From Terebella lapidaria (Eukaryota > Annelida > Polychaeta > Terebellida > Terebellidae): a stretch of 64,000 nucleotides of DNA. The notes below the pieces were generated by a model. That model saw only the letters and a list, made by a program, of their open reading frames with translations. It was not told where the DNA came from and did not search any database. The position numbers were made by a program, and so were the translations under genes. The stretch lies in the NCBI GenBank assembly GCA_949152475.1, contig OX424555.1, positions 11,798,868 to 11,862,867 on the forward strand, written 5' to 3'. This document shows, in pieces, positions 1 to 64,000 of this stretch. The stretch's first letter is position 1. The number at the start of each line of letters is the position of its first letter.

Positions 1-102
1 TGTATCCTTTAAATTGCAAATCATCAGCATGCAATACTGCCAGCAGTTTGCATTTAATTATTACTACAACAATTGTAATTTACATGTGGCATCATGAGCA
101 CA

Positions 103-225
103 TCACTTTCTACACATGTCGCAGATGTGATTTCCAGGAATGCTGTTGGAGCAAGCCTCGTGGAACCATTTGAGGCACGAATAACACTGTCCAGTCTTCG
201 GATGGTAGTTGGATGTACTGCTCAT
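103..225 (-). pseudogene. PHD-like zinc-finger tail, upstream copy (transposase remnant)
   Basis: A 40-codon open frame from ATG at 225 to TGA at 103 encodes a cysteine/histidine-rich peptide with a QCYSC pair, the PHD-like core KWFHEAC and a closing CDMC pair. A second, slightly diverged copy lies at 914-1036, about 811 bp away in the same orientation. PHD-like fingers occur at the C-terminus of some pogo/Tigger-type transposases, and a pogo-like transposase remnant follows on the same strand, so I read this as a duplicated tail of that element. It could instead be a domesticated exon; nothing here shows expression. Confidence 0.5.
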
Positions 226-913
226 TCCAATATATAATGCGCAATAATCTTACCAAAATACCCATAGCTGTGATCAACTCATATGTTGTTATTGTATATT
301 ATTGTTGTATAATGTTAATGTGTATTGTTGTTGTTGTTGTGACGAGACTGCAAACATCTCTAATGTACCTATAGGTCTATCAACTCATTGTTGTATATTA
401 TTTTTGTAATGCCATTGTACATACTCTTGTTGTTGTTGTTGTTGTTATTCTTGGGTCATGCAAACAGTGTCTTCTAATCTACCTACGTCTATGAATTATA
501 CGACCATTATATGCTTGAATGCAAAAAATTATTTCGAATTGAATTTTTGACAGACATAGACAGATACACATTTTCCATTCGTATAGCCCATACCTGAGAT
601 TGCATTCAATTCTGTGATTCTACAAAACCGATTGTACCCGGCATACCTCATGTAGTGCCATGAGCATATGAATTTTCAACAAGCATATAGACATTACAAA
701 GTTTACCTTCGTATACACGTGACTTGGCACTTAATTATATGGTTTAACTTCAACCATTGTATTCCTCAACACAAAATTCCAAGTCAAACATAGATACATA
801 GATTTTTTAGACACATGTATACCTTCGTAAACACTCGATTTTGCATTTAAATATTACAACAACAGCAACAACAACAACAACACTTGTATTCTACAAGTGG
901 CATCATGAGCACA
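226..913. other. AT-rich spacer between the two zinc-finger copies
   Basis: No convincing coding sequence. It holds short TTG/GTT runs (near 318-342 and 429-447) and a complementary CAA run near 860-882. The two opposite-sense runs could pair, but they are simple sequence. Confidence 0.5.
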
Positions 914-2700
914 TCACTTTCTACACATGTCGCAGATGTGATTTCCAGGAATGCTGTTGGAGCAAACGTCGTGACACCATTTGAGGCATGAAGAACACTG
1001 TCCAGTCTCCGGATGGTAGTTGGATGTACTGCTCATTACAATATATACAAAAACCTTCCTCTGCATCTGACTGACTCTGGATGCTGGATACTTTCGTCTT
1101 TTTTTATGCTACTTCCTTTCGCTTCATTTGTTTCCATTTCGTGGAACATTTTGCTCATTCTTGAGTAATCATTGGCGCATACTTCATGTTTCTGTCGTTC
1201 ATTTTCTTCCTTCTCCCTTTGTTTCACCTTTTGCATTTCCATCACTTCACTGGATGTGAGCATGAAGTACTTTGGGGCTTTCGGTTTTTTGCTGCGTACA
1301 TTTCTCGAGTGAGTGGGATACGGTAGAATGTCACTGTCGACATCACCACACAAGGAAGTGGTCCTCATATTCGATCCGCTTGAAGCGGGTGGTGCAACAT
1401 CTAGATTCACAGTGCTGGACCCACATCTGTCGGCATGGGATCAACAGCTGGCTGCGCAGGATCCGCAGCTGGCAGTACGGGATCCCCAGCAGGCAGTGCT
1501 GGATCCACTGTTGGTGACACAGTTTCCACAGCTGGCAGCACAAGATCCACCCACAGAAGTCAGTGCGGGTTTCCTGGCAGGCAGTGCAAGTCGATTGCCA
1601 TGAACCTTTCATCAGTGTCGTTCAACTGGTCTTTTTACCTGTCGCCACTGCCTGTAAGATGAGTCAGTTTGGTGCAAGCCAAGTGTATGACATGATTCAA
1701 AACATGTCTTCACCTCAGCGGACAGTGATGACTCGATGACCACCAAGGCCATTCCAGGTGTTAACTGGTCCTGCACGGTGGCCATGTTTGTGATGATGAT
1801 CACATTGCAGGAACTTGAAAAGAACGCTCTTGCAGTTGGCGTTTGATTGGCGTTGTCCTTGTACACTTGAACTGGTTGAGTCATACAGCATATTCAGCTG
1901 AAATGCCTCATCTGGGAGAGCTGCAGGGTGGAATGAGAATATCCCACAAGCTCTGAACCCGGCTCTGATATTGGCTTCAGTCATGGCCTTACTCCATGCT
2001 TTGGCGAACAGTCCAGTGAAGTTTGATTTGGACATCATAACCCCAGGGTGCTCAGTCATCAGAGTTTGAGCTTTCTGGTTGTAGTATGTTTTTGTGGTCC
2101 GAACGCCGTGCGATCACACGGTCGCAGCCAATGTGACATGTTGGCTGGAAGTTGTATTTGTTAATTAATTTTGTACTGCCAGTTCCAATAGTTCGACAAA
2201 ATTGTGGGAGTCGTGTCCATCAACGATGAGAGTATGGGGCCTTGCACTTCCGATGTTATGGAGAAAGTTCGACTCAAACCACATTTTGGCGATTCTTTGC
2301 CGCTCCCTTGATAACATTTCTCCGACCCAGGCAGCTCTCTTTCAACATGTCGAAAGATACAGCTTCATCTGAAATCAGTCAGCCGCCTGTCACAAGACGG
2401 TCCCTGCCTTCATCAGGGGAGGCGAGAACAGGTAGCAAACAACCAGGGATGGCTCCTTCTGTGGACCACGCTTCCTGACGCCATAAGGCCTGTGTGTTAC
2501 TACTGCACTGTGGTTGCACAAAAGGATGCAGAGGGCAACTGCAAGTGTTACAGAACAGGCCTTCATGGCACAATGCTGTGCAAGTGCAAAGGTGGGTGTC
2601 TGAACAAAGATGAGAACCATTAGGTTCGAGAAGATGAAATGTTTCACATTCTTTTCTTTTACTTGGTCTGAAACAGTAGCTATGATACTTTAGCATGATT
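914..2700 (-). pseudogene. pogo/Tigger-like DDE transposase, degenerate
   Basis: Minus-strand fragments in several frames fit a CENP-B/pogo-type transposase. A block near 2160-2240 reads LIVDGHDSHNFVELLELA, matching the DDE-domain segment around the second aspartate. Next, near 1890-2060, comes HPGVMMSKSNFTGLFAKAWS and a RAGFRACGIFSFHPAALP segment typical of the end of the DDE domain. A charged 125-residue tail occupies 1036-1410, and a PHD-like finger with a WCHDVC core lies at 914-1036. The frame is broken by stops (for example between about 2060 and 2170) and shifts, and no helix-turn-helix N-terminus is recognisable, so the element is inactive. The superfamily call is from motif memory, not a search. 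Confidence 0.6.
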
Positions 2701-5700
2701 AATGCCAAAACACAAAATGTGTTTCATGTTGACTAATTGTCACGGCTGTTTAGAATAGTAACTCACTGTTTTTGTATGACATTTATATATCAAGTGCCAG
2801 TTTGTAGTTCTTACAAAGATGATGATTGTTATTTTCTTCGATGATTGTAAGCAATTTAGTCCTGCGCCTGGTGGCCATCTTGAATTTCCTCTTGAATTTT
2901 TTAATATGGATTTTATTGACAGCATTTTATTACTCTACCATGACACAACAGTTGTAAAAGGTCTGAAACCAGAAGCTATCCTTCTATTACAATTATACAC
3001 ACAAAAGTCACAAAAAAAGTTATGGCCAACATTGGAATTTTTAGCGATTTTGGTGGCCATATTGCATTATCGATGAAGTACTGGTCAAATCTGGATTTTG
3101 ATGACACCATTCGATTCCTCGCCCAAGAAAACCATGGTCTAGAACCAAAAATCATGTCTCTATCACGGATATTAGTGCAGTTATGGACCGCATGTCATCT
3201 CCGGTTGGCGGATATCTTTGATTTATGCAAAATGGCCGACACAGAGGGAGCCCAGCTTGGCTCCCTCAAAAAATCAAAAGGTGATGGTGATATCTACCTC
3301 TGTTCCAAAAATGGTGCTTGTAGCCCAATTTGAACAATTATTTGACTAAGCCCCCTGACTAGTAGATATTGTTTCTTCTGTAGAATATTTTATTATCATA
3401 TCAATACTCATCACGTGTATCAACATACCAATACTCATCACGTGTTGTGTACAGAGGAATGCTGCTTTTGTATAAATAAATACACAAAATAGTGTCTCGG
3501 GAGGCCCGTGTATCTATGGCTCTCTCGTGACTCCGATCCTTCTGAACCCCAGGTGTCGCTCTCAACCTCCCTCGGGGAAATAACGTCAATGGTATGAACA
3601 TCACATCGACACTGGTGCTGTCACGAGTTTCACAACATACAGCTTTCTGATGAATATATGCTTATTTCTTGTGGTACATTTGTTTTACTTTTACTCAATT
3701 ATGCCACAGTATTAATATTTGAGACCTCGTGACAACCTATCGTCCAATGATACAAACATAGACTAAAATGCGTGAACGAAATATGTGGGTCAAGGTTAAT
3801 GCAAATGGGAAAAATGTGGAGAATCCACAATCCCATTGAAGAGGGATCAACATGGGAGGTTTTCTGGCGCTTGTTGGTGTCTGAAGTACTGTGGTGTGCG
3901 AGGCACGTGAAAGAACCGACAACTGACACTGGATTCCAGTCTAAGAGGTTATTGATTTCAGCGAAGACAAAACACTATGCCAATGGATACAGCATGAAAC
4001 TGGAGATATAAATGATTTCATGAGCGAATCCAGTGCACCTGGCCACGAGTTAGAGTATCATTTCATAACCCATGCATGCATAATACATTGCTTAATTCAT
4101 ATAGTATCTGTAAAATCTGGAAATTAATTGGCACACTCGGGCCCAATGAAGAAGTAACATTAACTTAAGGCCTCCTCCAGTAAGACATCAAGCACTTGAA
4201 GGTTGCCATGACAACAACGTCTCAGCGGCCTTGTAATTGTGGATTCAAGAATTGCTCATTCAAATTCGGTATACTTGGAACCGGATAATAATTGGTTACC
4301 CTCAATCAATATTTATGTCACAAAATATCTATTTACTCCTCAAAGTGATACAGTCCCCGTGGTAATATCTAATGCTCGATGATAGCGTCACTCGTCAGCT
4401 AGTGCACCCAACGACTTCCATTAGTGGAAGACATATTCTGAGCACCAGTGAAAGTCTTTCCCAGATCATCTCGATGGAAAGAAAGCCTGTCCATTTCTTG
4501 CTGAAATGAGCTGATTCCCCGGGTATTGACGATGAGAGGAAATTGTGTATCAATGAGGCCTTTGATGTCTACGCCAACTAAAGCGTAGCTCATAGTAACC
4601 GAAACAAAGCCTACGACATAAAGTTCACTTAAAAAACCAATACGGTTAAACTGTGCGTAGAACCCAATGTGTACAACAACCAGACTGGCAACCAGAATTC
4701 AAGAAAACTGACGATATTTGTGATGGACAAACAAGTCACTGACCATTGACTATTGCTTCACGACATTACATTACTCCAGAATTCCATGATCATACGTTCG
4801 AGTAACAATAGAAAAGGAAAGAGTACACGGGTAGGAATACTTGAGTGGGTCCTCTCGAGCTAAAACGAGACCACATGATGGGGCAATCTGTTGGAGAGTT
4901 ACTCAAACAAATCATCAACGTATTGCATGCGGATTTCAGCACTCCCGTAGGAAAGTAGAATTCACGTTATCCATGAATGTGAACTTGATGCAATATGCTT
5001 TATTTTCTTGAGCCAATAATAATAGAATGTCAAAGTAAATAGAGTATAATTGTTACATAATGTTTCATTATATTCCACATTATGAGGTGCAATAATGTTT
5101 TTTATTGTTTCTTTGATAAAACACGACTGTTTACAACCAGCGATCCTCCACATACATAGCAGAAATTGTTGTTGACTGACGAACAACGTCAGTGTACCGG
5201 TAATGTTGCCGAAAATGATTTCAGATTGGAAATACTTGTTTTTGTTCGCCACAGCGAGCAGCACATCGTTTGTAACGAAGTTCCATTGATTTCAGGGCTG
5301 AAAATAATTGCCCAGATTTAATGGATTTATTCTATTTATAGAATTATCACTTTTGTTCACTTCCACATCTGAATGTTATGTGTCAGTGCCCTAATGAAGA
5401 TCATGATGGGTTTTTTTTCAGTTAAATATTAGTTCCTATTGAGGATCACTGGAAATGTGGACATTAGGTAAACGCACCATCCATGTGGGAATCTTGTGGG
5501 AATTCGTCTGGGAATTTTAGATTCGCTTGCGCGTGGTTGAACACTGTGGTTTGCTCATGTCGCCATTGTTACCTTTGTGGGCCAATTTTCAAGAAACATG
5601 CTCCATTTATCTTTATTAATTTTCCCAATGTAGTGTAATTGTATGTAGCAGATATCATTGCAATGAATTGCATATTCAAATAATTTTGCATTCAAAGCAT

Positions 5701-6246
5701 GCTGCATCCGAAGGAAAAGCATCCAAATATTAATATTTGAATAATTTTTACACCCTGTGGACGACCCAGCTAATAGATGCCAGATAAATTGATTTCATTC
5801 ACTGGTGGAAATCAAACCAGCAATGATAAACTCGTTGAGATCCAGAAAACTATCATCCATTATTGTTTTTTGGACGTGTTGTTACCATGGTGACAAACTC
5901 CTCAGTCCTACGAAAAACATCAATCTGCAACCACATCAATATAAAAACATGCGAAAATGAATCCTCAATTAGAAAACCCTCAAAACATTAATCGGATTTT
6001 ATCACAGACAAAAAAAAGAGTCGGAAAATTGTCAGTAGTGCAGTGAAAGAGCCAGCCTGTTCGAGTAAAAAGCATGTAATAGTATACAAATATAGCGGTA
6101 GGAGTGTTGTGGCTGATCTACTAGATAGATTGATAGATGCCACAACTGCTTTTCCCGAGGGTCCAATTGTTTAGTTTATACCTTAACAGTCAATATTTGT
6201 TCTATTATATTTTATTTGCATTCATTTTCATATCATTTCAATGTAT
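2701..6246. other. non-coding spacer
   Basis: I see no gene. Short open frames here lack family motifs and codon bias. 2800-3330 has phrases common in dispersed invertebrate repeats (GGTGGCCATCTTG, GTTATGGCCAA), so it may be an old repeat. The rest is AT-rich unique-looking sequence. Confidence 0.5.
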
Positions 6247-6425
6247 GCACATTTTTTTTCGATTTTCGTGATAGAGGTTTGAATTCAGTAGAAAATTGCC
6301 GTTTGACTCACAGGTGTATGCCAAGTTATCATTATCATTTGGCATCATTTTGCAGATATCATTTGGCATCGCAAAAATATCGGTAAAATACAATGTAAAC
6401 GAGTTGGAAAAATCAGGGTATACAC
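6247..6425. mobile_element. palindromic MITE, one terminus only
   Basis: This stretch matches the right-hand end of the MITE at 63137-63712, including AATTGCCGTTTGACTC, TGCCAAGTTAT and the terminal GTAAACGAGTTGGAAAAATC. It keeps one terminal arm only, so it is a truncated copy. The family has a fuller copy in intron 1 of gene B. Confidence 0.65.
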
Positions 6426-6595
6426 AAAACTTTCTAGCACAAGAACAACTGAGCCATGAATCCTTGATTAATGCCTTGAGTATGTCATATAGATATACGT
6501 GTGTTAACATATATATGTCGCTCAGGGTTAAAAAATGAACCTCTACATATGCTTTCTGAACGTATTTTATGTTTAATTATACATGTAAATTTATC

Positions 6596-7754
6596 TCAAA
6601 TTCAAGGTCATGAGAATATTCAGCATATATCATTTCCTATATGTTCACAATTGATTCCTAAACTGTAAAGTCGATAATAAGCGAGATATTAGCCATTTTG
6701 TCATGTGACCTTGAAAATGAGGTCAAAGGTCAAATTCAAGGTCACAAGAATATTCAGCATATATCATTTCCTATATGTTCACAACTGATTCCTAAGCTGT
6801 AAAGTCGATAATAAGCGAGATATTAGCCATTTTGTCCTGTGACCTTGAAAATGAGGTCAAAAGTCAAATTCAAGGTCACGAGAATATTCAGCATATATCA
6901 TTTCCTATATGTCCACAATTCATTCCTAGTCTCTAATTTCAATATTAAGTGAGATATTAGGCTTAATGTGTCCCATTATAAAGCATAGGAGAATTTAACA
7001 TGGGAAAGTCCCATTTGGGCTGAGTTTGGGCCCAAAATGGTCCACTTCGAGCGATTCAAGGGCAACGAAATTTATACATGTCACAGGGGTACATAGGAGG
7101 AGTGTCATGCATCAATAAGAAAAAAAGTTACTGAACAGATTTTGAGAAAACGACCGTCGAAGTCCAAAATTGGCCATTTTTCGACGAAAACGGCCGCTCT
7201 GACCTTGAAACCAAGGTCAGAGGTCAAATTCAAGGTCACGACAATATTCAGCATATATCATTTCCTATATGTCCACAATTGATTCCTAGTCTCTAATCTC
7301 AATATTAAGTGAGATATTAGGCTTTAATGTGTCCCATTATAAAGCATAGGAGAATTTAACATGGGAAAGTCCCATTCGGGCCGAGTTTGGGCCAAAATGG
7401 CCCACTTCGAGCGATTCAAGCGCAACGAAATTTATAGACATCATAGAAGTACATACGAGGAGTCTTATGTATCAAAAAGAAAAAAAGTTACTGAACAGAT
7501 TTTGAGAAAATGGCCGCCAAAGTCCAAAATCAGGCATTTTTCGTCGAAAACGGCCGCCATTTTGAAAAAAATGCGAAAATCAAAAAACTAAAAAATACCT
7601 CCTTCTTGAATTATTTTTAAGTATTTTTGTGCAAAATTTCAGAAAAATTCGCCCGTAAACAAAAAAGATAAAAATGTGGACGACGACGGACGACGACGGA
7701 CGACGGACGCAACGCCATGCCAATAGGTTATCGGACCATAGGTCCGGTAACCTA
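6596..7754 (+). repeat. GGTCA-rich tandem/dispersed repeat ending in a hairpin
   Basis: A unit of roughly 132-137 bp (ATTCAGCATATATCATTTCC, then GCGAGATATTAGCCATTTTG, then GACCTTGAAAATGAGGTCAA) occurs near 6618, 6752 and 6885, with a longer related block near 7247. A second phrase, TTATAAAGCATAGGAGAATT, recurs at about 6976 and 7336. The block runs into a GACGACGGAC microrepeat (7677-7709) and ends in a 14-bp-arm hairpin with a 3-nt loop at 7724-7754. The hairpin after a GACGG run is likely the terminus of a non-autonomous mobile element. Confidence 0.6.
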
Positions 7755-8280
7755 AAAATGACAGTAATTAACCTGGTGATGTGTAAGCAAAGATCTTAGA
7801 TTCACTAGTAAATTTCTTGGTGAGAACAAAAATGACAGGTGAATAATGTTCAGTGGGAACACAACAGCCAGATCATAAAATCATATAATTTTTATATGCT
7901 TTCCGGCATAAAATAATTTTTATATTGCTTTCCGGCATAAAATATTGGTTTCCCAAAATCAGTAGAAGGCCGTATTCTGATAGCCTATCGGATTTGCAAT
8001 CATAGCGATCTTGCGATCACCTCACCTGTTTGTACCCTACTCGTCTGATGACTAAATACGTTCACAATCGCTGACCATTATCGCTGATCACTATGCTCAG
8101 CCAAAATCATAACGGTCCCGTACATTGTATGACGCAAGGCTATGGCATAACCCACTGAAGAAAACTCCCAGTTGACAAATGCCGCTTTCGGACGCCATAT
8201 AGTAAGATGCCGCATGAGCTAAACTGACAAGGTCGCATTTCGATGAACAAATAGCTCAGAAATATTTGATAACTGCAGAT
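7755..8280. other. 5' flank of gene A
   Basis: Presumed promoter region of the first DHRS11-like gene. It contains two close copies of GCTTTCCGGCATAAAAT (near 7898 and 7928). No TATA box is well placed for the ATG at 8281. Confidence 0.35.
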
Positions 8281-11200
8281 ATGGAGCGCTGGGTTGGGCG
8301 ACCAGTGCTTGTGACAGGTGCATCTGTCGGTATTGGAGCTGCCGTTTGCGAAAAATTGGTCAAACATGGCATGAACGTTATCGGTTGTGCTCGAAATGTC
8401 GACGCCATTGCTGTAAGTATTTAGGCAGTTACATTGTATGGCGTGCGAAGTGTGCCAATACGAAGGCGCGCGATACCATTGTCACTGAGAGGACTGCATC
8501 ATGTAAAACCAAAGAGCTTATATTCACTAAGAGGGCCCACTCCCACGGTGGCTAGGCATTACGCGTTATTCAGGGAGTGCCGCGTAAAATCATGAGTATT
8601 ACGCGTTATTCGTGAGGAAATGGGAGCCTCTGGTTGACCCCTAGCAGGAAACACATACAATTTCGCTAATTTTACCGTTTTGAAATGTCGAATTTGGTTT
8701 TGCACGGAACATCACACATATTCATGATTGTTGTTGAGAGTTTAAATTAAATAAATAAGCCAGTGTAGCGATACCTTCGGCTGCACAATATCTGTCAATT
8801 TTGCTCCGACAGCCGCTCTCCTCGGTTTTGGGGTTGAAAAATGTCATATATCGGCATTATTGTGAATAGAATGAGAGGTCTGTGATATTGATAGTATGGG
8901 CTTCACATGTGCCTGTCTTCAAAATGTTTCACAATGGTCGCAAGCGTCACGAATCTAGGTTGAATGTGTCATTTGTTTATTTGCTATACTTTACGCGATT
9001 TGCGTGAGTGCATTACGCGTATGTGCATGAGTAAATATTATGTTGAGGTTGGGATATTTCTTTTTTAATGCGAATTTTTCTCCAGTTTTCACTGCTCAAT
9101 TGATGGGATAAATTCAAGTTCAAGGGATAATGTTTTCACTTGGCGAGCTTTTGTGCAAAAGACACGAAAAGCTCTTAGTATTGTCAATTTCAGATTTATG
9201 ATGATTGGGAGGAACATCTGGAGGATAATGATAAATGAGATGTATCGTCAGTACTTGGAACATGTGCAGCCTCAAATCATACTTTAAAAATATCTATGTA
9301 TGCATTGCCACCTCTACCATCCCCGACAACGCTCACATGTTTCCTCATGCTGTAACGCGTATGTAGATTTTCTCCCTCAGGCTGATACGCGTAAACCATA
9401 AAAAGCTTCTCATTTCATAAAATACTCCATTAAAACAATTGGTTGCATGGTGTAACAATAAAGAAAGATTTCTGCGGGCATTCTATGATTTACCAACATG
9501 CACTTTGTTGGTTTCAATTGATAGCCGATGATAATTCACAAACGAGTCGCAAGCGTGCGGGTGTTGTCACGAACTGTGTGTCCATTTTCGTAGATATAAC
9601 GATGTATGCAAGTGATTCATAGTATCATACGTGATGTTTGCTCATTGGGATGTTCCGTGGAAACAAAATTTCAGGACGAAAATGAACTTTTTCACGAACT
9701 CACGTCATTTGAAGTGGGGACCTATGTCGTTTCCTGTGCAATTTCCTCACGAATAACGCGTAATACTCACGATTTTACGCGGCACTCCCTGAATAACGCG
9801 TAACGCCTAGCCACCGTGACTCCCATTGCAAGCACTGGTATAAGGTAAAACTCTGGGTATGTGTCTGTCACGAATACAAGTTAGCATATGGACGTAGGCC
9901 TATTAGACAACCTACTCGTAGCGGTAGGCCCTACCACGAGTCCACGATGATCGTTTGCTTTAAAGGTCCGAATGCAGAATGTATCGTGCGAAAGAACAAT
10001 AGGGGCCTATACCATATGCCCATGAATGCATAGTCCTGCTAGAACATGATTCCGCAGTCACGTTGCACATCATGTTATAAAATATAAATCAGATATTTTT
10101 TGTACTTATTGGCTCTATACTCCTAAAGGTGATAAATATATGGTGTATTACACTCGCGTCTAAAAATGCACAGCTTAATGTCATAATATGGCATTATTTT
10201 CACGCATGTGCAGGCCCTATCTGACCGTCTGAAGGGCGAGAAAGGGCGACTGTTGGCCGTCAGGTGTGACGTCACTAAAGAGCAGGACATTCTGGCGGCG
10301 TTCCAGAAGGCCAAGGAGGAGTTCGGCGGAGTGGACGTGTGTATCAACAACGCCGGACTCGCTCATAACGCTCCCCTGCTGTCCGGGACAGTGGAGCAAT
10401 GGCGGGACATGGTCCAGGTATACGCGCAATTGTCTCCAGACGTGTTCATAAACATCTAAATAGTATGTAAATCTAGTGGGTGATTTATTTGACGGGATGA
10501 AAATATCGTTAGTTAGAATTTGGATAAAAATTTAACATTGGTGGCTGCAGGTGAATGTTCTAGGAGTAGCCATCTGCACGAGAGAAGCATACAAATCCAT
10601 GAAAGATCGAAACGTGGATGACGGTCATATCATCAATGTCAACAGGTGAGCTAGGCTTCCCCCAACGAGCATTCCACTTGATACATGAATATCTGTTGTA
10701 GCGATCTTTCAAGTACATGTAGTAGTTGGTCTGATGACCATGTGGCTTTAACTACAGCATGTCAGGTCACAGACTAACTGGGAGCAGTACCGTGAACTTT
10801 TACTCGGCCACGAAGTATGCGCTGACGGCAATGACTGAGGGAGTACGGTCTGAACTCAGGAGCCTGAAGTCCAACATCAGAGTGTCCGTGAGTGTCGGTC
10901 TCCGGTCAAACGACTGCACATGAACACACATACACATGCAAGGGTTGTGTTTCAATAATGAAAGAGCAGAAGTACGATATTCCAACAAAATAGCCTACTC
11001 GTTTTCCATGTCATGTAGTCACTCCTGAGCTGTAACTATCGAAATCTTAGTCTTTGCTAACATGAAGCTGTAAATCACAAGCCTCTGGCCTCCCACAATA
11101 CTCGCGAGTGCACATGGTGGTTGCCCACGTTGTAAAAAAAAGTTGAATTATTATTATGCGCAGCAAATCAGCCCAGGTCTGGTGGCGACCGAGTTCCGTG

Positions 11201-11676
11201 AACGAATGCTGCAGGTGTCACGTGAAGACAGCCAGGAGTACTTCGCCAAAACTCCGGTATTTTCTTTCGTTAGGTCAAATATTATTGATAACAGGAAAGT
11301 TTTTTTGTTCTGTAGGCCTATACAGTACTTGCTATTTCTCTATAGATACTGTATGTATTTCTGATGTTATCATTGTCCTCCGTCTCTATGTAGGCTTTGA
11401 CGGCTGAGGAAGTTGCGGATGGTATCATTTACCAGTTATCAGCGCCCCCTGGCGTACAGGTAAAGAACCACAGCCCCGCGTGCATATACCTGGTCGTAGT
11501 ACCACATGTATTTGTCTTGGTGTAATCATGGTGGGAATGGCATGTTGCATACATGTACAAATTAGTTGATACTATTATCAAAGACAATCTTTTTTAGGCT
11601 ACTAGTATTATACATGTACACCACTCTGTCGCAGGTTCATGACGTGTTGATGAGGCCGACCACGCAAGTTCTCTGA
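8281..11676 (+). CDS. DHRS11: DHRS11-like short-chain dehydrogenase/reductase (gene A)
   Basis: Seven exons: 8281-8412, 10214-10417, 10551-10645, 10758-10887, 11164-11256, 11394-11459 and 11635-11676. All have GT-AG borders and consistent phase, giving about 253 residues (human DHRS11 is 260). Visible motifs are the Rossmann TGASVGIG at residues 12-19, GCAR after the second strand (an Arg that favours NADPH), CDVT, INNAGLA (NNAG at 89-92), the SMSGH serine region, and catalytic YSATK (Tyr159, Lys163), followed by ISPGLVAT. The family reduces carbonyls, including steroids and dicarbonyls, with NAD(P)H; substrate here is unknown. The start matches the MERW start of the family and of gene B. A likely polyadenylation signal lies at 11890. 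Exon order, exon sizes and phases are identical to gene B, so the two are tandem duplicates. Exact orthology to vertebrate DHRS11 is not proven. Confidence 0.93.
8544..9818. mobile_element. DNA element with 78-bp TIRs and 5-bp TSD (Transib-like termini)
   Basis: Inverted copies at 8544-8621 and 9741-9818 match at 76 of 78 positions. Both ends begin CACGGTGGCTAGGC. The element is flanked by ACTCC at 8539-8543 and 9819-9823, a candidate 5-bp target duplication. Each terminus carries two TTACGCGTTATTC motifs, and ACGCGT recurs inside. No transposase frame is visible, so the copy is non-autonomous. CAC-starting termini plus a 5-bp duplication are hallmarks of Transib and the related ProtoRAG elements, but the superfamily call rests on those two features only. 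It sits in intron 1 of gene A. Confidence 0.85.
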
Positions 11677-11889
11677 CATGTACCGCGATAGATCCGTGTC
11701 TGCAATAGATGTTATCAAGTATTATTCGAGCCACACAAAACGATGAAACACGAACACAGCCAGCGACTTGCTACCAAATCGAATTTGTCGTGACTTACGA
11801 CATATGAATTGACTATTATTAGTATCTCGATCGTTTCTTTCTCCCGTTTCTAGCCCCCAGGGCCATCATGTTCTGTAAATCTGACTCTA

Positions 11890-11895
11890 AATAAA
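11890..11895 (+). promoter_or_regulatory. polyadenylation signal of gene A
   Basis: AATAAA about 214 bp after the stop codon of gene A, in a T-rich context. Confidence 0.6.
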
Positions 11896-12471
11896 ATTTT
11901 ATTTCATTCTATTTTATTTACAATCATTAGGACATTACATTAGGAATGAACAAGAAAACACAAACACTAACATTCACACAAAGTATATCGTATATCTTTT
12001 GGCCAAGTTGAAACGGGCCTAATTTGACGTTATCGCTCACACTCTTCACCACATGAACATGAAAATTTGTGTAAATTGGTCTTTGGAATTGCCGAATTAG
12101 AGACAAATTCTTGAAGATACATATATGGCTCCGATTTTCAACATGAGCTAGAGAAAGTTATACTCTGTTGCCTCTCATACCGAAACAGAGTAGTTTTTCC
12201 CATACCTTAACCTTTGATCTACATTTCTATTAGTAAACTCGGATCATTACATGGTTTTAAAAAATTGTTGAAATTTTCAAAAGCCGAATAGTAGACAGTC
12301 TACGATTCTTGCCTGTACTAAGTATTCGTTTAAAGGTACAGAACATGCATAAATTCCGAACGCATGTAGGACCCATGCAGCAGACGGTCACCCATACACA
12401 TAAATGCACAATTGTCCGCATTTGTGACAATCCGTCGTTTCTGTTATATATTATATATTGAGTGTACAGTC
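11896..12471. other. intergenic region between genes A and B
   Basis: Presumed promoter of gene B. An AT-rich TATATATTATATAT run lies about 25 bp before the ATG, and GTGTACAG directly before the ATG could be a 3' splice site of a 5'-UTR intron. No other feature seen. Confidence 0.4.
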
Positions 12472-15400
12472 ATGGAGCGGTGGTTAGGTCGTGTTGCCGT
12501 GGTTACCGGGGCATCATGTGGGATAGGTGCCGCTGTCAGTGAAATTCTTGTCAAACATGGCATGAATGTTATCGGGTGTGCACGCAATGTCCAGGCCATA
12601 GAAGTGAGTATCGAGTACCGACAAGACAAAAACTGTTGTACAGGTACATTAACCGGCACTGGGTAAACGAATCGATTCAAATAAAGATAGGCCTAGAGTT
12701 ATATTTGACATTTGTTTATTTATATTGATAATGTGGTCTAGAGTCAAAACTGAGTGTCCTAATTAGGCCTACAGGTAGGCCTGTAGCATACTGGCCTGTA
12801 TTTAGGCCTACACGTAATCACGCCTGGCTGTCATTAAAATTCTGGCGACTCACACATGCGTTCCTATACTCTGATTTTTCTAACTCGTTTACACCGTTTT
12901 TTGCCGATATTTTTGCGATGTTTAATGGTATCGTATTGTAACTTGGCACACTTCACCTGGAGATCAAACGGCATTTTTCTGCAAACTTCCAAACTTCTGC
13001 TCATAGAACTGTAAGAGTTAGCAATCTACTGCAATGATAAATTTTCCCTGAAATCCTGTCGTTTGCATGTCAACAAATATTGTTTTCCTTTGGCACGTGA
13101 TGGGCGATTCTGTTCCGATAATTTGCATAGGGGCGAGGGCTAGGATTCGGGAGTGCCCACTCAGGTAACCTGATTCGAAATTACTCGCACGTGCAGGCAC
13201 CTTGACGACAACTGACAACCCGATCCCCCTATTATAGCAAATTTGAACTTGTCCATTTGGATTCCGTCATCAGTTGTCGAGAACCAAACAATATGTCGGC
13301 GCCCATGGTTCGAGCAAATCCTCGCTTAAATAAAACTTTTGTGTTTTGAAAGAAATAGATAGCGTTCCGAAAGGCAGGTTTGTGTAAATTAATTGCCGTT
13401 TGTATCATAGATATGCAATATTCAGTTGAACAGTTCGCTCGAAGTAACTTGACTGAACTGAAGGCAAAAAACGGTGTAAACGAGTTAAAAAAATATATAA
13501 CTCTGATCAGCAATTTTGACCACAGTAGTTTTCTAAGCAGTTGACCTGAAAAATATGTTGCCAAATAACATGCAGGCAACTATCAGTTGTAGGCATACAT
13601 GTAGATCTGTGAAAAGTTTATTCGAGTCTTCGCGATCCTGTAGACGTTATCGGAGCAGCTATCGGGGGAGCGAGGGAAGCTGGTAGCGATGAGCTGTGAC
13701 GTCGCAGAGGAGCAGGACATCCTAGGGGTGTTCCGGAGAGCAGAGCGGGAGTTTGGCGGAGTGGACGTGTGCGTCAACAACGCCGGTCTCGCGCATAACG
13801 CGCCCCTGCTGTCCGGGAAAACAGACCTGTGGAGGGACATGATGCAGGTTGGAAACCAGAATAATATAATAACAAGTATAACGCCATGTTTTAGAAAACA
13901 TGGCAGAAAAAAACCCGGCCCTTTTATGTGTACGTGTTTCCCATGGACTCACAAAACTGAATTCAATACACAATCAACACATATATATGAATAACTCACA
14001 ACAATAGTTGTACAGTTCATATAAAAAGTCACACAATCAGTCACATCAAAGTAAATGAAACAGGAAATCGTGTACACCCTCAGCCAACTTATCTCTCCCA
14101 AGTCCACTTAGATGTACGGTATCCTTGCCAGATCGCCAGTGCCAGTCTTTGGACCTAGCCGTCGGCAGCTCTGTTAAAAACATCCTACTAAATTCCTGCT
14201 CCATAAGTCGCCCAAGAATCTGGGAACTATCTTCTAGTTTAAAATCTCACATTCCCAATATGCCCCAAAACATCACCATAGGATAAAATATTCACATAGA
14301 GGCGGTAGGATTTGGTGAATATAGGCCTAAAGTGTATGTGTACAGCCGTGTTACAATGGATAGATGTCTAACCGTTCCTGCACAGGCCCTAGGCATATGT
14401 ACAAAATTCCATAGCAGGGCTCATATAAAACTGGAATAAAGGTTATACCTATTGCCGGGTTTTTAAGTACCCGTGGTCGAAAGCACGGATTCGTCACGGC
14501 TTCGTTATGGCGGTCTTGGCTATTAAAGGCGATCGCGCTTGTGAAGCAACAAAATTTCTCATGCTTCAGTTTTGTTATGCTACACGCTTGATCGCCCCAC
14601 GAAAAATGGCCTAACAGGCCTAATCATGCAACTGTAATAATTCGAAAAGATAATTTTAAACTATTCTCTGAAATGCTTACACCTAATGTATCACTGTCTG
14701 TCGCTGCAATACAACATATTCTTAGTGATTACTTGTTAGCGTAGTTATATAACGCAGTGATCATATCTGGGGCGGTTCAAATATGAGAGGTTCCAAAATA
14801 ACCGGCAGGAGAATCGGTAATTGCACTTGCGAATACCAGCCGAAAACTAATTTGAAACAGCACTTCTCATTGTCATTCAAATTCTTATTGTTAGTACAGT
14901 GGTATTAGCAGTGTTTTTAAATCAGTTTAGCGGAATTTATCGGCTTTTATTGCAAATTCGCGAAACCAACACCAATGTATGCTGAATCTAAGAGAGTCGT
15001 CCGAGAGAGTCGGAAGACAGGAGATACATAGGGTGAGGTCAACGACAATCACATATACCCAGCCCTGAGGGGCCGGGAATAATAATATGTCAAAAAGTTT
15101 TATAGCGCTCAACTTCGTCTAAAGAATTCTAAGGTGCAACAATCCCAGTTTCGTAAAGGATATCATAAAACGTGGTAAGAAGGAGTTCCTGTAATATAAA
15201 ATGTTTTGGAATTGAGCTTTTGATTTATTGATGGACGGTGAAATAAGCAGGTATCCCAGTCAGTATGCAATGATTTGTAAATAATTGTTGCAGTTTTGAA
15301 CTTTATTATGTGCCTAATGAGCAGCCAATGTGCTGGAAATCTTTATGCTTATAATTGTATTACTAATAGTTTATCATGCCCCTATATAGGAATCAAGGGC

Positions 15401-16646
15401 CAACAATTATATACGAAAAGTTATACTTTGTGTCTTGAAATCTAAACTTCATGTGACATCTGGTTTGGAGAATATCGAGATATGAAAAATAGATGCATAA
15501 TATGCTACTCGGCACCATATCTTCAATAATACTCTGATAATATTGACATACTGCATGTAATACTGTAAACATGTACAATATATCTTTATGACTGCACATG
15601 TTACAGGTCAATGTTCTCGGTGTAGCTATTTGTACTAGGGAAGCCTTCAAATCTATGCAGAAGAAAAAGGTGGACGATGGACACATTATCAACATAAACA
15701 GGTTGAAATTTACTTGTGTGTATTATTGTTTCAGGGAATAATGCCATGGCCTCTTTAACGAGTAGATCTCTACTTGAACATGTATGAATGTATGCTATCA
15801 GAAATACATAAAGAGCTCTCTTTATGTATTTCTGATGCTATCCATACATACGAGTATGAACGTTTACGTTGTGTGTACAGGCTGTATGCTTCCGTATCAC
15901 ATGACTGCTTTATAATATTTGCAACTTCTCAATAGGTCTATTTTTGTATATTTTGTACTTGTTGAGTGCACAAGAATAAAGCGCTTGATATGCTTCCATG
16001 TGGACGTTTTACAGCATGTCTGGTCACAGATTGACTGGGAAAGCTGCCAGTAACTTTTACGGGGCCTCCAAGTACGCCGTGACGGCTATGACAGAGGGAG
16101 TTCGCTCGGAACTCAGAGCCTTGAAGTCCAACGTCCGCATCTCGGTCAGTAACTTGCCAATATACGTAGTACATATCAAGAAATCGCAATTTGTCGAGAT
16201 TGTCGTCATTTGGGACGTTTCCATTGCAGCAAATAAGCCCGGGCCGAGTAGCGACTGAGTTCAGACAGCGTATGGTCAAATGTACTCCTGAGCAAACTGC
16301 TCACTACGTCAAGAAAACACAGGTAAGATTTTGGTTCTTCTAAACACCCTTGTGGAAACTATTGTATATGTATCTTGGTGTGTTTAAATATTTTGTATAA
16401 TCTGTTCCACAGCATCTACAAGCCAGTGATATCGCAGATGCGGTTGTTTACCAGTTGTCGGCACCCCCTCACGTCCAGGTACATGTTAGGTATAATCATA
16501 CCTCGTGATCATATAAACAGTAAGACATATGAAACCTAAATTACGACATTGAAGTCACTACGTATGGCCCGACACGGAGCATACAAATATAATGCTGTTT
16601 GCAGGTACACGATGTGAAAGTTCGACCAACACAACAGGACTTCTAG
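12472..16646 (+). CDS. DHRS11: DHRS11-like short-chain dehydrogenase/reductase (gene B)
   Basis: Exons 12472-12603, 13644-13847, 15607-15701, 16015-16144, 16230-16322, 16413-16478 and 16605-16646 encode about 253 residues. Every exon length equals that of gene A (132, 204, 95, 130, 93, 66 and 42 nt). Motifs: TGASCGIG at 12-19, GCARNV, CDVA, VNNAGLA (89-92), SMSGH and catalytic YGASK (Tyr159, Lys163), followed by ISPGRVAT. The predicted role is as for gene A: a soluble NAD(P)H-dependent carbonyl/alcohol oxidoreductase of unknown substrate. Exon 2 uses a CTGTAG acceptor. The tail ([13 protein letters not shown]) differs from gene A, and the two proteins have clearly diverged, so this is not a recent copy. 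AATAAATAAA at 16866 is the likely poly(A) signal. A decayed copy of exon 7 lies downstream at 16934. Confidence 0.92.
12862..13512. mobile_element. palindromic MITE in intron 1 of gene B
   Basis: The left end reads CTATACTCTGATTTTTCTAA then CTCGTTTACACCG, and the right end, near 13460-13512, has the complement CGGTGTAAACGAGTTAAAAA. The same terminal sequences flank the MITE at 63137-63712 and one end of 6247-6425. The terminal TATA.CTCTG context is compatible with TA target duplication, but that is not certain. No coding capacity. Confidence 0.7.
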
Positions 16647-16865
16647 GATACCATAAAGCTCAGAATTCTGGTACCACAATGCATGTTGTGAAGACAAAGA
16701 CGTAGTCAGTGTGTTTTGTGTATAATTGGTGATATGGAGACTGGTGTAGGGCACGTGTATGCTCGATAACCGGCATTGCTGGCTGCTAATGTCGGAATTT
16801 CCTCACTTATCCTGTACAAGAGGTTCTGTAGTGTGAACATGCATGAATGTCCGAAGTCAGAGAGC

Positions 16866-16875
16866 AATAAATAAA
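16866..16875 (+). promoter_or_regulatory. polyadenylation signal of gene B
   Basis: Overlapping AATAAATAAA about 220 bp after the stop of gene B. Confidence 0.6.
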
Positions 16876-16933
16876 CATTGCAACTGAGAACTTACTGTCC
16901 GTTATCAATTATGCACATATCACTGTCTGACAG

Positions 16934-16975
16934 GTATAGAGAGTGAAAGTCTAACCGACACAGCAGAAATCTCAG
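16934..16975 (+). pseudogene. decayed duplicate of DHRS11-like exon 7
   Basis: After CTGTCTGACAG the sequence GTATAGAGAGTGAAAGTCTA aligns with exon 7 of gene B (GTACACGATGTGAAAGTTCG), with a similar acceptor. It has stops in the coding frame and lost the original stop position. It is a local duplication of the terminal exon that decayed, or a remnant of a third gene. Confidence 0.55.
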
Positions 16976-17121
16976 GACCACTGAACATTCGGAAAGTCCT
17001 TTCTGCACAGAAACACAAAGTACATGGAGGCCCACATGAATTCCAGAATGCACGCAGCTGTTGGTCAGATGCCGCAATCCGAGTGTACCATCTTGGGCGA
17101 CACGAGACTGTGAAAACTTTG

Positions 17122-17127
17122 TTTATT
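17122..17127 (-). promoter_or_regulatory. polyadenylation signal of gene C
   Basis: TTTATT on the plus strand (AATAAA on the minus) about 116 bp beyond the minus-strand stop of gene C. Confidence 0.55.
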
Positions 17128-17242
17128 AGTACTTGAACACGTAGTATAAGATAAGGTACATTGTGGTTAAGATCAACGATCCGAAGTTGCTCTCAGTTGG
17201 ACTGTGCTGTTGAAACATTTCACTTGTGCTCTCCATATGCAC

Positions 17243-19848
17243 CTAACAAGGTGATCCCGAACTGCAAATAGAGCCGCGTTTTAATGAGACAAATTGATAT
17301 TACCCTCATGACTTGTGTACGGAACTGATATGTGTTCTGTATTCAGACATCAAGTGAGCGGCTCAGCCCTACTTGTTTGGGTCGACTATCTTGTATATGG
17401 AAGCTCCGATTTTTGTTGGACCCGATGAATCCACGGCACTGAAGTAAAACTCGCCTGAAAGAGAGCAGTGTAGCCGGTAATTGGATTTGTGCACCATTAT
17501 CTCGTGCTTTCTTGAAAGAACGAAAATCAACCTAACGTCAGGAAGAAAGTTTGATACCGGAGTCGTCGGAGCCCACGTTGACGGGGAAATTCTTGAAGGT
17601 GTTGGTCAGGTTACCGGGGCAGGACTGACAGACTGGGGTCTCGGTAAACTGCCAGGTGGTGTCCGGCATCTCTCGGCCTTCGAAAAACTTCCTGATACCC
17701 ATATCGGATATATATAGTACAACACGTGGTGTACATATGTACACGTGGTGAGTCAGTTTCAGATAAAGTGTCCATGCAAATGCAGAAATAATTGGAGTTG
17801 AATTTTCAATTCTCAGTCACTTATGAAAATCAAGGTGCAAGATGTTAAAGAACACCCGAGACACACCTGCTGCCGTAGTCTTGGAAGATCATCAGGCCGT
17901 CCATGTCTGGGTTCATGCAACCCCTGTATACCCCGGCCAGTAATATACATACCCCCACTGTACGGTTGTACTGGATCACCGGACTAACCACTGGACCTGA
18001 AACGTTACATGTACATCTCGGGTATCAGAATCACAAGAGGCCGGCGTAGGCCTATACTCACGTACCTTGTAGGCCTATACAGCATTCATTGATGAGTTCC
18101 GTGGTTGACCGAATTATTTCTAAATGAAATTCTATGAGCAAACATCAGAAGAATAACTTGACTTGACATACCCCTCCAAAATGTGCATAGCAGCTAATCA
18201 TCAACAAGGTGAAATGTTGGCACCTACATCACTCTCATAATGGAATACAGTGTATGGTAGCCATGGTGCTGGCTGACCTGTCTGGTTGCAGAGGACGGGA
18301 TCGTGGCAGATGTCTCCCTCCCACACGCTCCAGCCGTAGTTACCCCCGGGCTCCAGCAGGTCCACCTCCTCGAAGGCCGCCTCCCCCACGTCCCCGATGA
18401 ATATCCGCCCCCGCCCCGCACCTACAGGGACAGACACCGAGCCGTGGGATCGAGTACACATGCATAAAACATGACGGCGTGCGTGGGAGTCCTGAGATGT
18501 AGCCTACCCATCTCCGGTCAGACTTGCAGATCCGGGACTTGTAATTGGACCGAAGGGTTCGGTAAAAAAAACTAAAATACAGTCCTTTTAGAGGCTCAAT
18601 CGTGATCTAATAATGTATTGGGCAATCTTCTTTTCATAGCCCTGCAAAATTATGTTTTATTCGTATTACTGAGGCGGTTGAGGAGATACGATACCGGTAT
18701 CACGGTCGCCGGTGTCGACACTGGATGTGTACGGCTGACGGAAGCCGTACGCGTACATCTCGGGCAGCGTGTCCGGCTCGTCCAGGAACGGATTGTCCGG
18801 GGGAATTCCATACGGGAGATCCCCAGTCCGAGAGTCCACGTCTATCCTGTGCACGCCGCTGTGGAACGTGCTCCTGAACACACAATTGTTATCTGAATTT
18901 CCTCCATATAGGCCTAATGATAAACAATTACGTAAAAATTTGGCAGCTTTGATATTTTCATTTCTTGTCATTCACGCACAGGTCTGGTTTGTGATTGCTA
19001 TATTTTTTATGACCGAATATGGATTCAATATTATTTAAAATCATATCTTATATGTTGTTCTTACGCATCATACGTATGTGTTGTTCTTACCTGTGCTGTA
19101 AAACTGAATAAATTACAAATTATATTTTAATTACTTATTTTGTCCCATGTCGTAAGGGTCGTTGCAGCATAGACCATCGCCGATACCGAAGTATAAGTAC
19201 CCGTCTAGACCGAACTCAAACTAAAACAAGCCAAACGAAACAATATAGGGCCTAGATGTGTCTATGATGCAATGTATATGCATGTACCTAACGGCCATAC
19301 GAGTATTTATGGTTTCTATTGATAATACATGTACTGACCGCTCCGCCCACGTGGCCCTCCGTCTGACCAAAGAAAACGTCGACAAGCACGCGTTCCGTAG
19401 CCGGATCCACGAGGTCCGGGTCAGAACCCGAGACCGTCATCTCGGAGATGCGCTGGTAGATGGTTCCGTTGTATCGAGCCCCGTAGTGCAGGTAGAGCCG
19501 CTGGTTGGCCACGAAATCCGGGTGGAAGGTCAGCGCGTAGAGGCCCGTGTTGCTGCTGACGTGTATGTCGGTGTCCGTCATGTCTAGGAACGGGGTCTCC
19601 ACTCGGGAACCGTCCTCCAGGAAGATCCATACGTAGCCGCGCTGTTCACCCACGAATAGGCGTCCGGAACCGTCCCCAGAGCCCCTGATGGCCATCGGCT
19701 GGTAGAGCTCGCCCGCAGCGCCCAGTTCCTGGAAACACAGGCACTCGGCCCCGGGGCCTGGCTGGGCCAGAGAGACGCCCCATAGCAGGGACACGAGCAG
19801 CAAACACCGCGCCAAAATACAGAACGTGGTAGCAGCGAGCAATGTCAT
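17243..19848 (-). CDS. HHIPL1: HHIPL1-like secreted GSDH-domain protein (gene C)
   Basis: Eight minus-strand exons: 19848-19339, 19220-19135, 18873-18695, 18421-18278, 17996-17867, 17691-17558, 17454-17373 and 17261-17243, about 427 residues. A hydrophobic signal peptide (residues about 1-28) precedes AECLCFQE, the family start of the GSDH propeller. Further landmarks: LFVGEQRG, GDGLCCNDP (exon 2), [20 protein letters not shown] (exon 3), [10 protein letters not shown] and NYGW (exon 4), YRGCMNP (exon 5), CQSCP (exon 6), IYKIVDPN (exon 7), and the final NSGSPC encoded by a 19-nt exon 8. Vertebrate HHIPL1/HHIP share this propeller; HHIP binds Hedgehog, but no ligand can be inferred here. The protein lacks the folate-receptor-like and SRCR domains of vertebrate HHIPL1. 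Exon 4 has a normal single donor with no tandem repeat. If exon 7 were not spliced, the frame would stop at 17369-17371. Confidence 0.9.
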
Positions 19849-22240
19849 ACCTTTGGCTTTTACTAATGGTGATTCGTGGGTTTTGGTTTATTGCAAGTAT
19901 GCTCTCCACTTTTATCATAGCGTGTGACAAGTGTCACATGGTTCGGATAACACACATTTAATTAGGTTCTAAGAACATGGAACTATGGACCCTGTAGCTC
20001 ACCTAAAAACAAATATATATAATATATGTATATAGATAATTTTTTTCGAAAAACAAATAAGATACTAGTGATGGAACTTAATCTTCAATTGATTTGCGCA
20101 TTTGAGGGAATTGTACACCATATAGGCATAAGAATTCGGTTATGTTCATAATACAAACCTTAGCGCTGTCCACATCGGAGACCAATTTAGTACATTTTTA
20201 TTGGTTTTCTTTTTTAGTGTACATGGTCATAAATTCTAGCAGTTCAATGTAGCCACATTATAAATTACAAAGTAATCTCCGTTATCTTCAAAGTGTGAAC
20301 CTTAAGTTGATTTTGAATATTCAATGCAATCTTCTCAAGGTGAACAAAAGTTGCCCTACATGACATGTTCAGCTTTTTTTAATCACGCATTCAACCTGCA
20401 TACTAGTATGTTGTCCAATTTGCCCGTGATTTTCGAAGCTCGAGCGATTGTAAAACAAATTATAAAAAGCTAGTCTATCATTTCAACTCTTCTGTATCCG
20501 AGAGCCATTTTTCCATTTCAGGCCTGATGTGACTTTGATCACCTTATCCAAGGGTCATCCAAGGGCGAATTTCGAATTCAAAATCACTGAAGAGATTATA
20601 TAACCAAGTTCTCATACCTTTATAATACACGTTTTATATCTGCCACAGCATAGGCTGTACATCAGTACATACCAGTACATCTTACGTATGGCAAAAACGT
20701 ATGGCAAAAAAGTGTATGATCAAACTTCAAAGCTCGATTTTCGTGGCCGTGTTAGTGGCCATTTATTCGCCAAAAATTAATTTTGCAAGCTCATTTCAAA
20801 ATAAAAAAAAATCATTTGAGGTTTTTTCTTGAATTTTGTTCGGATTCCTACAGTTTTCAAAATCTGTTATCTTGTTGGCCAACGTGTCGCGCTTCCTTGG
20901 ATGATCACGTGACACCGACAGATACTAGATCTATCTCCATCACGCGGAACAAATGCTGTGGCGTTTTGAAATTGACGGCTCACCTGTCGCGTCGTGATAA
21001 CGAAGCATTGAAAATATGTCATGAATCAAATTCGTCACCAGGTCCCCTCCACTTCTTGTTTGCATCGGCGACAGTGAAACTCCATCTCTGAAATATTGCA
21101 TATGATAATTCGCCGTCAGATAGGTATATATACAGGGCCAGGTAACGTAACTCACACAATTTTCTCATTACGGAACATTTCCGCTGGCCACACAAATAAT
21201 TTTTCCCTCTCCACTGTACATTACACTTATGTATGTAATGCTGTTGTGTGGGGATTGTTCGGTGTGACAGATCTTCTCACGTCCCATCTCAAAGAACTGA
21301 GCTGTTTACACACTCACCTACAATACATATACACATACAAAGGCTCCCCAAAAAGCTACAGAACCCTTGGTACCATTTTTAATAAGTTCAAGCACTTTGT
21401 GTTTTGTATTGGCCCATTTCGACGAGACTGCGGTTATCATGATAAATCGCACTGACGTTTTGTACACTCAATGCTCGAAGCTGAAAATATTCACACTGAT
21501 GTCATTTTATCTTAGGACTTGAAAAAGGATTCAGTTGTTATGGTGTATGTTTATTGGCATATTTCACTATACTATAATATTCGTATGGCAAATTTATTGA
21601 TGATAGATTTGCTGCTAAAACCTCGTGTGTTGGATTTCGATCTCGGCATAGGCCTACCTCATCATGCATCATTGTTATTTTCTGCATAGGTTTCTGCATA
21701 GTTTTTTCTGCGAATTTCTTCATGCAACATTGCTATTTTAAACTTCTTTTCTGCATAGTTTTCTTCATACATGTACGCCTAGTCCTCAAAATCCCAAACC
21801 TTTGTACGGTGGCTCATATCATTATATATACATTTCAAAACGCTGGCACAAATATTTATGCCGCAATACAAATTACTCCTTTTGCAGCTCAAATATTTTG
21901 TGAACAGAACATTAGTGGTTTGTTAGACATTGTAGATCACGAATATTTTAACCACATGAATTTAGTATGTTGATGTGCTAAGGTTTTTCTACATTAATCA
22001 CAGAATACAGTGAGTTGTATCTCATCTTATTGCAATGTCTTACCTTGAAATATTTATTGAATCTCGAAATATTTCGCTTGTTTTTATCTCATTTGGTGGG
22101 AATATCCACGACATATTTCTTTTCATGATAAGATAAAACTTATCTGTGCACAACAATACCATTCATGTATTGCACCACGCGTTGCAAAAAACGATATGAG
22201 CCTATATAGCTTTGAGAGCTTTCCTCCTCAACCCCGCTGC
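19849..22240. other. shared intergenic region between divergent genes C and D
   Basis: About 2.4 kb separates the ATGs of minus-strand C and plus-strand D, so it should hold both promoters. It is AT-rich, with no convincing coding sequence, RNA gene or mobile element recognised. The short open frames lack family motifs. Confidence 0.45.
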
Positions 22241-25200
22241 ATGACCGATATGTTTCCCTTGATCCTGCTGTTGGTCCTGCCGTTGCTGGGCGCTGGACAA
22301 GGCCCGGGTGCTCAGTGCCTGTGTTTTCAGGAGTACGGCCACGGTGAGCTCTACAATCCCATCTCCCTCGGCCACATCAAGGACGACTCCGGGCACCTGC
22401 TTGTCGGCGAACAGCGCGGAGTCATTTGGGTCTTTGACAATAACGGCACGCGCCTGGAGAAGCCGCTTCTCAACATGACGGACACCGACATCACACTGCG
22501 CTCCGTGGTCGGACTGCTGAACTTTGCAGCGCATCCCGAGTACACCGACAACGGGCTACTGTACGTGCACTACACTGCCCTTTTGGCGGGGGAGTACTAC
22601 CAACGTGTCAGTGAGATGTCTCGGTCCCTTGAGGATCCCGAGGTCGTGGACCCCGACACAGAGAGGGTTCTACTCCAGGTCCACCAGGAGGAGGTGTTCG
22701 GTGGGCACCAGGGAGGAGGGGTAGGTCGTGTTAACCTGTCGAGCATTACTTGTGTAAACTCGTACTGGTAGCACTTGCAAATGTGTCTGTGGTTCACAAT
22801 GACAGCATGGGACAGGGCTGTAAATAAAATATATATCGTACTAAGGCGGACAAAACATTTAACGTTACGGATAGGCCTATATATACGTATTTAGTTAGTT
22901 CAAACAGTCCAATAGATCCTTGGCAAATTTCTGAAGAATGTCTCATGATGTCACAGATGAACACATTTGCAGTTACTATTTGGTGCGGACGGATATCTTT
23001 ACATTTCGTTCGGTGACGGTCACTGCTGCTACGACCCACTGGACCACGCTCAAAACAAGTAAGAGAGTTGGAATTCTACGCAAGATTTAGTACAATGGAC
23101 CCGTGATTCACCGACAAATGTGACCAAATTACTCCAACTACAGAAGCACGCCACATGGGTCAATACTGCGTGTGGACGTCCTCACCCGGACTGGAGACCT
23201 GCCGTACGGAATCCCCCCGGACAACCCATTCCTAACTGATCCCGAGGCCCTCCCAGAGATGTACGCCTACGGCCTGAGGAACGTCTACACCGCTAGCATG
23301 GACCAGGGACACCCGGACACTGGTATGCTCGCACTTCGAGGTCAAACCTACCAGAATTTGTCGTGGGATATAACGACAAATTCGTCAAGATGACGTGCGG
23401 ATCTTATACTTCGAAACTTATACTTCCTTTTGTTTTGCATGAATTAGAGATCTAAGATCTCTTTGACCATTATTAAGGTTATAGCAGAATTTTTTTTTTC
23501 TCTTCTTTTTTCCGCCGTTTTGGTTTCTGACCGATAACTTTAGTTTGCCTCGATGTATATTTTCCAAATTTTCAGCATTGGTCAGCATTGGACATATTAT
23601 GTGGATGACGCCTTTTGTTTTTCGGCCGGATCCGAGGTCCGTGAGTATGAAATCCATGTCGATTTTTGGACTTCGTTTCTGCACGATAACTCAAAAAGTA
23701 TTTTGCATGAAGGTTCATATACCAACAGGGAAGAACCCTATTGATTTTGAGATCAATCCATCAAACGACCTTTGACCTAAAGGTCGGAAGTAATCTTTGA
23801 GGTTTCCTGCATATCTTGGGAACGGTGCGTTGTATAGCGAAACGTTGTAGAGCGAAACATGTCTGGTATGAGGGATGACCTTTGACATTGGCCTTAAATT
23901 TTTTCGATGAGTTGGCCTTTTTCGTTTTCGTCGATATTTCGAAAACGGTGCGTCATAGAGCGAAACGGACATTATTTTCGGACTCGTCGCCCTAGACAAA
24001 CATGTCTTAAGGGTATTATGTATGACCTTTGACTTTGACCTTGAATTTTTTCGCTGAGTCGGCATTTTTCGTTCTCGTCGATATCTTGGAAATGGTATGT
24101 CGTAGAGCGAAACTCGTCGCAGTACACACACATGTCTAAGGGATATTATTATAGGTTATTGACTGGATACAGTGTTTGAGGCCCGAGGTCGTGTCTGGGC
24201 CGTAGCACGCACGAGCTTGCGAGTGCGTCCGCGGCACAGACATGACCGAGGGCCTCAAACACTGTATCCAGTCGATTAACTTATTATTATATGCCGCATT
24301 ATGATATGCATACCCCTCGGGAGAGACATGATTACAAATGCTGACATTTTCTAGCCATTTTAGACCCTGCAAGCAAATAATTTATGGACATTGTAGAATT
24401 TTCGTAGGCATATAATAATGGATGATTATTGACCTTGACCTTAATTTTTTTCGCTGAGTCAGCATTTTTCGTTTTCGTCGATCTCGGAAACGGTGCATTG
24501 TAGAGCGGAATGGATATTATTCTCGGACTCGTCACCCTAGACAAACATGTCTTATGGGTATTGAAGACTACCTGAAAGTTTTTTGCTGGGGCGGCATTTT
24601 TCATTTTCGTTGATATCTCGTAAACGGCGCATCGTAGAGCGAAACAGACCCTGAGCCGAATTCGTGTTTTGAGCATTTTGTTTTTTTGTTTGGTATCTCA
24701 GTACGGTTTGTCATACAGCAAAACGATGTCATTCGTGGCAAAAATATTATAAATGTTATAGGATAGTCTCTACACCGAAATGCCTCCAAGGCATCTTTAG
24801 ACCTTGACGTCTAGTTGTTCTTGTTGTTGTTCTTTCAGGCGAGGGTCGCGGGCGGATTTTCCTGGGTGACGTAGGAGACGAGACGTACGAGGAAGTGAAC
24901 GAGCTGGTGCGGGGTGGGAACTACGGCTGGCCCTTGTGGGAGGGTCCTCTCTGTCTACAGCCGGACGACTGTCAAAACATGGGTAGGTGATAGTTACATA
25001 GTGAACGAGCTGGTGAGAAGCGGGAACTACGGCTGGCCTCTGTGGGAGGGTCCTCTCTGTCTACAGCCGGACGACTGTCAAAACATGGGTAGGTGATAGT
25101 CACAGAGTGAACGAGCTGGTGAGAGGCGGGAACTACGGCTGGCCTCTGTGGGAGGGTCCTCTCTGTCTACAGCCGGACGACTGTCAAAACATGGGTAGGC

Positions 25201-26528
25201 GGTAGTTACAGAGTGAACGAGCTGATGAGAGGCGGGAACTACGGCTGGCCTCTGTGAGAGGGTCCTCTCTGTCTACAGCCGGACGACTGTCAAAACATGG
25301 GTAGGCGATAGTTACAGAGTGAACGAGCTGGTGAGAGGCGGGAACTACGGCTGGCCTCTGTGGGAGGGTCCTCTCTGTCTACAGCCGGACGACTGTCAAA
25401 ACATGGGTAGGCAGTAGTTACAGAGTGAACGAGCTGGTTCGAGGCGGGAACTAAGGCTGGCCTCTGTGGGGGGTCCTCTCTGTCTACAGCCATACGGCTG
25501 TCGACACGACGATAACAAATACATGTGGTATAAACAATTCTTGTCTGTTTGCTGATGTGCACGAATGGGTTTTAAAACTGCCAATCGCATACTGTCGATT
25601 CTGAAGGTCAGTCACTGACTATATACATCTACCAGCATGCATTTTTCGGACATGTCATCCTGGCATTATGTCTTGCCCGTCAGGTGTCGTGGAAAGTCCG
25701 GCTCTGTACTACAACCACTCTGTGGGACTGTGTGTGATCCTAGGCGGGGTGTACCGAGGGTGTATGAACCCTGGCCTCGAACAGTGGCTGCTCTACTTAG
25801 ACTACGCTTCAGGGTACGTCCAGTGTGTGGACATAGTTATGTATCTAGCACTGAATAATGACAATATACGTCTGGTAATGTGGATGGTGTGATAATGTCG
25901 CCTATGCATGATCTAGTTCACAAGTTTTTGACCCGTACGCTGGTTCCCCCAGAGCATTTCATTGTCCCATGAATCGACCAAATGATCAAATGGGTCGACC
26001 AAGTGCATGATTTGACTGGTGTCTCGTGTCCAATGACTACAAGACCAATGTTATCGTGTGTCACATCATCCCATTCCACAGAGCGGTATTTGGTGCCACA
26101 GAACAGCCAGGCGGGAGTTGGCAAGACGTGCTGATCCCCAACTGTGCCACGTGTCCAGGAGGACTGACCAACGAGTTCCTGCCTTTCGTCATGGGAATGG
26201 GCACTGACCAATCAGGTCAATATTGACACTGTGTCCACGCTCGCACTGCTCAGAGGATCGCAGCTGGAAGATTTTGTATTTATTTTGCAGGTGAAATGTA
26301 CTTCGGAGCTGTGGATTTCCCAAGTCCGATAGACACTGGTGGATCCGTGTACAAGATAGTCGATCCCAATAAGTATGCCTTGAAGCCTACCATTGTTTCT
26401 TAACTTCTAATAATTTAACATTTCCATTGCGTTTTTATACACATTAAGTCCTTTTCTCCTACGACATTAAGCAGAATCGTATGTTATCGTCTCGCAGTTC
26501 TGGAACACGTTGTATGTCGTTCGTTTGA
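22241..26528 (+). CDS. HHIPL1: HHIPL1-like secreted GSDH-domain protein (gene D)
   Basis: Exons 22241-22720, 22973-23058, 23144-23322, 24839-24982, 25684-25813, 26082-26215, 26291-26372 and 26498-26528 give about 421 residues in constant phase. A second in-frame ATG at 22250 begins an equally good signal peptide; 22241 is used here. Landmarks: [76 protein letters not shown] and VYKIVDPN, ending [10 protein letters not shown] from the 31-nt exon 8. The exon-4 donor (GTAGGT at 24983) is followed by five more tandem copies of the exon-4 3' end plus donor. Using any later donor would read M-G-R-stop from the first intron copy, so only the first donor gives full-length protein. AATAAA at 26612 marks the 3' end. 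Intron 3 carries repeats and a hairpin element. Confidence 0.9.
23790..24730. repeat. dispersed repeat in intron 3 of gene D
   Basis: The phrase GTAGAGCGAAAC or close variants recurs near 23850, 23957, 24094, 24502 and 24634, with TTTTTCGTTTTCGTCGATAT upstream and GACCTTTGACCTTGA-like phrases between. Units are irregular (about 105-170 bp) and diverged, and the block is interrupted by the hairpin at 24151-24285. Confidence 0.55.
24151..24285. mobile_element. near-full-length foldback element (hairpin)
   Basis: About 65-bp arms run from TAGGTTATTGACTGGATACA to the complementary TGTATCCAGTCGATTAAC at the other end, with ACAGTGTTTGAGGCCC matched in both arms at roughly 80% identity. Only a few bases form the loop. 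It may be a MITE or a small hairpin RNA source, and it lies inside the intron-3 repeat of gene D. Confidence 0.7.
24895..25505 (+). repeat. 106-bp tandem repeat of the exon-4/intron-4 junction of gene D
   Basis: GTGAACGAGCTG starts at 24895 (inside exon 4), 25001, 25107, 25213 (with one change), 25319 and 25425, exactly 106 bp apart. Each unit is the last 88 bp of exon 4 plus 18 bp of intron 4 and repeats the donor ATGG-GTAGG. The last copy is degenerate (GTGGGGGGTCC, altered end). Each unit also holds acceptor-like CTACAG and TTACAG. It lies between exon 4 and exon 5, so introns carry surplus splice sites. Confidence 0.93.
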
Positions 26529-26611
26529 GCAAGTTGGAAATCGAATCAATGACGCATCATGCAGTTCGTGTGGGGTCGATCAGCTCTCTGCCATTATTGT
26601 ACTGATTTTGC

Positions 26612-26617
26612 AATAAA
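26612..26617 (+). promoter_or_regulatory. polyadenylation signal of gene D
   Basis: AATAAA 84 bp after the stop of exon 8. It is conserved in the decayed D-like copy near 57950, which supports this 3' end. Confidence 0.65.
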
Positions 26618-26639
26618 AACATTTCATTTATGACAAAGG

Positions 26640-27083
26640 ACTCTTGCAATTCTATTAGGAATTCAATTAGTAGGGCTTGTAGGGAATACATATGACATAT
26701 CCTATAGCTGTTTGGTATGCTTGTAAACTTATTACATAGTATATTTCAGTTTGTTACACAATATGCACATACGTGACAAATTCCCTAGTGTTTCGAGTCA
26801 GCGGTTGTCTCAGCAGGCGTCACCATCACAACGAGAAACAAATACTATTTTAATCAATATGTAAGTCACAATGACCAAAGTAGGATACTAGTAACCAACA
26901 ATCGGTTTCACCTCCATGAATGCATCTTCTGATTCCCATTCTTCGTGTTCTATAAAAATCCTCGGTTTGAACTGTCGAATTCCAAGTTTCCATGTGCCAG
27001 AACGACCGACGCGCATGAGCAAATCAGAGCTGTCATTTAATCACGCAAAACGAAGTTTGCGGGCTTAAATGAGATATTTATAC
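26640..27083. other. intergenic, with a trace of a lost F-like 3' end
   Basis: Sequence near 26745-26835 (TTTCGAGTCAGCGGTTGTCT, CAGCAGG, ACCATCACAAC) matches the region around the last exon of gene F at 58141-58210, but the exon itself is deleted here. Together with 28195-28504 this marks an F-like gene once convergent with D. Confidence 0.5.
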
Positions 27084-27900
27084 ACGGAGCCGAGCAGTAA
27101 CAAGACCACCCGTCTTCCTGGTACCATCTGGTCGGTACCAAGGCCACCCGGTACCACCTGGTACCAGGAAGAAGAGGGAGCCGAGCCAGTACCGAGACCA
27201 CCTGGTACCACTCGGTACCAGGAAAACGAGCGAGCCGAGCAAGTATCAAAGCCACCTGGTACCACTCGGTACGAGGAAGAAGAGGGAGCCGAGCGGTACC
27301 AAGACCACCCGGTACCACCTGGTACCAGGAAGAAGAGGGAGCCGAGCCAGTGCCGAGACCACCTGGTACCACTCGGTACCACGAAAAAGAGCGAGCCGAG
27401 CAAGTACCAAGACCACCTGGTACCACTCGGTACGAGGAAGAAGAGGGAGCCGAGCGGTACCAAGACCACCCGGTACCACCTGGTACCAGGAAGAAGAGGG
27501 AGCCGAGCCAGTGCCGAGACCACCTGGTACCACTCGGTACCACGAAAAAGAGCGAGCCGAGCAAGTACCAAGACCACCTGGTACCACTCGGTACGAGGAA
27601 GAAGAGGGAGCCGAGCGGTACCAAGACCACCCGGTACCACCTGGTACCAGGAAGAAGAGGGAGCCAAGCCAGTACCGAGACCACCTGGTACCACTCGGTA
27701 CCACGAAAAAGAGCGAGCCGAGCAAGTACCAAGACCACCTGGTACCACTCGGTACTAGGAAGAAGAGGGAGCCGAGCCAGTACCGAGACCACCTGGTACC
27801 ACTCGGTACCAGGAAAAAAGGCGAGCCGAGCAAGTACCAAGACCACCCGGTACCACCCGGTACCAAGTCAGCTTGTACCACCCAGCATCAAGTCACTGGT
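27084..27900. repeat. GGTACC-rich higher-order tandem repeat (161-bp period)
   Basis: Three related 53-54-bp subunits, each with paired GGTACC sites and a GAAGAAGAGGGAGCCGAG or GAAAAAGAGCGAGCCGAG spacer, form a 161-bp super-unit. ACGAGGAAGAAGAGGGAGCC starts at 27271, 27432 and 27593. GGTACC sites lie in facing pairs (ACCTGGTACCACTCGGTACC), so single strands can fold. All frames on both strands are open for 180-270 codons, a composition effect and not evidence of protein. Confidence 0.88.
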
Positions 27901-28194
27901 ACCCCCGGTACCAAGAAGACACCGGGTCGGTTCCAGATTCGGGATCTAGAGCAACATAACTCAGCAGATGCCGAAGCACCAATCGATTCAGCAACAACAA
28001 ACCGGTACAACCACCAAACCGATACTACCACCAAGCCAGTATCTAGTCGGGGAGCATCTCCGAGCAAAAGTTGACGGGTCGCAATCACCACGCTCCCACT
28101 CTGATTTGGTGTAGGCGAACCCTAGAGGAACCGTTACATTACATTTGACCATAAATATGCCGCTTTGATGTCCAGACATGTCTATCCAGATTAC

Positions 28195-28504
28195 CAGCCT
28201 GGTCGGAGCCTCCCCAGAGGACGGCCCAAGGCTAGCGGATATTGGTCAGACCTTGTGGACATGTGGAGCACACGGGGATCACCCGTACATTCCAGGTAAT
28301 GTCTGGCTGTTCTCGGGCCCCCTATACAACTCTACGAGGAACAACGAGCCATCAAGCATGTGTCTTGTGTAAGGTTTCTGAAGGACTTCGGAAAATTGCC
28401 TCAGGAAACATTTGGTGATCCACGGATTCGCGTCATCGAATAAAACCACCCAAATATTAAGGTCCGGGCTCTGACAGCCTCTCTATATATAACTCCCATA
28501 ATTT
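28195..28504 (-). pseudogene. broken F-like HHIPL1 gene: exon 6 and truncated exon 5
   Basis: Minus-strand 28331-28195 aligns to exon 6 of gene F ([13 protein letters not shown] conserved, donor kept) but contains an in-frame TAG at the position of F residue Gln in NTRQT, plus a 3-nt insertion. Minus-strand 28504-28424 aligns to exon 5 of F (GRAVRARTL-like frame decay) and is cut at about 28504, where the 59-bp minisatellite begins. No exons 1-4 remain. It is the relic of an F-type gene that faced gene D, split by the GGTACC repeat. Confidence 0.75.
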
Positions 28505-31500
28505 CCCAACCCAGACCTGTACTCACCCATGTCAGCACACTCGGCCGGCTGGTGGCACACTGTCCCCTCTCAAACCTGTACCCACCCATGTCAACACACT
28601 CGTCCGGCTGGTGGCACAATGTCCCCTCCCAGACCTGTACTCACCCAAGTCAGCACACTCGGTCGGCTGGTGGCACAATGTCCCCTCCCAGACCTGTACT
28701 CACCCATGTCAGCACAATCGGCCGGCTGCTGGCACAATGTCCCCTCCCAGACCTGTACTCACCCAAGTCAGCACACTCGGCCGGCTGCTGGCACAATGTC
28801 CCCTCCCAAAACCTGTATTCACTCATGTCAGCACACTCTGTCGGCTGGTGGCACAATGTCCCCTCCCAAAACCTGTATTCACCCATGTCAGCACACTCGG
28901 CCGGCTGGTGGCACACTGTCCCCTCTCAAACCTGTACCCACCCTTGTCAGCACACTCGGCCGGCTGCTGGCACAATGTCCCCTCCCAGACCTGTACTCAC
29001 CCATGTCAGCACACTCGGCCGGCTGCTGGCACACTGTCCCCTCCCAGACCTGCACTCACCCATGTCAGCACACTCGGTCGGATGGTGGCACAATGTCCCC
29101 TCCCAGTCCTGTATCACCCATATCAGCACACTCGGCCGGCTGGTGGCACAATGTCCCCTCCCAGAACTGTACTCGCTCATGTCAGCACACTCGGCCAGCT
29201 GGTGGCACAATGTCCCCTCCCAGAACTGTACTCACCCAAGTCAGCACACTCGGCCGGCTGGTGGCACAATGTCCCCTCCCAGACCTGTACTGACCCATGT
29301 CAGCACACTCGGCTGGCTGGTGGCACATTGTCCCCTCCCAGAACTGTACTCACCCATGTCAGCACACTCGGCCGGCTGGTGGCACAATGTCCCCTCCCAG
29401 AACTGTACTCACCCATGTCAGCACACTCGGCCGGCTGGTGGCACAATGTCCCCTCCCAGAACTGTACTCACCCATGTCAGCACACTCGGCCGGCTGGTGG
29501 CACAATGTCCCCTCCCAGAACTGTACTCACCCAAGTCAGCACACTCGGCCGGCTGGTGGCACAATGTCCCCTCCCAGACCTGTACTGACCCATGTCGGCA
29601 CACTCGGCCGGTTGGTGGCACAATGTCCCCTCCCAGAACTGTACTCACCCATGTCAGCACACTCGGCCGGCTGGTGGCACAATGTCCCCTCCCAGAACTG
29701 TACTCACCCATGTCAGCACACTCGGCCGGCTGGTGGCACAATGTCCCCTCCCAGAACTGTACTCACCCAAGTCAGCACACTCGGCCGGCTGGTGGCACAA
29801 TGTCCCCTCCCAGACCTGTACTGACCCATGTCGGCACACTCGGCCGGCTGGTGGCACAATGTCCCCTCCCAGACCTGTACTCACCCATGTCAGCACACTC
29901 GGCCGGCTGGTGGCACAATGTCCCCTCCCAGACCTGTACTCACCCATGTCAGCACACTCGGCCGGCTGGTGGCACAATGTCCCCTCCCAGACCTGTACTG
30001 ACCCATGTCAGCACACTCGGCCGGCTGGTGGCACAATGCCCCCTCCTAGAACTGTACTATTCCATGTCGGCACACTCGGCCGGCTGGTGGCACTATGCCC
30101 CCTCGTAGACCTGTACTCACTCATGTCAGCACACTCGGCCGGCTGGTGGCACAATGTCCCCTCCCAGACCTGTACTCACCCATGTCAACACACTCGGCCT
30201 GCTGGTGGCACAATGTCCCCTCCTAGACCTGTGCTCACCCATGTCAGCACACTCGGCCGGCTGGTGGCACAATGTCCCCTCCCAGACCTGTACTGACCCA
30301 TGTCAGCACACTCGGCCAGCTGGTGGCACAATGCCCCCTCCCAGACCTGTACTGACCCATATCAGCACACTCGGCTGGCTGGTGGCACAATGCCCCCTCC
30401 CAGACCTGTACTCACCCATGTCAGCACACTCAGCCAGCTGGTGACACAATGTCCCCTCCCAGACCTGTACTGACCCATGTCAGCACACTCGGCCAGCTGG
30501 TGACACAATGCCCCGTCCCAGACCTGTACTCACCCATGTCAGCACACTCGGCCGGCTGGTGGCACAATGTCCCCTCCTAGACCTGTACTCACCCACATCA
30601 GAACACTCGGTCAGCTGGAGGCGCACTGTCCCTTCCCAGACCTGTACTCACCCATGTCAGCACACTCGGCCGGTTGCTGGCACAATGTCCCCTCCCAGAC
30701 TTGTACTCACCCAAGTCAGCACACTCGGCCGGCTGGTGGCACAATGTCCCCTCCCAGACCTGTACTCACCCATGTCAGCACACTCGGCCGGCTGGTGGCA
30801 CAATGTCCTCTACTAGACCTGTACTCACCCAAGTCAGCACACTCAGCCGGCTGGTGGCACTATGCCCCCTCGTAGACCTGTACTCACTCATGTCAGCACA
30901 CTCGGCCGGCTGGTGGCACAATGTCCCCTCCCAGACCTGTACTCACCCATGTCAACACACTCGGCCGGCTGGTGGCACAATGTCCCCTCCCAGAACTGTA
31001 CTCACCCAAGTCAGCACACTCGGCCGGCTGGTGGCACAATGTCCCCTCCCAGACCTGTACTGACCCATGTCGGCACACTCGGCCGGTTGGTGGCACAATG
31101 TCCCCTCCCAGACCTGTACTCACCCATGTCAGCACACTCGGCCGCCTGGTGGTACAATGTCCCCTACGAGACTTGTACTGACCCATGTCAGCACACTCGG
31201 CCGGCTGGTTGCACAATGCCCCCTCCTAGAACTGTACTATTCCATGTCGGCACACTCGGCCGGCTGGTGGCACTATGCCCCCTCGTAGACCTGTACTCAC
31301 TCATGTCAGCACACTCGGCCGGCTGGTGGCACAATGTCCCCTCCCAGACCTGTACTCACCCATGTCAACACACTCGGCCTGCTGGTGGCACAATGTCCCC
31401 TCCTAGACCTGTGCTCACCCATGTCAGCACACTCGGCCGGCTGGTGGCACAATGTCCCCTCCCAGACCTGTACTGACCCATGTCAGCACACTCGGCCAGC

Positions 31501-34013
31501 TGGTGGCACAATGCCCCCTCCCAGACCTGTACTGACCCATGTCAGCACACTCGGCTGGCTGGTGGCACAATGCCCCCTCCCAGACCTGTACTCACCCATG
31601 TCAGCACACTCGGCCAGCTGGTGACACAATATCCCCTCCCAGACCTGTACTGACCCATGTCAGCACACTCGGCCAGCTGGTGACACAATGCCCCCTCCCA
31701 GACCTGTACTCACCCATGTCAGCACACTCGGCCGGCTGGTGGCACAATGTCCCCTCCTAGACCTGTACTCACCCACATCAGAACACTCGGTCAGCTGGAG
31801 GCGCACTGTCCCTTCCCAGACCTGTACTCACCCATGTCAGCACACTCGGCCGGTTGCTGGCACAATGTCCCCTCCCAGACTTGTACTCACCCAAGTCAGC
31901 ACACTCGGCCGGCTGGTGGCACAATGTCCCCTCCCAGACCTGTACTCACCCATGTCAGCACACTCGGCCGGCTGGTGGCACAATGTCCTCTACTAGACCT
32001 GTACTCACCCAAGTCAGCACACTCAGCCGGCTAGTGGCACAATGCCCCCTCCCAGACCTGTACTCACCCAAGTCAGCACACTCTGTCGGCTGGTGGCACA
32101 ATGCCCCCTCCCAGACCTGTACACACCCATTTCAGCACACTCGGCCGGCTGGTGGCACAATGTCCCCTCCAAGACCTGTACTCACCCAAGTCAGCACACT
32201 CGGCCGGCTGGTGGAACAATGCCCCCTCCAAGATCTGTACTCACTCATGTCAGCACACTCGGCCGGCTGGTGGCACAATGCCCCCTCCTAGAACTGTACT
32301 CATCCATGTCAGCACGCTCGTCCGGCTGGTGGCACAATGTCTCCTCAGAGACCTGTACTCACTCATGTCAGCACACTCGGCCGGCTGGTGGCACACTGTC
32401 CCCTCCCAGACCTGTACTCACTCATGTCAGCACACTCGGCCGGCTGCTGGCACAATGTCCCCTCCCAGACCTGTTCTCGCCCATGTCAGCACACTTGGCC
32501 GGCTGGTGGCACAATGCCCCCTCCCAGACCTGTACTCACCCATCTCAGCACACTCGGCCGGCTGGTGGCACAATGCCCCCTCCCAGACCTGTACTCACCC
32601 ATCTCAACACACTCTATCGGCTGGTGGCACAATGCCCCCTCCCAGACCTGTACTCACCCATGTCAGCACACTCGGCCGGCTGGTGGCACAATGTCTTCTC
32701 CAAGACCTGTACTCACCCATGTGCACACTCGGCCGGCTGGTGGCACAATGCCCCCTCCCAGACCTGTACTCACCCATGTCAGCACACTCGGCCGCTGGTG
32801 GCACAATGTCCCCTCCTAGACCTGTACTCACCCATGTCAGAACACTCGGTCAGCTGGAGGCGCACTGTCCCTTCCCAGACCTGTACTTACCCATGTCAGC
32901 ACACTCGGCCGGCTGGTGGCACAATGTCCCCTCCCAGACTTGTACTCACCCGAGTCAGCACACTCGGCTGGCTGGTGGCACAATGTCCCCTCCCAGACTT
33001 GTACTCACCCGAGTCAGCACACTCGGCCAGCTTGTGGCACAATGTCCCCTCCCAGACCTGTACTCACCCATGTCAGCACACTCGGCCGGCTGGTGGCACA
33101 ATGTTTCCTCCCAGACTTGTACTCACCCGAGTCAGCACACTCGGTCAGCTTGTGGCACAATGTCCCCTCCCAGACCTGTACTCACCCATGTCGGCACACT
33201 CAGCTGGCGGGTGGCACGATGCCCCCTCCAAGACCTGTGTTCACCTATGTCAGCACACTCGGCCAGCTTGTGGCACAATGTCCCCTCCCAGACCTGTACT
33301 GACCCATGTCAGCACACTCGGCCGGCTGGTGGCACAATGCCCCCTCCCAGACCTGTACTGACCCATGTGCACACTCGGCCGGCTGGTGGCACAATGCCCC
33401 CTCCCAGACCTGTACTCACCCATGTCAGCACACTCGGCCGGCTGGTGGCACAATGTCCCCTCCTAGACCTGTACTCACCCATGTCAGAACACTCGGTCAG
33501 CTGGTGGCACAATGTCCCCTCCCAGACCTGAACTGACCCATGTCAGCACACTCGGCCGGCTGGTGGCACAATGTCCCCTCCCAGACCTGTACTGACCCAT
33601 GTCAGCACACTCGGCCAGCTTGTGGCACAATGTCCCTTCCCAGACCTGTACTCACCCATGTCGGCACACTCGGCCGGCTGGTGGCACAATGCCCCCTCCC
33701 AGACCTGTACTCACCTATGTCAGCACACTCGGCAGGCTGGTGGCACAATGTCTCCTCCGGGACCTGTGCTCACCTATGTCCGCACCCTCAGACGGCTGGT
33801 GGCACAAGATCCCCTTCCAGTTCTGTGCTCACCCATGTCAGCACACTCGGCCGGCTGGTGGCACAATGTCCCTTCCCAGACCTGTACTCACCCATGTCAG
33901 CACACTCGGCCGGCTGGTGGCACAGTGCCCACTCGGAGACCTGTGCTCACCCATGTCAGCAGCACGCTCGGCACGCTGGTGGCACATTGATCCTCCCAGA
34001 CCTGTACTCACCC
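28505..34013 (-). repeat. 59-bp minisatellite, array 1 (about 93 units)
   Basis: Read on the minus strand each unit is 43 bp of HHIPL1-like exon 4 (coding [14 protein letters not shown] in the G/H frame) followed by 16 bp of intron 4 starting GTGAGTACAG. Common variants change the donor to GTCAGT, or ATGG to TTGG; a few units lack 2 bp (57-bp units). A 20-unit segment (1,180 bp) is itself tandemly duplicated (about 30040-30860 versus 31220-32040). The array begins inside a truncated F-like exon 5 and ends in unique sequence upstream of gene G copy 1. Neither edge contains the rest of exon 4. Confidence 0.95.
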
Positions 34014-34431
34014 AAAATAACCAAAATAGCCATAATTATTTCACTACGTTTGCTTATTTATTTTTGTTTCCTTTGCTTTTTCCTGGTCTCTTTGTGATGT
34101 GTCCGTCCCTTAACCAATGCCGTTCACCTGTACAGGACTACCACAATCCATTCGTTACTGGTTGTAACAAATCCTCTGGATCATCGATATAATCCTAAAT
34201 CATTAAATGAACGTGTAAGTTCTATTGAGCAACGGAAATTTTGATTTTATGTAAAGAGGCAAGATAACATGTCTATGGGATATGTGTACAGTGATTGTTG
34301 GCCTTGAGTCAGTGCACGAGGACACATCTAAGACATATGTCGGTGTCCCAGACAGTGATTAGAGACATAATAACTATAGCTCAATATGTGTTTCCGTGCA
34401 TTTGGTATTTCAGCAATCGACGAAGACGACT

Positions 34432-35157
34432 ATGTCGGTCCCGTTATTTCTGTCTGTTGCAGTTGTTCTCCTGGCTCTAGTCGGGACTTCCGGTGCTCAG
34501 CTAGGTTCTGGGGCTGAGTGCGTGTGCTTCCAGGAGTTCGGTGGTGGTCTGCTCTTCAACCCGATAGCCATCAGATCCTTTAACGATGGCACGAGGCGAA
34601 TGCTAGTGGCCGAGCAGCGGGGTATGATCTGGATCTTCAGTGCACAAGGCGTACGGGACCCCGAACCATTCCTTGACATGCGGGAGACTGAGCTCTTTTT
34701 CAGCCACGGTTTGCTCAGCTTTGCCTTACACCCGCAATATAGCGAGAATGGCCGGATCTACCTGCACTACTCGGTCCAGGGCAATGACACATACTACCAG
34801 CGCCTGAGTGAAATGACCCGCTCGACCACGGACCCTGACACCATAGACCCTTCCACAGAGCGCGTGGTCTGGGACGTCGATTTCGGTCCGGAACATGATC
34901 CCTTTCTCGCACACGTGGGCGGCGGGGTGAGTGGTATCAGATATCGTGAGTGATATCCCGAAACAATCCTTTTCTTTCTGTATTGGAAATTGCATTATCA
35001 GATTTCACTATACTTCGCCTTACACCCGCTTATGACAAATATCTCAAACTATATATCTTGCATACATATAGCTCGTGTTCGGAAATGACGGTTATCTGTA
35101 CGCTGGCTTTGGGGACGGTCAATGCTGCATGGATCCATATGACAACGGCCAAAACGA
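34432..35157 (+). CDS. HHIPL1: gene G exons 1-2, duplicate copy 1 (5' part only)
   Basis: Exon 1 (34432-34926) and exon 2 (35072-35157) encode a signal peptide, [25 protein letters not shown], and [16 protein letters not shown], identical to copies 2 and 3 except the last exon-2 codon (AACGA versus AACAA). The frame is intact. No exon 3-8 follows before the next copy, so this is either a 5' fragment or an alternative first-exon pair splicing to the distant exon 3 at 44003. The exon-2 donor is GTCCGG, a poor match to consensus. A stronger GTGAGT lies in frame 135 nt downstream (35293). A TATTTCAG upstream of the ATG may end a 5'-UTR intron. Confidence 0.75.
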
Positions 35158-35426
35158 GTCCGGATTATCATGTTTCCTTGCTTCTATCATTGTGATTACG
35201 AGAAAGTTAATGTTCTCACTCATGTCTTCACTTAGTGTGTCGTTTTTGATGAGATTGGATGTTAGATGGAAGAACGCAGACTTGGGGGGAGGGTGAGTTG
35301 GGGCGGGCGGCGGACCAGGAGGTTGAGCATACCAAAAACAATTTCTTCATCATGCGACACCTAGCTCTTTCACATGGAAGCCTATATGTGACATGCGCCG
35401 ATTTTCACGTCTTTTCTGAAAAAAAG

Positions 35427-35905
35427 TTCGTTCACACGTGGAAGCATTTGGAATTCCCCGTTCGCACGTAGAAAACAATTTAAACTATCATATTCACACG
35501 TGAAAACAGTAAAGTTTATTGCATTCACACGTACATGTGTCAATAACTATTAAGTTCACGCGTGGAAGCATTTAAACCATGTCCGCACGTAGAAAGTTCG
35601 AGGCTACCGCGTTCACACGTGGAAGCATGTATAATGCTTCCACGTTCGCACGTGCAAAGTTTTAATACTAATGAGTTCATACGTAGAGAGATTCAAAACT
35701 ACCACCTTCGCACGTGGAAAGATTCAAAGCTACCACGTTCACACGTGGGTGTGGCAGCGCCAAATGTTTCCACGTGTGAATGTGGTGGTTTGAATCCTTC
35801 TACGTGTAAACGTAAAGCTAACATCTTTCCACCTGCCAATGTGATATACCGGAAGTTTCTAAGTGCGAATGTGAAGGCGTTAAACATGTGAACGTGGTAG
35901 CTTTG
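35427..35905. repeat. degenerate CACGTG-containing repeat with internal inversion, copy 1
   Basis: Roughly 30-bp units built on GTTCACACGTGGAAGCATTT and variants (TTCGCACGTAGAAA) run in one orientation to about 35755, then continue as the reverse complement (CCACGTGTGAATGTGG) to 35905. It lies in intron 2 of the G block. CACGTG is an E-box palindrome, but the unit is a repeat and regulatory function is not shown. Confidence 0.7.
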
Positions 35906-35992
35906 AACTTTTTAGTTTGAACGTGATAGTCGCCGCCCCCCTCCCCTCGAAAAGACAGTATTTTTCCCCACGCATGGCATCTATGGGCTTCC

Positions 35993-38127
35993 TGTACCTG
36001 TACTCAACCAAGTCAGCACACTCGGCCGGCTGGTGGAACAATGCCCCCTCCAAGATCTGTACTCACTCATGTCAGCACACTCGGCCGGCTGGTGGCACAA
36101 TGCCCCCTCCTAGAACTGTACTCATCCATGTCAGCACGCTCGGCCGGCTGGTGGCACAATGTCTCCTCAGAGACCTGTACTCACTCATGTCAGCACACTC
36201 GGCCGGCTGGTGGCACACTGTCCCCTCCCAGACCTGTACTCACTCATGTCAGCACACTCGGCCGGCTGCTGGCACAATGTCCCCTCCCAGACCTGTTCTC
36301 GCCCATGTCAGCACACTTGGCCGGCTGGTGGCACAATGCCCCCTCCCAGACCTGTACTCACCCATCTCAGCACACTCGGCCGGCTGGTGGCACAATGCCC
36401 CCTCCCAGACCTGTACTCACCCATCTCAACACACTCTATCGGCTGGTGGCACAATGCCCCCTCCCAGACCTGTACTCACCCATGTCAGCACACTCGGCCG
36501 GCTGGTGGCACAATGTCTTCTCCAAGACCTGTACTCACCCATGTGCACACTCGGTCGGCTGGTGGCACAATGCCCCCTCCCAGACCTGTACTCACCCATG
36601 TCAGCACACTCGGCCGGCTGGTGGCACAATGTCCCCTCCTAGACCTGTACTCACCCATGTCAGAACACTCGGTCAGCTGGAGGCGCACTGTCCCTTCCCA
36701 GACCTGTACTTACCCATGTCAGCACACTCGGCCGGCTGGTGGCACAATGTCCCCTCCCAGACTTGTACTCACCCGAGTCAGCACACTCGGCTGGCTGGTG
36801 GCACAATGTCCCCTCCCAGACTTGTACTCACCCGAGTCAGCACACTCGGCCAGCTTGTGGCACAATGTCCCCTCCCAGACCTGTACTCACCCATGTCAGC
36901 ACACTCGGCCGGCTGGTGGCACAATGTTTCCTCCCAGACTTGTACTCACCCGAGTCAGCACACTCGGCCAGCTTGTGGCACAATGTCCCCTCCCAGACCT
37001 GTACTCACCCATGTCGGCAAACTCAGCTGGCGGGTGGCACGATGCCCCCTCCAAGACCTGTGTTCACCTATGTCAGCACACTCGGCCAGCTTGTGGCACA
37101 ATGTCCCCTCCCAGACCTGTACTGACCCTTGTCAGCACACTCGGCCGGCTGGTGGCACAATTCCCCCTCCCAGACCTGTACTGACCCATGTGCACACTCG
37201 GCCGGCTGGTGGCACAATGCCCCCTCCCAGACCTGTTCTCACCCATGTCAGCACACTCGGCCGGCTGGTGGCACAATGTCCCCTCCTAGACCTGTACTCA
37301 CCCATGTCAGAACACTCGGTCAGCTGGTGGCACAATGTCCCCTCCCAGACCTGTACTCACCCATGTCAGCACACTCGGCCGGCTGGTGGCACAATGTCCC
37401 CTCCCAGACCTGTACTGACCCATGTCAGCACACTCGGCCAGCTTGTGGCACAATGCCCCTTCCCAGACCTGTACTGACCCATGTGCACACTCGGCCAGCT
37501 GGTGGCACAATGTCCCCTCCCAGACCTGTACTGACCCATGTGCACACTCGGCCGGCTGGTGGCACAATGCCCCCTCCCAGACCTGTACTCACCCATGTCA
37601 GCACACTCGGCCGGCTGGTGGCACAATGTCCCCTCCTAGACCTGTACTCACCCATGTCAGAACACTCGGTCAGCTGGTGGCACAATGTCCCTTCCCAGAC
37701 CTGTACTCACCCATGTCGGCACACTCGGCCGGCTGGTGGCACAATGCCCCCTCCCAGACCTGTACTCACCTATGTCAGCACACTCGGCAGGCTGGTGGCA
37801 CAATGTCTCCTCCGGGACCTGTGCTCACCTATGTCCGCACCCTCAGACGGCTGGTGGCACAAGATCCCCTTCCAGTTCTGTGCTCACCCAAGTCAGCACA
37901 CTCGGCCGGCTGGTGACACATTGTCCCCGCCCAGACCTGTACTCACCCAAGTCAGCACACTCGGCCGGCTGGGGGCACAATGTCCCCTCCCAGACCTATA
38001 CTCACCCATGTCAGCACACTCAGCCGGCTGGTGGCACAGTGCCCACTCGGAGACCTGTGCTCACCCATGTCAGCAGCACGCTCGGCACGCTGGTGGCACA
38101 TTGATCCTCCCAGACCTGTACTCACCC
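35993..38127 (-). repeat. 59-bp minisatellite, array 2 (about 36 units)
   Basis: Same unit and orientation as array 1 and collinear with its last 1.8 kb, but about 300 bp (five units) longer. Several 57-bp units occur near 36540, 37190, 37480 and 37545. It forms the 5' half of duplication copy 2. Confidence 0.93.
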
Positions 38128-38545
38128 AAAATAACCAAAATAGCCATAATTATTTCACTACGTTTGCTTATTTATTTTTGTTTCCTTTGCTTTTTCCTGG
38201 TCTCTTTGTGATGTGTCCGTCCCTTAACCAATGCCGTTCACCTGTACAGGACTACCACAATCCATTCGTTACTGGTTGTAACAAATCCTCTGGATCATCG
38301 ATATAATCCTAAATCATTAAATGAACGTGTAAGTTCTATTGAGCAACGGAAATTTTGATTTTATGTAAAGAGGCAAGATAACATGTCTATGGGATATGTG
38401 TACAGTGATTGTTGGCCTTGAGTCAGTGCACGAGGACACATCTAAGACATATGTCGGTGTCCCAGACAGTGATTAGAGACATAATAACTATAGCTCAATA
38501 TGTGTTTCCGTGCATTTGGTATTTCAGCAATCGACGAAGACGACT

Positions 38546-39271
38546 ATGTCGGTCCCGTTATTTCTGTCTGTTGCAGTTGTTCTCCTGGCTCTAGTCGGGA
38601 CTTCCGGTGCTCAGCTAGGTTCTGGGGCTGAGTGCGTGTGCTTCCAGGAGTTCGGTGGTGGTCTGCTCTTCAACCCGATAGCCATCAGATCCTTTAACGA
38701 TGGCACGAGGCGAATGCTAGTGGCCGAGCAGCGGGGTATGATCTGGATCTTCAGTGCACAAGGCGTACGGGACCCCGAACCATTCCTTGACATGCGGGAG
38801 ACTGAGCTCTTTTTCAGCCACGGTTTGCTCAGCTTTGCCTTACACCCGCAATATAGCGAGAATGGCCGGATCTACCTGCACTACTCGGTCCAGGGCAATG
38901 ACACATACTACCAGCGCCTGAGTGAAATGACCCGCTCGACCACGGACCCTGACACCATAGACCCTTCCACAGAGCGCGTGGTCTGGGACGTCGATTTCGG
39001 TCCGGAACATGATCCCTTTCTCGCACACGTGGGCGGCGGGGTGAGTGGTATCAGATATCGTGAGTGATATCCCGAAACAATCCTTTTCTTTCTGTATTGG
39101 AAATTGCATTATCAGATTTCACTATACTTCACCTTACACCCGCTTATGACAAATATCTCAAACTATATATCTTGCATACATATAGCTCGTGTTCGGAAAT
39201 GACGGTTATCTGTACGCTGGCTTTGGGGACGGTCAATGCTGCATGGATCCATATGACAACGGCCAAAACAA
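38546..39271 (+). CDS. HHIPL1: gene G exons 1-2, duplicate copy 2 (5' part only)
   Basis: Exon 1 38546-39040 and exon 2 39186-39271, protein identical to copy 1 over exon 1. Same weak GTCCGG exon-2 donor, same in-frame GTGAGT 135 nt downstream (39407). No exon 3-8 precedes the next block, so it is a 5' fragment or an alternative first-exon pair of gene G. Confidence 0.75.
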
Positions 39272-39540
39272 GTCCGGATTATCATGTTTCCTTGCTTCTA
39301 TCATTGTGATTACGAGAAAGTTAATGTTCTCACTCATGTCCTCACTTAGTGTGTCGTTTTTGATGAGATTGGATGTTAAATGGAAGAACGCAGACTTGGG
39401 GGGAGGGTGAGTTGGGGCGGGCGGCGGACCAGGAGGTTGAGCATACCAAAAACAATTTCTTCATCATGCGACACCTAGCTCTTTCACATGGAAGCCTATA
39501 TGTGACATGCGCCGATTTTCACGTCTTTTCTGAAAAAAAG

Positions 39541-40019
39541 TTCGTTCACACGTGGAAGCATTTGGAATTCCCCGTTCGCACGTAGAAAACAATTTAAACT
39601 ATCATATTCACACGTGAAAACAGTAAAGTTTATTGCATTCACACGTACATGTGTCAATAACTATTACGTTCACGCGTGGAAGCATTTAAACCATGTCCGC
39701 ACGTAGAAAGTTCGAGGCTACCGCGTTCACACGTGGAAGCATGTATAATGCTTCCACGTTCGCACGTGCAAAGTTTTAATACTAATGAGTTCATACGTAG
39801 AGAGATTCAAAACTACCACCTTCGCACGTGGAAAGATTCAAAGCTACCACGTTCACACGTGGGTGTGGCAGCGCCAAATGTTTCCACGTGTGAATGTGGT
39901 GGTTTGAATCCTTCTACGTGTAAACGTAAAGCTAACATCTTTCCACCTGCCAATGTGATATACCGGAAGTTTCTAAGTGCGAATGTGAAGGCGTTAAACA
40001 TGTGAACGTGGTAGCTTTG
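39541..40019. repeat. CACGTG-containing repeat, copy 2
   Basis: Same as 35427-35905 within duplication copy 2, nearly identical. Confidence 0.7.
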
Positions 40020-40106
40020 AACTTTTTAGTTTGAACGTGATAGTCGCCGCCCCCCTCCCCTCGAAAAGACAGTATTTTTCCCCACGCATGGCATCTATGG
40101 GCTTCC

Positions 40107-41891
40107 TGTACCTGTACTCAACCAAGTCAGCACACTCGGCCGGCTGGTGGAACAATGCCCCCTCCAAGATCTGTACTCACTCATGTCAGCACACTCGGCC
40201 GGCTGGTGGCACAATGCCCCCTCCTAGAACTGTACTCATCCATGTCAGCACGCTCGGCCGGCTGGTGGCACAATGTCTCCTCAGAGACCTGTACTCACTC
40301 ATGTCAGCACACTCGGCCGGCTGGTGGCACATTGTCCCCTCCCAGACCTGTACTCACTCATGTCAGCACACTCGGCCGGCTGCTGGCACAATGTCCCCTC
40401 CCAGACCTGTTCTCGCCCATGTCAGCACACTTGGCCGGCTGGTGGCACAATGCCCCCTCCCAGACCTGTACTCACCCATCTCAGCACACTCGGCCGGCTG
40501 GTGGCACAATGCCCCCTCCCAGACCTGTACTCACCCATCTCAACACACTCTATCGGCTGGTGGCACAATGCCCCCTCCCAGACCTGTACTCACCCATGTC
40601 AGCACACTCGGCCGGCTGGTGGCACAATGTCTTCTCCAAGACCTGTACTCACCCATGTGCACACTCGGCCGGCTGGTGGCACAATGCCCCCTCCCAGACC
40701 TGTACTCACCCATGTCAGCACACTCGGCCGGCTGGTGGCACAATGTCCCCTCCTAGACCTGTACTCACCCATGTCAGAACACTCGGTCAGCTGGAGGCGC
40801 ACTGTCCCTTCCCAGACCTGTACTTACCCATGTCAGCACACTCGGCCGGCTGGTGGCACAATGTCCCCTCCCAGACTTGTACTCACCCGAGTCAGCACAC
40901 TCGGCTGGCTGGTGGCACAATGTCCCCTCCCAGACTTGTACTCACCCGAGTCAGCACACTCGGCCAGCTTGTGGCACAATGTCCCCTCCCAGACCTGTAC
41001 TCACCCATGTCAGCACACTCGGCCGGCTGGTGGCACAATGTTTCCTCCCAGACTTGTACTCACCCGAGTCAGCACACTCGGCCAGCTTGTGGCACAATGT
41101 CCCCTCCCAGACCTGTACTCACCCATGTCGGCACACTCAGCTGGCGGGTGGCACGATGCCCCCTCCAAGACCTGTGTTCACCTATGTCAGCACACTCGGC
41201 CAGCTTGTGGCACAATGTCCCCTCCCAGACCTGTACTGACCCATGTCAGCACACTCGGCCGGCTGGTGGCACAATGCCCCCTCCCAGACCTGTACTGACC
41301 CATGTGCACACTCGGCCGGCTGGTGGCACAATGCCCCCTCCCAGACCTGTACTCACCCATGTCAGCACACTCGGCCGGCTGGTGGCACAATGTCCCCTCC
41401 TAGACCTGTACTCACCCATGTCAGAACACTCGGTCAGCTGGTGGCACAATGTCCCCTCCCAGACCTGTACTCACCCATGTCAGCACACTCGGCCGGCTGG
41501 TGGCACAATGTCCCCTCCCAGACCTGTACTGACCCATGTCAGCACACTCGGCCAGCTTGTGGCACAATGTCCCTTCCCAGACCTGTACTCACCCATGTCG
41601 GCACACTCGGCCGGCTGGTGGCACAATGCCCCCTCCCAGACCTGTACTCACCTATGTCAGCACACTCGGCAGGCTGGTGGCACAATGTCTCCTCCGGGAC
41701 CTGTGCTCACCTATGTCCGCACCCTCAGACGGCTGGTGGCACAAGATCCCCTTCCAGTTCTGTGCTCACCCATGTCAGCACACTCGGCCGGCTGGTGGCA
41801 CAGTGCCCACTCGGAGACCTGTGCTCACCCATGTCAGCAGCATGCTCGGCACGCTGGTGGCACATTGATCCTCCCAGACCTGTGCTCACCC
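40107..41891 (-). repeat. 59-bp minisatellite, array 3 (about 30 units)
   Basis: Same unit and orientation, about 350 bp (six units) shorter than array 2. It carries the longest uninterrupted forward frame of the window (606 codons, 40155-41975), a consequence of a stop-free unit whose length is not a multiple of three. Confidence 0.93.
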
Positions 41892-42309
41892 AAAATAACC
41901 AAAATAGCCATAATTATTTCACTACGTTTGCTTATTTATTTTTGTTTCCTTTGCTTTTTCCTGGTCTCTTTGTGATGTGTCCGTCCCTTAACCAATGCCG
42001 TTCACCTGTACAGGACTACCACAATCTATTCGTTACTGGTTGTAACAAATCCTCTGGATCATCGATATAATCCTAAATCATTAAATGAACGTGTAAGTTC
42101 TATTGAGCAACGGAAATTTTGATTTTATGTAAAGAGGCAAGATAACATGTCTATGGGATATGTGTACAGTGATTGTTGGCCTTGAGTCAGTGCACGAGGA
42201 CACATCTAAGACATATGTCGGTGTCCCAGACAGTGATTAGAGACATAATAACTATAGCTCAATATGTGTTTCCGTGCATTTGGTATTTCAGCAATCGACG
42301 AAGACGACT

Positions 42310-45300
42310 ATGTCGGTCCCGTTATTTCTGTCTGTTGCAGTTGTTCTCCTGGCTCTAGTCGGGACTTCCGGTGCTCAGCTAGGTTCTGGGGCTGAGTGCG
42401 TGTGCTTCCAGGAGTTCGGTGGTGGTCTGCTCTTCAACCCGATAGCCATCAGATCCTTTAACGATGGCACGAGGCGAATGCTAGTGGCCGAGCAGCGGGG
42501 TATGATCTGGATCTTCAGTGCACAAGGCGTACGGGACCCCGAACCATTCCTTGACATGCGGGAGACTGAGCTCTTTTTCAGCCACGGTTTGCTCAGCTTT
42601 GCCTTACACCCGCAATATAGCGAGAATGGCCGGATCTACCTGCACTACTCGGTCCAGGGCAATGACACATACTACCAGCGCCTGAGTGAAATGACCCGCT
42701 CGACCACGGACCCTGACACCATAGACCCTTCCACAGAGCGCGTGGTCTGGGACGTCGATTTCGGTCCGGAACATGATCCCTTTCTCGCACACGTGGGCAG
42801 CGGGGTGAGTGGTATCAGATACCGTGAGTGATATCCCGAAACAATCCTTTTCTTTCTGTATTGGAAATTGCATTATCAGGTTTCACTATACTTCGCCTTA
42901 CACCCGCTTATGACAAATATCTCAAACTATATATCTTGCATACATATAGCTCGTGTTCGGAAATGACGGTTATCTGTACGCTGGCTTTGGGGACGGTCAA
43001 TGCTGCATGGATCCATATGACAACGGCCAAAACAAGTCCGGATTATCATGTTTCCTTGCTTCTATCATTGTGATTACGAGAAAGTTAATGTTCTCACTCA
43101 TGTCCTCACTTAGTGTGTCGTTTTTGATGAGATTGGATGTTAAATGGAAGAACGCAGACTTGGGGGGAGGGTGAGTTGGGGCGGGCGGCGGACCAGGAGG
43201 TTGAGCATACCAAAAACAATTTCTTCATCATGCGACACCTAGCTCATTCACATGGAAGCCTATATGTGACATGCGCCGATTTTCACATCTTTTCTGAAAA
43301 AAAGTTCGATCACACGTGGAAGCATTTGGGATTCCCCGTTCGCACTTAGAAAACAATTTAAACTATCATATTCACACGTGAAAACAGTAAAGTTTATTGC
43401 ATTCACACGTACATGTGTCAATAACTATTACGTTCACGCGTGGAAGCATTTAAACCATGTTCGCACGTAGAAAGTTCGAGGCTACCGCGTTCACACGTGG
43501 AAGCATGTATAATGCTTCCACGTTCGCACGTGCAAAGTTTTAATACTAATGAGTTCATACGTAGAGAGATTCAAAACTACCACCTTCGCACGTGGAAAGA
43601 TTCAAAGCTACCACGTTCACACGTGGGTGTGGCAGCGCCAAATGTTCCCACGTGTGAATGTGGTGGTTTGAATCCTTCTACGTGTGAACGTAAAGCTAAC
43701 ATCTTTCCACCTGCCAATGTGATATACCGGAAGTTTCTAAGTGCGAATGTGAAGGCGTTAAACATGTGAACGTGGTAGCTTTGAACTTTTTAGTTTGAAC
43801 GCGATAGCCGCCGCCCCCCCCCCCCCCCCCCCTCGAAAAGACAGTATTTTTCCCCACGCATGGCATCTATGGGCTTCCGTATATTCACGGCCACATAATA
43901 GGCACGAGGACATTTTTAAACCTCGCATTAATCCCCCTAAAAAAGTTACTGTTGTCGTACGTAACATGAACTGCATATTTTAGTCGATTGCTGTCCGCAT
44001 AGGAGCACTCCCCAGGCAACCGTCATCCGTATAGACGTAGACTCCAGGACAGGGGATCTGGAGTACGGGATCCCCCCGGACAATCCTTTCTTGGACGATC
44101 CCGAGGCCATTCCAGAGCTGTACGTGTACGGAGTCAGACAGGGTTACACCCTCGCCATGGACCAGGGACACCCAGACACAGGTCAATTACGCGCCTCATG
44201 TCAGTTTTAATCGTAGTCACGTTGTCATTCTGCATCTATATGGACGAAAATCATTGGGAAAATCTCTCAGTTGTACACTCACGGACTCACAAACTATGGT
44301 TACCATACACTTATAAAGCGTTCATTGATCGCAGCCTCAGAAGAGGCGCTAAAAACACAATAAGCTCTTTCTGGTACTCCAGGTGAAGGTCGGGGCCGCC
44401 TGTTTGTCGGCGATGTCGGACAGGATTCCTTCGAGGAGGTCAACGAGTTGTTCCCAGGCGACAACTACGGCTGGCCACTCTGGGAGGGGACATTGTGCCA
44501 CCAGCCGGCCGAGTGTGCTGCCATGGGTGAGTACAGTTCTGCGAGGGGACATTGTACTGCCAGCCGACCGGGTGTTCTGACATGGTTGAGTACAGGTCTA
44601 GGAGGGGACATTGTGCCATCAGTCGGCCGAGTGTGCTGACTTGGGTGAGCACAGGTCCAGGAGGGGACAGTGTGCCACCAGCCGGCCGAGTATGCTGACC
44701 TGGGTGAGTATAGGTCTGGGAGGGGACATTGTGCCACCAGCCGGCCGAGTTTGCTGACCGGGGTGAGTACAGGTCTTGGGAGGGACATTTTGCCACCAAC
44801 CGACCGAGTGTGTTGACCTGGGTGAGTATAGGTCCAGGAGGGGACAGTGTGCCACCAGCCGGCCGAGTTTGCTGACCGGGATGAGTACAGGTCTTGGGAG
44901 GGACATTTTGCCACCAGCCGACCGAGTGTGTTGACCTGGGTGAGTATAGGTCCAGGAGGGGACAGTGTGCCACCAGCCGGCCGAGTGTGCTGACATGGGT
45001 GAGTACAGGAGAATGTTTGTACATGTACAAATTTTGTACTAACGAACAATGTTATCGATGGCCTAAACACAAATCGAATGACTGCAGACATTTTTTGTTT
45101 ATTTTTACAGAACAGTACACAGAGCCTATCATAACCTACAATCGCTCGGTGGGCATATGTGTGATACTGGAGGGAGTATACCGTGGTTGAGCAAGTCCAA
45201 ACTTGGCCGGCTGGATGATGTTCCTCGACTTCGGGAATCCGTGCGTTCATGAGTCCTAGAGATGAACATTGTACATGTTATTGTTACTGTCATTGAGCTC

Positions 45301-48300
45301 TTGGTTCAAACAACATTATCATAAAAGAACCATACCATGGATTCGGTGCTAGATATGTATTAAAAGTCCCTTTCAGTTGGTTAGTGTTCACCACTCCTAC
45401 AGGGTTGTGTTCGGCGCTGTTGAGCAGAACGGTACGTGGGTGACACAGGTCATACCCGGCTGCGAGACCTGTCCAGAGGGATTGACCAACAGTCGCTTGC
45501 CCTTCGTTATAGGCACGGGCGTCGACGAAAACGGTATGTTCCACTAGAAAGTCAATTGATATCGAGTCCCACCATACTCAACTCATATCGCATTAAACCA
45601 GTTTTTTTATTCTGTAACAGGCGAGTTTTGGTTTGGGGCGGCCGATGATCCGTATAATCCATATTCCCTTGCCGGCTCCGTGTACAAAATTGTCGATCCA
45701 AACAAGTAAGAATCAGGCTCATTACATGTATACATATCGACATACACGTGTTTTTGTAGCTTACTTTGGATGTACGTGTGATAGGGGGTCCTCAGTTGAC
45801 GAATTAAGACGAGTCAATTAAGGTCAATGTCAGATCCACGTCTCTGTAGTATCAACGTTGGGATATATCACACTATTAGCAAATTTTCGATCTCAGATGA
45901 CCGTCACTGTAAATCTCAAGTCTGATATGCTACAATATGGTCCTAGTATGAACTCTTTACGACGATTAGTTCCGACGTTATGGCCATTTATGTGAGTTTG
46001 ACATTTCGTATGACCTTGACTTTGACTTTCGACCTTAGGTCACGATAACTGTGCATTAATTGTCCATGAAGCCATGGATTAAAATCGAAGAATTTTATCG
46101 GGATTGAACAAGAAATGTGGACACTATAGTCCTTTTCAACATTTCACAAATTCAACGTTTAAGGTAGTCCGCTCCAAACAGTGAGAGGAGGTGGTCAAAG
46201 AGTGTTTTAAAATAAATAACTGTGTCAACATAATCTAGAGCTTCAAAATGATATATTTTATAGAGTAACTGTTCAGCATCCTGAAAGTGAAAAGAAATAG
46301 GGGGTCACCGTATCCGTTTGCATGTAAACACGATGCAAGATGTGAATATGGACGAAAAAATGTGCAAAAATGCCATAATTTATGTCATTTTAGGTAAATG
46401 TGTGTGATTTCGATCGAATATGTAGAAGAAACGAGCACGGTGACCCCCTGTTTTCTTTCCAGTATTAGGATGCTGATCGTTTACTCTGTAAAATATGTCA
46501 TTTTGGAGAGATATTATTCAAGAAATGACTTTTAAATTTTAACTCTTCGTTACCTCACTGTTTGTAGCGGACTACGTTAAGACGTCACTAAACATCACGT
46601 TCGAAAAATACCATTTGATATCATATTCGATATGTTTCAATGAGTTTGAAAATTTCACCATGACGTTTTGCTCATGTGACCCAATTTTCCCGACCAAGTT
46701 TAAGGTCAATCATGGATTTGACATATAGATCTGATTGTGATATTTCATCTGAACGATATGGTTCAAATTTTCGAGCAGAAGTTATTACCGAAAATGTGTT
46801 TTCTGGGATTTTGATGACCTTGATCTTTGACCTTTGTAGTTCAAGCCGTAGAGGTCAATGCTGTCAATGCATATCAAGTTTCAAGGGATTCTATGCATTA
46901 TTGGCGATGTTATGGCCTTTTGAAATTTCGGAAATTTGACGTTTACGACGTCATTCTGACGTCAGTGTACGTCGCAGCGCCGAAAATTAGATATCACTGA
47001 GCGGATATTCCCGCAAGTTGCGAATTGCCATTATCCAACCGCGACGTGACAAAGGCATGCATGAGAGCTTTCACATATTCCATTGAGAGCACATTCCCCA
47101 CATTGTTGATATTCCTCAGATGGTAGAAGGCACTAATGCAAATCGACGAGACATGTCTGTCCATCTTCAATTAAGGTGTTATCAAACATCACCCCCTAAA
47201 TTTCGGGTTGATGTCACTGCTTGAGTAGCACAGTCCCCAATGGTGATACAATTGGTTGTGATCTTATGCTACTGCTGTGAAGATGACAACACAAGTAACT
47301 GTTTTTTCCCTGTTGGGCTTTATTTCGTTTTGAGCCATCCACACCCTGATGTCCTCGGTGCAAGCTTCCACGCGAGTCAACGACGTTTCCGCATCTCCAG
47401 ACACAGATATGAGGTATTCCGAACAAGAGATCAAAAGAACGGACCCAGTCCAGTACCACTCCTTGAAAACCACATTGCTGAAGGCGTTGGATAAGGATAA
47501 AATGGTCCACCGTATCGAATGCTGCAGATAAATCTAACAGCACCAGATAAACACCACAATGCTCATCCAAGGAACACAATATGTCAATCTGGAAATACAA
47601 CAGGGCAGTTTCTGTACCGTGAACCTGTCTGCAGGCTGACTGTAAAAGCTCATAGAGGCGATGCTGTTTCATGTGGGAAGAGATCCTCCTGGCTACAAGT
47701 CTCTCAATCACTTTTGACAGGAACGTCAAATTTGAAACTGGTCTATAGTTTTTCATATGCTCTGGGTCAAGTGTGTTTTTTTTTAACAGAGGCCTTACCA
47801 AAGCTTTCTTCCGTGGGCATGGTAAAACACCAGTTGCTTGTTTATGACAAGAACAAACAGTTTTATGTGTTTTCTCAACAGCCACGTTGGCAGAGGATCA
47901 GACGGGCTATTTTTGGAAGGTGATTCATCTATGATCTTCATTACTCCCACTTTCTGTGGATGCAGAACTTTACATCAGGGAAATCAGGGAAGACATGCCG
48001 ATTGGTCTAATTCACTTGTATCTAGGTTACGGCGTATCTGCTCAATTTTCTCCATGGAGTAGGTGTTGAATCTGTTTGTGAGCTCTACTGAATCATCACG
48101 AAATGGCAATTTGGACTTATCTTTCCTTGGAAGAAGATCATCAATGATCAATGAAGAGACTCTTTTGATTCTTGCAGCCATTTATTAGCTCCGAGAAGTA
48201 TTCAGATTTAGAGGCCCTGATCATGGTGTGAAGTTCGTTCCGACCCTGTTGAAAAAGCAGTCTGTCTGACTTAAATCCAGTTCGTCTCCATTTCCGCTCC

Positions 48301-50817
48301 AGCTTTCTGCTGGTTATCTTCAGAGCTGTAATTTTGTCCATGTACCAAGATGCCTTTGGTCTATTCGTGATGACTCTTGTTTTCAAGGGTGCATGGCGCT
48401 CCAATATGTCGGCAAGTGTACTGTTGTGTTGATCAACAAGTTCATCAATGTCATTAGAGGGCGAACAGAGCAGTTGACTATCGATGACGTCCTTCGCAAA
48501 AGCATCACTGACAATGGACTTCGTTTTCCGGTACACAAGCTCTTATTTGGGAACGCTGGCTTTACTAGGTTCAGGGAGCAGTGTACTGCCGCATGGTCTG
48601 TGACGAAGCATGGTGTGGATACATTAGCCTTCCTGCTGATCACTAAGTCGAGCGTATGATCGCCAATGTGAGTTGTAGTGGTGCAATGTTGTGTCATCAA
48701 AACAGTATCCAACAGACCCAACAAGTGCCTAGTATCCTTGTCATCTGCGATATCCAAGTGAATGTTAAAGTCCCCCACAATAAGGAGATTATGTTTGCAC
48801 ATAGACATATCAGTCAGAAATTCAGCAAATTCAGTGAAAATCTAGAATTTGGTGAAAGTGTTTGTGGATGAAGGTGGTGGGCGGTAGATTACTGCCAGCA
48901 CAACACACTTGTACTTCAGGTTACATATCATGCTTTCAAATGTCACGGCACCATAACTTGATTTTGGTTTACTAACAAGAGAACTCTTGTGAATGACCGC
49001 TACCCCGCCACCGGTTATGGGTCTTGGGATGCGCACCAAATCATATCCAGTCGGAATAAGGCCATCAATTGTCTGGTTATGCCTATCACCATCAGACAGC
49101 CATATCTATGTGATAGCCATTATGTCAATGTTGTGTTCTATGATGTAATCAACAATAAAGTCAGGCTTGTTACATACTAATTGCGCATTCAATAGGCATA
49201 AACTTGTAAACACATTCCGTTCCACGAAATAAAACTAGTCCCAAATATTTACGATAATTGGTTGTGAAGATATGTGCAAATACGTATTCCGTACTGAGGT
49301 ATTAGTAGCAAAGTTTTCTTCAATTGAAATCAGTCGAAGGACGTTGATGAGATCAACGATGATATGGAATTGACCATAGGTTTCCACTGTTTTTTGACGT
49401 CATGGTTTGTTGTACTTGAACATTCACATAATAAATTAAAGTGGGTCGAATCAGACAGTAACCATGCTATATATTCATCAAATCAAAGAATTTACGGTGT
49501 AAGTTAAAATAATAAATATTTGTTTAATGTAACTATGTTGCCATGGAAATGTCAAGAACATCACAACACATAACCAGAACATGCTGAAAATTGACATGCA
49601 TCATGTAAGGATATCAGTCCATGACATACAAGCACATAATATGTGTTATACATTGAAAATCAAAACATGTGATACAAAATAACCATGAATATTAGCTAAA
49701 AATGAAGCTAAATGTAATGTGCAAGTCCACTTAAACGTCAATTACATCACAACCAATCATCCACTCATGCTGAAAATTTCCGGTATACAAGCTCCTTTTA
49801 TGGGAATGCTTATAGTAATTATAAACACCTGAGACTCAAGCATCAAATCTGCAATGAATAACATAACTTTGTGCTTCTGAAACGAGACAGGCATAAATAT
49901 CAATTCAAAATCACATTTGACGTCATATTGACGTCAGAAGACGCCCAATTCCGAAAATAACGCCAGATCTGTCAACTATCCCGAAACGAGCTACTTCAAA
50001 CGAGCTACTACTCGATACTTTCGCAAAAGTTCGAGGTCAAGGTCAGTTATGAAGTCAATTTCGACCTTGGGCGCTTGGAAAGACTATAGGTCATAAACCT
50101 TAGGTATAATACAAAAGTTGTTAGGCTGAAAGAGTAGTAGAATTCGGTTTTACTTTTGTGCTCTTCGTCCTCATTAGTTCCTGAGAAATATTTACCTACT
50201 TGATTTTCACCTAAAGGTCAATATTGCTCATGACCTTTGATTCTTGACCTTGAAAATTCGTGAACCTGAAGGACTCATCCTCGCTTATAACATGGTTTAT
50301 CAACAGATTTTTACACTTATTTTTCACGCTGATAATGGGACCAATTTCGTTGCCATAGGAACGTCAATTACTCATGACGAATAATCCCATCGGGCTAAAA
50401 AATTGACATGGAGCAGGTGACCGCTCCCACGTTCGTTTCAGATCGAAAATCGGAAGAGGTGACCTACAAGGTCAAATATTCGACTTCGGGCGAACGTCTC
50501 AAGGTCAAAGGTCACAGACGATAGACATTGAGTTGCACTTGATTTGAAGTCTCTACGACAATTAGAACCGGAGTTATGGCGATTTATGTGTTTTCGACAT
50601 TTTGCATGACTTTGACCTTGACCTTTCACATATATTCACCAAAAAAGGACGTTTTCTGCCCAGTATCCAACAGAATATGTACACAAGCTTTCAATCGAGA
50701 AGTGTCGAACAGACAAACAGGCAAACATTACCGATCAACATAATTGACGAATTTTTAATTCGTCAAATTATAAATATAATTTTCATGATTTTTTACAGCC
50801 CTGGAACATGTGCGTGA
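42310..50817 (+). CDS. HHIPL1: HHIPL1-like secreted GSDH-domain protein (gene G), with in-frame TGA
   Basis: Exons 42310-42804, 42950-43035, 44003-44181, 44383-44526, 45111-45240, 45403-45533, 45621-45705 and 50799-50817 keep constant phase over about 422 codons. Landmarks: signal peptide, [74 protein letters not shown], and NPGTCA from exon 8. One TGA (45188-45190) replaces the cysteine of the YRGC motif that C, D, F and H all keep. All later exons are intact, so this is a recent nonsense change, a polymorphism or an error. Other oddities are a weak exon-2 donor, nine tandem exon-4 donors, and a 5.1-kb intron 7 holding a MITE and a LINE. Exon 7 unspliced would end K-stop at 45709. Nearest relative is gene H. 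Confidence 0.85.
43305..43783. repeat. CACGTG-containing repeat, copy 3
   Basis: Same structure as the copies at 35427 and 39541 with a few substitutions (for example GATCACACGTGG). It lies in intron 2 of gene G. Confidence 0.7.
44484..45009 (+). repeat. 59-bp tandem repeat at the gene G exon-4/intron-4 junction (nine donors)
   Basis: The last 43 bp of exon 4 and the first 16 bp of intron 4 are repeated head to tail. Donor positions follow at 44527, 44586, 44645, 44704, 44763, 44822, 44881, 44940 and 44999, all 59 bp apart. Most read GTGAGT; variants are TTGAGT (44586), GTGAGC (44645) and ATGAGT (44881). A 118-bp alternation of two unit types is visible in the second half. This is the sense-strand version of the large arrays and shows where their unit comes from. 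Confidence 0.95.
45710..46157. other. start of gene G intron 7
   Basis: Non-coding. The first 50 bp resemble the sequence after exon 7 of gene H in mirror orientation (TAAGAATCAGGCTCATTAC), confirming G and H as close paralogues. The remainder has GACCTTGACTTTGAC-like repeat phrases. Confidence 0.5.
46158..46582. mobile_element. palindromic MITE in gene G intron 7
   Basis: Arms of about 150 bp are inverted copies: GGTAGTCCGCTCCAAACAGT at 46163 pairs with CACTGTTTGTAGCGGACTAC at 46556. Inner matches include CAGCATCCT and GGGGGTCACCGT. No coding capacity. Ends carry TTAAG-like sequences; the target duplication is unclear. Confidence 0.75.
46583..47199. other. intron 7 spacer
   Basis: Non-coding, with GACCTTGATCTTTGACC-like phrases and TGACGTCA-like half palindromes near 46960. 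No gene seen. Confidence 0.4.
47200..49200 (-). mobile_element. non-LTR retrotransposon (CR1/Jockey-like), degenerate
   Basis: Minus-strand fragments in order: an APE-type endonuclease start (near 49195-48850, [28 protein letters not shown]), its C-terminal half (48810-48383, [23 protein letters not shown]), a linker, and a reverse transcriptase (47885-47214, [32 protein letters not shown]). The catalytic YADD segment is missing: the frame jumps from the VLDWVRS region to [19 protein letters not shown]. Several shifts separate the pieces, so it is dead. It lies antisense in intron 7 of gene G. Confidence 0.85.
49201..50798. other. end of gene G intron 7
   Basis: Non-coding and AT-rich, with scattered GGTCAAGGTC phrases (50030-50600) typical of dispersed repeats. 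It ends in the polypyrimidine/TTTTTTACAG acceptor of exon 8. Confidence 0.45.
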
Positions 50818-50864
50818 ATATTGCTGCCGCGGGAGTACTCTATCCAAAGCAATCGACAACCTTG

Positions 50865-50870
50865 AATAAA
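50865..50870 (+). promoter_or_regulatory. polyadenylation signal of gene G
   Basis: AATAAA 48 bp after the exon-8 stop, conserved in position in gene H (CTTGAATAAAT), which supports exon 8 as the true last exon. Confidence 0.7.
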
Positions 50871-51720
50871 TATGTGAAAAAAAAATAACACAAAACATTG
50901 CTAGTGTTTACATAATACACGAGAAATGTTCAGTTGATTATTCACACCAGTGTATAATATTATGAACAATAATCTAAAGATATACGTATCTCGCAGGGAT
51001 CATATCCCACGAAAACTTGACAGGGAACAACAGCTATCGTGATCCTAAGGGCATTTTATGATTCTACGGGCAGATTCCGTGATTTCGATTGCAAGACTGA
51101 ATAGTCCCTGAATATTGAGCGAACATGATATAAATTATGCAAGAATCAAAAGAATTATGGTTCGATTAGTTGGCTCAATTGTTGCAGAGTGCACACAAAC
51201 GGAGATTTCATACAGGGTTTCTTCAATATTCGCGAATCAAGGTCCACCAATTCCTTGCAGATTCTCAATGAAACAATAAGTGGCCAGGTATTACACATTT
51301 AGAAGCATGTTTCGGGGGCATTTTGGATGGCAAAACATCACTCTATTATCTTTGGTGATGAAAATTTACGTAAACTGGATTTTGCTGAAGGCAAACAGCT
51401 ATTCATAACCTTCAAAAAGGATGAATTCGGTTAAAAGGCCATCAAAGCAACTTATTTCAATTCTGATACTCCTCATACAGTTCGGAATTCCAAGCTTATG
51501 CGCTATGATATTGAATCAACTTCTTCGTAAATAGGCATTTCGAAAGATGCCTTTATCATGTTTATGGTTTCAGCAGTATTTATTTTTCGTTTTCTTCTGC
51601 CGTTTTGGTTTCGGGAAGATAACTTTAGTTCGCTTCGATGTATCATTGCCAAATTTTCCCTACTGGCTGGAAACGATATGTGTCAGAGCTTTAGTGTTTT
51701 GAGCCAGTTCCGAGGTCCGT
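50871..51720. other. intergenic, no gene seen
   Basis: AT-rich unique-looking sequence. The last part (51590-51720) shares TTCTGCCGTTTTGGTTTC with intron 3 of gene D (23509), so an old repeat reaches here. Confidence 0.4.
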
Positions 51721-51722
51721 GA

Positions 51723-51769
51723 CATACATACATACATACATACATACATACATACATACATACATACAT
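51723..51769. repeat. (CATA)n microsatellite, LINE 3' tail
   Basis: About twelve CATA units, on the minus strand an (ATGT)n tail directly after the LINE 3' UTR. Confidence 0.85.
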
Positions 51770-53118
51770 TGAAACATTTTTATAGCGCCATTCCTGGTAA
51801 CCAGCCCATGGCGCTGTACATACAGAGTTAACGAGATACATTATATGCCAAATCAAATAAATGTGTTTTGAGTCCTGATTTGAAACTTGAAAAGGAAGTG
51901 CTGTTTCGTAGTTTTGTTGGAAGACTGTTGTATAGTTGGGCACCGTAGACACTGTATCGCCTCTTTCCGAAAGAAGTTTTGAACTTTGGTACCACCAAGA
52001 GGTTTTTATCTGCAGAGCGCAGCGACCGAGCAGGAACTGAGCCGACAGAGAAGACCGGTAGGCTGGTGCGTTATACAGCCGTGTTTTGAAAGTCAGTGTC
52101 AGAATTTTATACTGGATGCGAAACTTAACTGGCAACCAGTGAAGTGACTGTAACACAGGCGTGATGTGACAACGTCTACTAGTGCGGGTGATGATTCGGG
52201 CACAACTGTTTTGTACCTTCTGGAGACGATTCATTTGGACAGCGTTCAGGCCAGACAGAAGTGAATTTGCATAGTCTAGACGTGATGTCACTGTTGCATG
52301 GATCAATGATCTCAGTGCGTCTGTTGTCAGCCATTTTCTGATGCGCGAAATCCGTTGTAGTTGCATGTAGCAGGATCTGGATACAGATGTGACTTGCTTG
52401 TCCATGACTAAGGTCTGATCGAAGACAACCCCAAGGTTGCGCACATGTTTACTGGGCGCGACCTCGTGCTGACCAACTCTCAGAGAGATGTCGCCAAGAG
52501 CGTTCAGGCTGCTTTTGGAGCCAAAAACGGCCGGCTCAGTCTTGTCATCATTTAGTTTCAGAAGATTGTTTTGCATCCATTGACGAACGTCAGCAATGCA
52601 TGATTCAAGATCACGCATCGACGACACGTGAAGTTTTGGCTTAACGGAAACATAGATTTGGGTGTCATCGGCGTAAAAATGAAATTTGACGTCATGTTGT
52701 CTCAAGGCCATTCCAAATGGGCGCGTGTACATTGTGAAAAGCTTCGGCCCCAGTACCGAGCCTTGGGGAACCCCGTACTGGAGTGGGACTTCCTCAGAAA
52801 GAGAGCTTCCGATTGCTACCCTTTGAGTTCGAGCGTCCATGTAGGATTCTATCCATTTTAGGGCCTGTCCAGTCAACCCAAAGTGGACTTGAAGACGATG
52901 CAGTAAGATACGGGAGTCGACCGTATCAAACGCTGCTGACAAGTCTAACAACACCAATACACACACATTTCTCTGGTCAAGGGATTCCAGGATGTCATCC
53001 TGAACACAAAGTAGTGCTGTTTCCGTGGAGTGGTGACGAGAGTATGCACTCTGCATGGACTCCGACAGTTTGTTGTGTGTGATGTATGCTTCAAGTTGGC
53101 TTGATACAACCGTGTATA
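51723..53118 (-). mobile_element. non-LTR retrotransposon, 5'-truncated with near-intact RT
   Basis: A minus-strand frame from about 53118 to 51683 encodes reverse transcriptase blocks [48 protein letters not shown] (catalytic YADD), KTEPAVFG and NLGVVFD, then the C-terminal SRLDYANSLL, IITRTSR and SLHWLP region typical of CR1/L2-like LINEs. The end of the frame runs into the 3' UTR, which has the paired AGCGCC/GGCGCT stem and finishes in an ATGT microsatellite (51723-51769). No endonuclease remains, so the copy is 5'-truncated, as usual for LINE insertions. Few defects suggest a young insertion. Confidence 0.88.
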
Positions 53119-53698
53119 GATCCGTGATTATAAAATATAGGTTGATTTTAATACTTCTTTTCTGGACAATGACTCAATTTCTGGACAATATTCAGGCAAC
53201 GACTGAGAACGGTATGGATTTTGAGTTAATGGATTCGTCAAACGTGATGTTAAAGTGATGTTGGCAGGAAAACTATTTTTTCTAAATCAATTACATATAT
53301 GCCTGTGGTCTCAGAAAAATAGGTTACAAAACAATCTATGCTTGATCAGATGGATGAATCAAGCATATGACAGTACTAGCAGCCGCTTTTTTGTTTTGTG
53401 CGCCACTCAGAGTTACCTCTGACTTGACCTATTTCACGCTCGACTGGCTCGAATATACACGGGTAAGCTGGAATCGCTCTGCATCAAGGGATACAAAACA
53501 CCGAGAATGGCGTTAATGTAAACAAACTCAAAATATATCCACCAGAAACTCGCAACGAAATTGACTAGAAAGGGGCATCTGTTTGAGCATACACGTGCAG
53601 ATATATAACTGTTATGTTTTCTTCGTTCAATCAGAAAGTTATGGAAAAATGCATAACTTACTGCCAATATCACTTCAATTTCATACGCCCAGACAGAT
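53119..53698. other. intergenic, no gene seen
   Basis: No motif-bearing frame. A minus-strand open frame starting at 54024 crosses this stretch but has no family signature and overlaps a pseudogene fragment. Confidence 0.4.
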
Positions 53699-53893
53699 AG
53701 AGGCAGCCATACCTGTGGCCATACATCGACCACGTGGACCCTTGGGATAGATAAACAGGTTGTCATAGCAATGATCACGTTTTGTGCCAGTGAGAAACTT
53801 CCAGGTGTAAAACTTGAGCCTCGTGTACCGGGACGTTTGGGGGTCGGTGGGAGAGGGTAACTCGTGTGTGAAGTATTACATCTGACCAGGTTG
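53699..53893 (+). pseudogene. F-like HHIPL1 exon 3 end plus intron 3, relic
   Basis: Plus-strand sequence aligns over nearly 200 bp with the minus-strand exon 3/intron 3 border of gene F (59420-59225). The exon part is GAGGCAGCCATAC, CCACGTGGACCC and GATAGATAAACAG-GTTGTC, with a small insertion and a stop (TAA) replacing CAA. The intron match (CTTCCAGGTGTAAA, TCACACACGAGTT-like) continues to 53893. This is debris of a further F-type gene in opposite orientation to F. Confidence 0.7.
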
Positions 53894-54154
53894 CACCGAT
53901 CGAGTGGCGGGATGTTGGAGCTTTCGTTGACGAACTTCAATATCATGCCCAAGCTAATCATGTGGCCTTGACATATCCCTACTGCATTTATCATTAATCC
54001 CACAGCCACTGCGATTAGACGCATACACGTACTTGAACCGTCTGATAATGTTTTTTTTCATTAATTTACAAACGTATTTTTTGCGCGATATGGCCCTAAG
54101 GAGATGGCAGAGCACTATCTTCTTAGGTGATGATGATGAAGACATAATTAAGTG
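53894..54154. other. spacer between two HHIPL1-like relics
   Basis: No coding signal recognised. Confidence 0.35.
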
Positions 54155-54425
54155 CAATCCGTAGTTCCCAACTCCCACCAGCTCGTTCACTCTGTAACTA
54201 TCGCCTACCCATGTTTTGACAGTCGTCTGGCTGTAGATAGGGAATTCCCTCCCACAATGCCTGCCGTAGTTTCCGCTTTTCACCAGTTCGTTCACTCTGT
54301 AACTGTCGCCTACCTATGTTTTGACAGTCACCCGGCTGTAGACAGAGAGGACCCTCCCACATATTCCAGCCTTAGTTCCCGCCTCGAACCAGCTCGTTCA
54401 CTCTGTAACTATTGCCCGCCTACAT
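54155..54425 (-). pseudogene. D-type exon-4 junction repeat, relic (about 2.5 units)
   Basis: On the minus strand, GTTACAGAGTGAACGAGCTG, AACTACGG and CAGACGACTGTCAAAACATG repeat with the 106-bp spacing of the gene D array, diverged and with small deletions. The donor context ATGGGTAGGCGATAG is kept in one unit. No other D exon is next to it. It shows that the junction repeat already existed before, or was copied with, a now-lost D-type gene. Confidence 0.8.
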
Positions 54426-55379
54426 TTTTCTATGTGTGTGCATGTAGTTCCATAGCAATCAATGGATCTATGGGAAAATATTCGCCATGAATCGTATGTA
54501 GAACCATGTCTAATAAACGTGTACAACACTATACTAGCCTTCTCATCTTTTTCAACACAAGAATTCACTACACTCACAAAACACGTGTCTATCATAATGT
54601 ATGGGAAATTAAAGTGGGTTGGATAAGCATTCAACAACCACTTCTGACTTCATGGCAAATCATGTAGTTCTAAACGTTATAATACTGAACAGTCACACAA
54701 GGAACACAATTTACCTCCGTTCGGGGCATTTGTCACATCAAAAACATGGTTATAATTTCATTTTCTATCGTTTTTCTGCTCAATTCTTCTTCAAAAAAAA
54801 TGCCACAATAATGTATTACGGGTTCCGGTCAAATTTTGTGGAAATGCAAAAACAACATTTGCCTTCAGAAATTACGGAACACCTAAAACGACATAGCAAA
54901 AAAATTATGGCAATCTGGCCATAACAGGGCTTCCCTAAGTTTATGGAAATTTACAACAATATTACATAGAGGCTCCCTGACTGGGATTTAACTCTGACCT
55001 CCATCAAAGAAATATAGCTTATGAACCGGTCTATCATGAACACCTGAGCTTGTCCCGACAGAATCCTTTCTAATGAGATGATCACCATCAGATTATACAC
55101 CAACAACTCGGCCAAGTGGCCATTGACATCAAGGTAAACCTTTATCCATCATGACAACAATATCTCCTATTACAGTGTGCCCTTTTTTTGGAGCAAAGGC
55201 AGAAACACAGAGTGTCATTGAGTCCAAAATTGGTTGGTTAACTATATACTGTACACTTTTCCATCTTCGATATCAGTAGACGTCTTCCTTGACGAACACT
55301 CCTAGTAATGGTAAAACCACATGGCTCTTCAGAGTCAGTCGGGTGACTTTACATAAAGGTAGGTTACAGGTCTGCTGTT
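54426..55379. other. intergenic, no gene seen
   Basis: The first 55 bp (GCATGTAGTTCCATAGCAAT, GGATCTATGGGAAA) recur at 57497-57545 beside the D-like relic. Nothing else recognised. Confidence 0.4.
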
Positions 55380-56290
55380 TAATAATATACATTATTTGTA
55401 TAGCGCCCTATACATTGTAGAAACATAGCTCTAAGGCGCTGAACAATGAAACACAAAAATTTGATGTAAGATGGTGAACAGTAAAACAAATAAACAAAAT
55501 GTACGATTAATAAGCTGATATATATATATATAAAAAGAAGACTAGAATAAATACATGTACACGATAGGAAACTTTAAAGAGTGAACGCTATTCTGAAAAA
55601 AATGTGACTTCAGTTGACGTTTAAAAGACGAAACATTTTCAGCATCATGAACATTTGATGGGAGGCTGTTCCACATAGTAGCTGCTGCGTGGTGAAAACA
55701 CTTGTTGCCATACGTGGCAGTCCTGGTTCGAGGGACAACCAAAAGACGCTCAGACTCGGATCTGAGTGACCTTGATGGTTGATAGACAAAAAGCAGTTGC
55801 TGAAGATAGACCGGTGCCGAACCCTGTAGTACTTTATAGGTGAGGACCAAAACTTTGAACCGTGGTCGATATTCTGCTGGAAGCCAATGTAGTGACTTTA
55901 AAATGGGCGTGATATGGTCACGTCTACGGGTGCTTGTGATCAAACGTGCGGCTGAATTCTGGACTTTCTGCAGGCGTGACATTAGTGAGCCTGATATCCC
56001 ATAAAGAAAGGCGTTTGCATAGTCAAGACGAGATGTGACCAGAGAATTTACCAGTGTCTTGCAAACATCCGTCGTTATATACTGTCGAATGCCCCCCCCC
56101 CCCCTGTTACGAATCTGGTAGTAGCAAGATTTGGATATAGCTGACACCTGTTTGTCCATCTGTAGATTGCTGTCGGAAACAACGCCGAGGTTTTTCGTTG
56201 TGGGACTTGATTGGATAATTGAAGACCCCATGCGTAGTTGGAAATCAGCGATCTTGGATGCATGGTGCTTCGAGGAAAACACAACTAATT
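55380..56290 (-). mobile_element. non-LTR retrotransposon 3' part (CR1/L2-like), degenerate
   Basis: The minus-strand frame matches the C-terminal third of the RT protein: NLGVVSDSNLQMDKQV, SRLDYANAFLYG, LQKVQNSAARLIT, ITPILKSLHWLPAEYR, and MWNSLP. A 3' UTR stem (TATAGCGCC / AAGGCGCTG) lies at 55390-55440. A run of 14 C at 56091-56104 interrupts the frame region as a G stretch. Its 5' end is fused at about 56290 to a BEL integrase fragment, so the LINE piece is inserted into, or joined with, the BEL remnant. Confidence 0.8.
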
Positions 56291-57125
56291 CACAACTAAT
56301 TCTGTTTACGACCCACTCGACTTCTGTCATCACGGTCCGTAACAGTCTGTCGTCTAATTGTTGTCCATGTTTCTGGTTACTACAGCTAGTACAGATCTGA
56401 CCAAGCGAATCATCCGTTCCCAAGCTCAGCCCACATGGCTGGCGCGAGGAACGTTCAACTTGAGCGTAAGCCAGTCGCAGCTGTCCTCCAGTAATTCGTG
56501 GGCTATTCTGCTATTGTCAAACTCCTGTAGGGCTAAATCAAGCTAATGTTTTCCACCAATAACATTGGTTCTCCTGTCCAATCTCAGCTGCCGCACAGGA
56601 CCTCTTCTGCACACGTAACGAAGATAAGCGTTCAGGAACGAATCTGTCGTCAGTGTGTTTACAGTCTCTCTTTGTATTTCTCGAGACGCCATACATGTGA
56701 ACATCACTCCCCATCGTTTGAGCTCCTTTCGGCCCTCACGAATTCAGAATGGGCCGAAATAATCTACTGCACTATAACTGAAAGGTGGTGATGGCTCTAG
56801 GCGATCTTCTGGTAAGCTGGACATCTTCTGGCCACATGCTGGACCTCGTAGTTTTCTGCAAGGAATACACTTCCATATGTAACTAGACACGACTCGTCTG
56901 ATTCCAATGATCCAGTAGCCTGCTTTTCGTACTGCGTTGATTGTCATACCTCGTCCACTGTGTGAAGTCACCTTGTGATAGCGATTGACAATCAGGTTTG
57001 TGATGTTGCTTTCTTTGGGTAAAATTATCGGATCAATCAAAGACCTTGGAGCTTCCGCATGCTTGTACGTCCTCCAACATTCAAGATTCCGTCTTTATCC
57101 AAGATTGGATCCAGATTAAAGAGGT
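56291..57125 (-). mobile_element. BEL/Pao retrotransposon integrase region, degenerate
   Basis: Minus-strand pieces in order: LDPILDKDGILNVGGR (57120-57070), DPIILPKESNITNLIV, the HHCC zinc-binding stretch around SHSGRGMTINAVRKAGYWII with CIPCRKLRG, the core start YSAVDYFGPF, then FTCMAS and QQLDDRLLRTVMTEVEWVVN. Order and motifs are those of BEL/Pao pol. Frameshifts and stops occur near 57040, 56745 and 56540. No LTR is recognised. Confidence 0.8.
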
Positions 57126-57217
57126 AACTTTATCTGGACACAATTCTTATTTCTGTGGGTTGTCTTTTGTGTATCTGATTTCTCAGTATCTTGAGTGCAT
57201 CACTGAAGTTCTCAACA

Positions 57218-57970
57218 TGGGTTGGCAAGAGTTACAGAGTGAACGAGTTGGTGTATCTCTTCGTCTCCATGAAGTGCTGTGAACTAGGCCCTTTTTCTTT
57301 AGTTGTACGAGTACTTTCTTTATCAATGTCTCCATCTGCCATAGTCTTGTTTAATCACGGTAGATTTTTACAATTAACACCAGTCATCTTGAAATTCTTT
57401 ATTTGACATCAGTCAGAAATCCACGTATAACAGATTCAGCCACTTAGATTCGTGTACTCTGTAGTTTACAAGTTGGGAAAAAGGCTACAACTTTTCATAT
57501 GTGCATGTAGTTCTATAGCAGTCGCTGGATCTATGGGAAACTATTCTTGGTGCCACACTTTGGCCGTAGCAGGTACTGACCAATCAGGTCGTTACTGACA
57601 CAGGGCTGACGCTCGCACTGTTCAGAGGATCGCAACTTTTTGTATTTATTTTGTAGGTGAAAGGTACTACGAGAGCTGTGGATCCGTGTATAAGATTGTC
57701 GATCGCAATAAGTGCGCTTCACAGCCTAACAATGTTTCCCAATTGCTATTAATGCAACATGTCCATTGCGTTTGTATACATCCTATTTCCTTTTCTCCTA
57801 CGACATTAGGCAGAATCATATGTTATCATCTCGCAGTTCTGGAACACCTTGTATGTCGTTCGTCTGAGCAAGTTGGAAATCGGATTGATGACGTATCATG
57901 AAGTTCGTGTGGGGTCAATCAGCTCTCTGCCATTATTGTACTGATTTTGCAATAAATACATTTCAGTTAT
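57218..57970 (+). pseudogene. D-like HHIPL1 3' end, relic
   Basis: ATGGGTTGGCAAGAGTTACA and GAGTGAACGAGTTGGTG near 57218 recall one D junction unit. 57540-57588 is exon 6 with a large deletion (TTGGTGCCACA then GGTACTGACCAATCAGG). 57657-57712 is exon 7 with an internal deletion (GATCCGTGTATAAGATTGTC, GATC). 57836-57900 matches D exon 8 and 3' UTR (TTCTGGAACACCTTGTATGT), and AATAAA-like sequence is kept near 57950. Overall this mirrors 26190-26830. The relic faces gene F, as D faces the F relic at 28195. Confidence 0.75.
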
Positions 57971-58097
57971 GACAAAGGACTCTTGCAATTTTATCAGGGA
58001 TTCAATTAGTAAGGCTTGTGGGGCCTACACCTCATATATCCTAGTTTTGTTTGGTATATGCATTGTACACTTGATGCATACTAGTAGTATATTTCAG

Positions 58098-58103
58098 TTT
58101 ATT
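58098..58103 (-). promoter_or_regulatory. polyadenylation signal of gene F
   Basis: TTTATT on plus (AATAAA on minus) 55 bp beyond the exon-8 stop of F. Confidence 0.55.
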
Positions 58104-58157
58104 ACACAATATGCACACACGTGACAAATTCCCTAATATTTCGAGTCAGCGGTTGTC

Positions 58158-60498
58158 TCAGCAGGCTCCAGGACTGTAGAAATGAAGATGTGGATACCAT
58201 CACAACACAATAAGAATGACATTATATAGAGAGTTACAAAAACGAAATCATTGAATCACGAATATACTCACTTGTTGGGGTCCACGACCTTGTATACAGA
58301 GGCTCCCGGCTGGTTGGGGAGCGAATTGTCGGCGGCCCCAAACCACAGTTCACCTTGTCATGAGAAAAGTAACAGGTGTATTTCTTTTTGGCTAATTATA
58401 TTCCATTATAAATATGCAGCTTTGAGGTCCAGACACGTCTAACCAACTTACCAGCCTGGTCGGAGCCTCCCCCAAGTACATACGTCTGGCGGGTATTGGT
58501 CAGACCTGGTGGACATGTGGAGCACACGGGGATTACCTGTACACTCCAGGTGCTGTCCAGCTGCTCTCGGGCCCCGTATATCACTCTACCAGGAACAACG
58601 AGTCATTAAACATGTGTCTTATGTAAAGTCTCTGAAGAACTTGACAAATTGCCTCAGCAAACATTTGAAGTCTCACGGATTCGCGTAGTCGAAGAAGACC
58701 ATCCAGCCGTTAAGGGCCGGGCTCTGACAGCCTCTGTATATACCTCCCATAATGACACAAATGCCCATGCTCCTGTTGTATGCAATAGCTGGTTGCTGCA
58801 CAGGACCTGATGATTAGAATCTATATTAAATTGTTATAATACATGTATAACAGCGCTAGTACATTGAAATCATGACTCTGAATAAGATACCCATAGTTTG
58901 GCATTCGCCCGGTTCGTGACAGAGGGGACCTTCCCACTGTGGCCATCCATAGTTGCTTCCAGAGAAAATCTCATTTATTTCTTCATAGTCAACTTCACCA
59001 ACATCGCCTATGAAAATACGTCCCCTGTCATCTCCTGTGGACCATATGACACAAAATGTGTGTGTAATTGAAAGGTGCAATTATTCACATAACCGCAATG
59101 GTTGTAGTGGATAAATTGTTCGTAAATGTAGCATGAACATGTGTCAAAGTCACATGGTAAATATGTGCATGTGTATTCAGCTCGTCATCGTCGCTAACTG
59201 TAACATTCTGTCACTCAGTGCAAACTGGTCAGATGTGTGGCCCTTACTACTTCACACACAACTACCCTCTGCCACCTCGCCCACCCACCAAATCCATCCA
59301 GGTACACAAGGTTTACACCTGGAAGACTCTCACTGACAATATCGAACAACACGTGATCGTTGCTATGACAACCTGTTTGACTATCCCCAGGGTCCACGTG
59401 GCCAGAGTATGGCTGCCTCCAGCCGTACGAGAACATTTCTGGTGTAGCCTCGCTGTCACCAATGAAAGGGTTGTCTTCTGGGATACCGTATGGTAGATTC
59501 CCCGTCCTAGAGTCCACATCTATGCGGATCACTGAAGCCTGCACAGTGCTCCTACAGTATTCTAGCATTACTTAGTGGCATTATAAACACGTTATATGGT
59601 TTCTATAAATTGGGTTGCTCGTGATCTTTAATGTTGTGGTGTTCCTGAGAAATTGACATTATACTCTTTAGTTTACAGTACACTTTAGATGTATTGAAAG
59701 TAGGATACTTGTTTTGCGCGTGGTCATCAGGGTCGTAGCAACAGTATCCCTCTCCAAACCCAACGTACAGATATCCATCAACGCCGAATAGCAACTGTCC
59801 AGAATCGAAAGTATTAGAACTACAATTTGATAAATCATATTATCATGTTTGACCATTATAAAACACACCTTCGTTATAGACATAATATTTCATAGATAAT
59901 ATGATAAGATGCCTTTTGCCAATGTGAAACACGGGTAGAATATCCCATATACATAGCTCTAACTGCATCAACCCTTGCCTATTCAGGTATTATTTCATGA
60001 GCTTACGAGTCCTCCTGTGGTTTGTTCAGTGTAGCTAGCCTTTGGGTATTCAACGTCTAAAAGAACTCGCTCTGTATCTGGATCTATGACTTCTGGATCA
60101 GTCTGTGACCTTGTCATCTCGCTGACTCTCTGGTAGTACACCTGATCCTCAATAGCACTATAGTGCAGGTATATACGACCGTTACTCGCGAACTCTGGGT
60201 GGACAGCGAAATTCAGTAAGCCCAACGAAAGAACCAACGAAGTGTCACTCATGTTCAGAAAAGGTGTGGGATTTCTAGATCCATCTTCGTTGAATATCCA
60301 CATTACTCCCTTCTGTTCGGCGACTAGAATTCGCCCCGAGCCGTCGTCCAGGTGTCCTATAGACACGGGGCTGTCCAGCTGACCGTCCCCGAACTCCTGG
60401 TAACACACACACTCTGCCCCCGGCCCTGTCTGAGCCAGAACGCCTGACACACAGAGCCCTGCCGCGACAACACATAACACCAAACCCGGCACATCCAT
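58158..60498 (-). CDS. HHIPL1: HHIPL1-like secreted GSDH-domain protein (gene F)
   Basis: Minus-strand exons 60498-60007, 59794-59709, 59551-59373, 59034-58891, 58806-58677, 58585-58452, 58353-58272 and 58173-58158 encode about 420 residues with constant phase. Landmarks: signal peptide ending near [106 protein letters not shown] and VYKVVDPN, ending NPGAC from a 16-nt exon 8. All conserved cysteines are present and no defects are seen, so it looks functional. Intron 4 is only 84 bp and has no junction repeat, unlike D, G and H. Reading through exon 7 would stop at 58268-58270. Function beyond secreted GSDH fold is unknown. Confidence 0.92.
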
Positions 60499-61249
60499 CT
60501 CTCCTTCGATCAGATTCCGTCTTTACTTGAGTTTTCTGTCAGAAATGCTCGCCAGTCAGGGTCATGCAGCTTTTCAGCTTTCCTTTCAACACAAATACAT
60601 TGTATTGCAACTGTTTTCATCATCAAAAACCTCGTTATCTATGTCTTATCGGTGATGATAAAGGATAACTGTATGTTTCACTCATATTATTCGTTAAAAT
60701 CAACGCGATATCACGTACAGTTGTACATGGACGTGAGGATTTCAATTCTAATTACCCCTATCAAAATATTCATTCAACAGACTTTTTTTCCTCTTACAAG
60801 TGTCCCTCTCAAATTGCATCATATCCAAATCGATGGAGGATAACACGATTATTAACTATAGTACATGACTATAGTCACCATGACCGAGCATTTTTCATTT
60901 GACAGATTTTGAACTCGTTTTCACACTTGTGGGTTGAACACGCGCACAGTACATGTACCACTCATTAATTATCAAAATGTGTGTGTCTTTTCTGACCAAG
61001 TTTTCGTAAGGTATTTTTGCGAGATACATACGTTTATATACTTAAACGCGCCATATTAAATGCACCCCATGTTAATAGATAGGGAGGCGTCGGGTGCTCA
61101 ACCCCAGTCCGAATAAATTCATTGGAATTTGTCAACGATCAGTACTTCCGCTTTCCAGTCCTATCGTTTATAATACTACACACCGGTTTGAATAATGAAC
61201 TGAACAGTTTCTCTCTTCCATGTAAACATAGACATGGCGATGTAACAGA
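60499..61249. other. 5' flank of gene F / 3' flank of gene H
   Basis: Presumed F promoter. It contains a small palindrome ATAGTACATGACTATAGTCA near 60857. No gene or repeat family recognised. Confidence 0.4.
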
Positions 61250-61255
61250 TTTATT
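61250..61255 (-). promoter_or_regulatory. polyadenylation signal of gene H
   Basis: TTTATT on plus (AATAAA on minus) 48 bp after the exon-8 stop, the same spacing as in gene G. Confidence 0.65.
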
Positions 61256-61302
61256 CAAGATTGTCAAGTGATTTGGAGACACCACATCCAGCGCAGCATT
61301 GT

Positions 61303-62511
61303 TCACGAACATGCTCCAGGGCTGCAAAAAAAAAAAATCAGAGAAAAATATATATCTTTGTGGCGTTTATCGGCAATATTACTTTGACCTTTGAACCTAA
61401 GTCGAACACCCATGTTGCATTGTTGAATGTGAAGCATCAGTATACATGCCCGTGATCTTTGGCTAAATTATGCCTATGTTTACCAACTAGATATCCCCTT
61501 CCATGCATACATCCACAAACAAAACAGGCTGCTAGCATTGGCATTCAAGTCATAGTCCAAAAACTCACATGTATGTCGATGTGCAGACTTGTACAGTAAT
61601 GAGCCTGATTCTTACTTGTTTGGGTCGACGATTTTGTACACAGAGCTTTCAGAGGAAAATGGATTGTACTGATTGGACGCCCCAAACCAAAACTCGCCTG
61701 TGACAGAACCAAAATTGGTTTAATGCGATATGAGTTGAGTATGGTGGGACCCGATATTAATCAACTTTCTGGTGGAACAAACCGTTCTCGTCGACACCCG
61801 TGCCTACAACGAAGGGCAGGCGACTGTTGGTCAGTCCTTCTGGACAGGTCTCACAGCGGGGTATGACTTGTGTCATCCACGTACCGTTCTGCTCAGCAGC
61901 GCCAAACAAAGTCCTGCACAAGCAGTTAGAACAAACCAAATGAAAAGAACATTTAATACCTATCCAGCCCCGATTTCACAGTATGATCCTTGCCTGCCAA
62001 TGTCGTTTGAATCAATAGCTCAATGACAATATACAATGTACAATGTTTATCTCTAGGACTCACGAACGTACGGATTTCCGTAGTCGAGGAAGATCATCCA
62101 GCCGGCCAAGTTTGGACTTTCACAGCCACGGTACACCCCCTCCAGCATCACACATATACCCACCGAGCGATTGTAGGTTATGATAGGTTCCGTGTATTGT
62201 TCTGCAGAAATGGACAAAATGTCTCCTGCCAATCGATTTGTGCTTAGGCCATCGATATCATTGCTTGTTTGTACATTCGTACAAGTACATACATTCTCTG
62301 GTACTCACCCATGTCGACATACTCGGCCGGCTGGTGGCACAATGCCCCTTCCTGGACCTGTACTCACCCATGTCAGCACACTCGGCCGGCTGGTGGCACA
62401 ATGTTCCCTCCCAGAGTGGCCAACCGTAGTTCTCGCCTGGAAACAACTCGTTGACCTCCTCGAAGGAAGAGTCGCCAACATCACCGACAAACAGGCGGCC
62501 CCGACCTTCAC
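61303..62511 (-). CDS. HHIPL1: HHIPL1-like secreted GSDH-domain protein (gene H), exons 4-8 only
   Basis: Minus-strand exons 62511-62368 (exon 4), 62201-62072, 61913-61783, 61697-61616 and 61321-61303 (exon 8, ending NPGACS). They encode [78 protein letters not shown], and VYKIVDPN. Identity to gene G is high in exons and even in introns (shared CCCACCATACTCAACTCATA in intron 6), marking a recent inverted duplication. H keeps the YRGC cysteine that G lost. Exons 1-3 should lie beyond 62511, but only Gypsy and MITE sequence is seen to the window end, so they are outside or lost. Exon 4 is followed by one extra 59-bp junction unit. The exon-6 donor is GTTTGT. Confidence 0.85.
62293..62410 (-). 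repeat. 59-bp exon-4/intron-4 junction repeat in gene H (two units)
   Basis: On the minus strand the exon-4 end CATGG-GTGAGTACAG (donor at 62367) is followed 59 bp later by CATGG-GTGAGTACCAG (donor at 62308). This is the smallest version of the expansion and has the same orientation as the large arrays. Confidence 0.92.
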
Positions 62512-62569
62512 CTGGAGCAGCAGAAAGAGCTTCTTTGTTATGTTTTGTGGGGGTTTTATAATGTTTATT

Positions 62570-63065
62570 TTCGATCATTTGACATTGACAGAACAGTTCT
62601 TTCCGACACAATTAATACGTCTTATCTGTAACGGGCTTAACAGCATATTCCATGCCTGGCTGGTGCTGCAGTGAGGTTTTTCCTTGATATCATCTCGAGA
62701 GGTTTCTGATCCGATTTGATCTTGAAAGTTTTCCATAGACATACGTGTGGAATAGTTTGGCTCCAAATACACATATACTATTGGTTTGCCGTTCTGCCAC
62801 AAGAGCTTCTTGAGACGCATCGACTTATATATGTATGATCGTCTCCTCAATGAGGGCAAGGTACTGGAGGTGTGTGGTATTCTGTATGCATTCATTGATG
62901 CTGTTGAATGCATGTTCGTGTTCTGGATACAAGTTTAAATCAGAATTTTTTTCTAACAGTTTTCTGAGCAGTGAGGTCTTGCTACTGAGATCGGACACAA
63001 ATGGTGAAAGGTATGTTACCAATCCTAAAACAACTGCAAAGTCGAACAGCTTCTGAACTTCAGAT
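62570..63065 (-). mobile_element. Gypsy-like pol remnant (RT end / RNase H region)
   Basis: The minus strand encodes LVTYLSPFVSDLSSKTSLLR, PEHEHAFNSINECIQ and a VDASQEAL-like segment, the usual order at the RT/RNase H junction of Gypsy pol. Stops (for example after ETIIHI) and shifts make it non-functional. It continues beyond the MITE at 63137-63712. Confidence 0.75.
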
Positions 63066-63136
63066 ACTTCCGAAGAGTGTCATTCTTTGACCTTGAAGTG
63101 AGACGACATTTTGATTGTATATTTTCTGGGTTGAAC

Positions 63137-63712
63137 ACTATACTCTGATTTTTCTAACACGTTTACACCGGTTTTTGACGATATCTTTGAGATGCTGAAC
63201 GGGATCGTTCTATAACTTGGCACACTTCACCTCGGAGACAAACGGCAATTTTCTACCAAATTTCAGACATCTATCGCAATAATTGAAGAAGTTGGCAATC
63301 TACCCCAACGTTAAATTTCAGCCAAAAACGGGATCTCGAGAATCTGAGCTTATTCGAGGATCTGATCCTGTTTACATTCACCAGGATTCGAAGCATTGTT
63401 GTAATTTTAGACCAAAAGACACATCGGGTTTTATTATACACAAACATGTTGATTTTGAAAGATTGCACCACTACAAACCGAGAAAATACACAAAATTGTG
63501 TACGGACCCAGAAATTGAATGACAGTGCTAAATTTATAATGGGGGAGATTGCCAACTTTTTCAATTTTCGTGATAGAAGTCTGAAATTCGGTGGATAATT
63601 GCCGTTTGACTCCCAGGTGAAGTATGCCAAGTTATAGAACGATAGCATTTAGCATCGCAAAAATATTAGCGAAAAACTGTGTAAACGAGTTAGAAAAATC
63701 AGAGTATAGCCC
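63137..63712. mobile_element. palindromic MITE inserted in the Gypsy remnant
   Basis: The terminal arms are inverted repeats over about 110 bp. The left starts TATACTCTGATTTTTCTAAC and includes CTATAACTTGGCACACTTCA; the right ends GAGTTAGAAAAATCAGAGTA. TA at both outer edges (CACTATACTC / GAGTATAGCC) is compatible with a TA target duplication. Gypsy pol sequence lies on both sides. Same family as 12862-13512 and 6247-6425. Confidence 0.82.
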
Positions 63713-64000
63713 TTGCTGTGCAGCTCTTCGCATCAGGTTGTGAAAGTTTCTGTCGTGTTCTGTTTCATCTTTGTCAAACACTGTGATGTCATCAGCGATT
63801 CAGACGACATCTGGCAGGTCACTCATAATCTGATCCATAGCCTTCTGGAAATGTCTTGGGACGTCTTCTGTCCGAACGAACAACATCTTCCAAATGGGTT
63901 GTTGAATGTAGTCAATACAATGTAGTTGGCTCACTTCAGCCAGCTGGATGGCCCAGTAGCCGGACTTTAACCGGGCATTTAACTTGGAGAATACAGGTCT
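63713..64000 (-). mobile_element. Gypsy-like pol remnant (reverse transcriptase), runs off the window
   Basis: Minus-strand translation gives FSKLNARLKSGYWAIQL, FQKAMDQIMSDLPDVV, a stop, then IADDITVFDKDETEHDRN. This is the Gypsy RT region with the catalytic ADD box preceded by a nonsense codon. It is cut by the window edge at 64000 and by the MITE at 63712. Confidence 0.8.

Follow-up and report, generated by a model that had tools for sequence, protein, structure and literature searches.

A probable mirage-type minisatellite from an HHIPL exon-4 end, with detached 59-bp arrays, in the annelid Terebella lapidaria

A 59-bp tandem repeat that forms three large arrays in the genome of Terebella lapidaria is very probably a neutral minisatellite of the mirage type, born repeatedly at one exon end and rearranged later. 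The arrays lie in a stretch of 64,000 bp (the window), which belongs to a contig of 100.8 Mb in an assembly of 438 contigs and 762 Mb. Read on the minus strand in arrays 1–3, the unit equals the last 48 bp of an HHIPL-type exon 4 followed by 10–11 bp of intron 4. TRF reported 93.3, 36.3, and 30.3 copies with a 59-bp period in arrays 1–3, respectively, and a fourth array of 9.0 copies in the opposite orientation in gene G, and cyclic alignment counted 93, 36, 30, and 9 units in these four arrays and another 2 in gene H. These numbers bear out the counts of an earlier sequence-only reading of this DNA (about 93, 36, and 30), which had described the repeat as a reiterated exon end with its 5' splice site and suggested a TRF run and an alignment to G and H. 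That description holds as well: the array consensus spans both the exon and the intron part of the junction and has, over 59 positions, 1 mismatch to the genuine exon-4/intron-4 junction of gene H and 2 to that of gene G, so few that chance is excluded. The division into 43 bp of exon and 16 bp of intron given there describes the same cycle in another phase, and the repeated part is in fact 48 plus 10–11 bp, because the intron of G and H after the last copy reads AGAATG and not the unit. A 46-bp core of the unit has 25 exact matches genome-wide, every one of them within the window. The features are collected in Table 1.

Table 1. Positions of the repeats, their source exons, and the neighbouring segments in the window
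Feature	Position	Strand	Description
Paralogue B array, exon-4/intron-4 boundary	24894..25502	+	106 bp, 5.8 copies
Degraded exon 5 to exon 6, H2-type paralogue	28138..28509	-	Abuts left end of array 1 directly
Array 1	28510..34014	-	93 units of 59 bp; separated from exons 1–4
Segment E	34015..35990	+	G-type 5' flank, exon 1, exon 2, part of intron 2; array 2 next
Array 2	35996..38128	-	36 units; 25-unit run matches array 1 units at 99.2%
Segment F	38129..40104	+	Content as E, 99.75% identical to E; array 3 next
Array 3	40110..41892	-	30 units; 28-unit run matches array 1 units at 99.6%
Gene G counterpart of E and F	41893..43878	+	99.0–99.2% to E and F (gaps excluded); intron 2 runs on towards exons 3–7
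Exon 4, gene G	44383..44526	+	Source of unit, with intron 4
In-gene array, gene G exon 4/intron 4	44479..45009	+	9 units
Exon 5, gene G	45111..45240	+	Carries in-frame TGA
Detached relic, B-type 105/106-bp repeat	54159..54416	-	2.4 copies
Fragment like B-type unit joint	57214..57253	+	40 bp
Gene H pair	62301..62415	-	2 units: genuine exon-4/intron-4 junction and one duplicate
Exon 4, gene H	62368..62511	-	Open

Array 1 is an orphan, located between exon 5 of a degraded paralogue and an inverted gene start of the G type, which adjoins its right end. On its sense-upstream side, a search for HHIPL exons on the minus strand, array units aside, found none as far as position 54 kb. Judging from the shared runs of units, arrays 2 and 3 did not expand separately: each is a segmental copy of the right third of array 1 (approximately its last 30 units) together with a 5' gene fragment. 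The joint between intron 2 and the array is identical before arrays 2 and 3, and the joint at the end of the segment is alike in E and F and different in gene G. Within array 1, a 14-unit run recurs at an offset of 20 units. The HHIPL proteins of the window form their own clade in the tree, separate from two Branchiostoma belcheri entries. Named HHIPL relatives were at most 45% identical among the 120 best matches listed per search, and a reverse-transcriptase search listed matches at 40–56% identity.

Tandem repeats spanning a boundary are already known from lancelets, so the kind is not new, and such a minisatellite, called unusual in the sequence-only reading, does have a precedent. In the excerpts of PMC3087553 and PMC3902484, lancelet 'mirages' (Adh3, the globins BflGb6 and BflGb9, PGBD5, and TnC) are described as minisatellite-like repeats over an exon-intron boundary with units of 10–160 bp, many of which carry splice signals; the mechanism of their origin is termed unclear in the former. 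The annelid repeats resemble them in all three respects: the units of 59 bp and, in paralogue B, 105/106 bp (TRF) are inside the range given in PMC3087553, the unit spans the boundary in G, H, arrays 1–3, and B, and splice signals are often kept. The array sits at the boundary of its own parent gene in G, H, and B, and arrays 1–3 and the relic at 54 kb are detached derivatives. The annelid repeats differ from the mirages as portrayed in those excerpts in that the largest arrays are detached from the gene and joined to other sequence, that they reach 93 units, and that one boundary is affected in more than one paralogue. Boundary repeats are thus able to leave their parent gene, approach 100 copies, and travel in a local segmental duplication. 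Human internal tandem repeats, according to the available part of PMC2812944, alter paralogues in segmental duplications, and those at boundaries may create introns; they share with the present case a minisatellite expansion among recent paralogues and differ in averaging four copies of 30-bp units, half of them within coding sequence, whereas the annelid arrays show no sign of use. Minisatellites within invertebrate gene introns are also described for abalone TSSK1-like intron 3 (PMC6905558) and earthworm metallothionein intron 1 (PMC12783039), where, in the sections available, they are placed in introns and an exon end in the unit is unmentioned.

We propose that the repeat began in the common ancestor of G and H, since these genes have one joint in common, with a tandem duplication of the 3'-terminal 48 bp of exon 4 and the adjoining 10–11 bp of intron 4. 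Tolerance of the copy would follow from continued splicing at the genuine first donor, which presumably leaves the extra copies intronic, as is reported for the lancelet Adh3 and globin mirages in the excerpts of PMC3087553 and PMC3902484. Exons 4 and 5 of gene H give an open frame on joining, provided that the first donor is used. Unequal exchange may then have expanded the repeat to different lengths, with 9 units in G and 93 in array 1 against 2 in H. One large array would have parted from its parent gene, by whatever mechanism, and come to lie between the decayed exon 5 of a paralogue and the inverted G-type start. Two more duplications of a block comprising about 30 units, the 5' flank, and exons 1–2 would have given arrays 2 and 3, with the units presumably drifting neutrally.

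Copies of the exon-4 end were found in intron 4 at 4 of the 12 HHIPL exon-4 loci in the 762-Mb genome, namely in G and H (59 bp), in B (105–106 bp, approximately 89 bp of exon and 17 bp of intron), and as one donor-less copy in a gene on another contig (C16), which ends 5 bp short of the donor and therefore does not span the boundary. The exon-3 end was copied at none of the 12 HHIPL exon-3 loci (one-sided Fisher p = 0.047, with G and H entered as two although they share an origin); because G and H share one event, the four loci amount to approximately three events and the test overstates the case. The exon-4 end seems prone to copying, since it appears to have been copied separately in B and in the C16 gene. 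Its copying in B may be independent of that in G and H, as suggested by the different unit ends and by trees with weak inner branches, and exchange between neighbours in the cluster is possible; one tree joins B with H2 (support 98/70). The idea, raised from the sequence alone, that the array marks a slippage-prone junction receives some support from the recurrence of copying at one exon end in several paralogues. At the 59-bp birth joint, however, inspection by eye found no microhomology, so that simple slippage between direct repeats is not borne out and the joint gives no account of why the exon-4 end recurs. One exon end copied approximately three times, with sister genes spared, offers a small natural experiment on causes in sequence, replication, and transcription. 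Repeats with a period of 59 or 106 bp are absent from the 9.1 kb to the right of the window, where other tandem repeats occur. By eye, GGGAGGG lies by the exon-4 end in 7 of the 12 loci, all four copy carriers among them, an observation too weak to support a claim.

The repeated events at one exon end could also be a coincidence, each repeat being an ordinary minisatellite that straddles a donor. This explanation leaves the anatomy unchanged and is otherwise identical to the one we prefer, so that its odds apply to the proneness step alone. Because genes have several boundaries, some tandem repeats will straddle one occasionally; moreover, the contrast between exons 4 and 3 is barely significant, treats G and H as two cases despite their common event, and concerns HHIPL loci only. 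Against this stand about three events at one exon end, in different paralogues and with different unit lengths, and the twelve exon-3 loci without copies, and we regard coincidence as rather unlikely while keeping it a serious competitor. Far less probable is an assembly artefact in which repeats were collapsed or falsely expanded. Near-identical adjacent blocks such as E and F assemble poorly, and the copy number may be wrong. However, the arrays sit in a 100.8-Mb contig, the units of array 1 differ from one another (mean pairwise identity 86.8% over 95 rows, including 2 partial rows), array 2 is longer than array 3 by 6 units in this single assembly, and the joint after segments E and F is unlike that of gene G.

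Sequestration of U1 or splicing factors, as envisaged in the sequence-only reading, would make the arrays a functional decoy whose transcripts present up to 159 donors. The GT donor is intact in 148 of the 159 units of arrays 1–3 (mostly intact, as had been stated) and in 7 of the 9 units in gene G, and GTGAGT is present in 100 of the 159. In arrays 1–3, the sense strand carries 54, 20, and 16 copies of GGTGAGT, respectively, and the opposite strand carries none; the 54,048 bases that remain once the four 59-bp arrays are set aside contain 10 copies, 7 on one strand and 3 on the other. However, the donor is no better kept than the other positions of the unit: in array 1 the donor 9-mer ranks 42 of 59 in conservation, indicating no preferential constraint (p = 0.25 against the remaining positions; p = 0.20 on 72 distinct units), and a decoy judged by conservation was rejected. 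The exon and intron parts of the array 1 units are likewise indistinguishable (p = 0.84). In addition, the sense-upstream neighbour of array 1 is an inverted gene start, beyond which no HHIPL exon other than array units turned up on the minus strand as far as position 54 kb, and U1 is so abundant in animal cells that a single locus with 159 sites would scarcely deplete it. We therefore consider such a decoy very unlikely. A related arrangement comes from the position of the arrays, each of which starts 418 bp upstream of a G-type HHIPL exon 1 start codon, a head-to-head pairing carried along by the segmental duplication. Given their orientation, a putative divergent upstream transcript from the exon 1 promoter would read 30–93 consecutive U1 sites, and the array could conceivably act as a U1 platform that shields and lengthens divergent transcripts of the HHIPL gene cluster, although we give this scarcely any credence. 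Equally hard to credit is a reading of the array as a coding repeat or as a supply of new exons. An AG stands just before the exon part of each unit and a GT after it, and plus-strand open frames reach 606 aa. These frames are antisense, and their length follows from the lack of stop triplets on the plus strand of the unit; moreover, 59 is not divisible by 3, reading exon 4 of gene H into appended consensus units leads to a stop in the second unit, and conservation in array 1 is without bias among codon positions (p = 0.39). The coding repeat was rejected on the stop and the missing codon-position bias.

A dimer of the consensus is not unusually structured as RNA (z = -1.18; 20 of 200 shuffles fold equally well or better), Rfam gave 0 matches at the gathering score within the window, and a bacterial promoter scan of 33900–34500 found 1 promoter against 1.1 expected, a result that carries no meaning for animal DNA. 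Exact copies of the E. coli Chi octamer number 68, 27, and 23 on the plus strand of arrays 1–3, respectively; because Chi acts in bacteria, these counts were given no weight.

The three minisatellites of 59-bp period that had been read from the sequence alone, with about 93, 36 and 30 copies, were confirmed by both TRF and cyclic alignment to a consensus. The alignment yielded 176 pieces, from which six with more than three gaps were dropped (two each from arrays 1, 2 and 3), leaving 93, 36 and 30 units in these arrays, nine in gene G and two in gene H. The consensus spans both the exonic and the intronic part of the genuine exon-4/intron-4 junction of the two genes, with 1/59 positions mismatched in H and 2/59 in G. 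Past the last copy, the intron sequence is GTGAGTACAGG-AGAATG for G and GTGAGTACCAG-AGAATG for H; because AGAATG continues the intron there, the copied part takes in the last 48 bp of exon 4 and the first 10-11 bp of intron 4. The sequence-only reading was right that the unit joins the end of exon 4 to the start of intron 4; its 43 + 16 split only cuts this cycle at a different phase. A 46-bp core of the unit had 25 exact matches in the 762-Mb, 438-contig assembly, all inside the window (11798868-11862867 of a 100.8-Mb contig) and one of them within gene H.

Exon matches placed these repeats in a cluster of HHIPL-type genes. The gene model of paralogue H2 carries a GSDH domain (PF07995, E 2.2e-36), and hedgehog-interacting protein heads its solved-structure relatives. 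Named proteins reached at most 45% identity among the best 120 matches listed in each HHIPL search; in a midpoint-rooted tree, the four proteins from the window make up a single clade (100/100) that is separate from two B. belcheri rows and adjoins three further proteins (97/93). Exon 5 of gene G contains an in-frame TGA; exons 4-5 of H are open, as are the coding exons of paralogue B over the matched stretches. The 3' end of gene B (26200-26818) is repeated at 57572-58166, just behind H2 (81%, plus orientation), as a rearranged paralogue piece. ORFs resembling remnants of non-LTR reverse-transcriptase elements lie at 47214-48808, 51683-53056 and 55542-56423, the second being 40-56% identical to RT-domain proteins among the matches listed.

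Genes, arrays and detached repeat pieces of the HHIPL cluster (C1, contig label of the assembly)
Feature	Position	Strand or sense	Basis
Gene A	exon 1 near 19.8 kb	minus	exon matches
Gene B	from 22.2 kb	plus	exon matches
Array 1, 59-bp period	28510-34014	minus	TRF, 93.3 copies
Segments E and F, truncated G-type starts (only exons 1-2)	34015-35990; 38129-40104	plus	exon matches
Array 2, 59-bp period	35996-38128	minus	TRF, 36.3 copies
Array 3, 59-bp period	40110-41892	minus	TRF, 30.3 copies
Gene G		plus	matches to exons 1-7
Gene G array, 59-bp period	44479-45009	opposite to arrays 1-3	TRF, 9.0 copies
Detached relic of B-type repeat	54159-54416		
40-bp fragment of B-type repeat	57214-57253		
Gene H2	60.5-58.3 kb	minus	exon matches
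Gene H	exon 4 at 62.5 kb	minus	92% exon-3 match beyond window, C1:11868453-11868611

Arrays 1-3 are opposed in sense to the adjoining G-type starts. The left end of array 1 is fused to a degraded paralogue of H2 type at its exon 5 (28138-28502 aligns with 58395-58753 at 82%, and the matched exons contain stops), its right end abuts the 5' flank of segment E, and at neither end was a 5' portion of exon 4 seen. With gap columns excluded, identity among segments E, F and G is 99.0-99.75%; intron 2 runs into arrays 2 and 3 through an identical joint, while in G it continues instead. The right end of array 1 recurs in array 3 (28 units, 99.6% identity) and in array 2 (25 units, 99.2%), compared with a mean identity of 86.8% among the rows of array 1. 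These runs and the shared joint identify arrays 2 and 3 as segmental copies, so the roughly 160 decoy copies proposed earlier hold as a count (159) and not as separate decoys; they amount to one 93-unit array whose right third is present in two further copies. Within array 1, a 14-unit run recurs 20 units away, as unequal exchange would leave it. Other tandem repeats were also seen: a GGTACC-rich minisatellite with a 54-bp unit and also a 161-bp period (27133-27865), within 1 kb of array 1 and beside the degraded paralogue; a 31/62-bp repeat with inverted self-similarity, found close to the duplication joint in intron 2 of every G-type segment (35584-35748, 39698-39862 and 43460-43626); and, at 6596-7557, 134/360-bp repeats rich in TGACCTTGAA / CAAGGTCA.

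The donor GT is mostly intact, as had been claimed, in 148/159 units of arrays 1-3 (88/93, 33/36 and 27/30), 100 of the 159 having GTGAGT, and in 7/9 units of G. Within array 1, the donor 9-mer ranks 42nd among 59 windows in conservation and the GT dinucleotide 24th among 59. Divergence is 6.5% at donor positions versus 5.3% elsewhere (p=0.25; 7.1% versus 5.7%, p=0.20, for the 72 distinct units only) and 6.5, 4.7 and 4.7% at codon positions 1, 2 and 3 (p=0.39), a profile expected under neutral drift combined with array turnover. Because arrays 1-3 lie head to head with the G-type starts at 418 bp, they could be pictured as a U1 platform for divergent transcripts of these starts; a minus-strand poly(A) signal at 34062 lies between gene start and array 1, so that a divergent transcript would tend to end before the array, and we regard the predicted platform as highly improbable. 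When exon 4 of H is read on into appended consensus units, a stop appears in the second unit, and use of a later donor would therefore mostly break the protein; splicing at the first donor would be the reason that the copies are tolerated. The unit has no stop triplets on the plus strand, which leaves antisense open frames of 518 aa (28552-30108) and 606 aa (40155-41975) across arrays 1 and 3, respectively.

The best explanation, very likely correct as to both anatomy and neutral reading, is a neutral minisatellite of the type termed a mirage in lancelets, that is, a minisatellite-like tandem repeat across an exon-intron boundary. Such duplications occur in amphioxus globins, and those in Adh3 received the name (PMC3087553; founding paper Canestro et al. 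2002, as cited through PMC3087553 and PMC3902484). In the passages of PMC3087553 that treat them, units measure 10-72 bp in Adh3 and 150-160 bp in globins, regular splicing is seemingly undisturbed, length and somatic instability occur, and the mechanism of formation is called unclear; further mirages are described in PGBD5 (60 and 108 bp) and TnC (PMC3902484). Among the literature matches listed, with most subscription journals outside the scope, there were no detached boundary arrays, no exon-boundary array of comparable copy number and no repeated birth in paralogues, which is weak evidence of absence. The term suits the repeats of G, H and B; arrays 1-3 are detached derivatives.

The same boundary is repeated in paralogue B, by a 106-bp unit in 5.8 copies with about 89 bp of exon 4 and 17 bp of intron 4. 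A genome-wide search with this unit found at least nine places, all in the window; it missed the 40-bp fragment and can thus overlook small pieces. Exons 3 and 4 were also searched genome-wide, and the 150 of 165 candidates scored gave 65 matches (genome counts being lower bounds): 12 loci each for exon 3 and exon 4, and 41 further matches that we take to be repeat units from the arrays and the relic. Exon copies within about 1.5 kb accompany 4/12 exon-4 loci (G, H, B and an HHIPL gene on contig C16, C16:2800001-2810000) and 0/12 exon-3 loci (one-sided Fisher p=0.047). Within intron 4 of the C16 gene lies a 65-bp copy of the end of exon 4 (61/65 identical, 113-114 bp downstream); since this stops 5 bp before the donor, we rejected it as a mirage and regard it as a near relative only.

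G and H share one copying event, and a fair count of such events is about three; exchange between neighbouring paralogues, instead of independent events, may also have spread the copies. A short-alignment tree groups G with H (99/97) and the C16 gene with H2 (92/87), which is without an exon-4 copy, and does not resolve B; a larger tree without C16 joins B and H2 (98/70), with G outside them. A copying-prone exon end would be the cause of the recurrence, of which we are less sure than of the anatomy and the neutral reading, and unequal exchange would be the motor of array growth. The earlier idea of a slippage-prone junction agrees with the recurrence at one exon end and finds no counterpart at the G/H joint (TACAG-G-TCTGGG, read by eye), where the two breakpoints share no bases and so give no sign of slippage between direct repeats. 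The joint of B is only partly readable because the intron beyond the original breakpoint has been lost. In both G/H and B, the copied intron piece ends near an AG.
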